A stretch of DNA of 64,000 nt, taken from Salvia splendens (taxonomy: Eukaryota > Streptophyta > Magnoliopsida > Lamiales > Lamiaceae). The position numbers were made by a program, and so were the translations under genes. Position 1 is the first letter of the stretch. Each line of letters starts with the position of its first letter. Under the pieces are notes generated by a model. That model searched no databases. It saw only the letters and a list, made by a program, of their open reading frames with translations, and was not told the origin of the DNA. The DNA lies in assembly GCF_004379255.2 (NCBI RefSeq), contig NC_056052.1:1054001-1118000 (forward strand). The letters run 5' to 3'. Shown here in pieces: positions 1 to 64,000 of this stretch.

Positions 1-2202
1 TTCTCAAAATGCACCATTTTTTCTTGATTTGGTAAATAAAAAAAGTTCTCATTTTGAGCAAATTTTTAGTACATCTTCCCTAAATTAGAAAAATATCGAC
101 TACTTACCTGAAAAAGAATATTTACTTGAATTTAATTAATTAATAGTAATACAACTGTAGGGTTTTCAAACGATGTTACATCGTAACAGCTAAAAGCTGT
201 GGGTAATAGTGCACATATATGCATGTTCCCACTCAATTCGTTTCATTGTCTATGATATCAATCATGAATATTTACACAATTCTAGTAATAGTATTATTTT
301 CGTATATACCTTCTTCCCTAGTACATCTAAATGTAATCGGAAATACGGCAAAAATTTATTTTTTTGACTTTGTATGAGATTAACTATACTATGATAACAA
401 AGCACATAATGTACATTACACAATACTAGTAATGTCACTTTCTATGAATTTCCCACGAATTCGATTTCTCCGAAAATTGAATTAAACGTAAAAAGCCAGA
501 TTATGTAGGCGGGAAATTCACTACACTGCATATGTTCATAATTTTTGCGACCAAGTTTTAAATTTGGGGAAAATATCAAATTGTGACCAAAACTTTTGTG
601 ATTTTGGTGATCAATAAACTTTTTTCAAATCACATATTTTCGAATATTGGTACATGAATACTCAATACACTAATCTCATGTCAAATTTAGGATATATACT
701 ATATATCCATTTTTCCATACTAAATAATAACGATTTTCCGAAAGCAAAATTTGAGTGGGTTTGGTGAGTGAAATGTTGGGATTTTACATAACAAGAAAAC
801 AGAGCAACAGTTGAGTTAGAGCAAATCAATCTTTCCTTTACTGCAATACGTGCAAAACAAGCAAACCCACACAAACCAAAGAAATTTGGCAGTGAAAGAT
901 ATAATTTTACTATTCTGACCCACCACAATTTAATTGATTTTCTTTTTTGTTTTTGGAATTTAAACATTTATTATATGAATCTATTTTCTATCACTGGATA
1001 CAAGGGAAGATTTAATTCTTGTTTAATTCTTTTTACATTTAGTATAATCTTGTTTAATTCTTTTTGGAAAATAAAGACATCAAACGATGTCATTTTGGAT
1101 ATTCTTTTATAAAAAAAACTTACATTAATTATGAAATTAGTAGTATAATCTTGCAATTCACTTCATTAGTTTTAAAAATATTATTTTTCCTCGTTCACTT
1201 TAGCAAATCATTTTTTTTTTGCTTATACTACTATATAGATATGTCCTTGAAAGTTATGTTCTGAATCCGTAATGACTGATTTTCGTGACCTACCTCAGAA
1301 TTTTTGTATTTTTCTGCTTGGGATGTTATTGCATTTCCAATTCCTTTTGTGCCTCAATTATCTCAGTTGTCCTAATTTTATTTTTCTCATTCAATCATTA
1401 CTTAGAAATCTCGACTGTGTATTTAATTATAATAAGTAATATTATGCGTTTTAATCGTATGAGTGTGGATAAATAATACTCTGAACTATTAAATCAGCCT
1501 TCTATTTCTTTTTGAAATATTGTATTGTGTAGTACATTTTCATAACTTAAATTATCTTAAACATTTATTTAAATAACTCCATTATTTAATATTTGTGAAG
1601 ATAATTTGTGAAATAAATAAATAAAAATAAAATAGAACAGTTCATGAATAAATATTGTGATATACCTAAAATTTTCATATGAAATAACACGTTTCTATTT
1701 TAGCGGCTTATATTAATTAAAAAAGGATATTTTTGCCCTTGGTCTTATTAAAGGCCTTATTAGTTGGCTCGACACCAGCCAATTTGATCAATTTCAAGCC
1801 CGATCCAATCAAATATTCAAAAAAACAGTTCAGTTTCATTTTACCAAATGCAAGTAGTTTTATTTTTTATTGGTATATTTGGGCTAAATTAAATTTATTC
1901 AACCCATAACATAGGCCCTCTTTCGGTTACTAATGCGCATTTGTAGTACAAGGCATTGCAAATCGTGCGGTTACTAATGCGCATTTGTAGTACAAGGCAT
2001 TGCAAATCGTGCGTATGAGAACGTTATCTAGTCGATACAATGACAAGACCAACTCAGTTCAAACGGAATAGGACATGTTAAGAAAAACCTTTGACACAAA
2101 CACGACTCGCTTCATTCAAGCACGAACACAACCCACACATGAACACATTACCGACACAAATAAATATACAAACATAATAAGACCTAACAATAATACATTA
2201 AT
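1..2202. other. AT-rich intergenic spacer
   Basis: No coding sequence can be supported here. The open frames present are short, AT-rich and low in complexity, with no recognisable motif. The stretch holds a 44-bp tandem duplication at 1924-2011 (listed separately) and ends at the target duplication of a foldback MITE. Confidence 0.6.
1924..2011. repeat. 44-bp perfect tandem duplication
   Basis: The unit starting CGGTTACTAATGCGCATTTG occurs at 1924-1967 and again, head to tail and without a mismatch, at 1968-2011. The identity suggests a recent local duplication. Confidence 0.95.
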
Positions 2203-2518
2203 GAGTAAAGGCCAAAATTGATCCTAAACATATGCTCATTTTATGATTTTGGTTATATACTTTATCTTTTGAATTTTTGTATCCTGAACATTTCAACTTT
2301 GATCACAATTGGTCCTACACTAACAATTCCGTCAATTTTTAATCGGTTTTAATCCGATTTTGACCGCTTTTTAAACGGTTTTAACTCGAATGGGACTGTT
2401 AAAACCATCAAAATCGGTCAAAATCAGATTAAAACCGTTTAAAAATTGACAGAATTATTAATATAGAGCCAAAATCATAAAATTGACATATATTCAGAAC
2501 TAGTTTTGGCCTTTACTC
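2203..2518. mobile_element. Mutator-type foldback MITE
   Basis: A 316-bp element whose ends are inverted copies beginning GAGTAAAGGCCAAAA. It is flanked by a perfect 9-bp direct repeat TACATTAAT (2194-2202 and 2519-2527). A 9-bp target duplication is the hallmark of Mutator-like elements. The inner halves (around 2320-2370 and 2390-2460) are also inverted copies, so nearly the whole element could fold into one hairpin. It has no coding capacity. Confidence 0.88.
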
Positions 2519-2739
2519 TACATTAATTTTGTATCTTTGTTTCATGCTTTCGTGGTATAGCCAAAATTGTCCACCCAAAATTTTAGATCATTCTATAAAA
2601 ACAACAAAAATCAACATACATAAAATATTTTCAATAGGGTTCTTCATTTGAAATTGAACAAAATATGTTTTCTTCCTCATCCCCATAAGGTACATTGCAG
2701 CTTCTCAACAGCAGGAAAAGATAACGATGCCTAATTTTG

Positions 2740-5084
2740 TCACACTCTCGCCTTTTCTTGCTTCATCAGACGTACAAATTCGCCAAATACTGTGACAGAG
2801 AAAAGTTCATATTAGAATTCCTCAGTTTCAAATCAAGGTTAAGTACTATGTAGTGTGTTGTTAAGCCCCGATAATCGAGCTAAGAAAGAGCGGTTCGACA
2901 TATCTCCCTTCACAATCTTCGTTGTAGAGCACAACAAAACTAATGGAGGATGTGATGGAGCTCAATGAAATCGAGAATGGGGCTGATTTCTAAACTTATA
3001 TGCAGGTAAATGAGTGGTGTTTCCAAATTTATGGTAAGATTAGAAAAGGATTGAGAAAGTTACCAGGATCCGAATCATGAGGTCCAGGTGAAGCTTCGGG
3101 ATGATACTGTAACGACATGACCTTCTGCTGAGGAAACGCAAGCCCGGCACAGCTGCCATCGTTCAGATTGACATGAGTAACCTCGACTCCTTCAGGAAGC
3201 GATTCTGGATCAACAGCGTAGTTGTGATTCTGCAGAAGACGCAATAATTCAGTGAGAGAGCAAGAGAGAACTAACAAAGAAATCTAGTAAAGAAACAAAC
3301 CTGAGCACTGATCTCAACACGGCCATTTAGAATATTCCTGACAGGGTGATTTCCTCCATGGTGACCGAACTTCATCTTGAAGGTTTTACCTCCTAGTGCT
3401 TGACCAAGCAACTGATGCCCCATACAGATGCCAAAAACGGGAACTTTTCCGATTATTTCCTTGACAGTTTCAACAGCGTAAGGAACGGCTGAGGGGTCTC
3501 CTGGACCATTGCTGAGAAATACACCATCTGGCTTCATCTTTAGGGTCTCGGATGCTGGCCATGTTGAAGGAACCACGGTGATTTTACAGCCGTAGGATGC
3601 CAGACGTCGGAGTATGTTACTTTTGATGCCAAAATCATATGCAACAACCTTCACCAAAGAATTAACAGCAAGAAAAGGAGAGATGAGGACAATGTGTTAC
3701 AAATATGCAAGCATTTATCTCTTGAGTAATTAAACAAGGTTAGCGATACAAACATGAAACGTCTCTTTGTTTCTTCCATCGGAATTGAATTCCCATTGTG
3801 AGCCAGTTTTGTCAACCCATTCATAAGGAGCTTGGCATGAGACACCGCTTATCAAATCCACTCCTGTAAAGTAAGCCAACTGTGTGAACTATTTTCATAG
3901 CAGCGAAAAACACCAGTTTAACAATTCTTAGCTAGAGGAGACTCGCCGACTATATTCCAAGTCCGAGACATGTTCAGCAGTTCATCCTCTGTTTTAGATT
4001 CTTCTGTGCTCAACACACCGATAAGGCTGCCATCTTGCCTCAATCTACGTGTGATAGCACGAGTGTCAACATCATCTGCAGCATAGCACACCAAGAACAT
4101 CAAGTAAATCAGCACTAAATTCCAGTTCTACTCAAACCAAGATTGAGATATTAAATTGCAACATACATATCCCCATAATGTTCCTAGAAGCCAAATATTC
4201 TCCAAGTGTTTCCTTGCATCGCCAGTTCGAGGTGCTGCAACACACCAAGCAGTAAGAAAACAGAAAAAAAAACGAAGCATGGCCTTAGTCCGAGTGCCTA
4301 AAGGGACTACCTAATGCTTAAACTTCGGATAACCAGTCCTGCTAGGAAGCATTGCCTCGACTCTTCATCATCTAACAAGGAAAAAAAAACATGCCAAATC
4401 AAATCCCCTTTCAAATTTCAAACAATAACATCTCCAAATACATAAACAACCAATCCCCTACCAAAATTAACACCAGTATTTCCAATGTGCGGGTTAGTCA
4501 TCAGAACAAATTGCCCAGCATAGCTAGGATCTGTAAGGATCTCCTGGTACCTGCCACATAATAAATACATAAAATAATTTCCTCCCAGCATAAACCCCAA
4601 ATCCTGTTAAACCTTCACTTCTCAGCTCAAAAACCCCCCAAATTGAAGATACTGACATTCCAATCCACTAAAAACACTAGCAAATGTAGAAACCCTATAC
4701 ATTTCTAACCAATTAACAACAGGATTCAAAATTCCTGATGAATAGACAAATTGGGAAGAAAAAAATCAAAAAAGTTACCCAGTTAGGGATGTATTGAAAA
4801 CGACTTCTCCAACTTGGGTTCCAGAGGCGCCAAATGACTTAGCCGGCCAGACGGAGCCGTCCTCGAGCACCAGCCTAGCGTCTGCCACCTTCCACGGCCG
4901 CTCCACCGATACTAGACCTAAAAGTCACCAAAAATGAATTAATTTAATGAATTTTCCCAAGGGAAACAGAGAGAGCAGACGCACCATTCTCGGCGGAACT
5001 CGAGCGGCAGGTGACGGTGAAGAGGCCAGGCTTTTGTAGAGTAGATGCGAAGGAGTAGAACAACTGAGAAGAAGCCATCGCCAT
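2740..5084 (-). CDS. CARA: Carbamoyl-phosphate synthase small subunit, chloroplastic
   Basis: This is the glutamine amidotransferase subunit that supplies ammonia to the large subunit for carbamoyl phosphate, used in arginine and pyrimidine synthesis in plastids. Ten exons: complement(2740-2789, 3064-3229, 3301-3648, 3754-3863, 3947-4075, 4167-4234, 4311-4371, 4462-4550, 4779-4917, 4985-5084), 1260 bp or 419 aa, close to the usual plant length of about 430. The N-terminus ([14 protein letters not shown]) is Ser-rich like a chloroplast transit peptide. The CPSase small-chain domain follows, then a class I amidotransferase with the nucleophile Cys in GICMGHQ and the His/Glu pair in YHPEASPG. 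The fifth intron in transcription order (3946-3864) appears to use a GC donor, because only that donor keeps the conserved frame. A MULE lies about 110 bp upstream of the ATG. Exons are assigned by eye. Confidence 0.95.
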
Positions 5085-5140
5085 GACTGGAGCTGCAGCT
5101 GAGGGCGGCGCTGCCTAGGGATTTTATAGTTATTTCAGTG

Positions 5141-5194
5141 TATCTATCACCATTTCAATTCTATGGATATCTATCACCATTTCAATTCTATGGA
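5141..5194. repeat. 27-bp tandem duplication in the CARA leader/promoter
   Basis: The unit beginning TATCTATCACCATTTCAATT is present twice in tandem (5141-5167 and 5168-5194). The second copy runs into the end of the MULE and contains its left target duplication, so the duplication probably predates or accompanied the insertion. Confidence 0.85.
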
Positions 5195-5712
5195 GAAAAT
5201 CGGGTTTCTGGGGCAGTTTACATTAAAGATTACGTAAATGTACTCATTTTGTTATCTATTCCACATAAGTAAAAACGCCAATGTTAATGGCGTGTTTATA
5301 CGTAAAGAAGCCAACATACGTGGCGTTTTATAATTGTGTCGTATTTTGGGCGTATTCTCTCCAATTGCAAGTACATTGAAAAACGCCAACTTGGTTGGCG
5401 TGTTTAGTAAGTCGCAAAAAAACGCCAACCTGAGTAGCGTGTTTTCACATGCTGATATACCAGTCGTGCCTCCCCCAAATCGCGAAAATCTCACAATACA
5501 CACACTTCGCGATTTCTCCAAGTTGCGCGCCTTCTCTCCGCGAAATCGCCCTCCTCTCCGTGATTTCGGCTACATTCATCAATCGGTGCTATTCTTCCCC
5601 AAATTCATCTATTTTCTTCGGTTAGTATGCTTACCTTTTACAATATTAGAGTAAGTGGTGGATAGTTAGCTAGGGTTTGTAATGGTTGTGAATTGAGTAG
5701 AAATATTATGCA
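5192..5712 (+). repeat. Left terminal inverted repeat of the MULE
   Basis: Matches the reverse complement of about 8728-9368. It contains at least four imperfect palindromes of about 20 bp built on AACGCC-AA...TTGGCGTT arms (5274-5293, 5307-5328, 5381-5400, 5421-5440). A conserved AATCGCGAAAA motif and a region reading into the PMD gene leader follow. The palindrome arms are conserved while the central bases vary, as expected of repeated protein-binding sites. Confidence 0.85.
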
Positions 5713-6150
5713 TTTTGGATTGGTTGAATGACATTATTGTTGATTATTATGTTGGATTGTTTGGGTTTAAGTGAATTTGTGTATAAATTTGATTATAAAC
5801 CTAAACCCTAGGGTTGTTATAGCTAAAAAATTGGGCAAATTGTTTTGGTTTATGTGGGTTTTGGTTGATGTATGTTGATTAGTTTGAATTGTTAAATTTG
5901 TTTATATTGTTAGGTTTGTCAAATTGAAATTGGACAAATTGAAATTGTTAGGTTAGGCAAAATTGAAATTGGGCAAATTGAAATTGTTAGGTTGGACGAA
6001 TTGTTAATTTAAATTGTTAATTTTGTGTAGGTGAATTATTTGATGTTGGTGTTCAATTTTGTGATATTGGATTAAATTGTATCTAATTATTGAAATGGTT
6101 TATGGTTGGTTATTGTTGAATTTGGATTATGAATGTTGTGTAGGTAAATT

Positions 6151-6879
6151 ATGGCATCATCTTCAACCTCTCGTCGTCGGCTTGCATGTGGTCCTGCGGA
6201 TCCATCTGTATTATATTTTCAGAGACAACACGTCTCTAACAACATATGGGCAGGAGTTCCATCCGAATATGTACGTTGCCGACGATATGAAGGATTAATT
6301 TGGGATGTTCCCATCCATCAATATGTCTTGGCAATAGTGGACCAGATGGGGTTTGGGGGTATATTAAGGTGTGGTAAACCAAAAGACATTGACCACCATC
6401 TTATCACAGCTTTGATTGAACGTTGGAGGCCAGAGACTCACACGTTTCACTTTCCAGTCGGTGAAGCGACTGTGACACTGGAAGACGTGGAGGTCTTATG
6501 GGGCCTCAAAGTTGATGGAGAGGCTCTGACAGATTACATCCCCCCGACGGAAGCGGGATATTGGAAGGACAGGTGTTTGGATTTTCTAGGATTCATACCG
6601 GACGCATCCGAGTTGAAGGAAATGGCTTTTAAGCAAACAAGCTTATCGATTCAATTGAGGATTGAGCTGTCTGGTGACCACGAACACAACATATATGCTC
6701 AGCGGGCTCGTATCTATTGTCTGCTATTACTTGGTGGTCTGATGATCCCCAACGGCTCCGGAAATAAAATTTCGTTCTTCTACCTACACTTTTTCTTGGA
6801 TATAGAACGGCTCCGCAAAATCTGTGATGACCCACATTGGGTTCTTCTTTCCATATGGGAGAATTCATTGCATCTATGA
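6151..6879 (+). pseudogene. Plant mobile domain (PMD) protein, C-terminally truncated
   Basis: The 242-residue frame starts at ATG 6151, just after a leader that begins in the left terminal repeat. It reads as the PMD (aminotransferase-like, MAIN/MAIL-type) domain: the segments VPIHQYVLAIVDQMGFGG, FHFPVGEATVTLEDVEVLWG and LLLLGGLMIPNGSGNK are typical of transposon-borne PMD proteins. After ERLR (about 6815) the family similarity stops and the last 20 or so residues come from the antisense of the transposase gene. Full PMD proteins are several hundred residues longer, so this is a truncated remnant. Its function in the element is unknown to me; PMD genes are often carried by plant MULEs and Ty3/gypsy elements. 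Confidence 0.8.
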
Positions 6880-8608
6880 TTCCCACATGCCTATCAGATA
6901 TGACACATATTTCATGTTTTGCTACATGAAGTCTAATGCGTTCCATAAACCAATTCCAACTTTCTTTGGTTTCCTCATCAACAATGGCATATGCAACAGG
7001 CAAACATTTCTTATTAGCATCAAATCCAATGGCAATAAGAATTTTACCTCGACATCGTCCACGTAGATGAGTTCCATCAACCGTTAAAACTGGTTTGCAT
7101 AGTTGAAAAGCCTCCACAGCTGGTCCAAAAGCCCAGAATACGTGCTTGAATACCTTGTTCATACCATTGCTTAATATGTCATCGTGCAACCATTCCACAA
7201 TTGTGCCAGGATTTTGTCTTTGCAATTCATTCAAATAAGCTGGTAACACTTTGAACGACCACTCCCATTCACCGTATACAAGCTCAATCGCTGTCCTCCG
7301 AGCATACCATGCTTTCTTGTAACTAACTTTGACATGAAATCTATTTTCAATATCCGCCACAATTGCTTTTACCTTGTAGCAAGGATCGTTTTCTATCTGA
7401 TGTCGAACACTCAACGCTATCATACCCGACGAAAGATTAGTGTGCCCATTATAGTTACGATCCCCCATGCAAGTATGAGCAGTGCTAAACACTCTAATTT
7501 GTCAGTGTTCATCATGCTTTCTCAGTGTTGCTCGGCACTCCCACAAACATTTCGGTAATGAGGTATCCTTCGGATTTCCTTGTGGCCACTTACAAACTGC
7601 ATGCCATCTCTTTCCTTTACTTTCAGCAACTGTATATTGTCGGATTTTTTCCAAATGCCAATGAGTCACAGCTGCCTTCAATTCCAACTTCGTTCTAAAT
7701 TTAGTATGCAAACCGACATTGCTAGGATCTTTTTCACTCCAATAATGCACACTGGGATCATCACGTTCGAAGTTTTTGTGATCAAAACTATCATATGGAC
7801 CTGGTAAGGTGCGAAAATAGTTGATTCCACGCTGTGGAAACTGTGGAACTACTCTTCCTCCAACTGCCCTTCCTCCAACTGCCCTTCCTCCAACTGATGT
7901 TTCTCCAGCTGTTGTTTCTCCAAGTAGAATGGATGGTCTTGAAGCAACAAATTGTTCATCATCCGACGGATCATCATCTGAGTCTGTACTAACATGGTCG
8001 GAATCTTCAGAATAATAAGGTGATTGTGGATCAAGAAAGCCGGCTTTATCAGGACCTATTACGTCCTCAACCGCAGCACAATTGTCACTTTCCCCTAAAT
8101 GCACGCCTCCAGCTTCAAAATCTTGTGTTGCAGCAAAATATGGTTCTTGGGCTCTCATAGACGTACCAACATCAAAATCTTGTGTTGCAGCAAAATATGG
8201 TTCTTGGGCTCTCGTAGACGTACCAACATCATAACTTATGACATGATGACTATGATGTTGAGTAATTGCCGAATACTCAACATATAATTCAATTAGACCT
8301 CCAATAACCATACTCTCACTAAACATTAGTTGCATGCATACTTCGTCTAGTAGAACACCTACAAACGTGACTCCGGCTCCAAAGCATATTGTACGTTTCC
8401 ATATTATTTGAATGTTGTTTTCATATATGATTATCCCCATCCTTTCACAAATTTTTTCCACAAGCTCATCGTACGAAATTGTTTCATCCAACATAATGAA
8501 TCCTTTAGCAAAAGGAGGATCATACGAAATAACTGCTCCGGGAATTATCTTTCCACCCCAATATAAATTGACACACCACGTCATACTATCTGCAATAATG
8601 TAAAACAC
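6629..8608 (-). pseudogene. MULE transposase (mudrA-like), broken
   Basis: The reading frame runs from 8608 to about 6815 and is interrupted once by an in-frame TGA at 7502-7500, after the residues RKHDEH. The same frame resumes at once with typical MULE sequence. The N-terminal part (368 aa) holds a MuDR-type domain, two 19-residue direct repeats (around 8090-8230), GRAVG repeats and an acidic linker. The second part has the transposase core with the first catalytic Asp in LTVDGTHL and the second in VISDRH. Similarity ends at HHRFC, where the frame runs into PMD antisense until 6629. The third catalytic acidic residue and the C-terminal zinc knuckle are therefore missing. The stop probably replaces a Trp codon (inference). 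Confidence 0.85.
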
Positions 8609-8666
8609 AAATAAATATGTATTATTTTTACATTCATCATTATGTAGAGTGAGCCAAATATGCTAA

Positions 8667-8731
8667 ATAATAATTCTACACAATAATAATTCTCCACAAT
8701 AATAATTCTACACAATAATAATTCTACACAA
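8667..8731. repeat. 16-bp tandem repeat (ATAATAATTCTACACA type)
   Basis: About four head-to-tail copies of a unit of roughly 16 bp, with small changes, lie at the inner edge of the right terminal repeat, upstream of the transposase gene. Slippage here may explain part of the length difference between the two terminal repeats. Confidence 0.85.
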
Positions 8732-9368
8732 TATTTCAACTCAATTCACAACCAATTACAAACCCTAGCTAACTATCCAACAATTACTCAAATAATGTAA
8801 AAGATAAGCATACTAACCGAAAATAATATACAAATTTGGGGGAAAATAGCACCGATAGATGGATGGAGGGCGAATTCGCGTGGAGCAGTCTACCTTGGAT
8901 AAGAGTGTGTGGGGTGAGTTTTTCGCGATTTGGGAGTGTGTGGGCTGAGTTTTTCGCGATTTAGGGGAGGAGAAGGGCATATATCAGATCTGTATAAAGC
9001 CGCCAATTGCAGTAGTGTTTTCTTTGAAACACGCCGACCACGTTGGCGTATTTTATCAAAACGACATTCTACCCGTCGTTTTTACTTGAATAAACACGCC
9101 AACGAAAAAGGCGTTTTATATTATACACGCCCATGCGAATGACGTCTTATACTCAATACTGTATTTATAAAAAATACGACTAAAATACGTTGCAATTAAA
9201 AGACGCCAACGTAGTTGGCGTTTTAAATTAAAACCCGCCATTGTTGTTGGCGTTTTTACTTAAAAAAACGCCAATGCGGTTGACGTTTTTCCCATATATG
9301 GAACAGATAACAAAACGGGTACATTTCCGTTATTTCTGAGGCCAACTGGCCTAGAAATGCGTTTTTCC
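8728..9368 (-). repeat. Right terminal inverted repeat of the MULE
   Basis: Reverse complement of the left terminal repeat. It has more copies of the AACGCCAA/TTGGCGTT palindrome (9030-9050, 9095-9117, 9126-9149, 9202-9222, 9234-9256, 9267-9288) and two AATCGCGAAAA-type motifs where the left end has one or two. It forms the leader and probable promoter of the minus-strand transposase gene. Confidence 0.85.
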
Positions 9369-9381
9369 CAATTCTATGCTA

Positions 9382-9468
9382 CCTTTGTCCGCGAATAAGA
9401 GTCCTGTATTTTCATTTTGGTTCGTCCTCGAATAGGAGTCCCGGTTCATAATTACCGGACGGATGGAG
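9382..9468. mobile_element. Short Stowaway-like MITE
   Basis: An 87-bp inverted-repeat remnant flanked by TA dinucleotides. Its right end resembles the CTCCATCCGTCC consensus (as GGACGGATGGAG) and its body has the CGAATAAGAGTCC motif seen again at 24502-24717. It is much shorter than the other copies here, so it is internally deleted. Confidence 0.7.
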
Positions 9469-10025
9469 TATATATTAGGCAAAACATATTTGGTTCATTT
9501 AAACTTGTCTTTATTTTAAAATTAATTTAATTACAATATCAATTCAAAAATGATTAGAAAAAATATTAATATTGCATGACTCAAACGTATAAATTTTTTA
9601 TTTTTCAATAAATTAAAGAAATAGAATAAAATATGAAATATAATAATTTAAAGAGTTTTATTAAATACGGATTATTGTCTTGAATAAAAATGAGTCTTCT
9701 ATAATAAAACAATCTAGGACTTAACTAATGAGATGGTATTTTTATCAAAATCGAAAATTTAAATGCTTCAATAGTGAAAAACGAGAATATCTTGCCATCG
9801 CAGAAATTTTAGAATTTCTTATTATCATCAAAACAATATAATCAATGGAGTATAAGTAATTGGTAGGATTTTTTTAATTCAAAATTAAATAAAGTTTTAC
9901 GAGTAAGTTGGGAAATGAGTGGTTTAGTTATCGATTTCATGAAATATTAGTATTTGCAATGCAACAAGATCTCAATGTGTGTGAAAATGTTGAAAAATTA
10001 TTTGCAGTGAAAAACCAGTATTTCA
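9469..10025. other. Spacer upstream of the AP-1 mu gene
   Basis: AT-rich sequence with no coding signal. The promoter and leader of the downstream plus-strand gene must lie here or in the MITE, but I see no unambiguous TATA box. Confidence 0.4.
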
Positions 10026-12335
10026 ATGGCCGCCACCTCCGCCCTGTTTGTTCTTGACATAAAGGGGCGGTGCTTGATCAGCCGCGACTACCGCGGCAAT
10101 GTCTCCACCGCCGAGGTCGAGCGGTTTTTCTCTAAGCATCTCGAAAAGGAGGTCTAATTCTCTTTTTCTCCACACACACACACCCGTGCGGGTGTGTGTT
10201 TTTTGGTGCTAGGTTTGTATTATTTGAAAATGATGGTTTGATCAATGAGAAAAGCAGAGAATGTGTTTTTACATTATTGAACATTTAGAGATCTTGAGAT
10301 GAATATATTTCTGATGCAATAAATAAATAAGTGATCTTAGTTGATGTGTGTGTGAAAATTTCTTACTTTCTTAGCTTAATTCATGATGTAGTACTCCCTT
10401 TGCACACTAACAATAGTGTTGGCAGTGGACTACACGAGTTTTAATGCACAATTTATAGAGTATAAGATGAATAGACAAAACGATTGAAATACTGGTTTTT
10501 GAATTCGACATTATTCTTGGTTGTGGGAAATACTAATTGGTTTGTTTTTTTATGTAATGTAGGTAGATATGGAGTCTCACGGGCCGATATGCTATGACAA
10601 TGGCGTGAGCTACGTGTTTATTCAGCATAGCAACGTGTATATATTGGCGGCATCAAGGCAGAACAGCAATGCGGCTACCTTACTCGTGTTCCTACACCGT
10701 GTCGTTGATGTAAGGAGGAGGAGATGATACCACCGCGTTTCTTATGTTTGATTTTATTGATCATTATAACTTTGTTGTGGTAGGTTTTGAAGCACTATTT
10801 TGAGAAGTTGGAAGAGGAGTCTCTCAAAGACAACTTTGTTGTAGTGGTGAGTGTCAAAACTTATTTAAACATCATGTGTTACATATTTACATATGTCAAA
10901 ATTCAAGAAACTGAAGCCTTGATTCTGCATTTGAAGTATGAATTGCTTGATGAAATCATGGACTTTGGATATCCTCAATACACGGAAGCGAAGATACTAA
11001 GCGAGTTCATCAAGACGGATGTTTATCGTATGGAGGCTTCTCAGAAGCCTCCAATGGCCGTGACCAATGCAGTGTCGTGGCGTAGTGAAGGGATAATGTA
11101 TAGGACTAATGAAGTAAGTCCGGCCCTTGTCAATTCTTCATCTCGTGGATCACTGAATCATTTTTTTCGTGCCTTCACATAGGTGTTTCTCGATGTGGTT
11201 GAGAAGGTGAATCTTCTTGTCAACAGCAACGGGCAGATACTCCGCTCAGAAGTGAACGGGGCGTTGAAGATGCAGACGCGTTTGAGGTGAACACACGAGC
11301 TTCGTTATCACTTATATGAGATTGCAAAAAAAAAAAACTATTTTGATTGTGTTTTGTTTTAGTGGTATGCCTGAATGCAAGCTTGGCCTCAATGATAGAG
11401 TGTTGATGGAGTCTCAAAATCAATCATCAAGAGTGAAAGCCATTGATTTGGAAGATATCAAATTCCATCAGTGAGCTTTTTTTTTTTAAACTTGAAATGA
11501 ACTTCAAATTCATGTTCAATGTTCAATCTCATTAGCCCTTTTTCAATCACAGATGTGTTCGTCTGGCTCGATTCGAGAATGATCGCACGATCTCTTTCAT
11601 ACCGCCCGATGGAATGTTCGACCTCATGACATACAGACTCAGTACTCAGGTGAAGCCACTGGTTTGGGTGGAAGCTCGTATCGAGAGGCATTCAAGGAGC
11701 CGGGTCGAGATGTTGGTGAAAGCGCGAAGCCAGTTCAAGGAACGAAGGTAATAATACGTCATTCTCCTCTCAAAAAAACTCTCCTGCCTTCGAATGAGAT
11801 AACACAGCGTTTGTGCAGCACTGCAACGAGTGTCACGATCGAGTTGCCCCTGCCCCCGGATGCAACGAGCCCGACCGTCAAGACATCAGTGGGATTTGCC
11901 AAGTATGCACCAGAAAAGGATGCCTTGTTGTGGACTATCAAGTCTTTCCCTGGCAACAAAGTTAGGCTTTTTCTTCATCTTTATGCAAGAATTCAAGTTT
12001 GTTTTGTCATATGTTGTTACATTAGTTGATTTTTTTGTAGGAATTCTTGTTGAAAGCAGAGTTCAAACTCCCTTCTGTTTTATCTGAGGATGCAGTGGAC
12101 AGAAAACCCCCAATTTGTGTCAAGTTTGAGATTCCATACTACACTGTTTCTGGAATGCAGGTGTGCTTACAAACTCGAGCATACGACATTTGTTCGTTTC
12201 ATTTGTCAACAATAACCCGTTTCGTGTTTATGACAGATTCGATACCTTAAAATCATCGAGAAGAGCGGTTATCAAGCGCTTCCATGGGTGAGGTACATCA
12301 CCATTGCTGGAGACTATGAGCTCAGGCTGAGTTGA
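10026..12335 (+). CDS. AP1M: AP-1 complex subunit mu (clathrin adaptor medium chain)
   Basis: Medium subunit of the AP-1 clathrin adaptor, which sorts cargo with Tyr-based signals at the trans-Golgi network. Exons: 10026-10151, 10563-10709, 10784-10846, 10937-11113, 11183-11286, 11363-11470, 11553-11747, 11819-11960, 12041-12160, 12237-12335; 1281 bp, 426 aa, matching the usual 428 or so. Residues 1-140 form the longin-like N-terminal domain (ALFVLDIKGRCLISRDYRG, FIQHSNVYILAASRQN). The mu homology domain follows (LLVNSNGQILRSEVNGALKM, SGMPECKLGLNDRVLMES) and ends with the typical GYQALPWVRYIT and YELRLS. All splice sites are GT-AG. Several normally invariant stretches, such as the linker after exon 1 (VDMESHGPI), are altered, so it may be a divergent paralogue. 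The frame is intact and I see no sign of decay. Confidence 0.95.
10174..10199. other. Perfect short hairpin in AP1M intron 1
   Basis: A palindrome with arms ACACACACCCG and CGGGTGTGTGT lies about 25 bp after the first splice donor. It may arise from a CA/TG simple repeat; any role in splicing is speculation. Confidence 0.6.
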
Positions 12336-12565
12336 ATTGGTGATCTAATTCTTGAATGATGATATATGAATTTTAGTGTGTTCTTGAATTTTCTTGCTGT
12401 TTAGTTGAAATAAACAATTCTTGAAATGGAACATATGTTTGCATTTTTAGTTAGTTGATGTTTGCTGTGTATAGAAACTTTTAGTGATTATGCAAAAACT
12501 GAGTTACTACATTCCCCCATAGTAGCTACTGCCAATACTAAATAGATGGAAGAATCAATCTCCGG

Positions 12566-16026
<3,461 letters not shown>

Positions 16027-16594
16027 CAAGATTGCTTTTTTACTCCTCTTTCTTCACCTCCTAAGCAAAAAAACGCCAAGGGTTTCAACAAGAAATTAGA
16101 AGCTAATCGTGCATGTTTTGAAAAGGGGTTTGGTTAAGCCAAAAAGTAGAGAAAATGACAGAGAAAATGACTGGGAGAAGATCATGCTTTCTTTTCCCTT
16201 TTCTCTTTAGCAAAGCAAAAATCATCACATGAATAAGTACCTGTGGAAACAGAAAAGAAATCCCACTTTGGAAAAGCTCATACAAGAGAAAAGAAGAGAA
16301 TGATTTTGCCAAATCACATTGGCATTTTATGTAGGGGAGCTTTTCAAAGTGAGAGTGGTGGGAGATAGGAGAGAAAAGTAATACACATATAATTAATCTA
16401 TATATTTGTATATTGCAGGAATTTTGCAGAGCACTAAAGATTACAGAAACCAAGAAGCATGTTGCAGGCAAAAACTAAAATAAATAAGGATTTAATTAGT
16501 GGTGGATTCAGCGGGAAAGGATCCTCTGCTGTCAAAACGCAGAACTTTACACATTAAACGGCAGCAAGTATTTCATAAACTATTCCTTTAAGTT
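16027..16594. promoter_or_regulatory. TAR2 upstream region
   Basis: Leader and promoter region of the minus-strand TAR2 gene, ending at the Pack-MULE-like insertion about 570 bp from the ATG. I can point to no single certain element. The open frame on the minus strand at 16103-16471 is AT-rich, with no recognised motif. Confidence 0.4.
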
Positions 16595-16802
16595 GACTAA
16601 AGACCCATTTTGGTTCTTAACAAAACATTATCTTTTGAATTATTTGGTCCCTCACAAATAAAAACGAGTCACATTTGGTCCATTTTGGACTGTTCCGTCA
16701 AAAATTTGACGGAAATTCCAAAATTTGGACGGAAATTCAAAAATTTGACGGAAACATGCCGGCTTCCGACTCCGGGTGTTCTGCTGCTGCTGCTCACCGT
16801 CA

Positions 16803-17230
16803 AGTCGTCGTCTCGCCTCCTCTCCCTCACCCTCGACCCCTCCATCGACCACCTCCCCCACGCCATCGCCATCGTCCCGGCACCCTCCGCTACGGCTGCC
16901 TCCCCCGCCGCAGTTCCACCTCCTCCTCTCAAATCGTGGCTGCGGCAACACCGGAAGGCGTCGTCGTCGCTAATTTTGCCGGAGATGAAATCGATCGGAT
17001 ACGCCCCCGATTGCGGCACCTGCAATTACCTATTTATGACTCTTTCGAAAATCGGTCAATTCGTCGTCTCGCCTCCTCTCTCTCTCCCTCACCCTCGACC
17101 CCTCCATCGACCACCTCTCCCTCGCCGTCGCCTCGTCCAAGCACCATCTGCTACGGCTGCCTCCCCCTGCCGCATTTCCACCTCCTCCTCTCAAATCGTG
17201 GTTGCGGCAACACCGGAAGGCGTCTACGGG
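16803..17230. repeat. Duplicated captured segment inside the Pack-MULE-like element
   Basis: Two direct copies of about 165 bp (roughly 16803-16966 and 17058-17226) share the blocks CTCACCCTCGACCCCTCCAT, GCTACGGCTGCCTCCCCC, CACCTCCTCCTCTCAAATCG and GGCAACACCGGAAGGCGTC. Small insertions and substitutions separate them, so the duplication is not brand new. Confidence 0.85.
16960..17050 (+). pseudogene. Fragment resembling a pentatricopeptide repeat gene
   Basis: Between the two duplicated segments one frame reads EMKSIGYAPDCGTCNYLF followed by MTLSKIGQF. This has the helix pattern and the PDxxTCNYL signature of a P-class PPR repeat. Only about one repeat is present, so it is best read as a captured exon fragment rather than a gene. 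The parent gene is not in this window. Confidence 0.6.
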
Positions 17231-18317
17231 GGATTGATTGCTAAGTTGAGCGAGGCGAGAAGGTGGACGTCGTGGCGGAGGTGGTGAGGGAGATGATGTA
17301 AGGAGGGGGTGAGGCTGAGGGATGAGACGGTGACGACGGTGGGTGAGGCTGAGGGATGATGGAAGGTGGACGCCGTGGCGGAGGTGGTGAGGGAGGTTTG
17401 GGTTTAGGGTTTCCGTCAAATTTTTTACGGAACCGTCCAAAATGGACCAAATGTGACTCGTTTTTATTTGTAAGGGACCGAATAATTCAAAAGATAATGT
17501 TTTGGACCAAATAAAAAAATCGCAATATATTAAGGACCAAAATGGACCTTTAGTCTTTAGTCTTTAATTTCCCACCTCCACTCGTCTTTTATTATATTAA
17601 TCCATTTACATTTTATTTTGATACGTATGTGTTCTATTAAATCCTTTTATTCTTTATTAGAATGTTTTTTTTTTTGCAAAACTTTTTACTAGTTATAACC
17701 CTTTATGATAATTTAATTTAAAGATTTTATTATTGAAAAGTATAAAAGATGTTTCATGATTGAAAGAAAAAAAGTGTGATGTGGTGATGAATTCATTCAA
17801 GGATGAATTTCATTTAATTAGGTCTTTTTCAATTGCCGGAAAGAATTGAGGATGCCAAATAATAAATTGAAGAATATAATCTCCTAAAAATATAAAAAAA
17901 ACATATTCACATGACATATTATTTAAAACTGTTAATAAAATGAGGGCTTCTTAATAAGCTTTTCATCACCAGATGTTGTATAGCTAGACTAGCATTTTAT
18001 GAAAGCCATTGAAAGTTTGAGGCTATTTATGAAAAAAATAAAATGAACGACATTTTTTTAAAAAATTGCTGAAACATTTAGAATGTTTTGTAGAATACGT
18101 TGCAAATTGGGGATATAATTAATACACAATAAATTTTACTGATATTAAAACTTTTTGTTCGAAAAAATCACTTCAAATCTCAATATTATGTGCTTATAAT
18201 CACTTATGAGTTATGACAAGCAAGTAATAATCTACCTAAAGTTTCTAAGTTACAACATCCGAATCCGATATACTACCAAATATGAGGCTCCACCCTATTG
18301 GAATAATTAGTCATAAA

Positions 18318-18421
18318 TTAATATTTCATAATGCTATATACACTATCTTATCCATTATAGTACTACTTATTAATATTTCATAATGCTATGTACACTATCT
18401 TATCCATTATAGTACTACTTA
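18318..18421. repeat. 52-bp tandem duplication
   Basis: The unit starting TTAATATTTCATAATGCTAT is repeated head to tail (18318-18369 and 18370-18421) with a single difference (TATATACAC versus TATGTACAC). Confidence 0.93.
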
Positions 18422-18766
18422 TTAATAATATATATACCAAATACGAGTCTCCGCCTATCATAAATTATAGTTAAATATCAACAATATAAAACAGATCTTC
18501 TTCTCCATATTAAATCAAGATTAATTAGTGGGAAGTTAATATACAGCACTAGCCACTAAGAGGGGATATCTATTATAGTTTGTAGTACTAGTTTGGTTTA
18601 TGAAGCAATTTATTTCTTCCATTCCCACTCTCCCAAGGAACCATCCCTTTTCCAGATTTTGTTTTTTAGATCATCTCCAGTACTATACTAAACTTAAAAT
18701 GGAAAAGATAATTAGTTTCAATAGTACTTCAAATTCAATCTTATTTTTAATTTTTGAGTAAAAATA

Positions 18767-18971
18767 CTCTCTGTCCCATTACATTTGACACATTTCTTTA
18801 AGCACAGGTTTTTTTGGTAGTGGTATTTAATTGTTAAATGAAGAGAGAATAAAGTAGGAATGAAAAAAATAGGAGAGATAGAGTGTTGTTTTTTTGCCAT
18901 AAAAAAAATGTCTCACTTACAGTGGGACAGTCCAAAAAGGAATACGTTTTCCTTATAGTGGGACGGAGGGA
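18767..18971. mobile_element. Stowaway MITE
   Basis: Inverted-repeat element with left end CTCTCTGTCCCATTACATTT and right end TATAGTGGGACGGAGGGA, about 205 bp, next to a TA on the left. The right target base is degenerate. Confidence 0.75.
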
Positions 18972-21723
18972 ACACCTGTTTTTAGGTTTACACTAGAACA
19001 AAACCAAAAACTTTTTCAGATGTGAGAAAAAATTGCATAACATAAAGAATACTATTATTTTATGTTTTAGTTTAGTGTAAATAGTTAAAGTAAAATCATC
19101 TTTGATGTGACATTTACACTAAAATGAGTTTGAGTTTAGTCTAAATGGTTGGAGACGCTCTTAGCAACTATCGTCACAGTGACAGATTCAGAGGGAATTC
19201 GTGGGGTCGGAATAACCAGACATGAGATTGACAACGACTATAATGACCGAATATAATAGAATTTTCTGGTACTCGTGGATCGACATTGATTCAGTACCCT
19301 GCGCGACCCCACCTCCATCGATCCATCCCCAATGACCACAAAAGTTTGATGTGTAGTTACTTAACCCACTAAACTACATTATTATCAATAGACCTTGGTT
19401 TTTTCTTCTTTTTTAACTTTATTTGGATTTGTTTTACCGTTCACACTTGAATATATATGATGAAGATATGACCTAATGAAGGTAATTATGAAATAAATCT
19501 AAGGGTGATGATACTGAGCTATCAATCGATCTGCATCCTTTAGAAGTTGGAAGCATAAAATAGGGTCTACAAGATCAGATGTCTACAGAAACAAATGGAA
19601 TATTAGCCATTCTTCAAAAGGGACCACTTTGGGTACTTCATGAAGTTGGAAGCATAAATATATAACAGAAGTTCAAGAACTAGTTAGTTTCATGTTTCAA
19701 TTTATGGATTTCTAATTTAATATATATAAGTCGATGAAAACCTGGTCCAAACTTGAATAGAACAAAAGTCCAACTCCCCCGCATGTTAATAATAAATGGA
19801 CTTTATATTAGAATCACGTGAAAAAAACTTACTATATAAATTTGATGAATTACCCTACATATCACTAATGGTTTTTAAATTGGATTCCCATGAATTTATA
19901 TATTTCTCTCATTATTTATGAAACACTCTTGAAACTTACAAAATGTAATGCCATAAGTATAGATTGATCAAATAATGTTTGAAAAAAGTAATTAGATTTG
20001 CGCATCTAATATTGGGCACCCCCAAATCTAGAAGTGGTCCTTTGAGGGTTCACAAAATTGATTTAGGTATCTACCCTATTATTTAAGAAATTGGACCTAT
20101 TCAAGTTGCTCATTTATTATTGGTTTATTATAGAATTCAATGTTGCTTCTGTCAGTCACTAGGTTAGCAGGTCCCCCAACTATGACACAAATACACAATG
20201 ATGAAATTGAAGTATGAATACCTCGATTTTTGCTCATCTCTTAATAATCCTAATCTAAACTAATTTAGTTGTAAATACAAGAATTATAGCCTAATTTTGA
20301 ATTTAACTAGTAGTAATATTTTTATTTATGTGTTTTTTTAACATGTTCTAGCATGCTTATCACTTGTGTAATGCGTGCTTTGTTTTGTTCACATTAAAAA
20401 ATTCATTGTGAAGCTTTCGACATGGATTACATTTTTAATGATGGATGATTCAAGAATCCAAATTTTGGCAAAATAAAAATAAAAGATATAGTTATGTTCT
20501 TGTGTGTTTTTAGATGTTTTGAAAAAATAAACGTGTCTTTATTATATATGCAACAAATATATGAAATCTGATGAAGTTAAAACATACAAAATGACAAAAA
20601 TATGAAGTTAGATGTTGGATGTCTAGATACCTAATTAAGACACCCTAAAATATTGTGGTTGGGAAACTACATATTTATTGAGAAATGTACGAATGGGTAA
20701 ATTCAGTGTAAAAACAACTTACATGGATTCCACTCTATGCCTTTATTGGCATCAAAACCATTTTCACTATATGTCATTATTTTGGACTCATAATATAACA
20801 TTTACCCTATTTATTTACCCTATTTGCTACATCTCAACCCCACCACATCACATGCTATACTTTTTGTTTTACATAGCAGATATATATACCTTGAATTATT
20901 TATATATCATACAAGTTAATCTAGTTCTTCCTAATTTGTATGTCTATCACTTAGCATTATTAATAAAGATGAAAATCAAAATAGCTATTTATTCAAGAGG
21001 TCAATCATAAGTGATGAAAAAAAAATGCAAGTAGGTTATTTATTTCCTTTAGAAATCCATTAAAATACTTGACTTCAATGTATGTAGTGTTTTGAGAGTA
21101 TAATCAAGGGATAGTTTTTTTTTTCAAGAAACTGAGATTTATTAATTTTATCATTTTGCAATGAAGTATTGAAAATGCCATTTGGGCTTGGCTGCATTTT
21201 AAAATATAGGAAGGAAGGCCCACCTGTAAAGCCTATTAACATCAGTTACAAGCAGTAATGGGCCATTACAAGGTCCAACATCTAATTAACAATAGTAACA
21301 AATTTTTGTTTAATTTTCCTGAATTGCTATGTTTATTTAATATTGTGACTTATATCTCACACACATCCATGACACTCACACACTTGGAACCATTTGAACC
21401 TCCAATCTACTAATTAAATGGGAAGCATTTTACTACAAGAAAAATTAATTAACCTGTTTTTATACATACAAGCACTACTTTAAAAAAAGCTCTTTGAATA
21501 ATACGAATTCCAATCTCTAACGATGGGAATATCCAACTTGCAATTCCAATTCAAAACTACACTAAAAAACATTCCATCTTTTTGCATGGGAATATAATCC
21601 ATTCCTTCTTTTTCAAGATTTCAAGACCCACAAAGCATAAAACACCACACAAATTTGCCACACTCCTCAACAAGTCACCCACACCAAAATCACACAAAAA
21701 CTCCACTCCACAAATACGAATCT

Positions 21724-21747
21724 CCGACGTGGCGGCGCCACCTGTAA
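21724..21747 (+). promoter_or_regulatory. Conserved ACGTGGC box of micro-gene 1
   Basis: The 24-bp block starting CCGACGTGGCGGCGCCACCT is repeated without change about 190-220 bp upstream of micro-genes 1 and 2. It contains an ACGTGGC core (bZIP G-box/ABRE type) and is nearly palindromic (GTGGCG/CGCCAC). Clear similarity also extends upstream (TTTGCCACACTCCTCAACA). A TATA-like AATAAATAT follows at about 21832. Confidence 0.7.
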
Positions 21748-21941
21748 TCGGCGTCGGCTTTCCACATTTCCCTACCCCAATCAACCAGATTCGCCACGCT
21801 CCGCCTCATGCCACCACCATGCCAAACAGCCAATAAATATGGGATTCTGCAACAACCAGTCCCCTCAACTCAAATTCACATACATTTCCAAGAAAACAGC
21901 AGCTTCTCCATCTCCTACCAACTGTTCGATTAAATTTCAAA

Positions 21942-22091
21942 ATGGCCATTTCACTCGTCCCCATTGGGTGCTCATGGTGCGAGCAGCGGATTAGTAGCGA
22001 CGACGACGGTTACCACTACGCGCCGCCAGTATCTGCTGAAGGCGGCGGCGATGATGATGATGTGGATTATGATTATGCTCCGGCAGCATGA
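21942..22091 (+). CDS. Micro-gene 1: 49-aa CxWC/Asp-rich/YDYAPAA peptide
   Basis: I do not recognise this family. The single-exon frame encodes 49 aa. The N-terminus MAISLVPIGCSWCEQR has a Cys-Ser-Trp-Cys motif at residues 10-13. A middle segment contains YHYAPPV, then EGGGDDDD, then the C-terminus DYDYAPAA. The internal YHYAP echoes the terminal YDYAP. No signal peptide or membrane segment is visible, so a soluble intracellular product is likely. It is the first of five tandem relatives, all on plus. Coding status rests on conservation of ATG, motifs and stop across the copies while flanks and third positions diverge, and on a shared promoter block. Confidence 0.8.
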   Translation: MAISLVPIGCSWCEQRISSDDDGYHYAPPVSAEGGGDDDDVDYDYAPAA

Positions 22092-22198
22092 TTTTGATCA
22101 ATCCATCATTAGTTTCTATATAGCATAGTATACTAGAATGTAGCAGCTTTAATAAGTAGGGTGTAATCTGCTATAATTATTCAAGAACTAGTTGTAAG

Positions 22199-22941
22199 TA
22201 GGGATGTCAATGTAGCCCGCAACCCGTGGGCTGACCCGAATAACCCGCCAAATTTATAGGGTTAGGGTTGAAAATTTCTAGCCCGATAAAATTACAACCC
22301 GATTAGCCCGCACCCGATTAACCAGCAACCCGCTAGGGTCAAACCCGAAAACCCGATGAGCTGGCCCGAAAACCCGATAAAATTTCTATTGTTCTATTTG
22401 TTTGACTCCGAATTGGACAATTTCATTGATTATTTTTATAATATAGATAACTAAAAAATAACATTCAATTTTATATTAAACATATAAATTATATATTAAA
22501 TTTTTATTAATATAATAATAAATAAATAAATAAATTAGAAACTTCTAATTCATTAATAAATATTTAAATTTATAAACATGTTTTAAAACATGCTTTAAAA
22601 TATTTAAATTTATGTTTTATTTTACACAAATCTCAAATATTAGTATTTGATCATGTTTGTGTTTGAGTTTAAGTATAAATCTCAAATTTATCATAACTAA
22701 ATATTTATATTTTATAAATATAACTAATTTTCGTCATTATTTATTGGATTAATCGCATGTTAATTTTATCGGTAGCAACCCGATTAACCCGCTGGGCCAG
22801 CCCGAAACCCGAGCGTTTAGGGTTAGGGTTGAACTTTTATAACCCGAAAAAATCTCAACCCGATTAGCCCGCACCCGATTGACCCACAACCCGAGTAGGG
22901 TCGGCCCGAAACCCGGTGGGCCGGCCCGATTGACATCCCTA
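22199..22941. mobile_element. hAT-type non-autonomous element
   Basis: A 743-bp element with terminal inverted repeats TAGGGATGTCAAT and a perfect 8-bp target duplication GTTGTAAG (22191-22198 and 22942-22949), as for hAT transposons. The outer parts are rich in AACCCGA/TCGGGTT-type repeats and the centre is AT-rich. It has no coding capacity. It sits about 100 bp downstream of the micro-gene 1 stop codon. Confidence 0.9.
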
Positions 22942-23249
22942 GTTGTAAGAAAATCAATTTTGATGATTATGTATGAATAAAATAATTAATCATTTGAGAT
23001 TTAGTATTTCAATATTGAGAATATTATTTTGACCTTTTGAAAAACTTTTTTTTTTCCATTGATTTCAGTGTTTATTGAATTTGTATTTATTGGCAAATGG
23101 CAAGAGTTTATTGCACCTGATTATAGAACTCCATATATTTACTTTTAATTAGAATTTATTGTCATTTTTATTAGACAAATATGAGTATGAGAATTGATAA
23201 ATGAAAAAGTAGGTTATATAACTTTTTTTTAGTTCCATTTTTTAAAATA

Positions 23250-24485
23250 GAGTGAACTGTACAAAATTGCCCCTAACTTTTGCACTTGTTGCACCAGTAA
23301 CCCCTAACAAAAAAAATAGCACTAGAGGGGCCTAACGTTAAATATAATCACGAATGAAGTTTTTTCGGACCAAAACACCCCCAGGCCCTAAAAGAGCATT
23401 TTTGTCACTCCATTATATTGCTAACATGTGATTTCTGCCACATTTCTATCACCAACTTCTTATGTAATTTTCTAATAAGTTTTTGTACTTTATAAGTAAT
23501 TAAAATTTTATCATTATTTACACTTTCTAATTTTTTTATAATGTACATATTTATCATTATCTGCATTAATTAATATGAACATAATAAAATGAGACCATTT
23601 CTTCCTTATAAAACTCATTTTCTGGTATTTTTTCGTGTTTTTATTTCCCGTAATTTATTTTATTTACATTGATTTATGGATCAATTTTATTTATTATGAA
23701 AACATCCTAATTTTCCAGTATAAATTTATAAATTTACATTGTCTTATTTCAAATACTATTATTAATAATAAAATCTTGAAGGATTAAACAGCTAATATCA
23801 CATGATTGAATTTTTTCAAAATATTACTCACGTTTCAATTTTATCATGAATGACAAGAAACTATGCAAATTTATATCTAAAGATTGAATGTTCATATGCT
23901 GTTAAAAATTCCAGATTGAGCTAAATTAAAATTACATCAATAAAATATCAATCATAAAAATCGTCTTAAAGTTAGGCTTAGAGTAACAAATTAGTTCGAT
24001 GATATATAATGAAATAATATTTTAAATGTCAATATTTTTAATAAAATAATTATTGTATCATTTAATTAAATGTGAAATATTTTTTATTCTGTGTATTATT
24101 GATTCGGATTTTATTGCATAAATAACTTCGCTTTTCCATGTTTTTGTTTCTCACTGAATTTCCTACATGATATAACTAGAGGGACATAAGAATTTTTTTT
24201 GTACAAATATTGACAAAACTTTAATCACGTATGAAGTACTAGAACTTATTTGAAAATCACTTAAGAAGTTGTTGGCAGAAATGTGACAGAATTCATATGT
24301 CAGCGAATTTAGGGATTGCCAAAAATGTCCTTCAAGCTATTTGGGCATTTTCGTCCGAAAAGTGGCAAAAAAAACTTCATTCGTGATTATATTTAACGTT
24401 AGGCCCCCCTGGTGCTATTTTTTGTTAGGGGTCATTGGTGCAACAAGTGCAAAAGTTAGTTATGGTCATTTGGTGCAATTTACTC
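23250..24485. mobile_element. Non-autonomous MULE with long inverted repeats
   Basis: A 1.24-kb element with inverted repeats of about 250 bp starting GAGTGAACTG / GAGTAAATTG. The shared inner blocks include CTTTTGCACTTGTTGCACCA and GCCTAACGTTAAATATAATC. It is flanked by the perfect 9-bp duplication TTTAAAATA (23241-23249 and 24486-24494). The interior is AT-rich without a frame. Confidence 0.88.
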
Positions 24486-24501
24486 TTTAAAATAAATAGT
24501 A

Positions 24502-24717
24502 CTCCCTCTATCTGCGAATAAGAGTCTCGTTTTTTCATTTTAGTTTGTCAACGAATAGGAGTCCACATGCCCTAACTCATTCCACACACATCTCATTTAA
24601 TACTAATAAATACAAGTGAGACCCATATACCACTAACTTTTTTCCACCCACTTTTCTTAACATTTTTTAAAACTCGTGCCAGAAAGAAATGAGACTCCTA
24701 TTCGCGGACGAAGGGAG
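24502..24717. mobile_element. Stowaway MITE
   Basis: A 216-bp TA-flanked element with ends CTCCCTCTATCTGCGAATAA and TATTCGCGGACGAAGGGAG. It belongs to the same subfamily as the short copy at 9382-9468. Confidence 0.88.
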
Positions 24718-25736
24718 TATGATGGAGTCTTATATTATATTATTCCATCTACTCAGAAAAAATGTCATGAAATTATACGAGTTTAATTAGAATGGTTGGT
24801 GATATTTGAGTTGAGTAAGAGTCTCACTTCAAAATATGTGGGATATACTGAGTTTTGTGATGAACATCTTCGCATGCATATTAGTATATATATTTATTAT
24901 GATGATTAAGTTTTAATTAAGGCAATTAAGTGTTAATTAGGATGGTTAATTACTTTGTTGGAGCTATTCACACTACAGTGATGAGCATATAACACATTTT
25001 TTAAATAATTAATTTAGGGGTGACATGCTGATGTTACGGTCAATAAAATAGGATACTAATTCACATCAATCAGCATTGTATAGGTTCAGTCAAGGTTTGG
25101 TTAAGATTCAATAATTTATCGAATATTACGAGTTTACGACACAAAGAAGTGCTTAAATATATTATTTTTCTCAATTTGTGGAGATCTTTATGACACTACG
25201 TGAAAAATAAAATAATATAATGTGTTAAACTTTATGAACTGCAAATATTTTTTAAAAAAAGTTAACTAGTTTTTGGAAATAGAAAAATATGGATTCATAT
25301 TCAAATTTTGATTTTTACAAAAGAAAAGAATACCACTAAAATTATAAGACTAGTAAAATAAATCATTAACCTAATTGTTATGAGCCTTAATTTTTAAAAT
25401 CTCCAATTTTAGCTATACACCAAATATTTATTTTTTCATGAACGAGACTTTATTTGTTCTAATTCTAGTAATTTCCCTTTAATTTGTTTCTCCTTGAGAA
25501 TATTTCTTTTATTTCTATCTTGAAATTGATTCTCCTTGCTCTTCTAATGTAATTGATAGTGAAACATTTCTCATTAAATTCGAGTGTCTATAAAAAATGA
25601 ACTAAGTGTTTCAGTGTTGTATTCATCCAAAGTTATATTCCCTCCATCCCACTATAAAAATTAAATTTTTTTGAATACGAGATTTAAGAAAATGATATTT
25701 ATTGAGTTAATTAGAAAAAACAAAATAAAAGAAATA

Positions 25737-25987
25737 CTCCATCCGTTCCAATTTAATTGTCACTCTTGGAGTGGACGCGAGTTTTAAGAAAAAGAAAAGT
25801 TGGTTGGAAAAGTTAGTGGAATATGAAACCCACTTTTTTATATTGGTTTTATTATAAAATATGAGTGAAATGAGTCAGTAAAATGTGAGACCTACTAATT
25901 ACCATTTATGGTAAAAATGAAGTGTGACAATTAAGTTGGGAGGGAACGAAATGGAAAAGAGTGGCAATTAAGTTGGGGCGGAGGGAG
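25737..25987. mobile_element. Stowaway MITE
   Basis: A 251-bp TA-flanked element with ends CTCCATCCGTTCCAATTTAA and TTAAGTTGGGGCGGAGGGAG. A further partial Stowaway-like end (TTCCCTCCATCCCACTAT, about 25641) lies just to its left without a clear partner, so it may have inserted in an older copy. Confidence 0.85.
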
Positions 25988-26508
25988 TAATAAAGTACGA
26001 GAGACAAAGAGAGACTAAAGTAGGAAAAAATAAAAACTAAGAGATGGTAAATAGATGGTAAAAGTGTTATATTTTTTTCCCTAAAAATGTTAGTTAGGAT
26101 TACGTGGAAAGTCACTTGTAAAATTCGATTCTCCGTTCCATAAGTATTAAACTTTGCAAAAATTATACTTACTAGTTTTTTTTTACATAGTTATGTGGCA
26201 TTTAAAAATAACAATGACTGAATTTTTATTTATATTTGTAGTATGCTGGTTCGAAATCCTATCTATAACAAAAGTAAGTGTTTTATGTTGTATATTTATC
26301 CAAAGTTGTCTTTTCCCCAAATTAAAATATACTACTATAAAAAAATAAATATCCCAAAATTTCGAATCAATACTTTTTAATGTTCTCAATCCACAAAAGC
26401 ATTAATCACAAATTCCACCACAAAAATTTGCCACACTCCTCAACACGGACGCCACATCAAATCCACCTTTTCCCCACAAAAAATCCCACTTCAAAAAAAC
26501 CCAATTTC

Positions 26509-26532
26509 CGACGTGGCGGCGCCACCTGTAAA
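26509..26532 (+). promoter_or_regulatory. Conserved ACGTGGC box of micro-gene 2
   Basis: Identical over 24 bp to the box at 21724-21747 and at a similar distance (about 193 bp) from its ATG. A TATA-like CTTAAATATG follows near 26592. Elsewhere the two upstream regions are only moderately similar, so perfect identity of this block suggests constraint. Confidence 0.7.
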
Positions 26533-26701
26533 TCAGCATCGGCTCTCCACACTCAAACCACCGTCTCCGCCATGCCCACCTTTTTCAACACCTTAAATAT
26601 GCGCCAAACGCGGCGTAATTTCCTCACAAATCAGCCAAAGCCACCCAAATCTAATAGCACTCCAACTGTTTGATCAAATTCCCGACTCAAATTTCGAAGA
26701 A

Positions 26702-26851
26702 ATGGCCATCATCTCTACATGGTGCAAGAAATGGTTCACTGCCGCCGCCGCCGCCGGCGAAGGCCGGAATTGCAGCTATGACCATGCGCCGCCGGTGGAA
26801 GGTGGAGGCGACGACGATGACGCGGACTATGATTATGCTCCGGCTGCTTAA
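26702..26851 (+). CDS. Micro-gene 2: 49-aa peptide of the YDYAPAA family
   Basis: Same length as micro-gene 1. The N-terminus is MAIISTWCKKWF, so the first Cys of the CxWC motif is replaced by Ser (STWC). An Ala run, then YDHAPPVEGGGDDDDADYDYAPAA and a TAA stop follow. The second half is nearly identical to micro-gene 1, but with an Ala-rich insertion and a Cys at position 24. It has no signal peptide and a single exon. Function unknown. The loss of one Cys would matter if the motif binds metal or forms a disulphide. Confidence 0.8.
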   Translation: MAIISTWCKKWFTAAAAAGEGRNCSYDHAPPVEGGGDDDDADYDYAPAA

Positions 26852-28113
26852 ATTTGATAATTTTATCTTCAAATGTAGCATTATTTTAGTGTCTCTTGTA
26901 ATGGAATCTCCAATTTTGCCTATTAATGTATTGTATTAGTATTTGAATATTATATTATTCAGACTTGTGTTTTTGAAGCTAAGAATCGTAACATAATCGT
27001 ACTATTATATTAATAGTACCTATGTCACAACATAATTGGATAAGAATTAAAGAATTGAACAAGATAAAAAGATTTAAAATTGAAGATGTATATATAAAAA
27101 AAATGTACACAAGTGGAACATATAAAAGTGGGATTAAGAATCCATAAATGGGAAAAATACAATATAAGTAATAGTGTTGTATTTGAAGTGAAAGCAAAGT
27201 TAGTGCTATGATTATAATATGCTATCATGACCACATTTTTTTTCTTCTTTTAGTCAATCATATACACTAATATTGAGGATTGAATATTTTAATTTTGTCA
27301 AATAAAATCCCATAAGGATGTTGACAGCAGTAAATATAATTAATTATATTATTGCACTTTTTAGGCGTTATTAATTTATTATTGAATTTGAGCCCCAAAA
27401 ATTCTCTTCGTTGCATGGCATGTTGTGGACTACATCTGTCACAAAATAATCAATTAAAGTTTTATTAGTTGTCTTCATTTTTTTTTTCATGTTTTGATTT
27501 AATTTTAAATGGGTAGTTTAAATGTATCATGGCTTTATAGTGGAGTATTTTATATTTACAATATTAAAATTAAAGGCTACGAAACCTCATATCTTTGACA
27601 CAAGACATTAACTATTCTATCAGTTCAGAACTTATGATTTAAGTGAGAAAGTGTACAATTAATTGAAACCTCAACGAAAAGTATACATCATCATTTTTTC
27701 AAATTGAATTTTTTTCATCTTGTTTTTCTACGTTCCTACTTGCCTTATATATCTATAAGAATTACATCTCATAATTTGAATCTTGAAGATATCCAAAATA
27801 TTTGGCATGATACTTCCTCCTTTTTATTTGAAGTGTTTCACTTGTAAAAAAAAAGAAACTCGTTTAATTATCTCAAGATGTTTTACATAGTAGTAATAAA
27901 GATTATAAAGTGTCTACCTAGTTGTGTGCTATCTATCATTTTTCCTCTCTTGCTAAAACACATATTGACGAATTAATAAACACATTATACTCTTATCACA
28001 TTTTTGTTAATACTTAAAAAGAAAACTAGAAACTTTAAATGAATAGTAGAAATTATTTTCTTACATAATTAAAAATTGAGCTAATTTTGGTGAATGAATC
28101 AAAATAGAAAAAA
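26852..28113. other. AT-rich spacer between micro-genes 2 and 3
   Basis: No coding or structured element that I can support. I looked for the ACGTGGC block upstream of copy 3 and did not find it. Confidence 0.5.
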
Positions 28114-28250
28114 ATGGGATTACTTTCGTGGACGAACGAAATTGAACAGAGAATTCGATTCGTTATTACTATGTGGCGGTGGTGCGTGGAGAAAGCGGTG
28201 GCGGCGACGACGATGATGATACGGATTATGATTATGCTCCCGCTGCGTAA
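28114..28250 (+). pseudogene. Micro-gene 3: frameshifted relative
   Basis: From ATG 28114 one frame reads MGLLSWTNEIEQR, similar to the start of copy 1 (SWCEQR), but both motif Cys are absent. A different frame then gives the family C-terminal half, RYYYVAVV followed by GESGGGDDDDDTDYDYAPAA and TAA at 28248-28250. A frameshift around 28150-28165 separates the two parts. With the lost Cys and no recognisable promoter box, this is best called a pseudogene. A sequencing error is possible for the shift but would not restore the Cys. Confidence 0.75.
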
Positions 28251-29900
28251 TTTAATTTTTTGATAAATTTAAACTAATTAACTTTGTATTTACTAGCGTT
28301 TTATGTAGGAGCATTTAGAATATCAGTTGAAGCTATCGTGGCTAATGACTAGTGTGCCTCAACCTCTTGTAATTTTAATTTAATTGAGAAAATGAATGCA
28401 GCAGTTATGATATAATTTGTAAAAGAACTGAATATATGCAAATCAAAACTAGTACTACTATAGAAAAATAAATCGAGAATTTAAATATTTCCTTTTGAAT
28501 TAATTAAGGGAAATTTAGTTTTCACGATTGATAAATTACAAATTTGAGTATTTTCATCTTTACCGTTTTAAGGATTAATTGTCCAATCAAATCATTTGAT
28601 AGGGATAAGTAAAAATAATTCAGCTTTAGAAACAAAAATTATCAAGGCACCCCTAATTCGAATCCATTTTACAATAAACAATGACTTAAAACATTTACTT
28701 TTATCGGTCTACACCAATTTCTACAAAATAAACGACTCCTAATAAGTAAATGGGTTAATTGCATCACAAATTGCACCTTTCAAAATTTGAATGAAAAATC
28801 ACGAAAACTGAAATCTTCCAATTGCCTAATGTTAATTTTTTTTCCAGACTAATTTCATGCTAAAACTGGTGCATTCGTGTAAAAATTTGGTGAAGTAGAT
28901 GAATAATGATGTAAATGTGTATCAATGTGACGACGTGGACGGCTAAACTACGCATCATAAGAAATTTAAAATAAATAACATAAAATATAAAAAATTTGAC
29001 AATGTGATTTATTTTAAACTTCATGATTTATGATTTGAATTTTGAAAAGTGCTAGAGAAATCAGAATTTGACGTGATTTTATATGATGCTATCAAATAAT
29101 TTTTTTATTGTTACAACAAAAGAAATGACTGTTATTGAATTAAGTGAAAGGAATGAATGTGTGTCTTAATCATCCCAAAAACAAGAATATAATGTGTTAA
29201 ACCGTCAATCAAGAATAATATCTTAATTTTGTCGTGTAATGAGATATCTTGGTGATAGTAACTCACGACGAGGTTTTTTAAATTTAACTAAACCCAACGA
29301 CGTTGACAGGAAATTAATGAAAATATTTTCTTAATGACTACGTGTTCAACACAAAACATGCCACCTGCCAATTATAGTAGTAATACCTTGTAAATACTCT
29401 ACTTACATTTTTCACATTGATTAAAAAATTACATTTAATGTTTTTCGAAAAAAATTCCCTCCCCAAAGATTCATCACTAGATGGTAGGCCGTACGGATTT
29501 TAAAAAATTGTGAAGTAATTATACGATGAATGATAAATAATAGTAAATGGAGAATTCTGTCACACTATAAAATAGTACGAGTGGTATGATTATGTTGATC
29601 TAGTTATAGACTGGTTAATGTCCAAAGGTAAAGATATTGGATATAACGCTTTTCAACTCAATTTCAACACAAATTGATAATTTAAAAATTATTGGAAATT
29701 AATCATACATGATTTTTACAGATAAATTACGTGACGAGGAGCTTGTGTAACTATAACTAATTAATTGAAAATCATGGAATGCAGTTTGTAAATCATGAGT
29801 GGCTAGGAAATACTGAAGTTCAAAATAAAACAGCCACTTATGCGTAGAAATCAAACAACGTTTTAAATTACAGCAAAACAATAAGATAAGTTCAAATCTT
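28251..29900. other. AT-rich spacer between micro-genes 3 and 4
   Basis: No gene seen. A block around 29230-29330 (TAATGAGATATCTTGGTGAT and following) is similar to one at 31240-31340 downstream of micro-gene 4. This suggests the duplicated unit reaches well beyond the coding parts. Confidence 0.5.
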
Positions 29901-30242
29901 TAGAATTAAAATATTTTTATTTAATTAACGTGTATAGATTTTTGTAAACCAAAGCACGGACATGTAATAGCCAATTGAAATAAATTACAACTAAATTCCT
30001 CAATTTGCATGTTTGTGTAGCCACCCACAATGATAAAAAAAACAATCATGTTGCTACTTTAGAATATATTCTTCTTTTATTCTTTTTCTTTGAGTCGTTA
30101 AAATTTTTCTATTTTTATGATCACTTTCAATACTCCATTGGTAGGCCTATATACTAAATTCAATTTAAGAACCACACACATATAAAAATAAATAATTAAA
30201 TACTAGTACGTCACTTGGTTTTAAAAAAAACAATTAATATCT

Positions 30243-30325
30243 GATATGGCACATAATATCTGACGTGGACACCCATAATTGCTAATCTTGCATCCTTTTC
30301 AAGCCATGCACACATTCACACAAGC
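30243..30325 (+). promoter_or_regulatory. Shared upstream block of micro-gene 4
   Basis: GATATGGCACATAATATCTG followed by ACGTGGA, then about 25 bp later TTTTCAAGCCATGCACAC and TTCACACAAGC, recur at 32405-32487 upstream of micro-gene 5. The ACGTGG core is common to the boxes of copies 1 and 2. The TGACGTGG form also contains a TGA-factor (as-1-like) half site. A TATATATA box lies near 30369. Confidence 0.7.
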
Positions 30326-30505
30326 TAACCATGCAAAACCTTTATTGAGGTTACACACACACATTTCTATATATATGCATGATTTATCCTTCCCAAATAG
30401 GCAAGTCACACCCTTCAATATAATTGTACCCATAGCTAGGGATACATTGTTTCTAGTTTTTCTCACCTTCTATACATATATACAAACTTAATTAATATAT
30501 CAAAA

Positions 30506-30685
30506 ATGTCCTTAGTCGCTATAGAGATGCCCGTTTGCTCGTGGTGCAAGAAGCATTTCGATGATATGAGCAATATTGTTGATGGATTCAGGTTTCCTTC
30601 TGCAACTATGCGTATCGAAGGTGGCGGAGACGATGATGATGACGATGACGATGATGTAGTGTATGATTATGCTCCGGCCGCGTGA
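30506..30685 (+). CDS. Micro-gene 4: 59-aa peptide of the YDYAPAA family
   Basis: Encodes MSLVAIEMPVCSWCKKHF (CxWC at residues 11-14), then DDMSNIVDGF, a linker ending IEGGG, nine consecutive Asp, and VVYDYAPAA before TGA. It is longer than copies 1 and 2 because of the NIVDGF segment, shared only with copy 5. Single exon, no signal peptide, family unrecognised. The CxWC-KK start, acidic run and exact C-terminal APAA are held despite divergence elsewhere. It lies in a repeated block with copy 5, so the two probably arose by a later tandem duplication. Confidence 0.82.
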   Translation: MSLVAIEMPVCSWCKKHFDDMSNIVDGFRFPSATMRIEGGGDDDDDDDDDVVYDYAPAA

Positions 30686-30939
30686 TATTAGAAGGTGGAA
30701 TGGACTTGGCTATAGCAAGTTAATTTTAATGATGTTTTGCATAAATTATATTACAAGCTAGCTAGCTAGGTTTTGTATTTGCAAGTAAGGAATCGAATTA
30801 ACTCCCAATCTCTTAATTGGATGAAAAATATCATTATATTGAATGAATTGTGCTCTGTTGTCTTCATGTGACATCAATTCATGTCAAAAAAGACTAAGTT
30901 GGACATCTTACTTAATTGCGTCAACCAATTATAGTATTT
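30686..30939. other. 3' flank of micro-gene 4
   Basis: Likely 3' UTR and spacer; nothing else seen before the LINE-type insertion. Confidence 0.4.
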
Positions 30940-31207
30940 GAGAAATATCAGATGTTGGAACGGAGATTAAAGTAGCAGGTTTGTAGCTTGGTGAAGCGCG
31001 GGGTTTGTCTTTTCTTTCTCTTCTTCTCTATTTGGCCGCGTCTTTGGGGTGTTGCTGCTTGGTTGTTTTGGTTCTCGTTTGTGGTTTGTTGGCCTTCTTG
31101 TGTTAGTTGTTATTTTGTTGTTTTTGCTTGCTTTTTGATTCTCCTGTGTACGTTGGACCTTTGCTCGCCTTTTATGGTTTTGAGCCTTTCTTAATGCATA
31201 AAAAAAA
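30940..31207 (+). mobile_element. 5'-truncated LINE-type retroposon with poly(A)
   Basis: A 268-bp insertion rich in G and T on the plus strand that ends in a run of A. It is flanked by the perfect 17-bp direct repeat AACCAATTATAGTATTT (30923-30939 and 31208-31224). A long target duplication plus an A tail indicates non-LTR retroposition. It is too short for a full L1 and has no box A/B, so a 5'-truncated LINE is the best reading. The frame within it is not considered a gene. Confidence 0.8.
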
Positions 31208-32400
31208 AACCAATTATAGTATTTTTATTGCGTCGACGTAATGAGAGATCTTGGTGATGGTGATAGTAACCTATGACAAAGTTTTAATTTAACATAAGTC
31301 AGAAGGTGTAGTTGACATGAAATATAAGAAAATAATTCATTTTTGTATTATAATGCGGATTTTAATTAGGTGCAAATGCATGGCAGCTACGTGACTACGT
31401 GCGATATGCACTTCTATTTTACTATATTCTTATATATACTCAACATATATCAAGCACACTTCCACCAGAGTACAATTTTGTTGTATTGCTTTTAATTTAA
31501 TCAATAATAATATATTGTTTATAACTTTTTATTGTGGCGCAACCTAGATTTTCGATTTTAGGTATGATATATAATTATCGACTTGGAGCTTCAACTCCTA
31601 TTAGTCTTTTTTTTTGTTATGTTATCTCAACTATAGTCTCTGTCTTTATTTTTATTTTATTTTTTTGGTGAAAACTTCATTATATATATAAAAAAGTAAA
31701 TCAGGAGTACTATTTTGGATGGCTTCTATCATTCAAAATTTCAAATTGTAGGTTTCACATTATTAAGTTTTCAAATTCATTCATTGCTGACGGTAGATTC
31801 TACTTTACGAACACAAGTGTAAATGTTTAGTGAACCTAAAAGAAAATAAAACAAAATATGAAAATTCAGTCAGAAAATCATGAAGTTTGGATTGTTCTCA
31901 ATTATCTCATGGTGGAATATTCTAGTCCACTACATATAATATATTGTTCAATGTTTTCAAATGATGTTGTTTTCTTTATGAATATATAACATTGTTTAAT
32001 TCATCGGCAGCAACGTCTACGTATAAAATTTTGACTGTAATTTCAGATACAGTTTCACAAATTTTTTTATCATAAATAATTGAGAACAAATCAAAATTTT
32101 ATGATTTTTCTGGTTGATTCTCAAAATTGCAACACAAGTAATTGTAGTAATAAAGTATACCGGCATTATGACAACACAATTTTCTTTCATCAACCGCTGT
32201 TTGATGTTTGTGTTGCCACAATGATAAAAAATTGGCACGTGTATAAAGAACAAATGCTATTTTGGAAAAGCATTATTCTTTCTTTTTTCTCTTTTTCCTG
32301 GCCTACTAAATTCAATTTACTTTTCCGACCAAAAGTATGCATGCAAACGGACCACTTGTTTTTAAGAAAAACAAAAAAAGACTCTTAAAAATTATAACAA
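31208..32400. other. Spacer between micro-genes 4 and 5
   Basis: No gene seen. The part at 32190-32320 (ATGTTTGTGTTGCCACAATG, then TACTAAATTCAATTTA) resembles 30010-30170 upstream of micro-gene 4, consistent with a tandem segmental duplication. Confidence 0.5.
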
Positions 32401-32404
32401 ATCC

Positions 32405-32487
32405 GATATGGCACATAATATCTTACGTGGAGGTCGACGATTGCTATTCTTGTAACCTTTTCAAGCCATGCACACTTTCACACAAGC
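32405..32487 (+). promoter_or_regulatory. Shared upstream block of micro-gene 5
   Basis: Matches 30243-30325 upstream of micro-gene 4, including the ACGTGG core and TTTTCAAGCCATGCACAC. Here it lies about 900 bp, not 265 bp, from its ATG, so sequence has been gained between it and the gene. A second, proximal match (TATATATACA and CTTCCCAAAT, 33187-33220) resembles the core promoter of micro-gene 4. Confidence 0.65.
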
Positions 32488-32586
32488 AAACCCCTTCTCT
32501 TTTAGCTCTACACATGCAAAACCTTACGCGCGCATGCACTCACTCGATACGGGCCGGGGAAGGTTCAAGTGAGAATGATAACTATT

Positions 32587-32767
32587 CGTAAGAATTGCGA
32601 ATGATTTATAAATACGAATTACGCGTGCATATGGTAAATAAGTTAAATTTCACGTGCAACGAGTTCGTGAATAAACACCTAGGTTCGAATCTCATTAGTA
32701 GTTAATCCTTCGTGAATTTCTTATGCACGAAATTTAACGTATGTATGCATTATTCTTAACTCTTACG
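32587..32767. repeat. Inverted-repeat insertion upstream of micro-gene 5
   Basis: Ends CGTAAGA and TCTTACG with further inverted similarity inside (TTAAATTTCACGTGCA against TGCACGAAATTTAA). It looks like a degraded MITE and accounts for part of the extra distance between the distal promoter block and micro-gene 5. No clear target duplication. Confidence 0.45.
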
Positions 32768-33299
32768 TTAAATATATACTTATTTCACTTAATCTCACTC
32801 GTAAATTTAAGCCTCTAATGAAAAACACACCCTTCACTACACTACAAAACACACACAGAAAAAAAAATCAATAGTAGTGATAAAGACACAATGGCAACAT
32901 AATTTCACAACTACTATTCCACTATTTCAAAATGTATCAAAGAATAACATCTTGTATTACTTTTGACAATATTCCTTTTTTATGTTGCAAGAATTATCCC
33001 AATACATTCTTTTTCCCACTAAAGAAATATCCTAGGACATTGTTTTCCAAACCAAAAGATATGAAAACTATCAATTTATTATTGGTGAAAACTCTCAAAA
33101 AAGGACGAACCACAATTTTTGTAAATTAACCTTTAGCATACTCAAATGGCCACATAACTTTTTCTAGGGTTAGGGTTGTACATACATACCTATATATACA
33201 CATGCTTACTCTTCCCAAATCTAAATCACACACCTTTCAAAATTCAAGACTCATTTATAGGTTTGTTTCTCATTTTTCTCACCGCCTATAAACCAAAAT

Positions 33300-33473
33300 A
33301 TGCCTCAAATTTCTGCAGAGACAAAATGTTGGTGGTGCAAAAAATATCAAAATGATATGAACAATATTGTTGATGGATTCAAGAATGCTTCTACATTCAT
33401 GTCGTTTGAGGTCGACGGAGATAGTGATGACGACGATGATGATGGTGACTACGATTTCGCTCCGGCTGCTTGA
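33300..33473 (+). CDS. Micro-gene 5: 57-aa peptide of the YDYAPAA family
   Basis: Encodes MPQISAETKCWWCKKYQ (CxWC as CWWC, residues 10-13), NDMNNIVDGFKNAS, a linker, SDDDDDDGDYDFAPAA and TGA. The C-terminal Tyr of the last motif is Phe here, and one Gly interrupts the acidic run. It is closest to micro-gene 4 in the NIVDGF segment and proximal promoter. Single exon, no signal peptide, function unknown. Retention of a 57-codon frame with only conservative motif changes supports a functional gene. Confidence 0.8.
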   Translation: MPQISAETKCWWCKKYQNDMNNIVDGFKNASTFMSFEVDGDSDDDDDDGDYDFAPAA

Positions 33474-34374
33474 GCTTTTGTAGTTCAAATAGTTCAATAT
33501 TTAGAGATAAATCGTATTGCAGAATGTTGTTGCATAGCCACATTGTATGTTACTGGAATTATTGTGATTAATTTTGTAAAATAAGTTACATTAATTAAGA
33601 TCTACCTCCTAAATTTCCAAATAAATACCAAAGTTAGTATTATGGCGAATCCCACTCTTTACAAAAACGGAATTATAAATCAACAATATTGAAAATTTTC
33701 CAATTATAAATCTGAAGTTTTCTAGTGGCCTAAGTGGAGCAATTTTCATGACATGACGCATACATGTACACACGAATTATATTAATTAATTAAATACGAT
33801 TTTTAATATTATTGGCAACTTATAAAAAAATTACAGAAAAATTCAAAGAAAGAAAATAAAATAGTAAAGGTGGAAAAAAAATCATTATGTATATCGAAAA
33901 AAAACTTTTGCATGCATTGAGATTTAATAAAATAAAAAATTACCAAGTTTAAAATTCTCAATTGTCTCCTCTGACTAATTTATTTATTTTATTTTAAGTT
34001 GTTCGTACGTCGTTTAGTTGCTCATGTTTACGCCATTGTTCTTCCGCCAAAAACAAATTACACGTATGTGCCTACTCAACATTGCATTTGCGTGAAAAAA
34101 ATTCTCATTGAATAATTGCAAATTTTTGAAACTGTCATTAAAATTTAAAAAGATGCGAACTAAAATTTGCCCAAACTAAGTAATTTACGTGCAATTAACT
34201 CAATTACTTAATATATACAGTAAACAGACCACGGTGGGCTTCTGTTGGGCTATGTTTACCTTTTTACACAGCATATTGGACTTGAAATGGACTTATATAT
34301 TGGGCTTCATTCAAACAATTATATATTAGATACTAAAGCCTATTGATGTAATCTTTGGTGTTTTGTGATTTTAG
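33474..34374. other. AT-rich spacer, 3' of the array
   Basis: No coding sequence supported. The upstream exons expected for the G-patch gene that follows are not found here. Confidence 0.5.
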
Positions 34375-35490
34375 GAACATATCTATCGGGACCGGGCTGC
34401 TAGAGAAGAGCTCTGCACGGTTGGTTTGGAGTGTGTTACGGACTCAATTCCCACATCGGTTGTGAGAACAACTGATGTGGGGTATATAGACTAAATGGGC
34501 TTTCTCTCCTAACAGGCTAGTCTTTTGGGATGAGTCCTCCTGTTTGGTCTGTATCAATTGGTGCTTTCATTGAGAGCTCAAACGGCTCGGAGTGGTGGCC
34601 GGGCAGCGAACTCGCCGTGATCAACGAGTACGTTTGGGGCCGCTCGGAGTGGTGACCCACGGAGTGGTGGCCGGACAAAGAATCCGCCGTGACCAACGTG
34701 GCCGTGACCAACGAGAACTCGGAGTGGTGGCCTGGCAAAGAACCAGCCGTGACCAACGTGGCCGTGACCAACGAGGACGTTGGCCCTTAAAGGAGGGTCG
34801 AATATTACGGACTGAATTCCCACATCGGTTGTGAGAACAACTGATGTGGGGTATATAGACTAAATGGGCTTTCTCTCGATGTGGGGTATATAGACTAAAT
34901 GGGCTCTCTCTCCTAACAGGTTAGTCTTTTGGGATGAGTCCTCCTGTTTGGTCTGTATCAAAGTGGGTCCACGACTCTGATTCAGCTCCATCATCTCCTA
35001 CTTCACCGGCCGAAGAGGCGGCAGCAGCAGCCGAGTCATTAAGCATGTCATTCGGGGAAGGAAGTTATGCAAGAAGAATTCTAGAAGGCATGGGCTGGAA
35101 AGAGGTACTTCCTTTGACATAGCATATTTTAAATATATAGTATATCGGTTATAGTGCACGTTACGCTTAGGTGGCATGACGGACGACTTTGGATGGTGGA
35201 TTCGATAAACAATACATAAGATGAGATTGAGTATTCGAAGGATTACACAATCCAATAAGTTCAAAATCATTCAGTTATACAAAGTATGTTGTTGTAGATT
35301 AGCCTAAGTAAACATCCTTTTTAGCATAAACAGAACGACAAAACATCAAATGTTTGGGGTTTTGACATCGTACGGTGCTGTATAGGGGGAGGCACTCAAT
35401 CACAGCACGAAGGGTCTGACTGAACCTCTTCAGGCAACTGGAAACAAAGGAACAGCTGGTTTAGGTTGGGACGATCCTAGAAGAAAGTAA
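34375..35490 (+). pseudogene. G-patch domain protein gene, 5'-truncated and split by a TRIM
   Basis: Three exon pieces remain. 34375-34433 follows a good acceptor and reads YRDRAA before degenerating. 34966-35104 follows the TRIM insertion and reads WVHDSDSAPSSPTSP, then SLSMSFGEGSYARRILEGMGWKE with a GT donor. 35386-35490 reads GEAL, STKGLTEPLQ, GNKGTAGLGWDDPRRK and TAA. The last two pieces join in frame to make most of a G-patch, an RNA-processing domain; this C-terminal layout is that of plant nuclear D111/G-patch proteins. Residues between YRDRAA and the next exon differ from the usual ERRALHGGFG pattern. All 5' exons are missing and a retrotransposon sits in the exon, so this is a relic. 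The G-patch exons themselves are well preserved. Confidence 0.8.
34434..34960 (+). mobile_element. TRIM retrotransposon
   Basis: Terminal direct repeats 34434-34556 (123 bp) and 34803-34960 (158 bp) start TGTTACGG / TATTACGG, contain CCCACATCGGTTGTGAGAAC and end GTATCA. The internal part is only 246 bp, starts ATTGGTGCTTTCATTGAGAG as many plant LTR elements do, and ends in purine-rich AAAGGAGGG. It also contains tandem GGAGTGGTGGCC / GCCGTGACCAACG repeats. Flanks GAGTG and AAGTG are a 5-bp target duplication with one change. The right repeat is longer because a segment of about 35-40 bp (GATGTGGGGTATATAGACTA) is doubled. It has no protein capacity. Confidence 0.85.
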
Positions 35491-35692
35491 CTATTGGACA
35501 TCTCTTTGTCGAGACGAAGAAACTGTAGCAATTTTTGGGATATTTTACTGTTTGTGCAGATGATGATTGTTACTAGTATTATTTAAGACATGAAACAAAG
35601 GGACCTTATGAACTTTGTAAGATGGTGTAAAAACGGAAAGGAAGTTCACAAAATTTCATCGATTACAGACAGCAGTTCGACATAAATCTTGT

Positions 35693-38600
35693 TTAGTTTT
35701 CAGTTTTAACTTCAACAGAAGGCGGCCCCTCGTCTTTAGCATCATCATCAATGGCTACTTCTGGCTCTTCCTCTACACAGCCATTGTCTTGGTCTTTCCC
35801 ATTGCCAGCAGTGTCCTGCAGCTGAAGCTTCAGTTGTCGAATTTCGTCTTCCTTGTCCTCTAGTTTCTCTTGCATAATTACCACCTGCGATAAATTTCAT
35901 CAATTTACAACACATCATCGAGCATGAATTTTATACGAACGTTTCTATCAAGCAATAAGTAGGAATTTTCATGTGTAGAACTGGAACCTACCAATTCATT
36001 TGATCTGTCGACGTCCCCGGTCACTTTCTCCATTAGTTTGCACAATCCTAAGGAAAACAACACAATGTTAATGCTAGTTAACTGGTTATACCTACAATCA
36101 ATCATAAGATAGTGAATTTATATATTAGGCAGTAACAAGTAAGTGATCTTGCAAAAATAAACCTTCAAGTTGACTCCTGACTTCCACATTTTGAGATTTT
36201 TGTAAAGCAAGTTTCATTGCCAGCTCATGAATCTACCATGAACACAAAGAAGAGTGAAAAACTAGATTATGTTTCTATTAACAATGCTAATTTAATTCAT
36301 ATTCAGAAGTACATATGCCTACCAAATCTTGAATATTAAATAAAAATAAAAATATTAACATACCTTTCCTTCATTAGCTTGATTACCAATCTCCTCGTTC
36401 TCTTCCTGCAGAGTCCTACATTTGGCCATCAACATCTTCCCCATTTTACTTTGTGGGGTGAAACTGACAGCAGCAATATTATCTTGCAACTCTTTAATTT
36501 TCTTGTCCTTCTCTTCCACCAAATTCTGATGTAAGAATCGTTCAGACAAGAAATGTGTTATTGAAATATCATATATACGGAAATACATGTCTACTGTTAG
36601 TATATAGTTGTTGGGAGATTTATTTATTGGAAAGGTTAAGTACATAATTCATATGGTTAAGAAAGTAACTCTAGGTAATTTTGGGGATAAATCAGAAGAA
36701 CCTTTAATCTTGTGAACTCGTCATGGATAGCTGGGTCTAGTAGCAATCTCCTTGCCTGCCAGGTTTATTTTTTAAGATGTCAGAGGTAAATAGAATAGAA
36801 GACAGATGATGCATACTCACAAACTCCCAGAAGTGATCACATCCCTCTTAACAGTTTTGAAAGATTTAATTTGTATCCAAGTAAGAAGCACCTTTTTCTA
36901 GTTTGAAAGATTTTAGGATCATTTGAAAGAAACGCAAGAGAGAGTTTCATGCTACCAAATTTTGCTTTTCGATAAAAGTGATAACCATGCAGCAATATAG
37001 AACAAATGTACGAAATCAACATTTTCCAGTTTACCTGCATTGATGGTGGTTTAAGCTGAGCTCTCAATTCTCTAAGAGCAGACTGTATCAAAGTAAGTAG
37101 TAAAGTTAGAACAGGTGTAGTATGCAACACATAATGAATACATCAGCTGTGTATAAAATGGAAATGTAAACGTAATATAAAAAGCAACTGATTTTGGTAG
37201 ATTTGACAATTTTCTATAAGATCCTAACAATATTTATCAATCCCTGCAATGCAGATAGCCTAATATGATGCACAGCCTCTGTATCCATGTAACGTAAGTT
37301 TTCAGAAAATCTCTTTTGAATTGTATAGATTATCTTAGAGGTAATCATAGCCATCAACATTGGAGAAAGTCTAGATAAAAGGCAAGAAACAACTGAAAAC
37401 TTAGTTTAATGCTTGGAAAGGTTATAAAATGAGATTGATTGGGAGTTCTAACATTATCTACGACATAACCCTGGCATACAACAAAGACCGCTTCCATGAA
37501 GATCTTAGCTGATTGTGTTTACATAACGATCATGTTTAACAGCATTTGACCGGAAACAAGACACATCTCTCAGAAGTCGCACAACCTTATTTATAAAGTT
37601 CACTCATCTTATCCTATAAACTTCTTGGTAGCTATAGTACATTTTACCATGATGAATAACATGTATCCTCTCATCTACACAGATAATGTAAAAATAAGCA
37701 TGTATTTCAGCTAATATAATGTGGCAAAACACAAAATAGATGAACATCTACAGCTGATGATGCACACTCAATAATTTCTCACCTTCAACTCAGCTATCTC
37801 CTGCTCCCTTTTTGCAAATGTCACAATGAATGCAGCTTCTTTTTTCTTTGCTCTCTCAATCTAATAAGAATAGCATAAAGAAGAAACTAAGTAGATAATC
37901 AAGCACAAACTAAGAGTCCAAAATTCAGATCAAGAACATACATGCTCTCTCATAGACTCATCAGAGGATCTCAGAGTCTGGAGGTAGCTGACCACAAATC
38001 TGGGTTCTGACCGAGAAGCAAAAACAAGGTAAGCAAATAACCTATATAATGCTGACAGGATAAAAAATTAACATAATAATTCTAGAAACAGACCAGGAGT
38101 TGCGCCTTGGGGTATGAAAGACTCATTCTGGAACGATGAGCGCCATTGTTGAATCTCAGACTTAGCATCTTCAAGGTTTGTCTGAAGTCCAAGATCATAA
38201 AAAGTGTTACTAGTTAAAACATGTTCACTTTCAGAGAGTAAATTGAGAACAAAGAAAGCAATATCATTATCCTTGCAAAACCTCTCAGCTATCTCCTACA
38301 TATATACCTGGCATCTCGAGAGTTCATCTTGACAGTTCTTAAGACTACAAAGAAAATCCAGGAATATACCAATTAGCCTCAGAAAATCAAGCTATATTAA
38401 ACACTGCCAAACTTGGCAGTTTTTATAATTACACATACTAACCAATGCAGTTTATCGACTCTTATGTAGGAAAAGAAAAATATTCCATTTATCTAATAAG
38501 TAGCAATACCTCTCACGAAGAGACAAAATCATCCCAGTTGCTACTCCAGGAGCAGTTTCCTCCACCTTTAGATTAGCCTTAAGTGCAAACAAAACAAATC

Positions 38601-39151
38601 AGAGCCAAATTTGAATATCTAAAAACCAGATGCTAGCAGTTGTAAGGCACACAACTCAAACAAATTAAAATTAATCAATGCATTATTCTTCTTTCTTCTG
38701 CGTTTATGAGGAAGATAATGAAAGCCTCAAAATCCATATCCTAGCCAGCCAAATTGCACATCTCCAAATATAACAAAAAAAACAAAAACAATAGTGAACA
38801 GCAATAAAGGGCACCTTTTTTGAGCCAAAAATATCGTCTTCGTCATCGTCAAGATCTCCAAAGCTTCTCTTGGTTCCTAACAAACAAAACCAGTTTTTAA
38901 AAAACAGCAATGACATAAATCAACGAGAATTATCGGCATTTTCCGATTAAATTGGTTAGCTCGGAAAACCTGAACGCCTAGCAGCATTTTCCCCAGCAAA
39001 ATCGCCGCCGAAATCATCCTCCTGCAATTCGCAAATGTTAAACAAACACTCATTTTCGTGGAGAGAATATCCAAACAATTAACAGACCGCATCCAAAGGA
39101 AGCGGTGGGCGTTTAGAATATTACATCGTCGATATGGTCACGTGACGACAT
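35693..39151 (-). CDS. FIP37: FIP37/WTAP homologue, m6A methyltransferase complex subunit
   Basis: Plant orthologue of WTAP, a nuclear coiled-coil scaffold of the MTA/MTB mRNA m6A writer complex and originally an FKBP12-interacting protein. Fourteen exons: complement(35693-35884, 35992-36047, 36163-36232, 36364-36525, 36702-36755, 37035-37082, 37783-37860, 37942-38006, 38094-38181, 38308-38344, 38510-38577, 38815-38876, 38970-39021, 39125-39151); 1059 bp, 352 aa. The N-terminal acidic part has RSFGDLDDDEDDIFGS. The long coiled coil includes ARRLLLDPAIHDEFTRLKNL, EEKDKKIKELQDNIAAVSFT and KMLMAKCRTLQEENEEIGNQ, the family's most conserved region. The C-terminus is acidic, as usual. All introns are GT-AG and every exon phase fits. 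The gene is convergent with the G-patch relic, about 200 bp apart. Confidence 0.95.
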
Positions 39152-41822
39152 TGCAATTCGAATGCGAAATTGGGGAAGGAGCTGAAATTTGAAACCCTAG
39201 CTGAGCGCAAATCGAATTGGAGAGGGTGCAGCGGTAAGAATAGTGGGATGCGCAACAGTGGAGCAAAGCCGATCCAGGTTACAATCGTCTGTGGTTGCAA
39301 TAGACTTTATATCTTGCGTCCTACACGTGGCACTCCACTACTGGAAGATGTTGTGCCGATTTAAAGATGAAAAATTATCCTTTCTAAATAAATGAGAAAA
39401 AAAAAACTTAAGAGGTATAGTCGAGTGGCATTGGGACCGTGCATACTTACCTAAACAGTTAGAAGATCGATCACTAGTCACTACCTTTGAGTATGTAACT
39501 GGCTTCAATCCTTAGATTAGTTGTTTCACACTTTAAGATACCTAGAAATCAACACTATGAATAACCATGGAGTCTGCTAATGAATACTCCTTAACCTAAT
39601 AACCAAATTTAAAAAAAAGGTATAGTATGTAATTTGATTCATTAACACTTTACAATATAAAATTTAAATTTTTATTATAAAATGGGTGAAAATTTGCTAG
39701 TGGTGAAATTAGAGCTCTTTAGAGCTCTAGGCCCATGAAGGAATTGAATATTGAAATTTTGTCTTCAGGTATATCTAGAATACAAGAATGCTTTTATTTA
39801 AAATTGATCTTAGTGGTTGACAACGTATTTATAATTTTCTTATCATAAATCACGAAAAAAAGTGGGCGAGACATATAGTGTCAGTGTGCCACATTCAAGA
39901 GTATTAAATAGGCCAAAGGTTTTGGGTCTAACTAACGTGCTGTCTTTAAATTTATATTCATTTGTCCATAAAAAAATAAAGGTGATATTAATATTTTACA
40001 TATAACAACCATCTCAATCAGTATATCTCGATTAATCACAATCTTATTCGTTTAACACATAGGACCAAATCACAACATAGTTGATAAGACATTTTCCCTC
40101 CAAGTTCCAGTGATAGTAAACAGAACTCGTTAGGTCTGAATTCTCCTCCATGCAACTCAATAAACGAACTTCATAACATAGGCATGTCAACATGGCTCCT
40201 TCTTCATTTAATTCAACCTCAACCATCCATGCTAGGTCATAAGTTTTCAAATTTGTGCTCTGGAGGCAAGTATGACTTCCAAATATGTCCCATTTTGGAA
40301 TCATTTAAAATGAATTTTTTTATGATACTTATGAACCTATTGTGGAATGAGTCGAGCCCACCTAATGGAAGAAATGCATGCTCAAGTGTAGGTGAGAGAA
40401 ATAGAGCATATCTACAATTCTAGTCTAGCCTTGAAGGATTTACCCATATCTAAGAAAGTGATTAAAATGTTGGCAAGGCAAAGATGGTGGTATGACATCT
40501 ATGTAGGTATAACCTATCTACAAATATAAAAATCTTGATAGCATCTACTTTCCTGTGCCCAATTTTGTGTGCTTGGGCACTGGAGTTTTCTTATAGTTTC
40601 TTTGATATATATTAAAGAATTTGCACTTTTTGTTTGGTGAGATGCTGTGGATGAAGAAGACAACAAACCTTTTCTCCATGCCCTCCAAAAAGTTGAAGAA
40701 ACTATGCTACCAACATAGTTGAATTAATTGGTCCAACATTTCAGCTTCTTTATTAAAAGAGTTGTATATGAGACAAAAAAAGTTGTATCTTAAGTTCTTG
40801 ATTATATAAAACGTCTTGTTAATATACTAATATTAATGAAATAGAATATAGATTGATGTTTGATTGCTAAGATTAATAATTGCCCAAATCAAATTGATCT
40901 AAAATTAGGGGCGAATCTAGGAAATTTTATTAGAGGGAGCATCCACTTTTTTTTGTACTGCAAATTATAGTGGGCAATTAGACAATTAGTGTCATGTTTA
41001 TACACTAATTCTTTGTTTTTTCAAATTATAATATTGAATCGAAAGTTCGAAACTATACCTCCTTGATTGGCTCGACTGCTATAATTACAACCCCACAATA
41101 TCAAAATAGTTATATATACATAGAGATTGAGAGAGATGTTGTTCTCATGTTTGATAGCGAACATCGTTAAAAAAAGTAATCCATAATTATATTAATTTTA
41201 GTCTTTAAAAACTATTATTGATATTATTATTTTTATAATTAATCAAACTTTCATTTTATGTGTTAGTACATCAAATACAATTCTTAAAATATCATAATAA
41301 AATTAAATATATAAAATAAATTAAACAAGAATGATATTTATGGATTCGAATGATACATAGATAAAAATTTGTAATTTGCCATATTCATCTATGAAATATA
41401 GTTTTTTTCGTCCACCAAAATAAATCTCTATCTATGTTTAGGATATTTATTTTTCTATATTTTACTCCATTGTCAATAATCTAATTGTTTTTTTTATCTC
41501 TTTTACATTATTAATTTTTCTATTAAAACTTGTATTATCCACTAAAATTGTTGAATAAATGTACTAGTATAATCAAATATAGTGGTATAATATTTCTGTA
41601 TATGAATAAAGAGTTCTGTATAAGTGGATATTGGGTATGTATGTTTGTAGATGTCGCCCCACGAGTGACACATAGCACGTGAAGGTAGCACTCATTAATA
41701 TCATTATATTATTTCCACCTTTATTATTGTGTCACCGTTAAGATTGTATTGCTCCAGCCATCATATAGTCTTTCCTCTTTTTCTCACACAACCACATATA
41801 TTGATTGATATATACGTGTACA
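39152..41822. other. Spacer between FIP37 and the LTR retrotransposon
   Basis: No gene supported. Near 39412-39480 (TATAGTCGAGTGG, later GATCGATC) there is a weak resemblance to a tRNA-derived SINE with box A/B, too degraded to call. The stretch 40044-40640 has more balanced base composition and could be an old gene or transposon remnant, but I recognise no motif on either strand. Confidence 0.4.
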
Positions 41823-42423
41823 TGATGGTTTGGCGAATTTTTGATGGTGATGAATGCAGGAAAATGCAGATCACGACACAGAGATTTACGTGGTTCGATT
41901 TACTGAGGTAAATCTACGTCCACGGGAAGAAAAGAGGGCAGAGTTGTATTGCTTGATCTGTTTTCTACAGCTTACAATACAAACTTGCTATATGATCTTT
42001 TATGTCTAGAGAGCTTCTTTAGAACTTAACCTTCTTTATCTGATCTGAGTTCTATTTATACCTTGAACTAAGATCGTGGCTTGCATCACCACTAATGATG
42101 GTTGTGGATGTCGTGGAGGTCATGGAGATCCTGCATGGGTCCACTATCTTGCATGAGATCCTGCATGAGTCCACTATCTCTGTACTTGGTCCACTATCCT
42201 GCATGAGTTGACTATCTTCCAGTTCGGTCGAATACTGAGACCGAACTGCTGAACTATTGCCGAGCAGCTTTAGCCGATCTGAGAGTAGAGCTTGACTGGT
42301 CGGCTTTTACCGAGCTGTAGGCTAGGGCCGAACTCTTTGGTAATGCCGAACTGATACTCTTCCTTGGGCTTTGGGCTGATGGGCCGTCACTGCTGTTGGG
42401 CTTGTTTAGTCTGTACCCCATCA
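41823..42423 (-). repeat. 3' LTR of the Tat element
   Basis: About 600 bp, starting TGATG and ending CATCA at the window-orientation edges. It matches 52047-52651 almost base for base from about 41896 on, with only a few substitutions (for example GCTGATGGGCC versus GCTGATGAGCC). The outermost 75 bp are clearly diverged. Confidence 0.95.
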
Positions 42424-42436
42424 CTACCCCCCCCCG
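42424..42436 (-). other. Polypurine tract of the Tat element
   Basis: On the minus strand a run of nine G (C 42427-42435 on plus) followed by TAG directly precedes the 3' LTR. This is where plus-strand DNA synthesis is expected to be primed. Confidence 0.7.
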
Positions 42437-42763
42437 AAAGACGAAGTGAATCACTTCGGCGAAGCGAGTCACTTCGGCATTCTGGATAAAGGTACGGGGG
42501 AGGCTGACGTCAGGGGACGTGCCTTGCGCGTGACTGCATTAAATGCGACAGTAAAATCCGGCCGTTGAATCCTAAAAAGGTGGGATTCGAAACGGTGCGA
42601 TGATTTTGAAATCTTCTCCGAATCTGATAAATACGTCCTTTCTTCATCAGTTGAACACTTTTGCTATAGCTTCTTCTGCACTCTATCTCCTTTGCGTAAA
42701 AATTTCCTTCCGCTTTCAAGAATTTCTTCAGAATTTCTTCAGATTTTGCAAAGAGTAAGAACC

Positions 42764-44626
42764 ATGTCTTCTTCTTCTTCTTCCGAGTTAGGTAGCGGTA
42801 GGAAAGGGGGCAAGGGGTCTTCTAGCCGGAAAGAGTCCGGGGAGAAGACTGTAGAATACTTTCACAGCGTCTTGAGTAAGGACACCGTGATATCTCTACA
42901 CGAAAAATATCTTCTTCCCGGGGGGAAGGCGGTGGTTCCCGACGATGATCATAGGGCTAACGACCCGCCGGAGGGTTATGCCACCGTTTACGAGGCCTGC
43001 TTAGAATGCGGGCTTCGTTTCCCTCTTCCCCCACCTTTTGTAGAGCTTCTTGATTTTTTTCAACTCCCTTTAGGTTAGGTGACTCCGAATTCTTGGAGGC
43101 ACTTGTCGGCTTTTGCTGCCGAACTCCGTAGGCTAGATAAGGATCTGTCTCTGCGGGCAATCCTTAATTTTTTCCAGTTTAAAAGGAAGGGATCTTGGTT
43201 TTACTTGATCCCCTTACAGCCTTTTAGGGCCTTCTGCAAAACCAAGTGGCCGAAATGGCAAAACCGTTTCTTTTTTTATAATAGGACTTCGGCTCCGGGC
43301 TTTCCTTGGAGAGGGCCGAAGTCCGTGATTCCCCATCCTCGGTTAGAACCGTTGGCCGAGCTCGAGGGCGAGCTCAATAAGATTCCTATGATTAGGAAAC
43401 AGTACTCGGAAACTGAGCTCGTCAAGGGCGACCTCGTGTTCAATATCTCGTCTTCGGACGAAGAAACTGAGGGTGAGGATTTCTTTTTTATGCTTTACTG
43501 CTTTAGCGGCGAAAACTAACCTTGCTTTCTTGCTTTTTGGCAGTGTACATGCTGAATAAGATTAGCCGCAAATCCTCCGAGCTTAAGGAGCCGGAGAAAG
43601 AGAAGGCTACCAGCTCGGCGCCTGATGCCGAGAAGAATCCGAAGAGGCAAAAGACCTCTTCGGATCCAAAGAAGCCGGAGTCGACTTCGGCAAGTAGGAA
43701 GGGGAAGACCCAGAAACCCCCGAGAGCGCCAGAGAAAGACGTGGTCTTGGCGCCTCCTTCGGAACATATCTGTGAGCCCTTTTTATGGCCCACGGACTTC
43801 GCCGAGGTGAATTCTCTTCTTGATTTTCTGGCCTTGCTTTTTTCCTGTATTTTTTGTGGCCCCTCTGTTGACTTTTTGTTTTTTCCATTTTCAGAGGAAC
43901 GATATGCTCTCCAAGCTCGTCGCCGTCGAACTCTCCAAAGCGTCCAATGACTATGCTGAGATGCAGAGGAAGTTGGCGGCTGCTTGTCATCGGGCCGAAC
44001 AGGCTGAGGCTAACTTTGAGAAGGCCAGAGCTGCTAGGATTTCGGCCCAGGATGAAGCTCAGTTTGCCAAAAACCAGCTCGTCATCCAGCGAGAGCAGAC
44101 GAAACGGAGGGATGCTGCTGCCGTGGTTGCCCAAGGGGAGGTTCTCCGTGCTTTCGCGGAGAAACTCTTTCTGAGCAACCAATTTTCAGCCTTTGTCGGT
44201 GATCTGCTGAAACTGATGACCGATAAAGCCGAGCAGGGTCCCGAAGTCATCCTGCCGCTGTACGGCCGAGAGATAGCAGCTCGGCTTCAGAGTCTGCCGG
44301 TGCTTGAGGAGCTTGCTTCGTCCTCGGTCCTGCTTTCTGCAGACCAAGTTCGTAGTTGCCGAGCTGACCGCGATGAGAACATGGAGGCTATCTTTGCCTC
44401 CATAGGGTCAGTTTCACCCGCTCCAATTTTCCATGGAGAGGGTGAGACCGAGCAGCATGAGCGGCAGACCGGCGATGAGCAGGCCGAGCAGGAGGCGCAG
44501 CAGATCGGCTACGGTGGCGCCGAGCAGGCTGGGGAGAGCAGGGAGGCCGAGGCTGAAGCTGAAGCAGACAAGGAGAAGGAAGCTGAACCTCACCGAGAAG
44601 GCGGAGACGAAGCTAGCGGAGTATGA
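42764..44626 (+). pseudogene. Antisense gene of the Tat element, putative gypsy-type transposon domain
   Basis: Lies opposite to gag-pol, between pol and the 3' LTR, as in Tat-lineage elements. Likely exons are 42764-43472, 43544-43806 and 43895-44626, joined by good GT-AG sites. Exon 1 matches the plant 'putative gypsy type transposon' domain (HEKYLLPGGKAVVPDDD, ECGLRFPLPPPFVELLDFF, TPNSWRHLSAF). It has an in-frame TAG at 43076-43078 between FQLPLG and VTPNSW, where relatives keep reading (commonly Gln, inferred as CAG to TAG). Exon 2 is a Lys/Pro-rich linker. Exon 3 is an Ala/Glu-rich coiled coil with a Glu/Gln-rich end. The function of these antisense genes is not established. Confidence 0.75.
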
Positions 44627-44839
44627 TTTCATCTTCCTTCTCTTAGTTTAGTTTCTTCCTTCTTGTAAAACGGCCTTGAAGCCCTTGTGTAGAAAAAAAT
44701 TTTTCTTATGAATGAAAAAATTCTTCTTTCTGCTCTTGTGTCTTCGTATAGCCTTTCGTACTCGCCTTTATTCCTGTTGTATTTTACTATCTGCTCGGTA
44801 CAGCTGCCGAACTAATATAGCTGCTTTGTACTCAAGGAG

Positions 44840-45628
44840 ATGGAGATACTTCACTGGAAACGGCTGTACTCTTCGGCTTTAGACGAAGCTGAGAAAAGAG
44901 CTATAGCCGATCAGACGAAGAATGACGAGCTTCTGGCTCGTTTAGTGAAGCTGGAGGCCGATAATAAGGACTTAGAGTCCGATAAGAAGGATCTGGAGGC
45001 CGAGCTGAATACGACCATTGCTGAGAGGACTGCGTACGAGGATTACATCCGTGTGCGCGGGGGAGTGACCATATCAGATGTTCAGAGTCGAGTTGACGAA
45101 CTGTGGGAGGAATATCATGTACTCCGGAGGAACAATGCGCTGGAGAGCTCGGCTTGCCAACAAGTTGTGAAATCATTACGGCGCTGGGCTTCTCGGTACG
45201 ACATCATTCTTTCCCGGCGTCCCTCAATCGAGAGATTCCTTAGGCATTTCCCGCCAACAGATGCTCGCACTCCAGATCAAGCCTCTGGTTCCCTTGTTCA
45301 AAATCCTACTCCAAGTCAACAACGAACTCCGGAACAGCCGGAAACGTCAAGACGAGAACGGGCTCAGGAGCAACCGGAATCGTCAAGACAGGGACGGACT
45401 GAAATTCGCCGAGGAGTTGTGACTATGAGCGAGCAAGATCAGCAGATGCTTATTGCAGAGACTCTTCATCGCCGAGGGGTTAGAGCTTCTGGGGCTCGCG
45501 GAAGAGGTGTTGGGTCGAGGATAGCATCTCGTCGACCTGCTTATTCTTCATCTGCTCGGAACAACCGAACTCGGCTTCCAGAGGATTTTGCAGATAGGTG
45601 GCTTAACTTCAGCAACCCTGGACAGTAG
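44840..45628 (+). CDS. Second antisense ORF of the Tat element, coiled coil
   Basis: A 262-aa frame starting MEILHWKRLYSSALDEAEKR. It has a strong coiled coil over roughly residues 15-75 (KLEADNKDLESDKKDLEAEL), then a conserved-looking middle (SRVDELWEEYHVLRRNN) and a Pro/Gln/Arg-rich tail ending FADRWLNFSNPGQ. It may be the 3' exon of the upstream antisense gene or a separate ORF; I saw no decisive splice evidence. Typical of the C-terminal part of gypsy-type transposon proteins. Confidence 0.6.
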   Translation: MEILHWKRLYSSALDEAEKRAIADQTKNDELLARLVKLEADNKDLESDKKDLEAELNTTIAERTAYEDYIRVRGGVTISDVQSRVDELWEEYHVLRRNNALESSACQQVVKSLRRWASRYDIILSRRPSIERFLRHFPPTDARTPDQASGSLVQNPTPSQQRTPEQPETSRRERAQEQPESSRQGRTEIRRGVVTMSEQDQQMLIAETLHRRGVRASGARGRGVGSRIASRRPAYSSSARNNRTRLPEDFADRWLNFSNPGQ

Positions 45629-45749
45629 AATAGTCCTTTGTAATGGCGTAATGCCTTCTCGTAGGGGAGCTGAATTGTCTGCCGAACGAGATTTAATAAA
45701 TGAAATTTTTTCCTTTCGCTTTTATCACTGCTTACTTACAGCTCTGCGA

Positions 45750-46380
45750 AACAATTTCATCGTGCTCGTCATCGGTCTTATGAAGTGAGCTTCTTTGATC
45801 GGACTCGTATTTGGACTTTGAAGTAAGCTTCTTTGACCGGACTCGTCTTTGATCTTATGAAGGAAACTTCTTTGACCGGACTTGGTTTGTGTTCTAATTT
45901 GGCGATTTTTGTCGCCGGGATCGAACTTTCCCTTGTCCTAATTCGGCGAGTTTTATCGCGTGGATCGGACTTTCCCAGTTAACCGAAGTGGTCTTATGCA
46001 GTAAACCTCTTTGACTAGACATGGTCGTCCTCGGTCTTATGAGGTAAACTTCTTTGACCGAACTTGGTCGTCCTAATTCGGCGAGGTTTATCGCGTGGAT
46101 CGGACTTTCCCTTATTGCAGTTCGTTTCAGACGAAGTGCTTATTTCTTAAGCCGAATTGTGGTCTTGTATCTTCCTGAGAAGCTTGGACTCACAATCGTT
46201 GGCTTATTGCAGTTCGTTTCAGACGAAGTGCTTGTTAAGCTGAATTGTGGTCTTGTATCCTCCTTGGAAGCTTGGACTCACAGTCGTTGGCTTGTTGCAG
46301 TTCGTTTCAGACGGACTGCTTGTTAAGCTGAATTGTGGTCTTGTATCCTCCTTAGAAGCTTGGACTCACAATAGTCTTTA
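45750..46380. repeat. Tandem repeats between the antisense ORFs and pol of the Tat element
   Basis: The first part (45750-46110) has several degenerate units with CTTCTTTGACCGGACT and GGCGAGTTTTATCGCGTGGA. The second part is three direct copies of about 86-92 bp (46111-46202, 46203-46288, 46289-46373) starting with TTATTGCAGTTCGTTTCAGA or a close variant. Tandem repeats before the 3' LTR are common in Tat elements. Confidence 0.85.
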
Positions 46381-46627
46381 ATAATCGATCTAAAAAGGGG
46401 ATCAGTCTTTAAAGAACGATATACCTTGGTACCATTTGTAAGAGACGACAAGCACATAGAGACAAAACACATAGAGAAAAAATGAAAAAGATGAAAGAAA
46501 AAAAACTTTAAACTTTTTTTTTTTAAAAAAACGACAAGTAAAAGGTACAAGTAAGAAACAAACAAATAAAAACATATACCCCTATGACCGAACTAGACAC
46601 GAGACGGACTGACCGGACTTTTGTCTC

Positions 46628-49600
46628 TTACAAGTGGAACTTCTTGAGGTTGGAGACGTGCCATGTTCGGGGTACTTGTTCTCCTGACATGTGAGTCAAT
46701 TTATAAGACCCTTTGCCGAGGACTTCTGACACCCGATATGGACCCTCCCATGTGGGTTCGAGTTTGCCCAGCTTTTCTGCTCGGCTTACTTCGTTGTTTC
46801 TCAAGACGAGATCTCCCACTTGAAATTGAAGCTTTTTCACCCTTTGGTTATAATACCGGGCTACTTGCTCCTTATACTTGGCTGCTTTTATGCACGCCAA
46901 TTCTCTTCTTTCTTCGGCGAGATCTAGTTCTGCTCTCAGTCCGTCGTCATTCATTTCTGAGGAGAAATTTAGAGTTCGGGGACTGGGTACGCCGATCTCC
47001 ACCGGAATTACGGCTTCAGTGCCGTACACCAGACTATACGGAGTTTCACCGTTGGAGGTTTTGGGTGTAGTTCGGTAGGACCATAGGACTTGAGGGAGAT
47101 TTTCTACCCATTGTCCTTTGGCTTGTTCTAACCGAGCTTTTAACCCTTTCACCAGAATCCGGTTCGTTACTTCCGTTTGTCCGTTTGCTTGGGGATGGGA
47201 GACCGAAGTGAACCGCTGTTGAATGTTCAGCTCTTGGCACCAATTCTTGAACGTCTTGTCGGTGAACTGAGTCCCATTATCCGAGATGAGGATGTGGGGT
47301 ATGCCAAATCGGCACACTATGTTCTTCCAGACGAAGTCCAATGCCTTTGAGCTCGTTATCGTAGCTAATGGTTCAGCCTCCACCCACTTCGTGAAGTAGT
47401 CCACGGCAACGATAAGGAATTTCATTTGCCGAGGAGCTTGAGGAAGTGGTCCCACTATGTCTATGCCCCATTGCATGAAAGGCCAAGGGCTTTGCATAGT
47501 GTATAGATCGGTCTGCGGCATCCTTGGGACATTTGCATGAATTTGGCACTTCGTACACTTCTTGACGAGCTGCACTGCCTCTTGTACCATGGTTGGCCAA
47601 TAATATCCCCATCTCAGAACTTTTTTAGCTAAAGCTCTGGCTCCGATGTGGCTACCGCACGATCCTTCATGAACTTCTCTGAGGATGTAGTCCGTCTCTT
47701 CTGGTCCTACGCACCGCAATAACGGCTGGAGGTAAGACTTTCTAAAGAGGACTCCTTCATGAAGTTCGTACCGAAGTGCTCGGCACGTGATCTTCCGAGC
47801 TTCTCTCTTATCCTCGGGCAATTGTCCTTGATCCAGATACTGCAAGATCGGCGTCATCCAGTTCGGCGAGCTGGATACTGAATGTACCTCGGCTTCATCA
47901 ATGCTTCGATGCATTAATTCTTCCGCCTTTGAGCTCGGATCTGAGGCCAACTTACTTAAGGTATCTGCTCGGCTATTTTCCGCTCTGGGAATGCGGATTA
48001 TCCGAAAATAGGAGAAACTTCGGCTGATGCTTTGCGCTTTGTCCAAATACTTCTTCATTCTCTCGTCACGAGCTTCACTTGTACCCAACATGTGATTTAC
48101 TATGACTTGTGAATCACAATGGACTTTGAGAGATTTGACGAGCAGACTTTGCGCTAACTGGAGTCCGGCCAGGAGGGCTTCGTACTCGGCTTCATTATTA
48201 GTAGTGGGGAATAGGAACCGAAGTGAGTAGGTTACCTCGTGTCCGTCGGGAGCGACAAGTAAAATACCAGCTCCACTTCCCATCTTGTTTGAAGCTCCAT
48301 CTACGAATCCGCTCCAGCAGTCCGGCGGCTCTACTTCGGATTCCAAGGGCTGTGCTAGTTCGGCATTGGCAGAATTCTTCTGTTCGGCAATAACAGGAAT
48401 TGCTTGATCGAACTTTGCTTCTGCAAGAAAATCTGCCAAGGCTTGTCCCTTGATGGCTTTCCGAGGTAGATATTCAATTGTGTGCTCTCCCAACTCTATA
48501 GCCCACTTGGCGATTCTGCCTGATGCTTCTGGTTTGGTCAACACTTGCCGAAGTGGCAGATCAGTTAAGACGCATACCTTGTGAGCATAGAAGTATGGCC
48601 GCAGTCTCCTTGCTGCATTTACTAATGCCAGAGCAATCTTTTCCAGAGGTTGATACCTGGTTTCTGGACCTCTTAATGCTCGGCTTGTAAAATAGATGGG
48701 AAGCTGCTTTAGGCCTTCTTCTCGTACAAGCACCGCGCTGATGGTTTGATCCGATGCCGCTAAGTATAAGAATATTACTTCGGCTTCGGTTGGAGCAGAG
48801 AGAATAGGAAGCTCGGCTAGATAACTTTTGAGCTCGTCAAAGGCCTTTTTCTGCTCGGCTCCCCACTCGAACTTTGGTGCCTTTTTCAACACCTTGAAGA
48901 ACGGCAGTTGCTTTTCGGCTGCTTGGGAAAGGAATCGATTCAGTGCGGCTAGACATCCGGTTAGCCTTTGCACGTCATGTATGGACTTCGGCACTGCCAT
49001 GTTCTGAACGACTTGAACTTTTGAGGGGTTTGCCTTGAGTCCGTCCTTTGAAACCCAACAACCCAGAAACTTTCCCGAATCTACCAAAAAGGTACACTTT
49101 TGGGGATTAAGTTTGAGGTTGGCTTTCTTGAGCACGTTGAGAGTGGACTTGAGGTTGTGCTCGTACTCCGAAGTGCTTTTGCTTTTGACGACTATATCGT
49201 CAACATACACTTCGACCTCCTTTCCAATCAGGTGCCGAAAAAGCTTGTCTACCATCCTTTGATAAGTGGCTCCGGCATTCTTTAAACCGAATGGCATCTT
49301 TTTATAAGCGAAAATGCCGAAATCAGTAATGAAGGTCGTTTTTGAAGCGTCAATCTCATCCATTAAAACTTGATGGTATCCTTTGTACAAATCAAGAAAA
49401 CAAAAAATTTCAAAGCCTATCAAAGCTTCTACTTTTTTATCTATGTTCGGAAGGGGATAGCAATCTTTGGGACAGTGCTTATTTAGATCGGTGAAATCTA
49501 TGCACATCCGCCATCCTCCTTCCTTTTTCTTGATCATGACAGGATTGGCCACCCACGAAGGATACTTCACTTCGAATAACACATCCGCCTTCAATAATTG

Positions 49601-49891
49601 ACGGACTTCGTCATGGATGACTTGACTTCGTTCTGCCGCAAAGAGTCTTTGCTTCTGTTTTATCGGCCGGACCGAAGGATCAATATTTAACCGATGAGTG
49701 ATTACCTCGGGGGGCACTCCGGTCATGTCCAACGGAGACCATGCAAAGACGTCTTTATACTCCTTGAGGAGCTGGATGGTTTTTTCCCGAAGTAGAGGCA
49801 TTCCCGCGAAGCCGATCTTAACCGTTCTGGATGGATCGTCTTCGTACAGCTGAACTGTCATCGAATTCGGCTCCGGTATGACTTCGGTCAT
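46628..49891 (-). CDS. Tat element pol: reverse transcriptase, two RNase H domains, integrase
   Basis: A 1087-aa intact frame. In order: reverse transcriptase (WRMCIDFTDLNKHCPKD, MPFGLKNAGATYQRM and the catalytic YVDD around residue 225); the usual Ty3 RNase H (YFTSRALRGPETRYQPLEK); a connector; a second RNase H (FVDGASNKMGSGAGILL, NNEAEYEALLAGL, HCDSQVIVNHMLG), typical of the Tat lineage. Integrase follows with an HHCC zinc finger (CTKCQ) and a DDE core (GIDIVGPLP, SDNGTQFTD, GQTEVTNR), then a C-terminal region with KKLQFQVGDLVLR. All key catalytic residues are present, so this copy could be active or recently so. It lies in the same frame as gag-pro, after one TAG. Confidence 0.95.
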   Translation of the reverse strand: MTEVIPEPNSMTVQLYEDDPSRTVKIGFAGMPLLREKTIQLLKEYKDVFAWSPLDMTGVPPEVITHRLNIDPSVRPIKQKQRLFAAERSQVIHDEVRQLLKADVLFEVKYPSWVANPVMIKKKEGGWRMCIDFTDLNKHCPKDCYPLPNIDKKVEALIGFEIFCFLDLYKGYHQVLMDEIDASKTTFITDFGIFAYKKMPFGLKNAGATYQRMVDKLFRHLIGKEVEVYVDDIVVKSKSTSEYEHNLKSTLNVLKKANLKLNPQKCTFLVDSGKFLGCWVSKDGLKANPSKVQVVQNMAVPKSIHDVQRLTGCLAALNRFLSQAAEKQLPFFKVLKKAPKFEWGAEQKKAFDELKSYLAELPILSAPTEAEVIFLYLAASDQTISAVLVREEGLKQLPIYFTSRALRGPETRYQPLEKIALALVNAARRLRPYFYAHKVCVLTDLPLRQVLTKPEASGRIAKWAIELGEHTIEYLPRKAIKGQALADFLAEAKFDQAIPVIAEQKNSANAELAQPLESEVEPPDCWSGFVDGASNKMGSGAGILLVAPDGHEVTYSLRFLFPTTNNEAEYEALLAGLQLAQSLLVKSLKVHCDSQVIVNHMLGTSEARDERMKKYLDKAQSISRSFSYFRIIRIPRAENSRADTLSKLASDPSSKAEELMHRSIDEAEVHSVSSSPNWMTPILQYLDQGQLPEDKREARKITCRALRYELHEGVLFRKSYLQPLLRCVGPEETDYILREVHEGSCGSHIGARALAKKVLRWGYYWPTMVQEAVQLVKKCTKCQIHANVPRMPQTDLYTMQSPWPFMQWGIDIVGPLPQAPRQMKFLIVAVDYFTKWVEAEPLATITSSKALDFVWKNIVCRFGIPHILISDNGTQFTDKTFKNWCQELNIQQRFTSVSHPQANGQTEVTNRILVKGLKARLEQAKGQWVENLPQVLWSYRTTPKTSNGETPYSLVYGTEAVIPVEIGVPSPRTLNFSSEMNDDGLRAELDLAEERRELACIKAAKYKEQVARYYNQRVKKLQFQVGDLVLRNNEVSRAEKLGKLEPTWEGPYRVSEVLGKGSYKLTHMSGEQVPRTWHVSNLKKFHL

Positions 49892-49918
49892 TGCCTCTGA
49901 CTCCGGCTGCTGTGATTG

Positions 49919-51973
49919 CTATGCTTGGTGGTGCCGATCTGACTGCTCGGCACTTCTAAGCGCAATTTGCAGACATTCCTTTGCTCTCTTTTGGTCACCT
50001 CGGATGACCGCTATCCCTCCTTTAGTAGGGATCTTGATGGTGAGGTGATAAGTGGAGCAAATGGCCCGAACTGTGTTGAGCCAGTCTCTTCCCAGGATGA
50101 CGTTGTACGGGGACCGAGCTTTCACCACGAAAAACTCAATCATCGTACTGGAGCTAGTAGGCGCTTTCCCCACCGTGATCGGAAGGCTGATAATACCTTC
50201 AGGGCGGGTGTCCTCCTGGGCGAAGCTCTTCAGGGGAAGCGGAGCCGGACTGAGCCGAGCTGGGTCCACTTCTAGTTTGTCGAAGCACTCTTTAAAAAGA
50301 ATGCTGACTGACGCTCCTGTATCCACAAACACCCTGTGGATCAGTTTGTTTGCCACTCCGGCTTGGATGACAATGGCGTCTTGGTGAGGAGAGATGGCCG
50401 GGACGGGATCAGCATCCGAGAACGTAATCACTTCGTCCTGCTTCAGCCTTTTATGCGTTGGCTCCTCTCGATTGGAGCCTCTGCGCTCTGACTTCAGGGA
50501 CGACTTGGTCTTCCCGGCAGGGAGAGCGTCAATAGTCTGGATTACTCCATCATATTGCGGCTCGTCATCGTCTTCGGGATCCGGCTGCCTTTTCGGATCC
50601 TGAGGAGCGCAGTTCGCACCTCTCTGCTTCTTATTCTTCTTTGACTGCTTGCTTTGGTATTTTTTCAATGTCCCTGCCTTCACAAGAACATCGATACCTG
50701 CAGCCAAGTTTCTGCACTCCTCGGTATCGTGACCGTGGTCTTGATGGTAGGAGCAGTAGTTATCCTGGGGTCGGCGCGCGGCTGATTTCGTCATCCGCTT
50801 TGGCTTTTCGAACAGGTCAGAGTGCAGTTCGAAAATTTCCGCTCTCGGCTTGTTCAGCGGTACGAACTGAGCGGGCGGCTTCTCGGGATTGAGACGGGGT
50901 CCCAATCTGTCTTGCACCGGAGCCCTTTGAATTCTTTCAAATGGAGTCCGGCGAGGATGCCCCTGATCGCTATGATCGGGCTTCCTTCTGTCTCCTCGGG
51001 ACGATGAGCTGTCTAACGACCGTTTGCGACGGTCTGCCTCATCGGCCCGGGAGTACTGGTCCGCAATGTCCCACATTTCCTGAGCTGTCAGCGGACCGCA
51101 CTCAACGAGCTTCCTGTAGAGAGCTCCGGGCAGGATTCCATTTTGGAATGCCGAGATGACAAGCAGATCGTTGAGATCGTCTACTTGCAGGCATTCCTTG
51201 TGGAATCTTGTCATAAAGTCGCTGATTTTTTCGTCGCGACCTTGACGAATGGAAAGCAGCTGAGCCGAAGTGATTCGGACTTCCGCTTTCTGAAAGAACC
51301 TCCTATGGAATGCATCCATTAGATCTCGGTAAGATCTAATGCTGCCTTGGGGGAGGCTATCGAACCACCTTCTTGCGTTCCCGATGAGCAGCTCGGGAAA
51401 CAGCTTGCACATGTGGACCTCGTTGAGACCCTGGTTCGCCATGTTATATTGATAGCGTCCCAAGAAATCATGAGGATCCACGAGTCCGTCATAGGTTATC
51501 GACGGAGTTCGGTAGTTCTGTGGTAGGGGAGTTCGGGTAATATCGTCCGAGAACGGAGTCCTCAATGCTCCGTACATGGCGAACCCGACATTTCTTCGGT
51601 ATGGAGGAGATGGAGTTCTCCTGTGATTCCGGTACCGAGGATTCTTTCTCCTGGAAGACATGACACTACTGCGGTAGTGACTGTCTCGTATGGAGGGAGA
51701 GGGAGAATCCGCCGTTTTCGTCTCCGGCTGCTTTTGGCTTTTTTGCAGGAAGGTTAAGAATTCCTCCTGCTTTTCAGCCAAAAACAGCTTGACAGCCTCG
51801 TTCAAATCGGGCTGCTGGGAAGACTCGGTGTGACGGCTTTTGGAGCGGCTAGTTCCTTCACCGTGAGAACAGGAGGTAGTCTCCCGAGGCTGTTTCCCAG
51901 AGCTGCGGGCTGGACTAGCTTCCTCCTGGTTATCGCGAACGGTGTTACGGGTGTTACGTGATCTGGTACGCAT
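49919..51973 (-). CDS. Tat element gag-protease
   Basis: A 684-aa frame from ATG 51973. It has a basic, Ser/Arg-rich start, then the retrotransposon gag domain (GLNEVHMCKLFPELLIGNAR, DLMDAFHRRFFQ, QGRDEKISDFMTRFHKE). A CCHC-like knuckle (YCSYHQDHGHDTEECRNL) and a charged linker follow. An aspartic protease with FVDTGASVSILF and NVILGRDWLN lies near the C-terminus. It ends at TAG 49921-49919, followed in the same frame by CAA TCA and ten codons later by the pol ATG. That stop context matches the leaky CAR-YYA type. Confidence 0.92.
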   Translation of the reverse strand: MRTRSRNTRNTVRDNQEEASPARSSGKQPRETTSCSHGEGTSRSKSRHTESSQQPDLNEAVKLFLAEKQEEFLTFLQKSQKQPETKTADSPSPSIRDSHYRSSVMSSRRKNPRYRNHRRTPSPPYRRNVGFAMYGALRTPFSDDITRTPLPQNYRTPSITYDGLVDPHDFLGRYQYNMANQGLNEVHMCKLFPELLIGNARRWFDSLPQGSIRSYRDLMDAFHRRFFQKAEVRITSAQLLSIRQGRDEKISDFMTRFHKECLQVDDLNDLLVISAFQNGILPGALYRKLVECGPLTAQEMWDIADQYSRADEADRRKRSLDSSSSRGDRRKPDHSDQGHPRRTPFERIQRAPVQDRLGPRLNPEKPPAQFVPLNKPRAEIFELHSDLFEKPKRMTKSAARRPQDNYCSYHQDHGHDTEECRNLAAGIDVLVKAGTLKKYQSKQSKKNKKQRGANCAPQDPKRQPDPEDDDEPQYDGVIQTIDALPAGKTKSSLKSERRGSNREEPTHKRLKQDEVITFSDADPVPAISPHQDAIVIQAGVANKLIHRVFVDTGASVSILFKECFDKLEVDPARLSPAPLPLKSFAQEDTRPEGIISLPITVGKAPTSSSTMIEFFVVKARSPYNVILGRDWLNTVRAICSTYHLTIKIPTKGGIAVIRGDQKRAKECLQIALRSAEQSDRHHQA

Positions 51974-52025
51974 TTTTGGGGTGGAAAAGGGTCAAAAATT
52001 CGCTTTATCACAAATTTTGTTCTCT

Positions 52026-52045
52026 GTTTCCCACAGACGGCGCCA
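52026..52045 (-). other. Primer binding site of the Tat element
   Basis: On minus, one base after the 5' LTR, the sequence TGGCGCCGTCTGTGGGAA begins. TGGCGCCGT is complementary to the 3' end of a tRNA ending ACGGCGCCA, as in plant tRNA-Asp (from memory). Complementarity beyond about nine bases is doubtful. Confidence 0.75.
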
Positions 52046-52046
52046 G

Positions 52047-52651
52047 TGATGAATCCGCGAATTTCTGATGTTAGTAAATGCTGGTAGAGAATAAAGACTA
52101 CGACACAATGAATTTACGTGGTTCGATTTACTGAAGTAAATCTACGTCCACGGGAAGAAGGGAGGGCAAGATTGTATTGCTTGATCTGTTTTCTACAGCT
52201 TACAATACAAACTTGCTATATGATCTTTTATGTCTAGAGAGCTTCTTTAGAACTTAACCTTCTTTATCTGATCTGAGTTCTATTTATACCTTGAACTAAG
52301 ATCGTGGCTTGCATCACCACTAATGATGGTTGTGGATGTCGTGGAGGTCATGGAGATCCTGCATGGGTCCACTATCTTGCATGAGATCCTGCATGAGTCC
52401 ACTATCTCTGTACTTGGTCCACTATCCTGCATGAGTTGACTATCTTCCAGTTCGGTCGAATACTGAGACCGAACTGCTGAACTATTGCCGAGCAGCTTTA
52501 GCCGATCTGAGAGTAGAGCTTGACTGGTCGGCTTTTACCGAGCTGTAGGCTAGGGCCGAACTCTTTGGTAATGCCGAACTGATACTCTTCCTTGGGCTTT
52601 GGGCTGATGAGCCGTCACTGCTGTTGGGCTTGTTTAGTCTGTACCCCATCA
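52047..52651 (-). repeat. 5' LTR of the Tat element
   Basis: About 605 bp, TGATG...CATCA in window orientation. Nearly identical to 41896-42423 over its inner 530 bp. Its edge at 52047-52121, next to the primer binding site, differs from the partner LTR. Confidence 0.95.
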
Positions 52652-53183
52652 GTACACATTGTAGCGATGAATTACGTGATTTAAATATTTAAATATGTGT
52701 ATGTAATTCAAATTAAATTTGGAATTTTATGATAATAATTTAAATATTTTATTTTGATAATAAGGAGTTTTGCACGAGAATTCATATAAAACACCAAAAA
52801 GTTGATGATGTGGTGCCAATAATTAAAAAAGAAACATTCCAACTTAGTGAGGTATTTGACGTGCTCAAGAGCTGTCCAAACATTGACGCGCGAAGTGCCT
52901 AATTGCGAAGTTGCAGCCTGCCCTAAACATGCACGTTGAAATACGCATGCGAGCAAAATCACATGACTGGGACATCTTATGGATGGCTGAGACGTGACCA
53001 TCCTTAGTTTTTATTTATTATTTGAAAATAAATTTAAAAATTCAAAAAAATATAAAATTAATGAAAATTAATAAACTTTGCAAGTTAAAGTTTTAATTTT
53101 AAAGGTAAATTATATAATTATATATTTTACATTGTTTAGTAAATTATTTTTATTTTTATTTTAAATTCTTAATCATAATATAA

Positions 53184-53207
53184 AATAATAATAATAATAA
53201 TAATAAT
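53184..53207. repeat. AAT/ATT microsatellite
   Basis: About eight perfect AAT units in an AT-rich context. Confidence 0.9.
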
Positions 53208-53299
53208 CAACTTTTATATATAAAAATCAATTTTCACAAATAAATAAATACAATAATTTCATAATAGCCCATATTTATTTGTTGGGCATGTGATTCTAA

Positions 53300-54320
53300 G
53301 AACCATTCTTAGTTGTTTCTCTTTTATAGATACATCATTGAATATTTTTGTGTTTCACTTTCAATGTGAGACAAAATATGTTGAAATATTTTCTTGTATA
53401 ACTATATGTTTAGATCATTCATTCATCTTTTTCCAATGTGGGATACAAAACTTTCTTTTGTTTTCTACTTTTCTTTATTTTTTACTACCTTTTATTATTC
53501 ACTAACGTTATCTTTATTTTTGTTATGATTCTTTTTCTAAGACAAATTTATAGATAATAATAGCATCAACTAGAATAGTTTAATTAAATTTGAATGTTGC
53601 ATGTAGCTAATAATTTATATATTTATAGAATGTGAAAGTGTTCAAATAATTGGATTTAAATGTAAGTATATTGCTAATTTTTCTCAATATATTGATTAAA
53701 ATGTGAAAAAAATAATAATTAATATAATTGGTATAATAATGATAAAAATAGATAACTAAAAAATGATTTGTTTAATGGTATAATATAGTTTATATATTTA
53801 TATATTAGTAGTAGACTAATAGTATGATTTTGTATAATAGTTGTTATTCTAATAGATGTAGTATAATTTATATAAATAAAATTATTATTTGTGAATATAT
53901 TCTTGATAGATAAAAATAAACAATTATTGAGTAATATGATTTGTATATAGATAAATAATTATTCATATTATAGTTATCACTAGATTAATACAATTTATAT
54001 AATAATTATTCTCTTAATGTGTATAATGGTATTTATTAGTTAACATACACATAAACTTATGCACAAACAAATCGATAATGATAAAGAATTAAATAATAAT
54101 ACTTTATGTAATTATATTTGTTGTTAAGTTGTAATAATAGAAGATAGTTAAGATATAAACTAATATAAACAAAGATGATTGAGATGTATCATGTAGTCAT
54201 AAATAAGGAGTTTTTATCCCACATTGAAAGAAAGAGCAACACATCCAAGAACATGTAGCTATATAAAAGAGAATCATCCAATACACTCTTTTTCAACCCA
54301 AGGCTCAAGTCCAACATTAA
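53300..54320. repeat. Inverted-repeat pair enclosing AT-rich sequence
   Basis: The left arm (CTCTTTTATAGATACATCAT and TTTCACTTTCAATGTGAGAC, 53320-53375) is similar to the reverse complement of the right arm (CTCTTTTATATAGCTACATG and TCTTTCTTTCAATGTGGGAT, 54215-54280). It could be an old TIR element or two opposed copies of an LTR-like repeat. No target duplication found. Confidence 0.5.
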
Positions 54321-56214
54321 GTGTAAATTGTAACTTATAAGTTGTGACTTGTAGTATCGTTGAAATAAACACTAAAACGAGAAGTTTTTTTTTTCAAACC
54401 GCCGAACCGGCGGTTTCGGCAAAAAACCGGCGATTTTTTGAACCGGAGCCGGAACTGCCAGGACCCTTGGTGGGCCGGTTCCGGTTCATGGAAATGGTGA
54501 ACTGTGAACCGCTGGTTCCAAAACGGAACTGACAGTTTTTGAACCGTGTGCACACATGGAGGAATTTCATATCGGTGAGAAGATAGGAGAGAGAGAGTTT
54601 CACAGAATAAAAAAGGAGAATTGAGGTGACGTGGATGGAAGAGGTATAGATTCCTATATTATTTGTATTGTACATCCCAAAAAATCTTAAATTTTGAATG
54701 CAAAGGTGCAACTGTAGGGGGAATGATTGATGGGAAAAATGTTATATTGTGTCGGGAGATTGAATCTTAATTAATTTGGTTTGGGACTTTGATAAGCATC
54801 AATTCAGGTTGGAAATAGTGATTATATTATCCTAAATCAAAAAAGTCATAAGCTAGCTTCTAATCATATCCGTCTAAGTTTGCTAGGTACGATTGATAAC
54901 TTTGTTATGCTGAAATTAAGCTATGATATAATTGTGTTTATTAGTCCTAAATTGCATGATAGTAAAATCCAATCACTTTTTCCAATTGATTTCATTTTAT
55001 TAACAAAGATTATATATATGCAATAATTTGGTTAAACTACTTGAACGAGATGCTTAACGGCAGGATGTACGCTACCTTTTAGCTTCTGTTTTCTTGTGTT
55101 TGCTATTTTTCTTTAATAATTTTAGATATATAGTTTGTTTTTGCAAGTTGATTTTGTTGTTTTTTCTTTTTCTATTCTAAACTACTTTTATATCGCTACT
55201 CTATATTGCTAATGTAACTTACATTAATTTTGGCTACGAGCATTTCTTTTGTAATGAAAAAAAGTAATTAAAAAATGTTATTTTTGTGCAAGTTGTCAGT
55301 GTTAGTGGAAGCTTATGACAGTTACTTTGATTGATTAATTAGGTGACTGATTGTGATACATTGTGTTAATGGCTAATTTAAGGCGTAATCTTATGTAATT
55401 TTGTGACTATTTGAATAACATGATGTGATTTGTCGGCATATTAGTGGGCTATTATTGAAACTTAAAAGCTAATCTATAGTAAATAAAATAATGAAATCTG
55501 ATTCCCACTGTAAAAAAGTGTCTCCCAACCAATTCACACATTTAATTAGTTGAAAGATTATATCAAATTATGTTATTACTATAATATATTTACCACATAG
55601 GGAACTTAAGCATAGCAAATAAATTATTTGGCTTATTAAGATAATTTAGAATCTGTGAATCAATAATAATTTAAATTTGTTTAATATCATTTCTGTCACA
55701 TGAGATAACTAAGAGATGAACACATTGAATATATTAATAGAGACTCTCATTAAGTCTATTTTGTCACTTTTAACATTTTATTCTTTGAAGTTTATCTCTT
55801 GCATTCAAATTTCTTTTTCTTTTTTACGTTTAAACTCCTCTTAATTTTCAATCTCTTGCCATTTGTTGTCTAGTAGCACCAATTTAATAAGGGCTTAACA
55901 TAATTTGGATTATTTATTTGTAACCTACTTATGAAGATAGTGTTGCTGTTTAGATGGGGTTGTTTCAATGTGAGTTGTTTCTATTTTATTTTGTTATACA
56001 TTTATGATGTGTTGTTAATTAGATGATATATATTGCGATGTTGGAGCTAGTTCTATTTGGTTTTATTGTACGTGTCAGATAACTTTTGCTCTCATTTTTG
56101 TAGTGACTCGGAACTTTTTTTCAATACATAAAAAATAAAGTTAGTATTTACTAATCAAGAAATCACAATGAGAAAAAACAGCACAAATTAAATCAACAAT
56201 TCCTTTAGATAATA

Positions 56215-56647
56215 CTCCCTCCGTCCCACATAATTTGACCCAGTTTTTCATTTTGGGCCGTCCCACATAATTTGACCGATTTCACTTTTACCATTTTTTG
56301 TAGTGGACCTCACATTCCACTAACTCATTCCTACTCACATTTAATTATAAAACTAATATATAAAAGTATGACTCACATTCCACTAACTTTTTCAACTCAC
56401 TTTTCATTATACTCCCTCCGTCCCAAGCTACTCGCACTTATTTCCTTTTTGGGCGTCCCAAGTTACTTGCACTCTTTCCATTTTTAGTAAAAAATTTCAC
56501 CTACAGCCGTCATTTTTTACTTTCCTATACATTCATTCCTTAATCTCCGTGCCGAAAAGGAAAGGAGCGAGTAGCGCGGGACGGAGGGAGTATTTCTTAA
56601 AACTCGTGCCCGGTCAAAGCGTCCCAAATTATGTGGGACGGAGGGAG
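56215..56647. mobile_element. Outer Stowaway MITE, interrupted by a second one
   Basis: TA-flanked element with ends CTCCCTCCGTCCCACATAAT and ATTATGTGGGACGGAGGGAG. Removing the inner element at 56412-56590 (with one TA) leaves a MITE of about 250 bp, the usual length of the family here. Confidence 0.9.
56412..56590. mobile_element. Inner Stowaway MITE (nested)
   Basis: A 179-bp TA-flanked element of another subfamily, with ends CTCCCTCCGTCCCAAGCTAC and GTAGCGCGGGACGGAGGGAG, inserted inside the outer MITE. Confidence 0.9.
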
Positions 56648-59406
56648 TACAAAGAAATTGAAAAAAAGATGACATGTGTGTAGATGAGAGGTGGTTGTAA
56701 ATATGGACACATATTGATGAAAGGTGTGTAGTAAATGGGGGACTAATTGGGCCCATAGTTGAGTAGTCAACTTCAAAATTCTTTCTTTCACTCTTTGGAA
56801 CATCCAACATTCGACATCATTAAATTTACCTAATGTTTGAAAATAAAATTTCGAAATCTCTCATGTATTTATGGGTTTCTCCTGTTTCATTTGCCTATTT
56901 TTTAAATAAAAATTTGTTTGATTTTTTAACCTTTTTCTTCTTGCACGCACGCAACAAAAGTACTTTGTCCACCGCTATCTATTGGTTGCATACACATTAT
57001 TACTACTTTTTTCATAAATAAATAATAAAATTGTGTGTCTTATCCTTTTTTTTTTGTAAAATCAAATGTTTGTTTTATACATCACTACTCTATTATATAT
57101 TCTTCATATACACTTATTTAGTATATTGCTATATCTGTTTTAATAATCAATCTAAATTATTACTTCTTGCGTTGGCTAACAATTAAGGGTTGATGTTAGA
57201 AAATAGATATTTTACTATATTTATGCTTTACGCCATTTTCCCACATTTTCACCATTTTCACTCTAATTCATGACAAATTAAAATATGGTATTTTTAGAAA
57301 TATCATGGAAATTATATATGTAATATTTTCTCAATATTTCCATATTTTCACCCTAGGTAACATGAAAAAAAAGCACTATAGAGTTGAGTTTAACTTTTTT
57401 TCATATGCTAGCTTAAATGTATCTTTATTTTGGGGTTTTCCCAACTCGAGTTCTCATTCTTAAAAGGAGGTTTATGAGTCCAACGACAAACCACCTCCCT
57501 CTATGTTACTTTCTCCTATCAAATCCCCCTTTTCTCTCAATGTGTCGATTTGAAATCACACGATTTTCTTATTTTTATTTATCATTTCATTAACTAATTA
57601 TAATATGTGTATTCTAAATAAAATAAATAAATTTCCCCTAATTTTGTGTAGGGGAAGCTATTCAATATAATGATTAAAACAGCACAGTAATTTTGTCATT
57701 TTTAGCTCTCATTGTTTCTTGACTCCTAAAAAAGAAAAAAATTGATCACGAGTGACCATAAAAAAGATTTTTATGACCTAATTTTCACCATAGATGTATT
57801 CTGACTTAAGGGACAATTGTAATCATGGGTTATTGGAGAATAACACGTGTGAGGGGTAATTGTCTAGCCCACTCGGTTTCCTTTTTATCATATCAATTTT
57901 GTCAATTTACAAACATTTTCATTAACCATTTGAGTGAAAGTGGAAAGGATAAAAAAGTTTATAAAAATAATTATGGGAGACCATATATAGTCCTCTTTAT
58001 TTTTCTTTTTCATACTTATAGTTTGCTTTGAAGCCAAGTTTAAAAGTATTAAGTACTAAGTATATCACTTAAAAGATGTCAAATGAAAACAAGATAAAAA
58101 AAAGTGTATGTACATATAATGATTTTTTTATAAAAAAAAATACTAAGGAAAATGAAAACTAGGAAGTACGAATATAACTCTATCTTGTGAGTTAATATCA
58201 TATTAGATTATTAGTATTTTATTGAAGATATTGACATTATTATTGATGTTTGACATTTTTTTATATAATAAAAAACATCTCAATTTACCGAGAAAGTAAT
58301 GAGCATGAGTTCAATAAGAAATCGACATGGTTCTGCCATAAAAGTACAAACCATATCTAAATCCTAAAGCATAAAACAATATTTTACACGCCACGCATCA
58401 ATAAGTGCGGAGTAAGTACTATAAAAGTAGGACTCACATATCGCATGACCGAGGAATGTAAATAGAAGTTTGACTTATCAAGGGTGTTTTCATAATTTTA
58501 GTATAATTATGGGGGCAGTGATGTATATCGTGAAGAGTGGGTGGAAAGATATCATATAAAACGATATCCAAACGCACCGCACCTTTCCTTAATTTCGAAT
58601 TCCTAGATTCAATTTATCACATTTGTCCCAAATCTTTAAAAAAGAAAAATTACAAAAAAAATGCCACAAAAGTCAAATTCCACAAACTATTAGCAAAATT
58701 TCAATGAATTATTGTAGTACAAAAGTTTCCATTTCTAATCAAATTATCAAGGAAAAAGATTTTCAAAATCTCAAACTCAATAATGTGCGTGCAAAGAACA
58801 TAATTGAACTATACTCCAAAAAATTGGAGTGAAGCTACAATACCATGAAGTCGGTGGCAACTCCAAAAATTGAATTTAATAGAGATTTTCAATCGTAATA
58901 AGCCGGCGCTAGTAGAGTTGATCAACCCCGACCCCATTTAAATCCGCTATTGTTGTAAATAGTAATGAGAACCTAGCATTAAGGGGTTGAACAAAACATC
59001 ATCTGGAACAGTAAAATGTGCCCCAAGACAATAATCTCAACCAGCCCACCAAAAGCACAAAAATAAAAGGCAGACAACAATTATGAAAGACTTAGAAAAA
59101 ACTGTCCTCAACAGTAGACTCTCACAATTACATGTTCCCATAAATCATCAAACTAGTCAATGGACCACCTAATTTTGCATCAATATATCAAACTATATAT
59201 TTCCTCACTCTCTAGCCATCCCAACTCACAAAAAATTTAATTAAAAAAATTGTTTTTTTTGCAACGTATGTCACACGTTTGAGTAATGGACACGTGCTAG
59301 AGAGGGTGCATGGAATGTTTGATGAAATTTGATGTCTTATATATATATATGGATTTCAACAATAGTTAGAATATTGGAATTGAAAGTAGAGAATCTGAGC
59401 CCTGAA
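56648..59406. other. AT-rich spacer and SDR upstream region
   Basis: No gene supported between the nested MITEs and the dehydrogenase. A run TATATATATATATGG at about 59338-59351, roughly 60 bp before the SDR start codon, is a plausible TATA box. Confidence 0.5.
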
Positions 59407-62324
59407 ATGAAGGCTACATTGAAGTATTTGGCTGGAATTGCTGGACCAAGTGGCTATGGCTCCAAAACTACTGCTCAACAAATTTCTGAGGATTCAATGC
59501 CTTCTTCTCATAATAATCTCACTGCAATTGTCACTGGTCAGCCTCTCTCTCTCTCTTGCATGAGTTTTTAAGGTTTTTCTGTGTGGACCTGTTCATGGAT
59601 AGATTATGTGATCTACTGACACAAAAAGGGGATATGGAAAAGGTGGTTAATTTGATTAATTCTTGCCAAGAATCACGTGTTTTTTTAAAGAAAATATTAT
59701 ATTTTTTAAAGAAAAGATGATATATTTTTTTAATGTTTTGATGATTCTCACCAATAAGTTTGGTAAATCAAGAATGTGTTAGATCCCAAGATTCAAGAAG
59801 TAGGGTTATTCTGTTTCTAATGTAATGAACAGAATCATTATTTATTGCATGTCATGAAAATTAACTGTTTCTCACAATAAAAATGCATTAGCTCCCTATA
59901 TTCCAATGAAGTTGTTTCATGAACATAAATATCATAAACTCCTAGCAAGAAAAATGCAATCTTGAGATAAATCAAGAAAGGTAATGTTTTTAATTTTGAT
60001 TTCAAGAAAATGCATTAGATTAGCTCCCTAGATTCCAAGAAGCTGTTTTTGGCAATAATTAATTTCTGCATGTCATAAAAAAAATCAATGATTCCCAACA
60101 ATAAAAATGCAATCTTAAGACAGCCCAAGTCATTAAAATGATGGATTTAATGTTTTATCTGTGTTGTTCGATGAATTAGGCGCGACGTCGGGGATCGGTC
60201 TAGAGACAGCAAGAGTGCTGGCCAAGAGAGGAGTGAGAGTGGTGATGCCCGCAAGGGATTTGAGCAAAGCAGAAAGAGTGAAGGAAAGCATACAAAAAGA
60301 GAGCCCACAGGCTGAGATTATCATTTTGGAGATTGATTTGAGCTCATTTGGATCTATTCAGAGATTTTGTTCTGAGTTTCTATCATTAGGATTGCCTCTA
60401 CATATTCTCATGTAATTAATCTTTTTTTTTGTGTTGTTTGTTTACTTTTGTTGTTGTCTTTTCTTGGTAGTGGTCTTTTTTTTTGTGATGGGCATTATTG
60501 AAAAGAGGGTGATGATAATTTATTTATTTGTTTTCTTGCAGAAACAATGCTGGCAAATATTCTCAGAAGTTGGAGTTTTCTGAGGACAAAATTGAGCTTA
60601 CTTTTGCCACAAATTATTTAGGTAATATTTTTTTTTGCTCATTTTTTTCAAATTTGTTATAATTAATTAAGAAAGATGTAAAAGCAAAAGTACTGAAATT
60701 TTACTTTGTATTTGGAAGGTCATTTTCTGTTGACAGAAATGTTACTTGGGAAAATGGTGGAGACAGCAGCAGAATCTTGCATTGAGGGGAGAATAGTGAA
60801 TGTCTCCTCTGTGATTCACAATTGGGTGAATCCCAAGCACTTTAGCTTCATGAAATTGCTCAATCCAAAAAGGTAAATATATTCGTAATTATATATCTAC
60901 ATACATGGTGGGTGTTCAGTTCGATGAATTAGATTAAGATTAAATTTTACGAATGTTATTTAGTTAGATAGATATGGCTCAGTACTTAAATTTGAGACGA
61001 TGCCATATATGATTAGTCTTGGTCTTCATAGTGACAAAATTAATATCGGATATTCTTGAGCCAATTCAATCTCAATAATTTCGAAACAAGTTAATCTTGA
61101 GCAACTGAACACCCTTGTAAGCTATAGTCTTTTTCCATGCAGCTACAATGGGACTAAAGCTTATGCTCAATCAAAACTAGCCAACATACTACATGCCAAG
61201 GAACTATCAAGACAGCTCAAGGTACAACACTCACCAAGAAAATTACATTTTGATGGAGTTTATTTCTTTGTGACCCATTTTGATTTTGTTTTTAAAATTT
61301 ATTTATTTTGGGAATCTTTAGGCTAAAAAAGCAAATGTGACTATCAATGCTGTCCATCCTGGGATAATCAAGACTGGAATTACCAGAGATTACAGAGGCT
61401 TTCTTACAGGCATGCAAAATATTCTTTTTTTAGGATTTGATTTGTCTATCTTTTTGTATGTCCAAACTAAACTTTACTGTCTCCTGATTGGAATATTTTC
61501 CTCAGATTCTCTCTATTTCGTGGCATCAAAATTGCTCAAGTCAACATCACAGGTAATTTTGTAATTTTGTCTTGGTGAAAATTTGAAAGTATTTATATTT
61601 GATACCCTAAAATATTCTTATCACTTAACCTATCTTGATATGCTACCTCGTCCAATCCAACCGAATTTAATCTTTAATAAAATATTCATTTTTCTTTTAT
61701 TTACATACACAACTTTCAGATAATATCAATTTGTTATTGTCACAGTATTGCTGATGTGCACACAAATCTTATCAATCCTAAAGCTTTTTTGCCCCTTCAC
61801 TTCACCAAGAAAAAATAATTTCTATATTTATATGTATATTATTATCGAAATTTTGATATTTTGTGTGAAAGCCTCTATCATCATAATAAAACATATGTTA
61901 ATTATTGTCTCAAAAATTTGAACTCATAATATTAGAATATATGCCTCATGTCGAAACAAATTTATGCGTCTGCCCCTAATTTTGTGAAATATGATATTTT
62001 ACCCGTTAAAACATTTTTTTCACTCAAGATTCTTGTTTTTTTCGTGCTCGTTTAAGTCATTCAAAGTAAACGTCCCCTTAATGTATCTCAATTCTCATGT
62101 TGCAGGGGGCGGCCACGACGTGCTACGTTGCATTGAGCCCGCGAGTTGAAGGCATGAGCGGCAAGTATTTCGCAGACTGCAACGAGAGCCATTGCTCAGC
62201 GCTGGCCAACGATGAGAGCAATGCGAGGAAGCTATGGAAGCAGACGCGTGCGCTCATGCACAGGAGATTCCTTCTCCCAGTGGGAAAATGTGATGAAGAA
62301 GGAGAAGAAGCCTCTACATATTGA
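59407..62324 (+). CDS. Short-chain dehydrogenase/reductase, TIC32-like
   Basis: NADP(H)-type SDR of the plant TIC32/retinol-dehydrogenase-like group. Exons: 59407-59536, 60180-60411, 60542-60621, 60719-60872, 61143-61221, 61322-61409, 61506-61552, 62106-62324; 1029 bp, 342 aa. The N-terminus (MKATLKYLAGIAGPSGYGSK) is the group's usual start. The Rossmann motif TGATSGIG spans the first intron; then DLSSFGSIQRF, NNAG, and the catalytic pair in YAQSK preceded by NVSSVIHNW. The C-terminal part includes NAVHPGIIKTGITRD and ALSPRVEGMSGKYFADCNE. Intron 6 (61410-61505) starts with GC after CTTACAG, the only donor keeping the frame. The exact substrate cannot be told from sequence. TIC32 itself is a chloroplast import regulator, but most relatives are uncharacterised. 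Confidence 0.92.
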
Positions 62325-62952
62325 ACTTAATTATTACATAATCTTTTTAGGCATGTAAATAATACAAGCACTCTTTAGCTTTAGATTTCAACATTTCCAT
62401 TCTTGTGGTGATGATAAATATTTGTTTATCAATAATAAATGTAATTTTGTTGATCCACAACATTACTTTTTTTTTTCCTTTTATCCCCTTCTCCATTTAA
62501 TTTGCACTATTCAGTTGTCATAAATAGAGACTATTTCTATGGACTGACGAAAAAGGAAATATGGTCTATTTCTATGAGACAGAGTGAATAATTAGAACAC
62601 ATGTATCATGCATGCAAATGTTTGCGCCTCTCTACGAATTAGATGGGCGCGTAAGGTGCGTCAATCAGCAGTGGTCATCACTAAGTGTGAGATAATGAAT
62701 AATCAAGGTATGCTATGGTGTGTTGATTGATTGTTATTGGTGTTTATAGTAACGCGTGAAAGTTGACTTGACACGTGAATAATCAAAGCAAGGACTTCAC
62801 TGCAAGTACAGAAGATTCAAGAGTAGAGTTGATATTGGTCAGAATCAGAACTGTAAAAGTTCAATACAATTATGGATCAAGAAGTTACAAGACATGTGGG
62901 GAACCAAATTATCATTGCTTATCGAGAAACCGACACAGAAGAACTGCATGCG
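62325..62952. other. Spacer between two convergent genes
   Basis: Holds the probable 3' UTRs of the SDR gene and SPC25 and a short inverted-looking block (ATAGAGACTATTTCTATGGA / GGTCTATTTCTATGAGAC, 62524-62580). Nothing else identified. Confidence 0.5.
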
Positions 62953-63899
62953 TTACACGTTCTGCAGGCGAGTTGCCTTCAGGCGTGAGGAACGACGAAC
63001 GGAAGAAGCAGAGTTGGGAGACTGAACCTGATTTCCACTGCCAACATTTCTCGGAATGGTATTAGATTGAGCAGATTCATGTCTGTGATCAGTGGAAAAC
63101 GAAGCGACTGGAGCAGAAGTGGTAATTACTGAAGAATCTTGATCAAGAGACGAGCTATGCATGGAAATCTCTGGATAGTCATTATATATCTTCTTAGAAA
63201 CATGACCTGCCAAAGACGAAGAGATGTGTTTAGAACAATTCTTTATCAGATGCGTATACACGAGATGAATGAAAGATACAAAGACGTAGCAGTACCCTGT
63301 CCTGCAGCTTGTTGAAATCTTGCTCTCATGGTTCTCACGAATTTGAATAGTCCATTGCCTTTATTTAACTCATTCACTAGCTCTTTTGTCCCACTCAGAT
63401 ATGGATCACACTTGAGCACTAAAAAGAAACTCCAAAAACAAAATGATAAGATGTTGTTCAAACTTCATTGAGATAAAAATGGAAATAGCTTATTACTTAC
63501 AACTATAGGTCTCGTTCTCATGACGAATGACAAAGGAGTACTCTTCATTCGGGTTCTCTGGTCTAATATTTGTGAATATGAATTTTACACCTAGGAGAAA
63601 GAAAATGGGTGAGAAATACCATATTGATGAAAATGATGTATGATAAGAGCTTCAGCAGGTCTCGGGAGTTCTTTACCATGTCCGCATTCAATACGGAAAC
63701 CAAGGACCCTTTTGTACCAAGAAATAGCCTCCTCTATTTGGTCATTGTATCCCCCCTTCTGACCAGACTTTTCCTTGCATGTTGCCAATGCTATTCTCCA
63801 AAAGAAAATGCAGATATGAAGTCAGCTTAAAAAAGAGTAATTGTTAATATTTTGGCATTCACGGATGACTGCATCTTCAGATTCTAATATACTCAATTC
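62953..63899 (-). CDS. SPC25: Kinetochore protein SPC25, C-terminal part (5' end outside the window)
   Basis: Subunit of the NDC80 complex that links kinetochores to spindle microtubules. Exons seen: complement(62953-63206, 63296-63418, 63501-63590, 63677-63790) and a probable small exon 63863-63899 (ELSILESEDAVI). The conserved RWD-like C-terminal domain reads YNDQIEEAISWYKRVLGFRI, ECGHGVKFIFTNIRPENPNE, EYSFVIRHENETYSLLKCDP and GNGLFKFVRTMRARFQQAA. A Ser-rich tail of about 80 residues follows (SSVRRSSRLKATRLQNV), longer than in many relatives. All splice sites are GT-AG and the frames join. The coiled-coil N-terminus must lie beyond 64000. Confidence 0.88.
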
Positions 63900-64000
63900 C
63901 TATGTATTCCAATCGATACATTTTTGCCTAATCAGAAACCCGAAATGTACAATTCCTAAAGATAACATCAGCTGATAAGCCAATTTTTCAAGCATAATGG

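Follow-up and report, generated by a model that had tools for sequence, protein, structure and literature searches.

A small tandem cluster of putative IRON MAN (IMA/FEP) peptide genes with one truncated copy in Salvia splendens

The window analysed in this work (the whole stretch of 64,000 nucleotides of Salvia splendens, C21:1054001-1118000, in a genome of 806 Mb and 1162 contigs) carries a tandem array of very short genes, which we regard, with a probability of about 0.94, as a small tandem cluster of IMA/FEP (IRON MAN / FE-UPTAKE-INDUCING PEPTIDES) genes with one truncated copy. The family label was chosen because of the sequence match together with the published C-terminus of IMA/FEP; among the matches listed no database protein bore the name IRON MAN and nearly all were called 'hypothetical', 'unnamed' or 'uncharacterized'. 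The preliminary description of this DNA had assigned the genes to an unrecognised family, a view that had to be given up, since judged by sequence they are IMA/FEP genes, with a C-terminus already described for that family.

Identity of the tandem array

The array consists of four intact single-exon frames of 49, 49, 59 and 57 amino acids (aa) and one degenerate copy, all located on the plus strand. The 49-aa frames c1 (21942..22091) and c2 (26702..26851, with the motif STWCKK) both end in YDYAPAA. They are followed by the degenerate copy at 28161..28250, which has kept the acidic run and YDYAPAA, by c3 (30506..30685; 59 aa, a run of nine Asp, end YDYAPAA) and by c4 (33300..33473; 57 aa, end YDFAPAA). 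Sizes, strand and positions were exactly as given in the preliminary description, whose picture of short peptides in tandem expansion with constrained ends was upheld. In all five copies [YF]D[YF]APAA stands immediately before the stop codon, and the Asp run and the Y-D-[Y/F]-A-P-A-A terminus noted earlier were present in 4/4 intact window frames and in 5/5 frames of a second array on contig C22.

The frames were scored with a profile built from those of 127 outside homologues that were no longer than 85 aa. The five window frames were found with E values of 5e-18 to 1.3e-9 and scores of 35.2-62.1 bits (c1 49.1, c2 40.8, the degenerate copy 35.2, c3 62.1 and c4 61.4), and the next window frame scored 6.0 bits. 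None of 20 random windows of equal dinucleotide make-up contained the C-terminal motif before a stop codon, the best score there being 8.3 bits.

A profile of the window copies matched 26 database proteins and a wider profile 210 proteins at E up to 10. Among the best 120 of these 210, which were listed, the sources included Sesamum, Perilla, Handroanthus, Lactuca, Gossypium, Malus, Prunus, Rhododendron, Daucus, Beta and Ranunculus, so that the search for outside relatives with the same ends, proposed at the outset, was answered by finds in many eudicots. Two IMA-like proteins are named methylthioadenosine nucleosidase 1 (P0058, Perilla) and reverse-transcriptase zinc-binding protein (P0071, Tanacetum), probably through annotation errors. 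Pfam returned no family for three of the four intact frames and a chance match for the fourth (9.8 bits against a cut-off of 25), and the PDB search with c3 gave two matches to the acidic run only (E 0.42 and 5.2).

The Arabidopsis IMA1 sequence, used as a query, matched 21 proteins. Of these, 15 have a named source, in each case a member of the Brassicaceae, and G[YF]DYAPAA is present in 21/21. A profile of these proteins recovered four of the five window frames, including the truncated copy, at E 9.4e-6 to 1.3e-4, mostly via the low-complexity C-terminus. The value for c4 was E 1.6, and outside the C-terminus a single weak stretch was matched, in c3 (E 0.051).

According to the published work on Arabidopsis IMA1/FEP3, its last seven residues are YDYAPAA, the final stretch of 17 residues is conserved, no interaction with BTSL1 is seen for variants deprived of the last 17 or the last 7 residues, and the terminal PAA lies on the ligase in a docking model (PMC9226616). 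Recognition of the C-terminus itself, suggested earlier for the window peptides, has in this way been reported for IMA/FEP. The family is described as peptides of ~50 aa with an Asp-rich C-terminal motif, eight of them known from Arabidopsis and two from rice (PMC10167411). Eight IMA genes are reported for Lotus (PMC10825120), and ten IMA genes and four homologues were covered in an expression study of Medicago (PMC6432905); several IMA genes per genome are the usual situation. The window copies share with Arabidopsis IMA1/FEP3 the size of ~50 aa, the Asp-rich C-terminal region, the YDYAPAA end and the presence of several copies per genome, whereas their N-terminal part differs from that of the Brassicaceae IMA1 group, from which the W-C-K region is absent. 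The nine intact frames of both arrays measure 44-59 aa, in agreement with the family size. An acidic run with YDYAPAA at the stop codon is taken here as the sequence signature of IMA/FEP.

A second array and the truncated fifth copy

The window is largely collinear with C22:736000-812000, at ~81-95 % identity in pieces longer than 150 bp, and its part between 41.8 and 52.6 kb matches another place of the C22 stretch at 77-92 %. Extra blocks occur on either side, e.g. the interval from c5' to c3' is ~12 kb longer on C22. The C22 stretch looks like the homeologous region of a polyploid; alternatively, the two may be diverged haplotypes. It contains five intact copies: c1' at 766131, c2' at 768530, c5' at 770897, c3' at 785421 and c4' at 788492.

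A protein search of the genome gave five matches, all in the two arrays. A second one gave 14, of which eight lay in the arrays and six, all weak, elsewhere (E 0.645-3.22); at these six loci no IMA frame was found, the best score being 5.4 bits. Diverged copies elsewhere in the genome may have been overlooked because this search missed c4 and c4'.

Several other features were seen in the window. On the minus strand, 3274-3696 matches a glutamine amidotransferase class-I exon (PF00117), resembling by eye the carbamoyl-phosphate synthase small subunit, and three adjacent frames at 12569-14237 match Alliinase_C (PF04864), as in alliinase or tryptophan-aminotransferase-like genes. A Plant mobile domain frame on the plus strand (PF10536) overlaps a MULE transposase frame on the minus strand (PF10551) at 6148-8662, which corresponds to a Mutator-like element, and two long minus-strand frames of 1096 and 690 aa at 46631-51991 are retrotransposon-like by eye. 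Less than 1 kb downstream of the array (34436-34961) there are long direct repeats of 98-99 % identity with a spacing of ~370-400 bp, together with a repeat of 59 bp.

Comparison with C22 clarified the nature of the fifth copy. Two stretches present on C22 are absent from the window: ~218 bp near 28052, and ~376 bp at window position 28156-28161. The latter gap corresponds to C22:770563-770938, a segment in which c5' (C22:770897-771031), the counterpart of the fifth window copy, has its upstream block, its start codon and its first 14 codons. The DNA preceding the break is 84 % identical to C22:770453-770562, upstream of c5'. Since ~376 bp with the start codon are absent and the pre-break DNA aligns upstream of c5', the fifth window copy is, on this comparison, a 5'-truncated pseudogene; a frameshifted gene at 28.1 kb, as it had been described, was ruled out because the 5' part is missing. 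The motifs ascribed to this copy were confirmed for the C-terminal part and not for the N-terminal part, which is lost together with the start codon. We infer that the change was a loss in the window and not a gain on C22, because the other copies have the matching anatomy.

Peptide anatomy, selection and upstream blocks

The N-terminal motif had been proposed as common to all copies. Over both arrays WC is present in 8/9 intact frames and CxWC in only 5/9; c2 has S-x-W-C instead, and c5' carries by eye a CxxC in another register, WCENC. Among the 127 outside homologues a pattern of our own, W[CY][KREQCN] within the first 70 residues, was found in 44, and in 7 of these 44 a Cys lies two places before the Trp. 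By these counts the Trp-Cys-Lys region is what recurs among many eudicot relatives; the Cys pair does not. These counts bear on the possibility that the array encodes an unrecognised family of metal-binding micro-proteins acting by the CxxC pair and the acidic run, for which speak the W-C-[KE] region of the 44 homologues, the two or three Cys residues in 8/9 intact frames, and the reported iron binding via the Asp-rich region of IMA peptides (PMC10032465, citing Grillet 2018). We consider it very improbable, as CxWC is found in 5/9 intact frames and a Cys two places before the Trp in 7 of the 44 homologues, c1' is Cys-free and the C-terminus belongs to the described family. CxxC was accordingly rejected as a defining feature, and of the metal-binding idea put forward earlier the acidic run was retained and the Cys pair as the defining site was not.

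The C-terminal motif was found at the end of 106/127 homologues and two or more such modules in 52/127 (own patterns), this conservation being partly by construction, since homologue searches pick on shared words. The middle of the window peptides, previously described as variable, is not simply free in c1 and c2, where by eye an apparent decayed second C-terminal module is seen (DDDGYHYAPP; SYDHAPP); the same inner module is intact in the close relative P0014. In comparison with Arabidopsis IMA1/FEP3, c1 and c2 seem to have kept this decayed inner module.

Selection was estimated from four codon-aligned pairs (c1-c4 against c1'-c4') of 207 codons in total. Purifying selection has acted between the arrays, because the pooled dN/dS is 0.38 (pS 0.157, pN 0.065; 52 changes in 207 codons, Fisher p 0.0018); a ratio near 1, named in the preliminary description as evidence against its reading, was not observed. 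For the individual pairs dN and dS were 0.186 and 0.285 (c1), 0.027 and 0.066 (c2), 0.034 and 0.225 (c3), and 0.051 and 0.145 (c4), which leaves c1/c1' weakly constrained with dN/dS near 0.65. In the last 13 codons the four pairs differ by five synonymous and three non-synonymous changes. Between paralogues the distances are larger: dN 0.29 and dS 1.46 for c3-c4, and a saturated pS of 0.75 for c1-c2.

Blocks of similar sequence were found upstream of the genes, on the plus strand. A 20-bp block, GACGTGGCGGCGCCACCTGT, is located at 21726..21745 before c1 and, in identical form, at 26510..26529 before c2; it shows no difference among c1, c2, c1' and c2' and four mismatches in c5'. A block containing TGACGTGGA, common to c3 and c4, lies at 30239..30330 upstream of c3 and at 32401..32492 upstream of c4, the two being 86 % identical over 92 bp. 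This c3/c4-type block has ACGTGG in c3, c4 and c3', and AGGTGG in c4'. Altogether ACGTGG occurs within 1 kb upstream of 8/9 intact copies, c4' being the one without it, and the G-box CACGTG within 1 kb of 2/9 (c4 and c5'). The ACGTGG blocks are candidate regulatory elements; our literature search found no paper joining bHLH121, the G-box and IMA1. At ~32530-33150 there is ~0.6 kb of extra DNA between the c4 block and its gene in comparison with c3, a distance that is larger on C22, and this DNA is a candidate insertion or leader intron.

These data also allow us to consider whether the whole array might be non-functional, i.e. made of decayed IMA copies kept by chance with the activity residing elsewhere in the genome. 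Such decay is visible in the truncation of one of the five window copies, in the loss of the WC motif from c1' and in the ratio for c1/c1'. It is nevertheless a highly unlikely account of the array as a whole, given that four window and five C22 frames are open to the C-terminal stop, that the pooled dN/dS is as low as stated, and that the 20-bp upstream block is unchanged between c1 and c2 despite saturation of their synonymous sites. Chance or low-complexity open frames, which the shortness of the genes and Asp runs made of GAY codons could bring to mind, can be dismissed in view of the motif-free random windows (35-62 bits against at most 8.3), the pooled dN/dS and the relatives in many plants.

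Proposed mode of action and meaning

With the array taken as an IMA/FEP cluster, a mode of action can be proposed by analogy. Under low iron, IMA peptides and the subgroup IVc bHLH factors are reported to compete for binding to BTS/BTSL, so that the iron-uptake programme stays on (PMC10167411, PMC10032465). The C-termini of these transcription factors (ILR3, bHLH104 and others) have a PAA/PVA-type end that was aligned with FEP3/IMA1 and is involved in the BTS/BTSL interaction, although the likeness is confined to the end and was called rough (PMC9226616). By extension from Arabidopsis and rice, peptides of the window type would be made inside the cell when iron is low. Their free C-terminus, with the acidic run and YD[YF]APAA, would occupy the BTS/BTSL hemerythrin-RING ubiquitin ligases and replace the similar C-termini of the IVc bHLH factors on them; the freed factors would escape degradation and turn iron uptake on, and the peptides themselves would be ubiquitinated and then removed. 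We infer expression, iron response and BTS/BTSL binding of the window copies from this analogy.

Genes resembling BTS-type ligases, the expected targets and possible partners of the peptides, are present in the same genome. Matches to the CHY zinc-finger family lie at 24 places in it, 23 of them above the cut-off. Three loci (L028, L030 and L032; eight frames searched with Pfam) all contain a hemerythrin match, barely above the cut-off in L032. CHY was found in L030 and L032 by the Pfam scan and in L028 by the genome CHY search, and each of the three has a RING match below the Pfam cut-off.

IMA/FEP peptides stand close to the top of the signalling that flowering plants use under iron deficiency, and their genes are easily overlooked by annotation, as illustrated by the uninformative names of the matches and the lack of a matching Pfam model for the window copies. 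The present work adds gene annotation for two arrays, clarifies what the broken copy is and shows the Cys-pair idea to be weak. The two arrays, the truncated copy and the candidate promoter blocks provide usable annotation and illustrate on a small scale how genes arise and are lost, but they do not amount to a new kind of system.

Multi-module IMA-like proteins in the database (e.g. P0004, P0009 and P0031) have the same C-terminal module, often with the W-C-K region, but contain two or more modules, up to four per peptide among the database relatives, whereas in the window the copies have a single intact module each. It is conceivable, though we hold it tentatively and think it rather less probable than its opposite, that the BTS-binding C-terminal module is repeated at two levels, as genes in tandem and as modules in tandem within a peptide. 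If so, the arrays would represent a birth-and-death stage tuning the amount or valency of a BTS-ligase inhibitor, and c1 and c2 would be what is left of multi-module peptides after reduction to a single working end.
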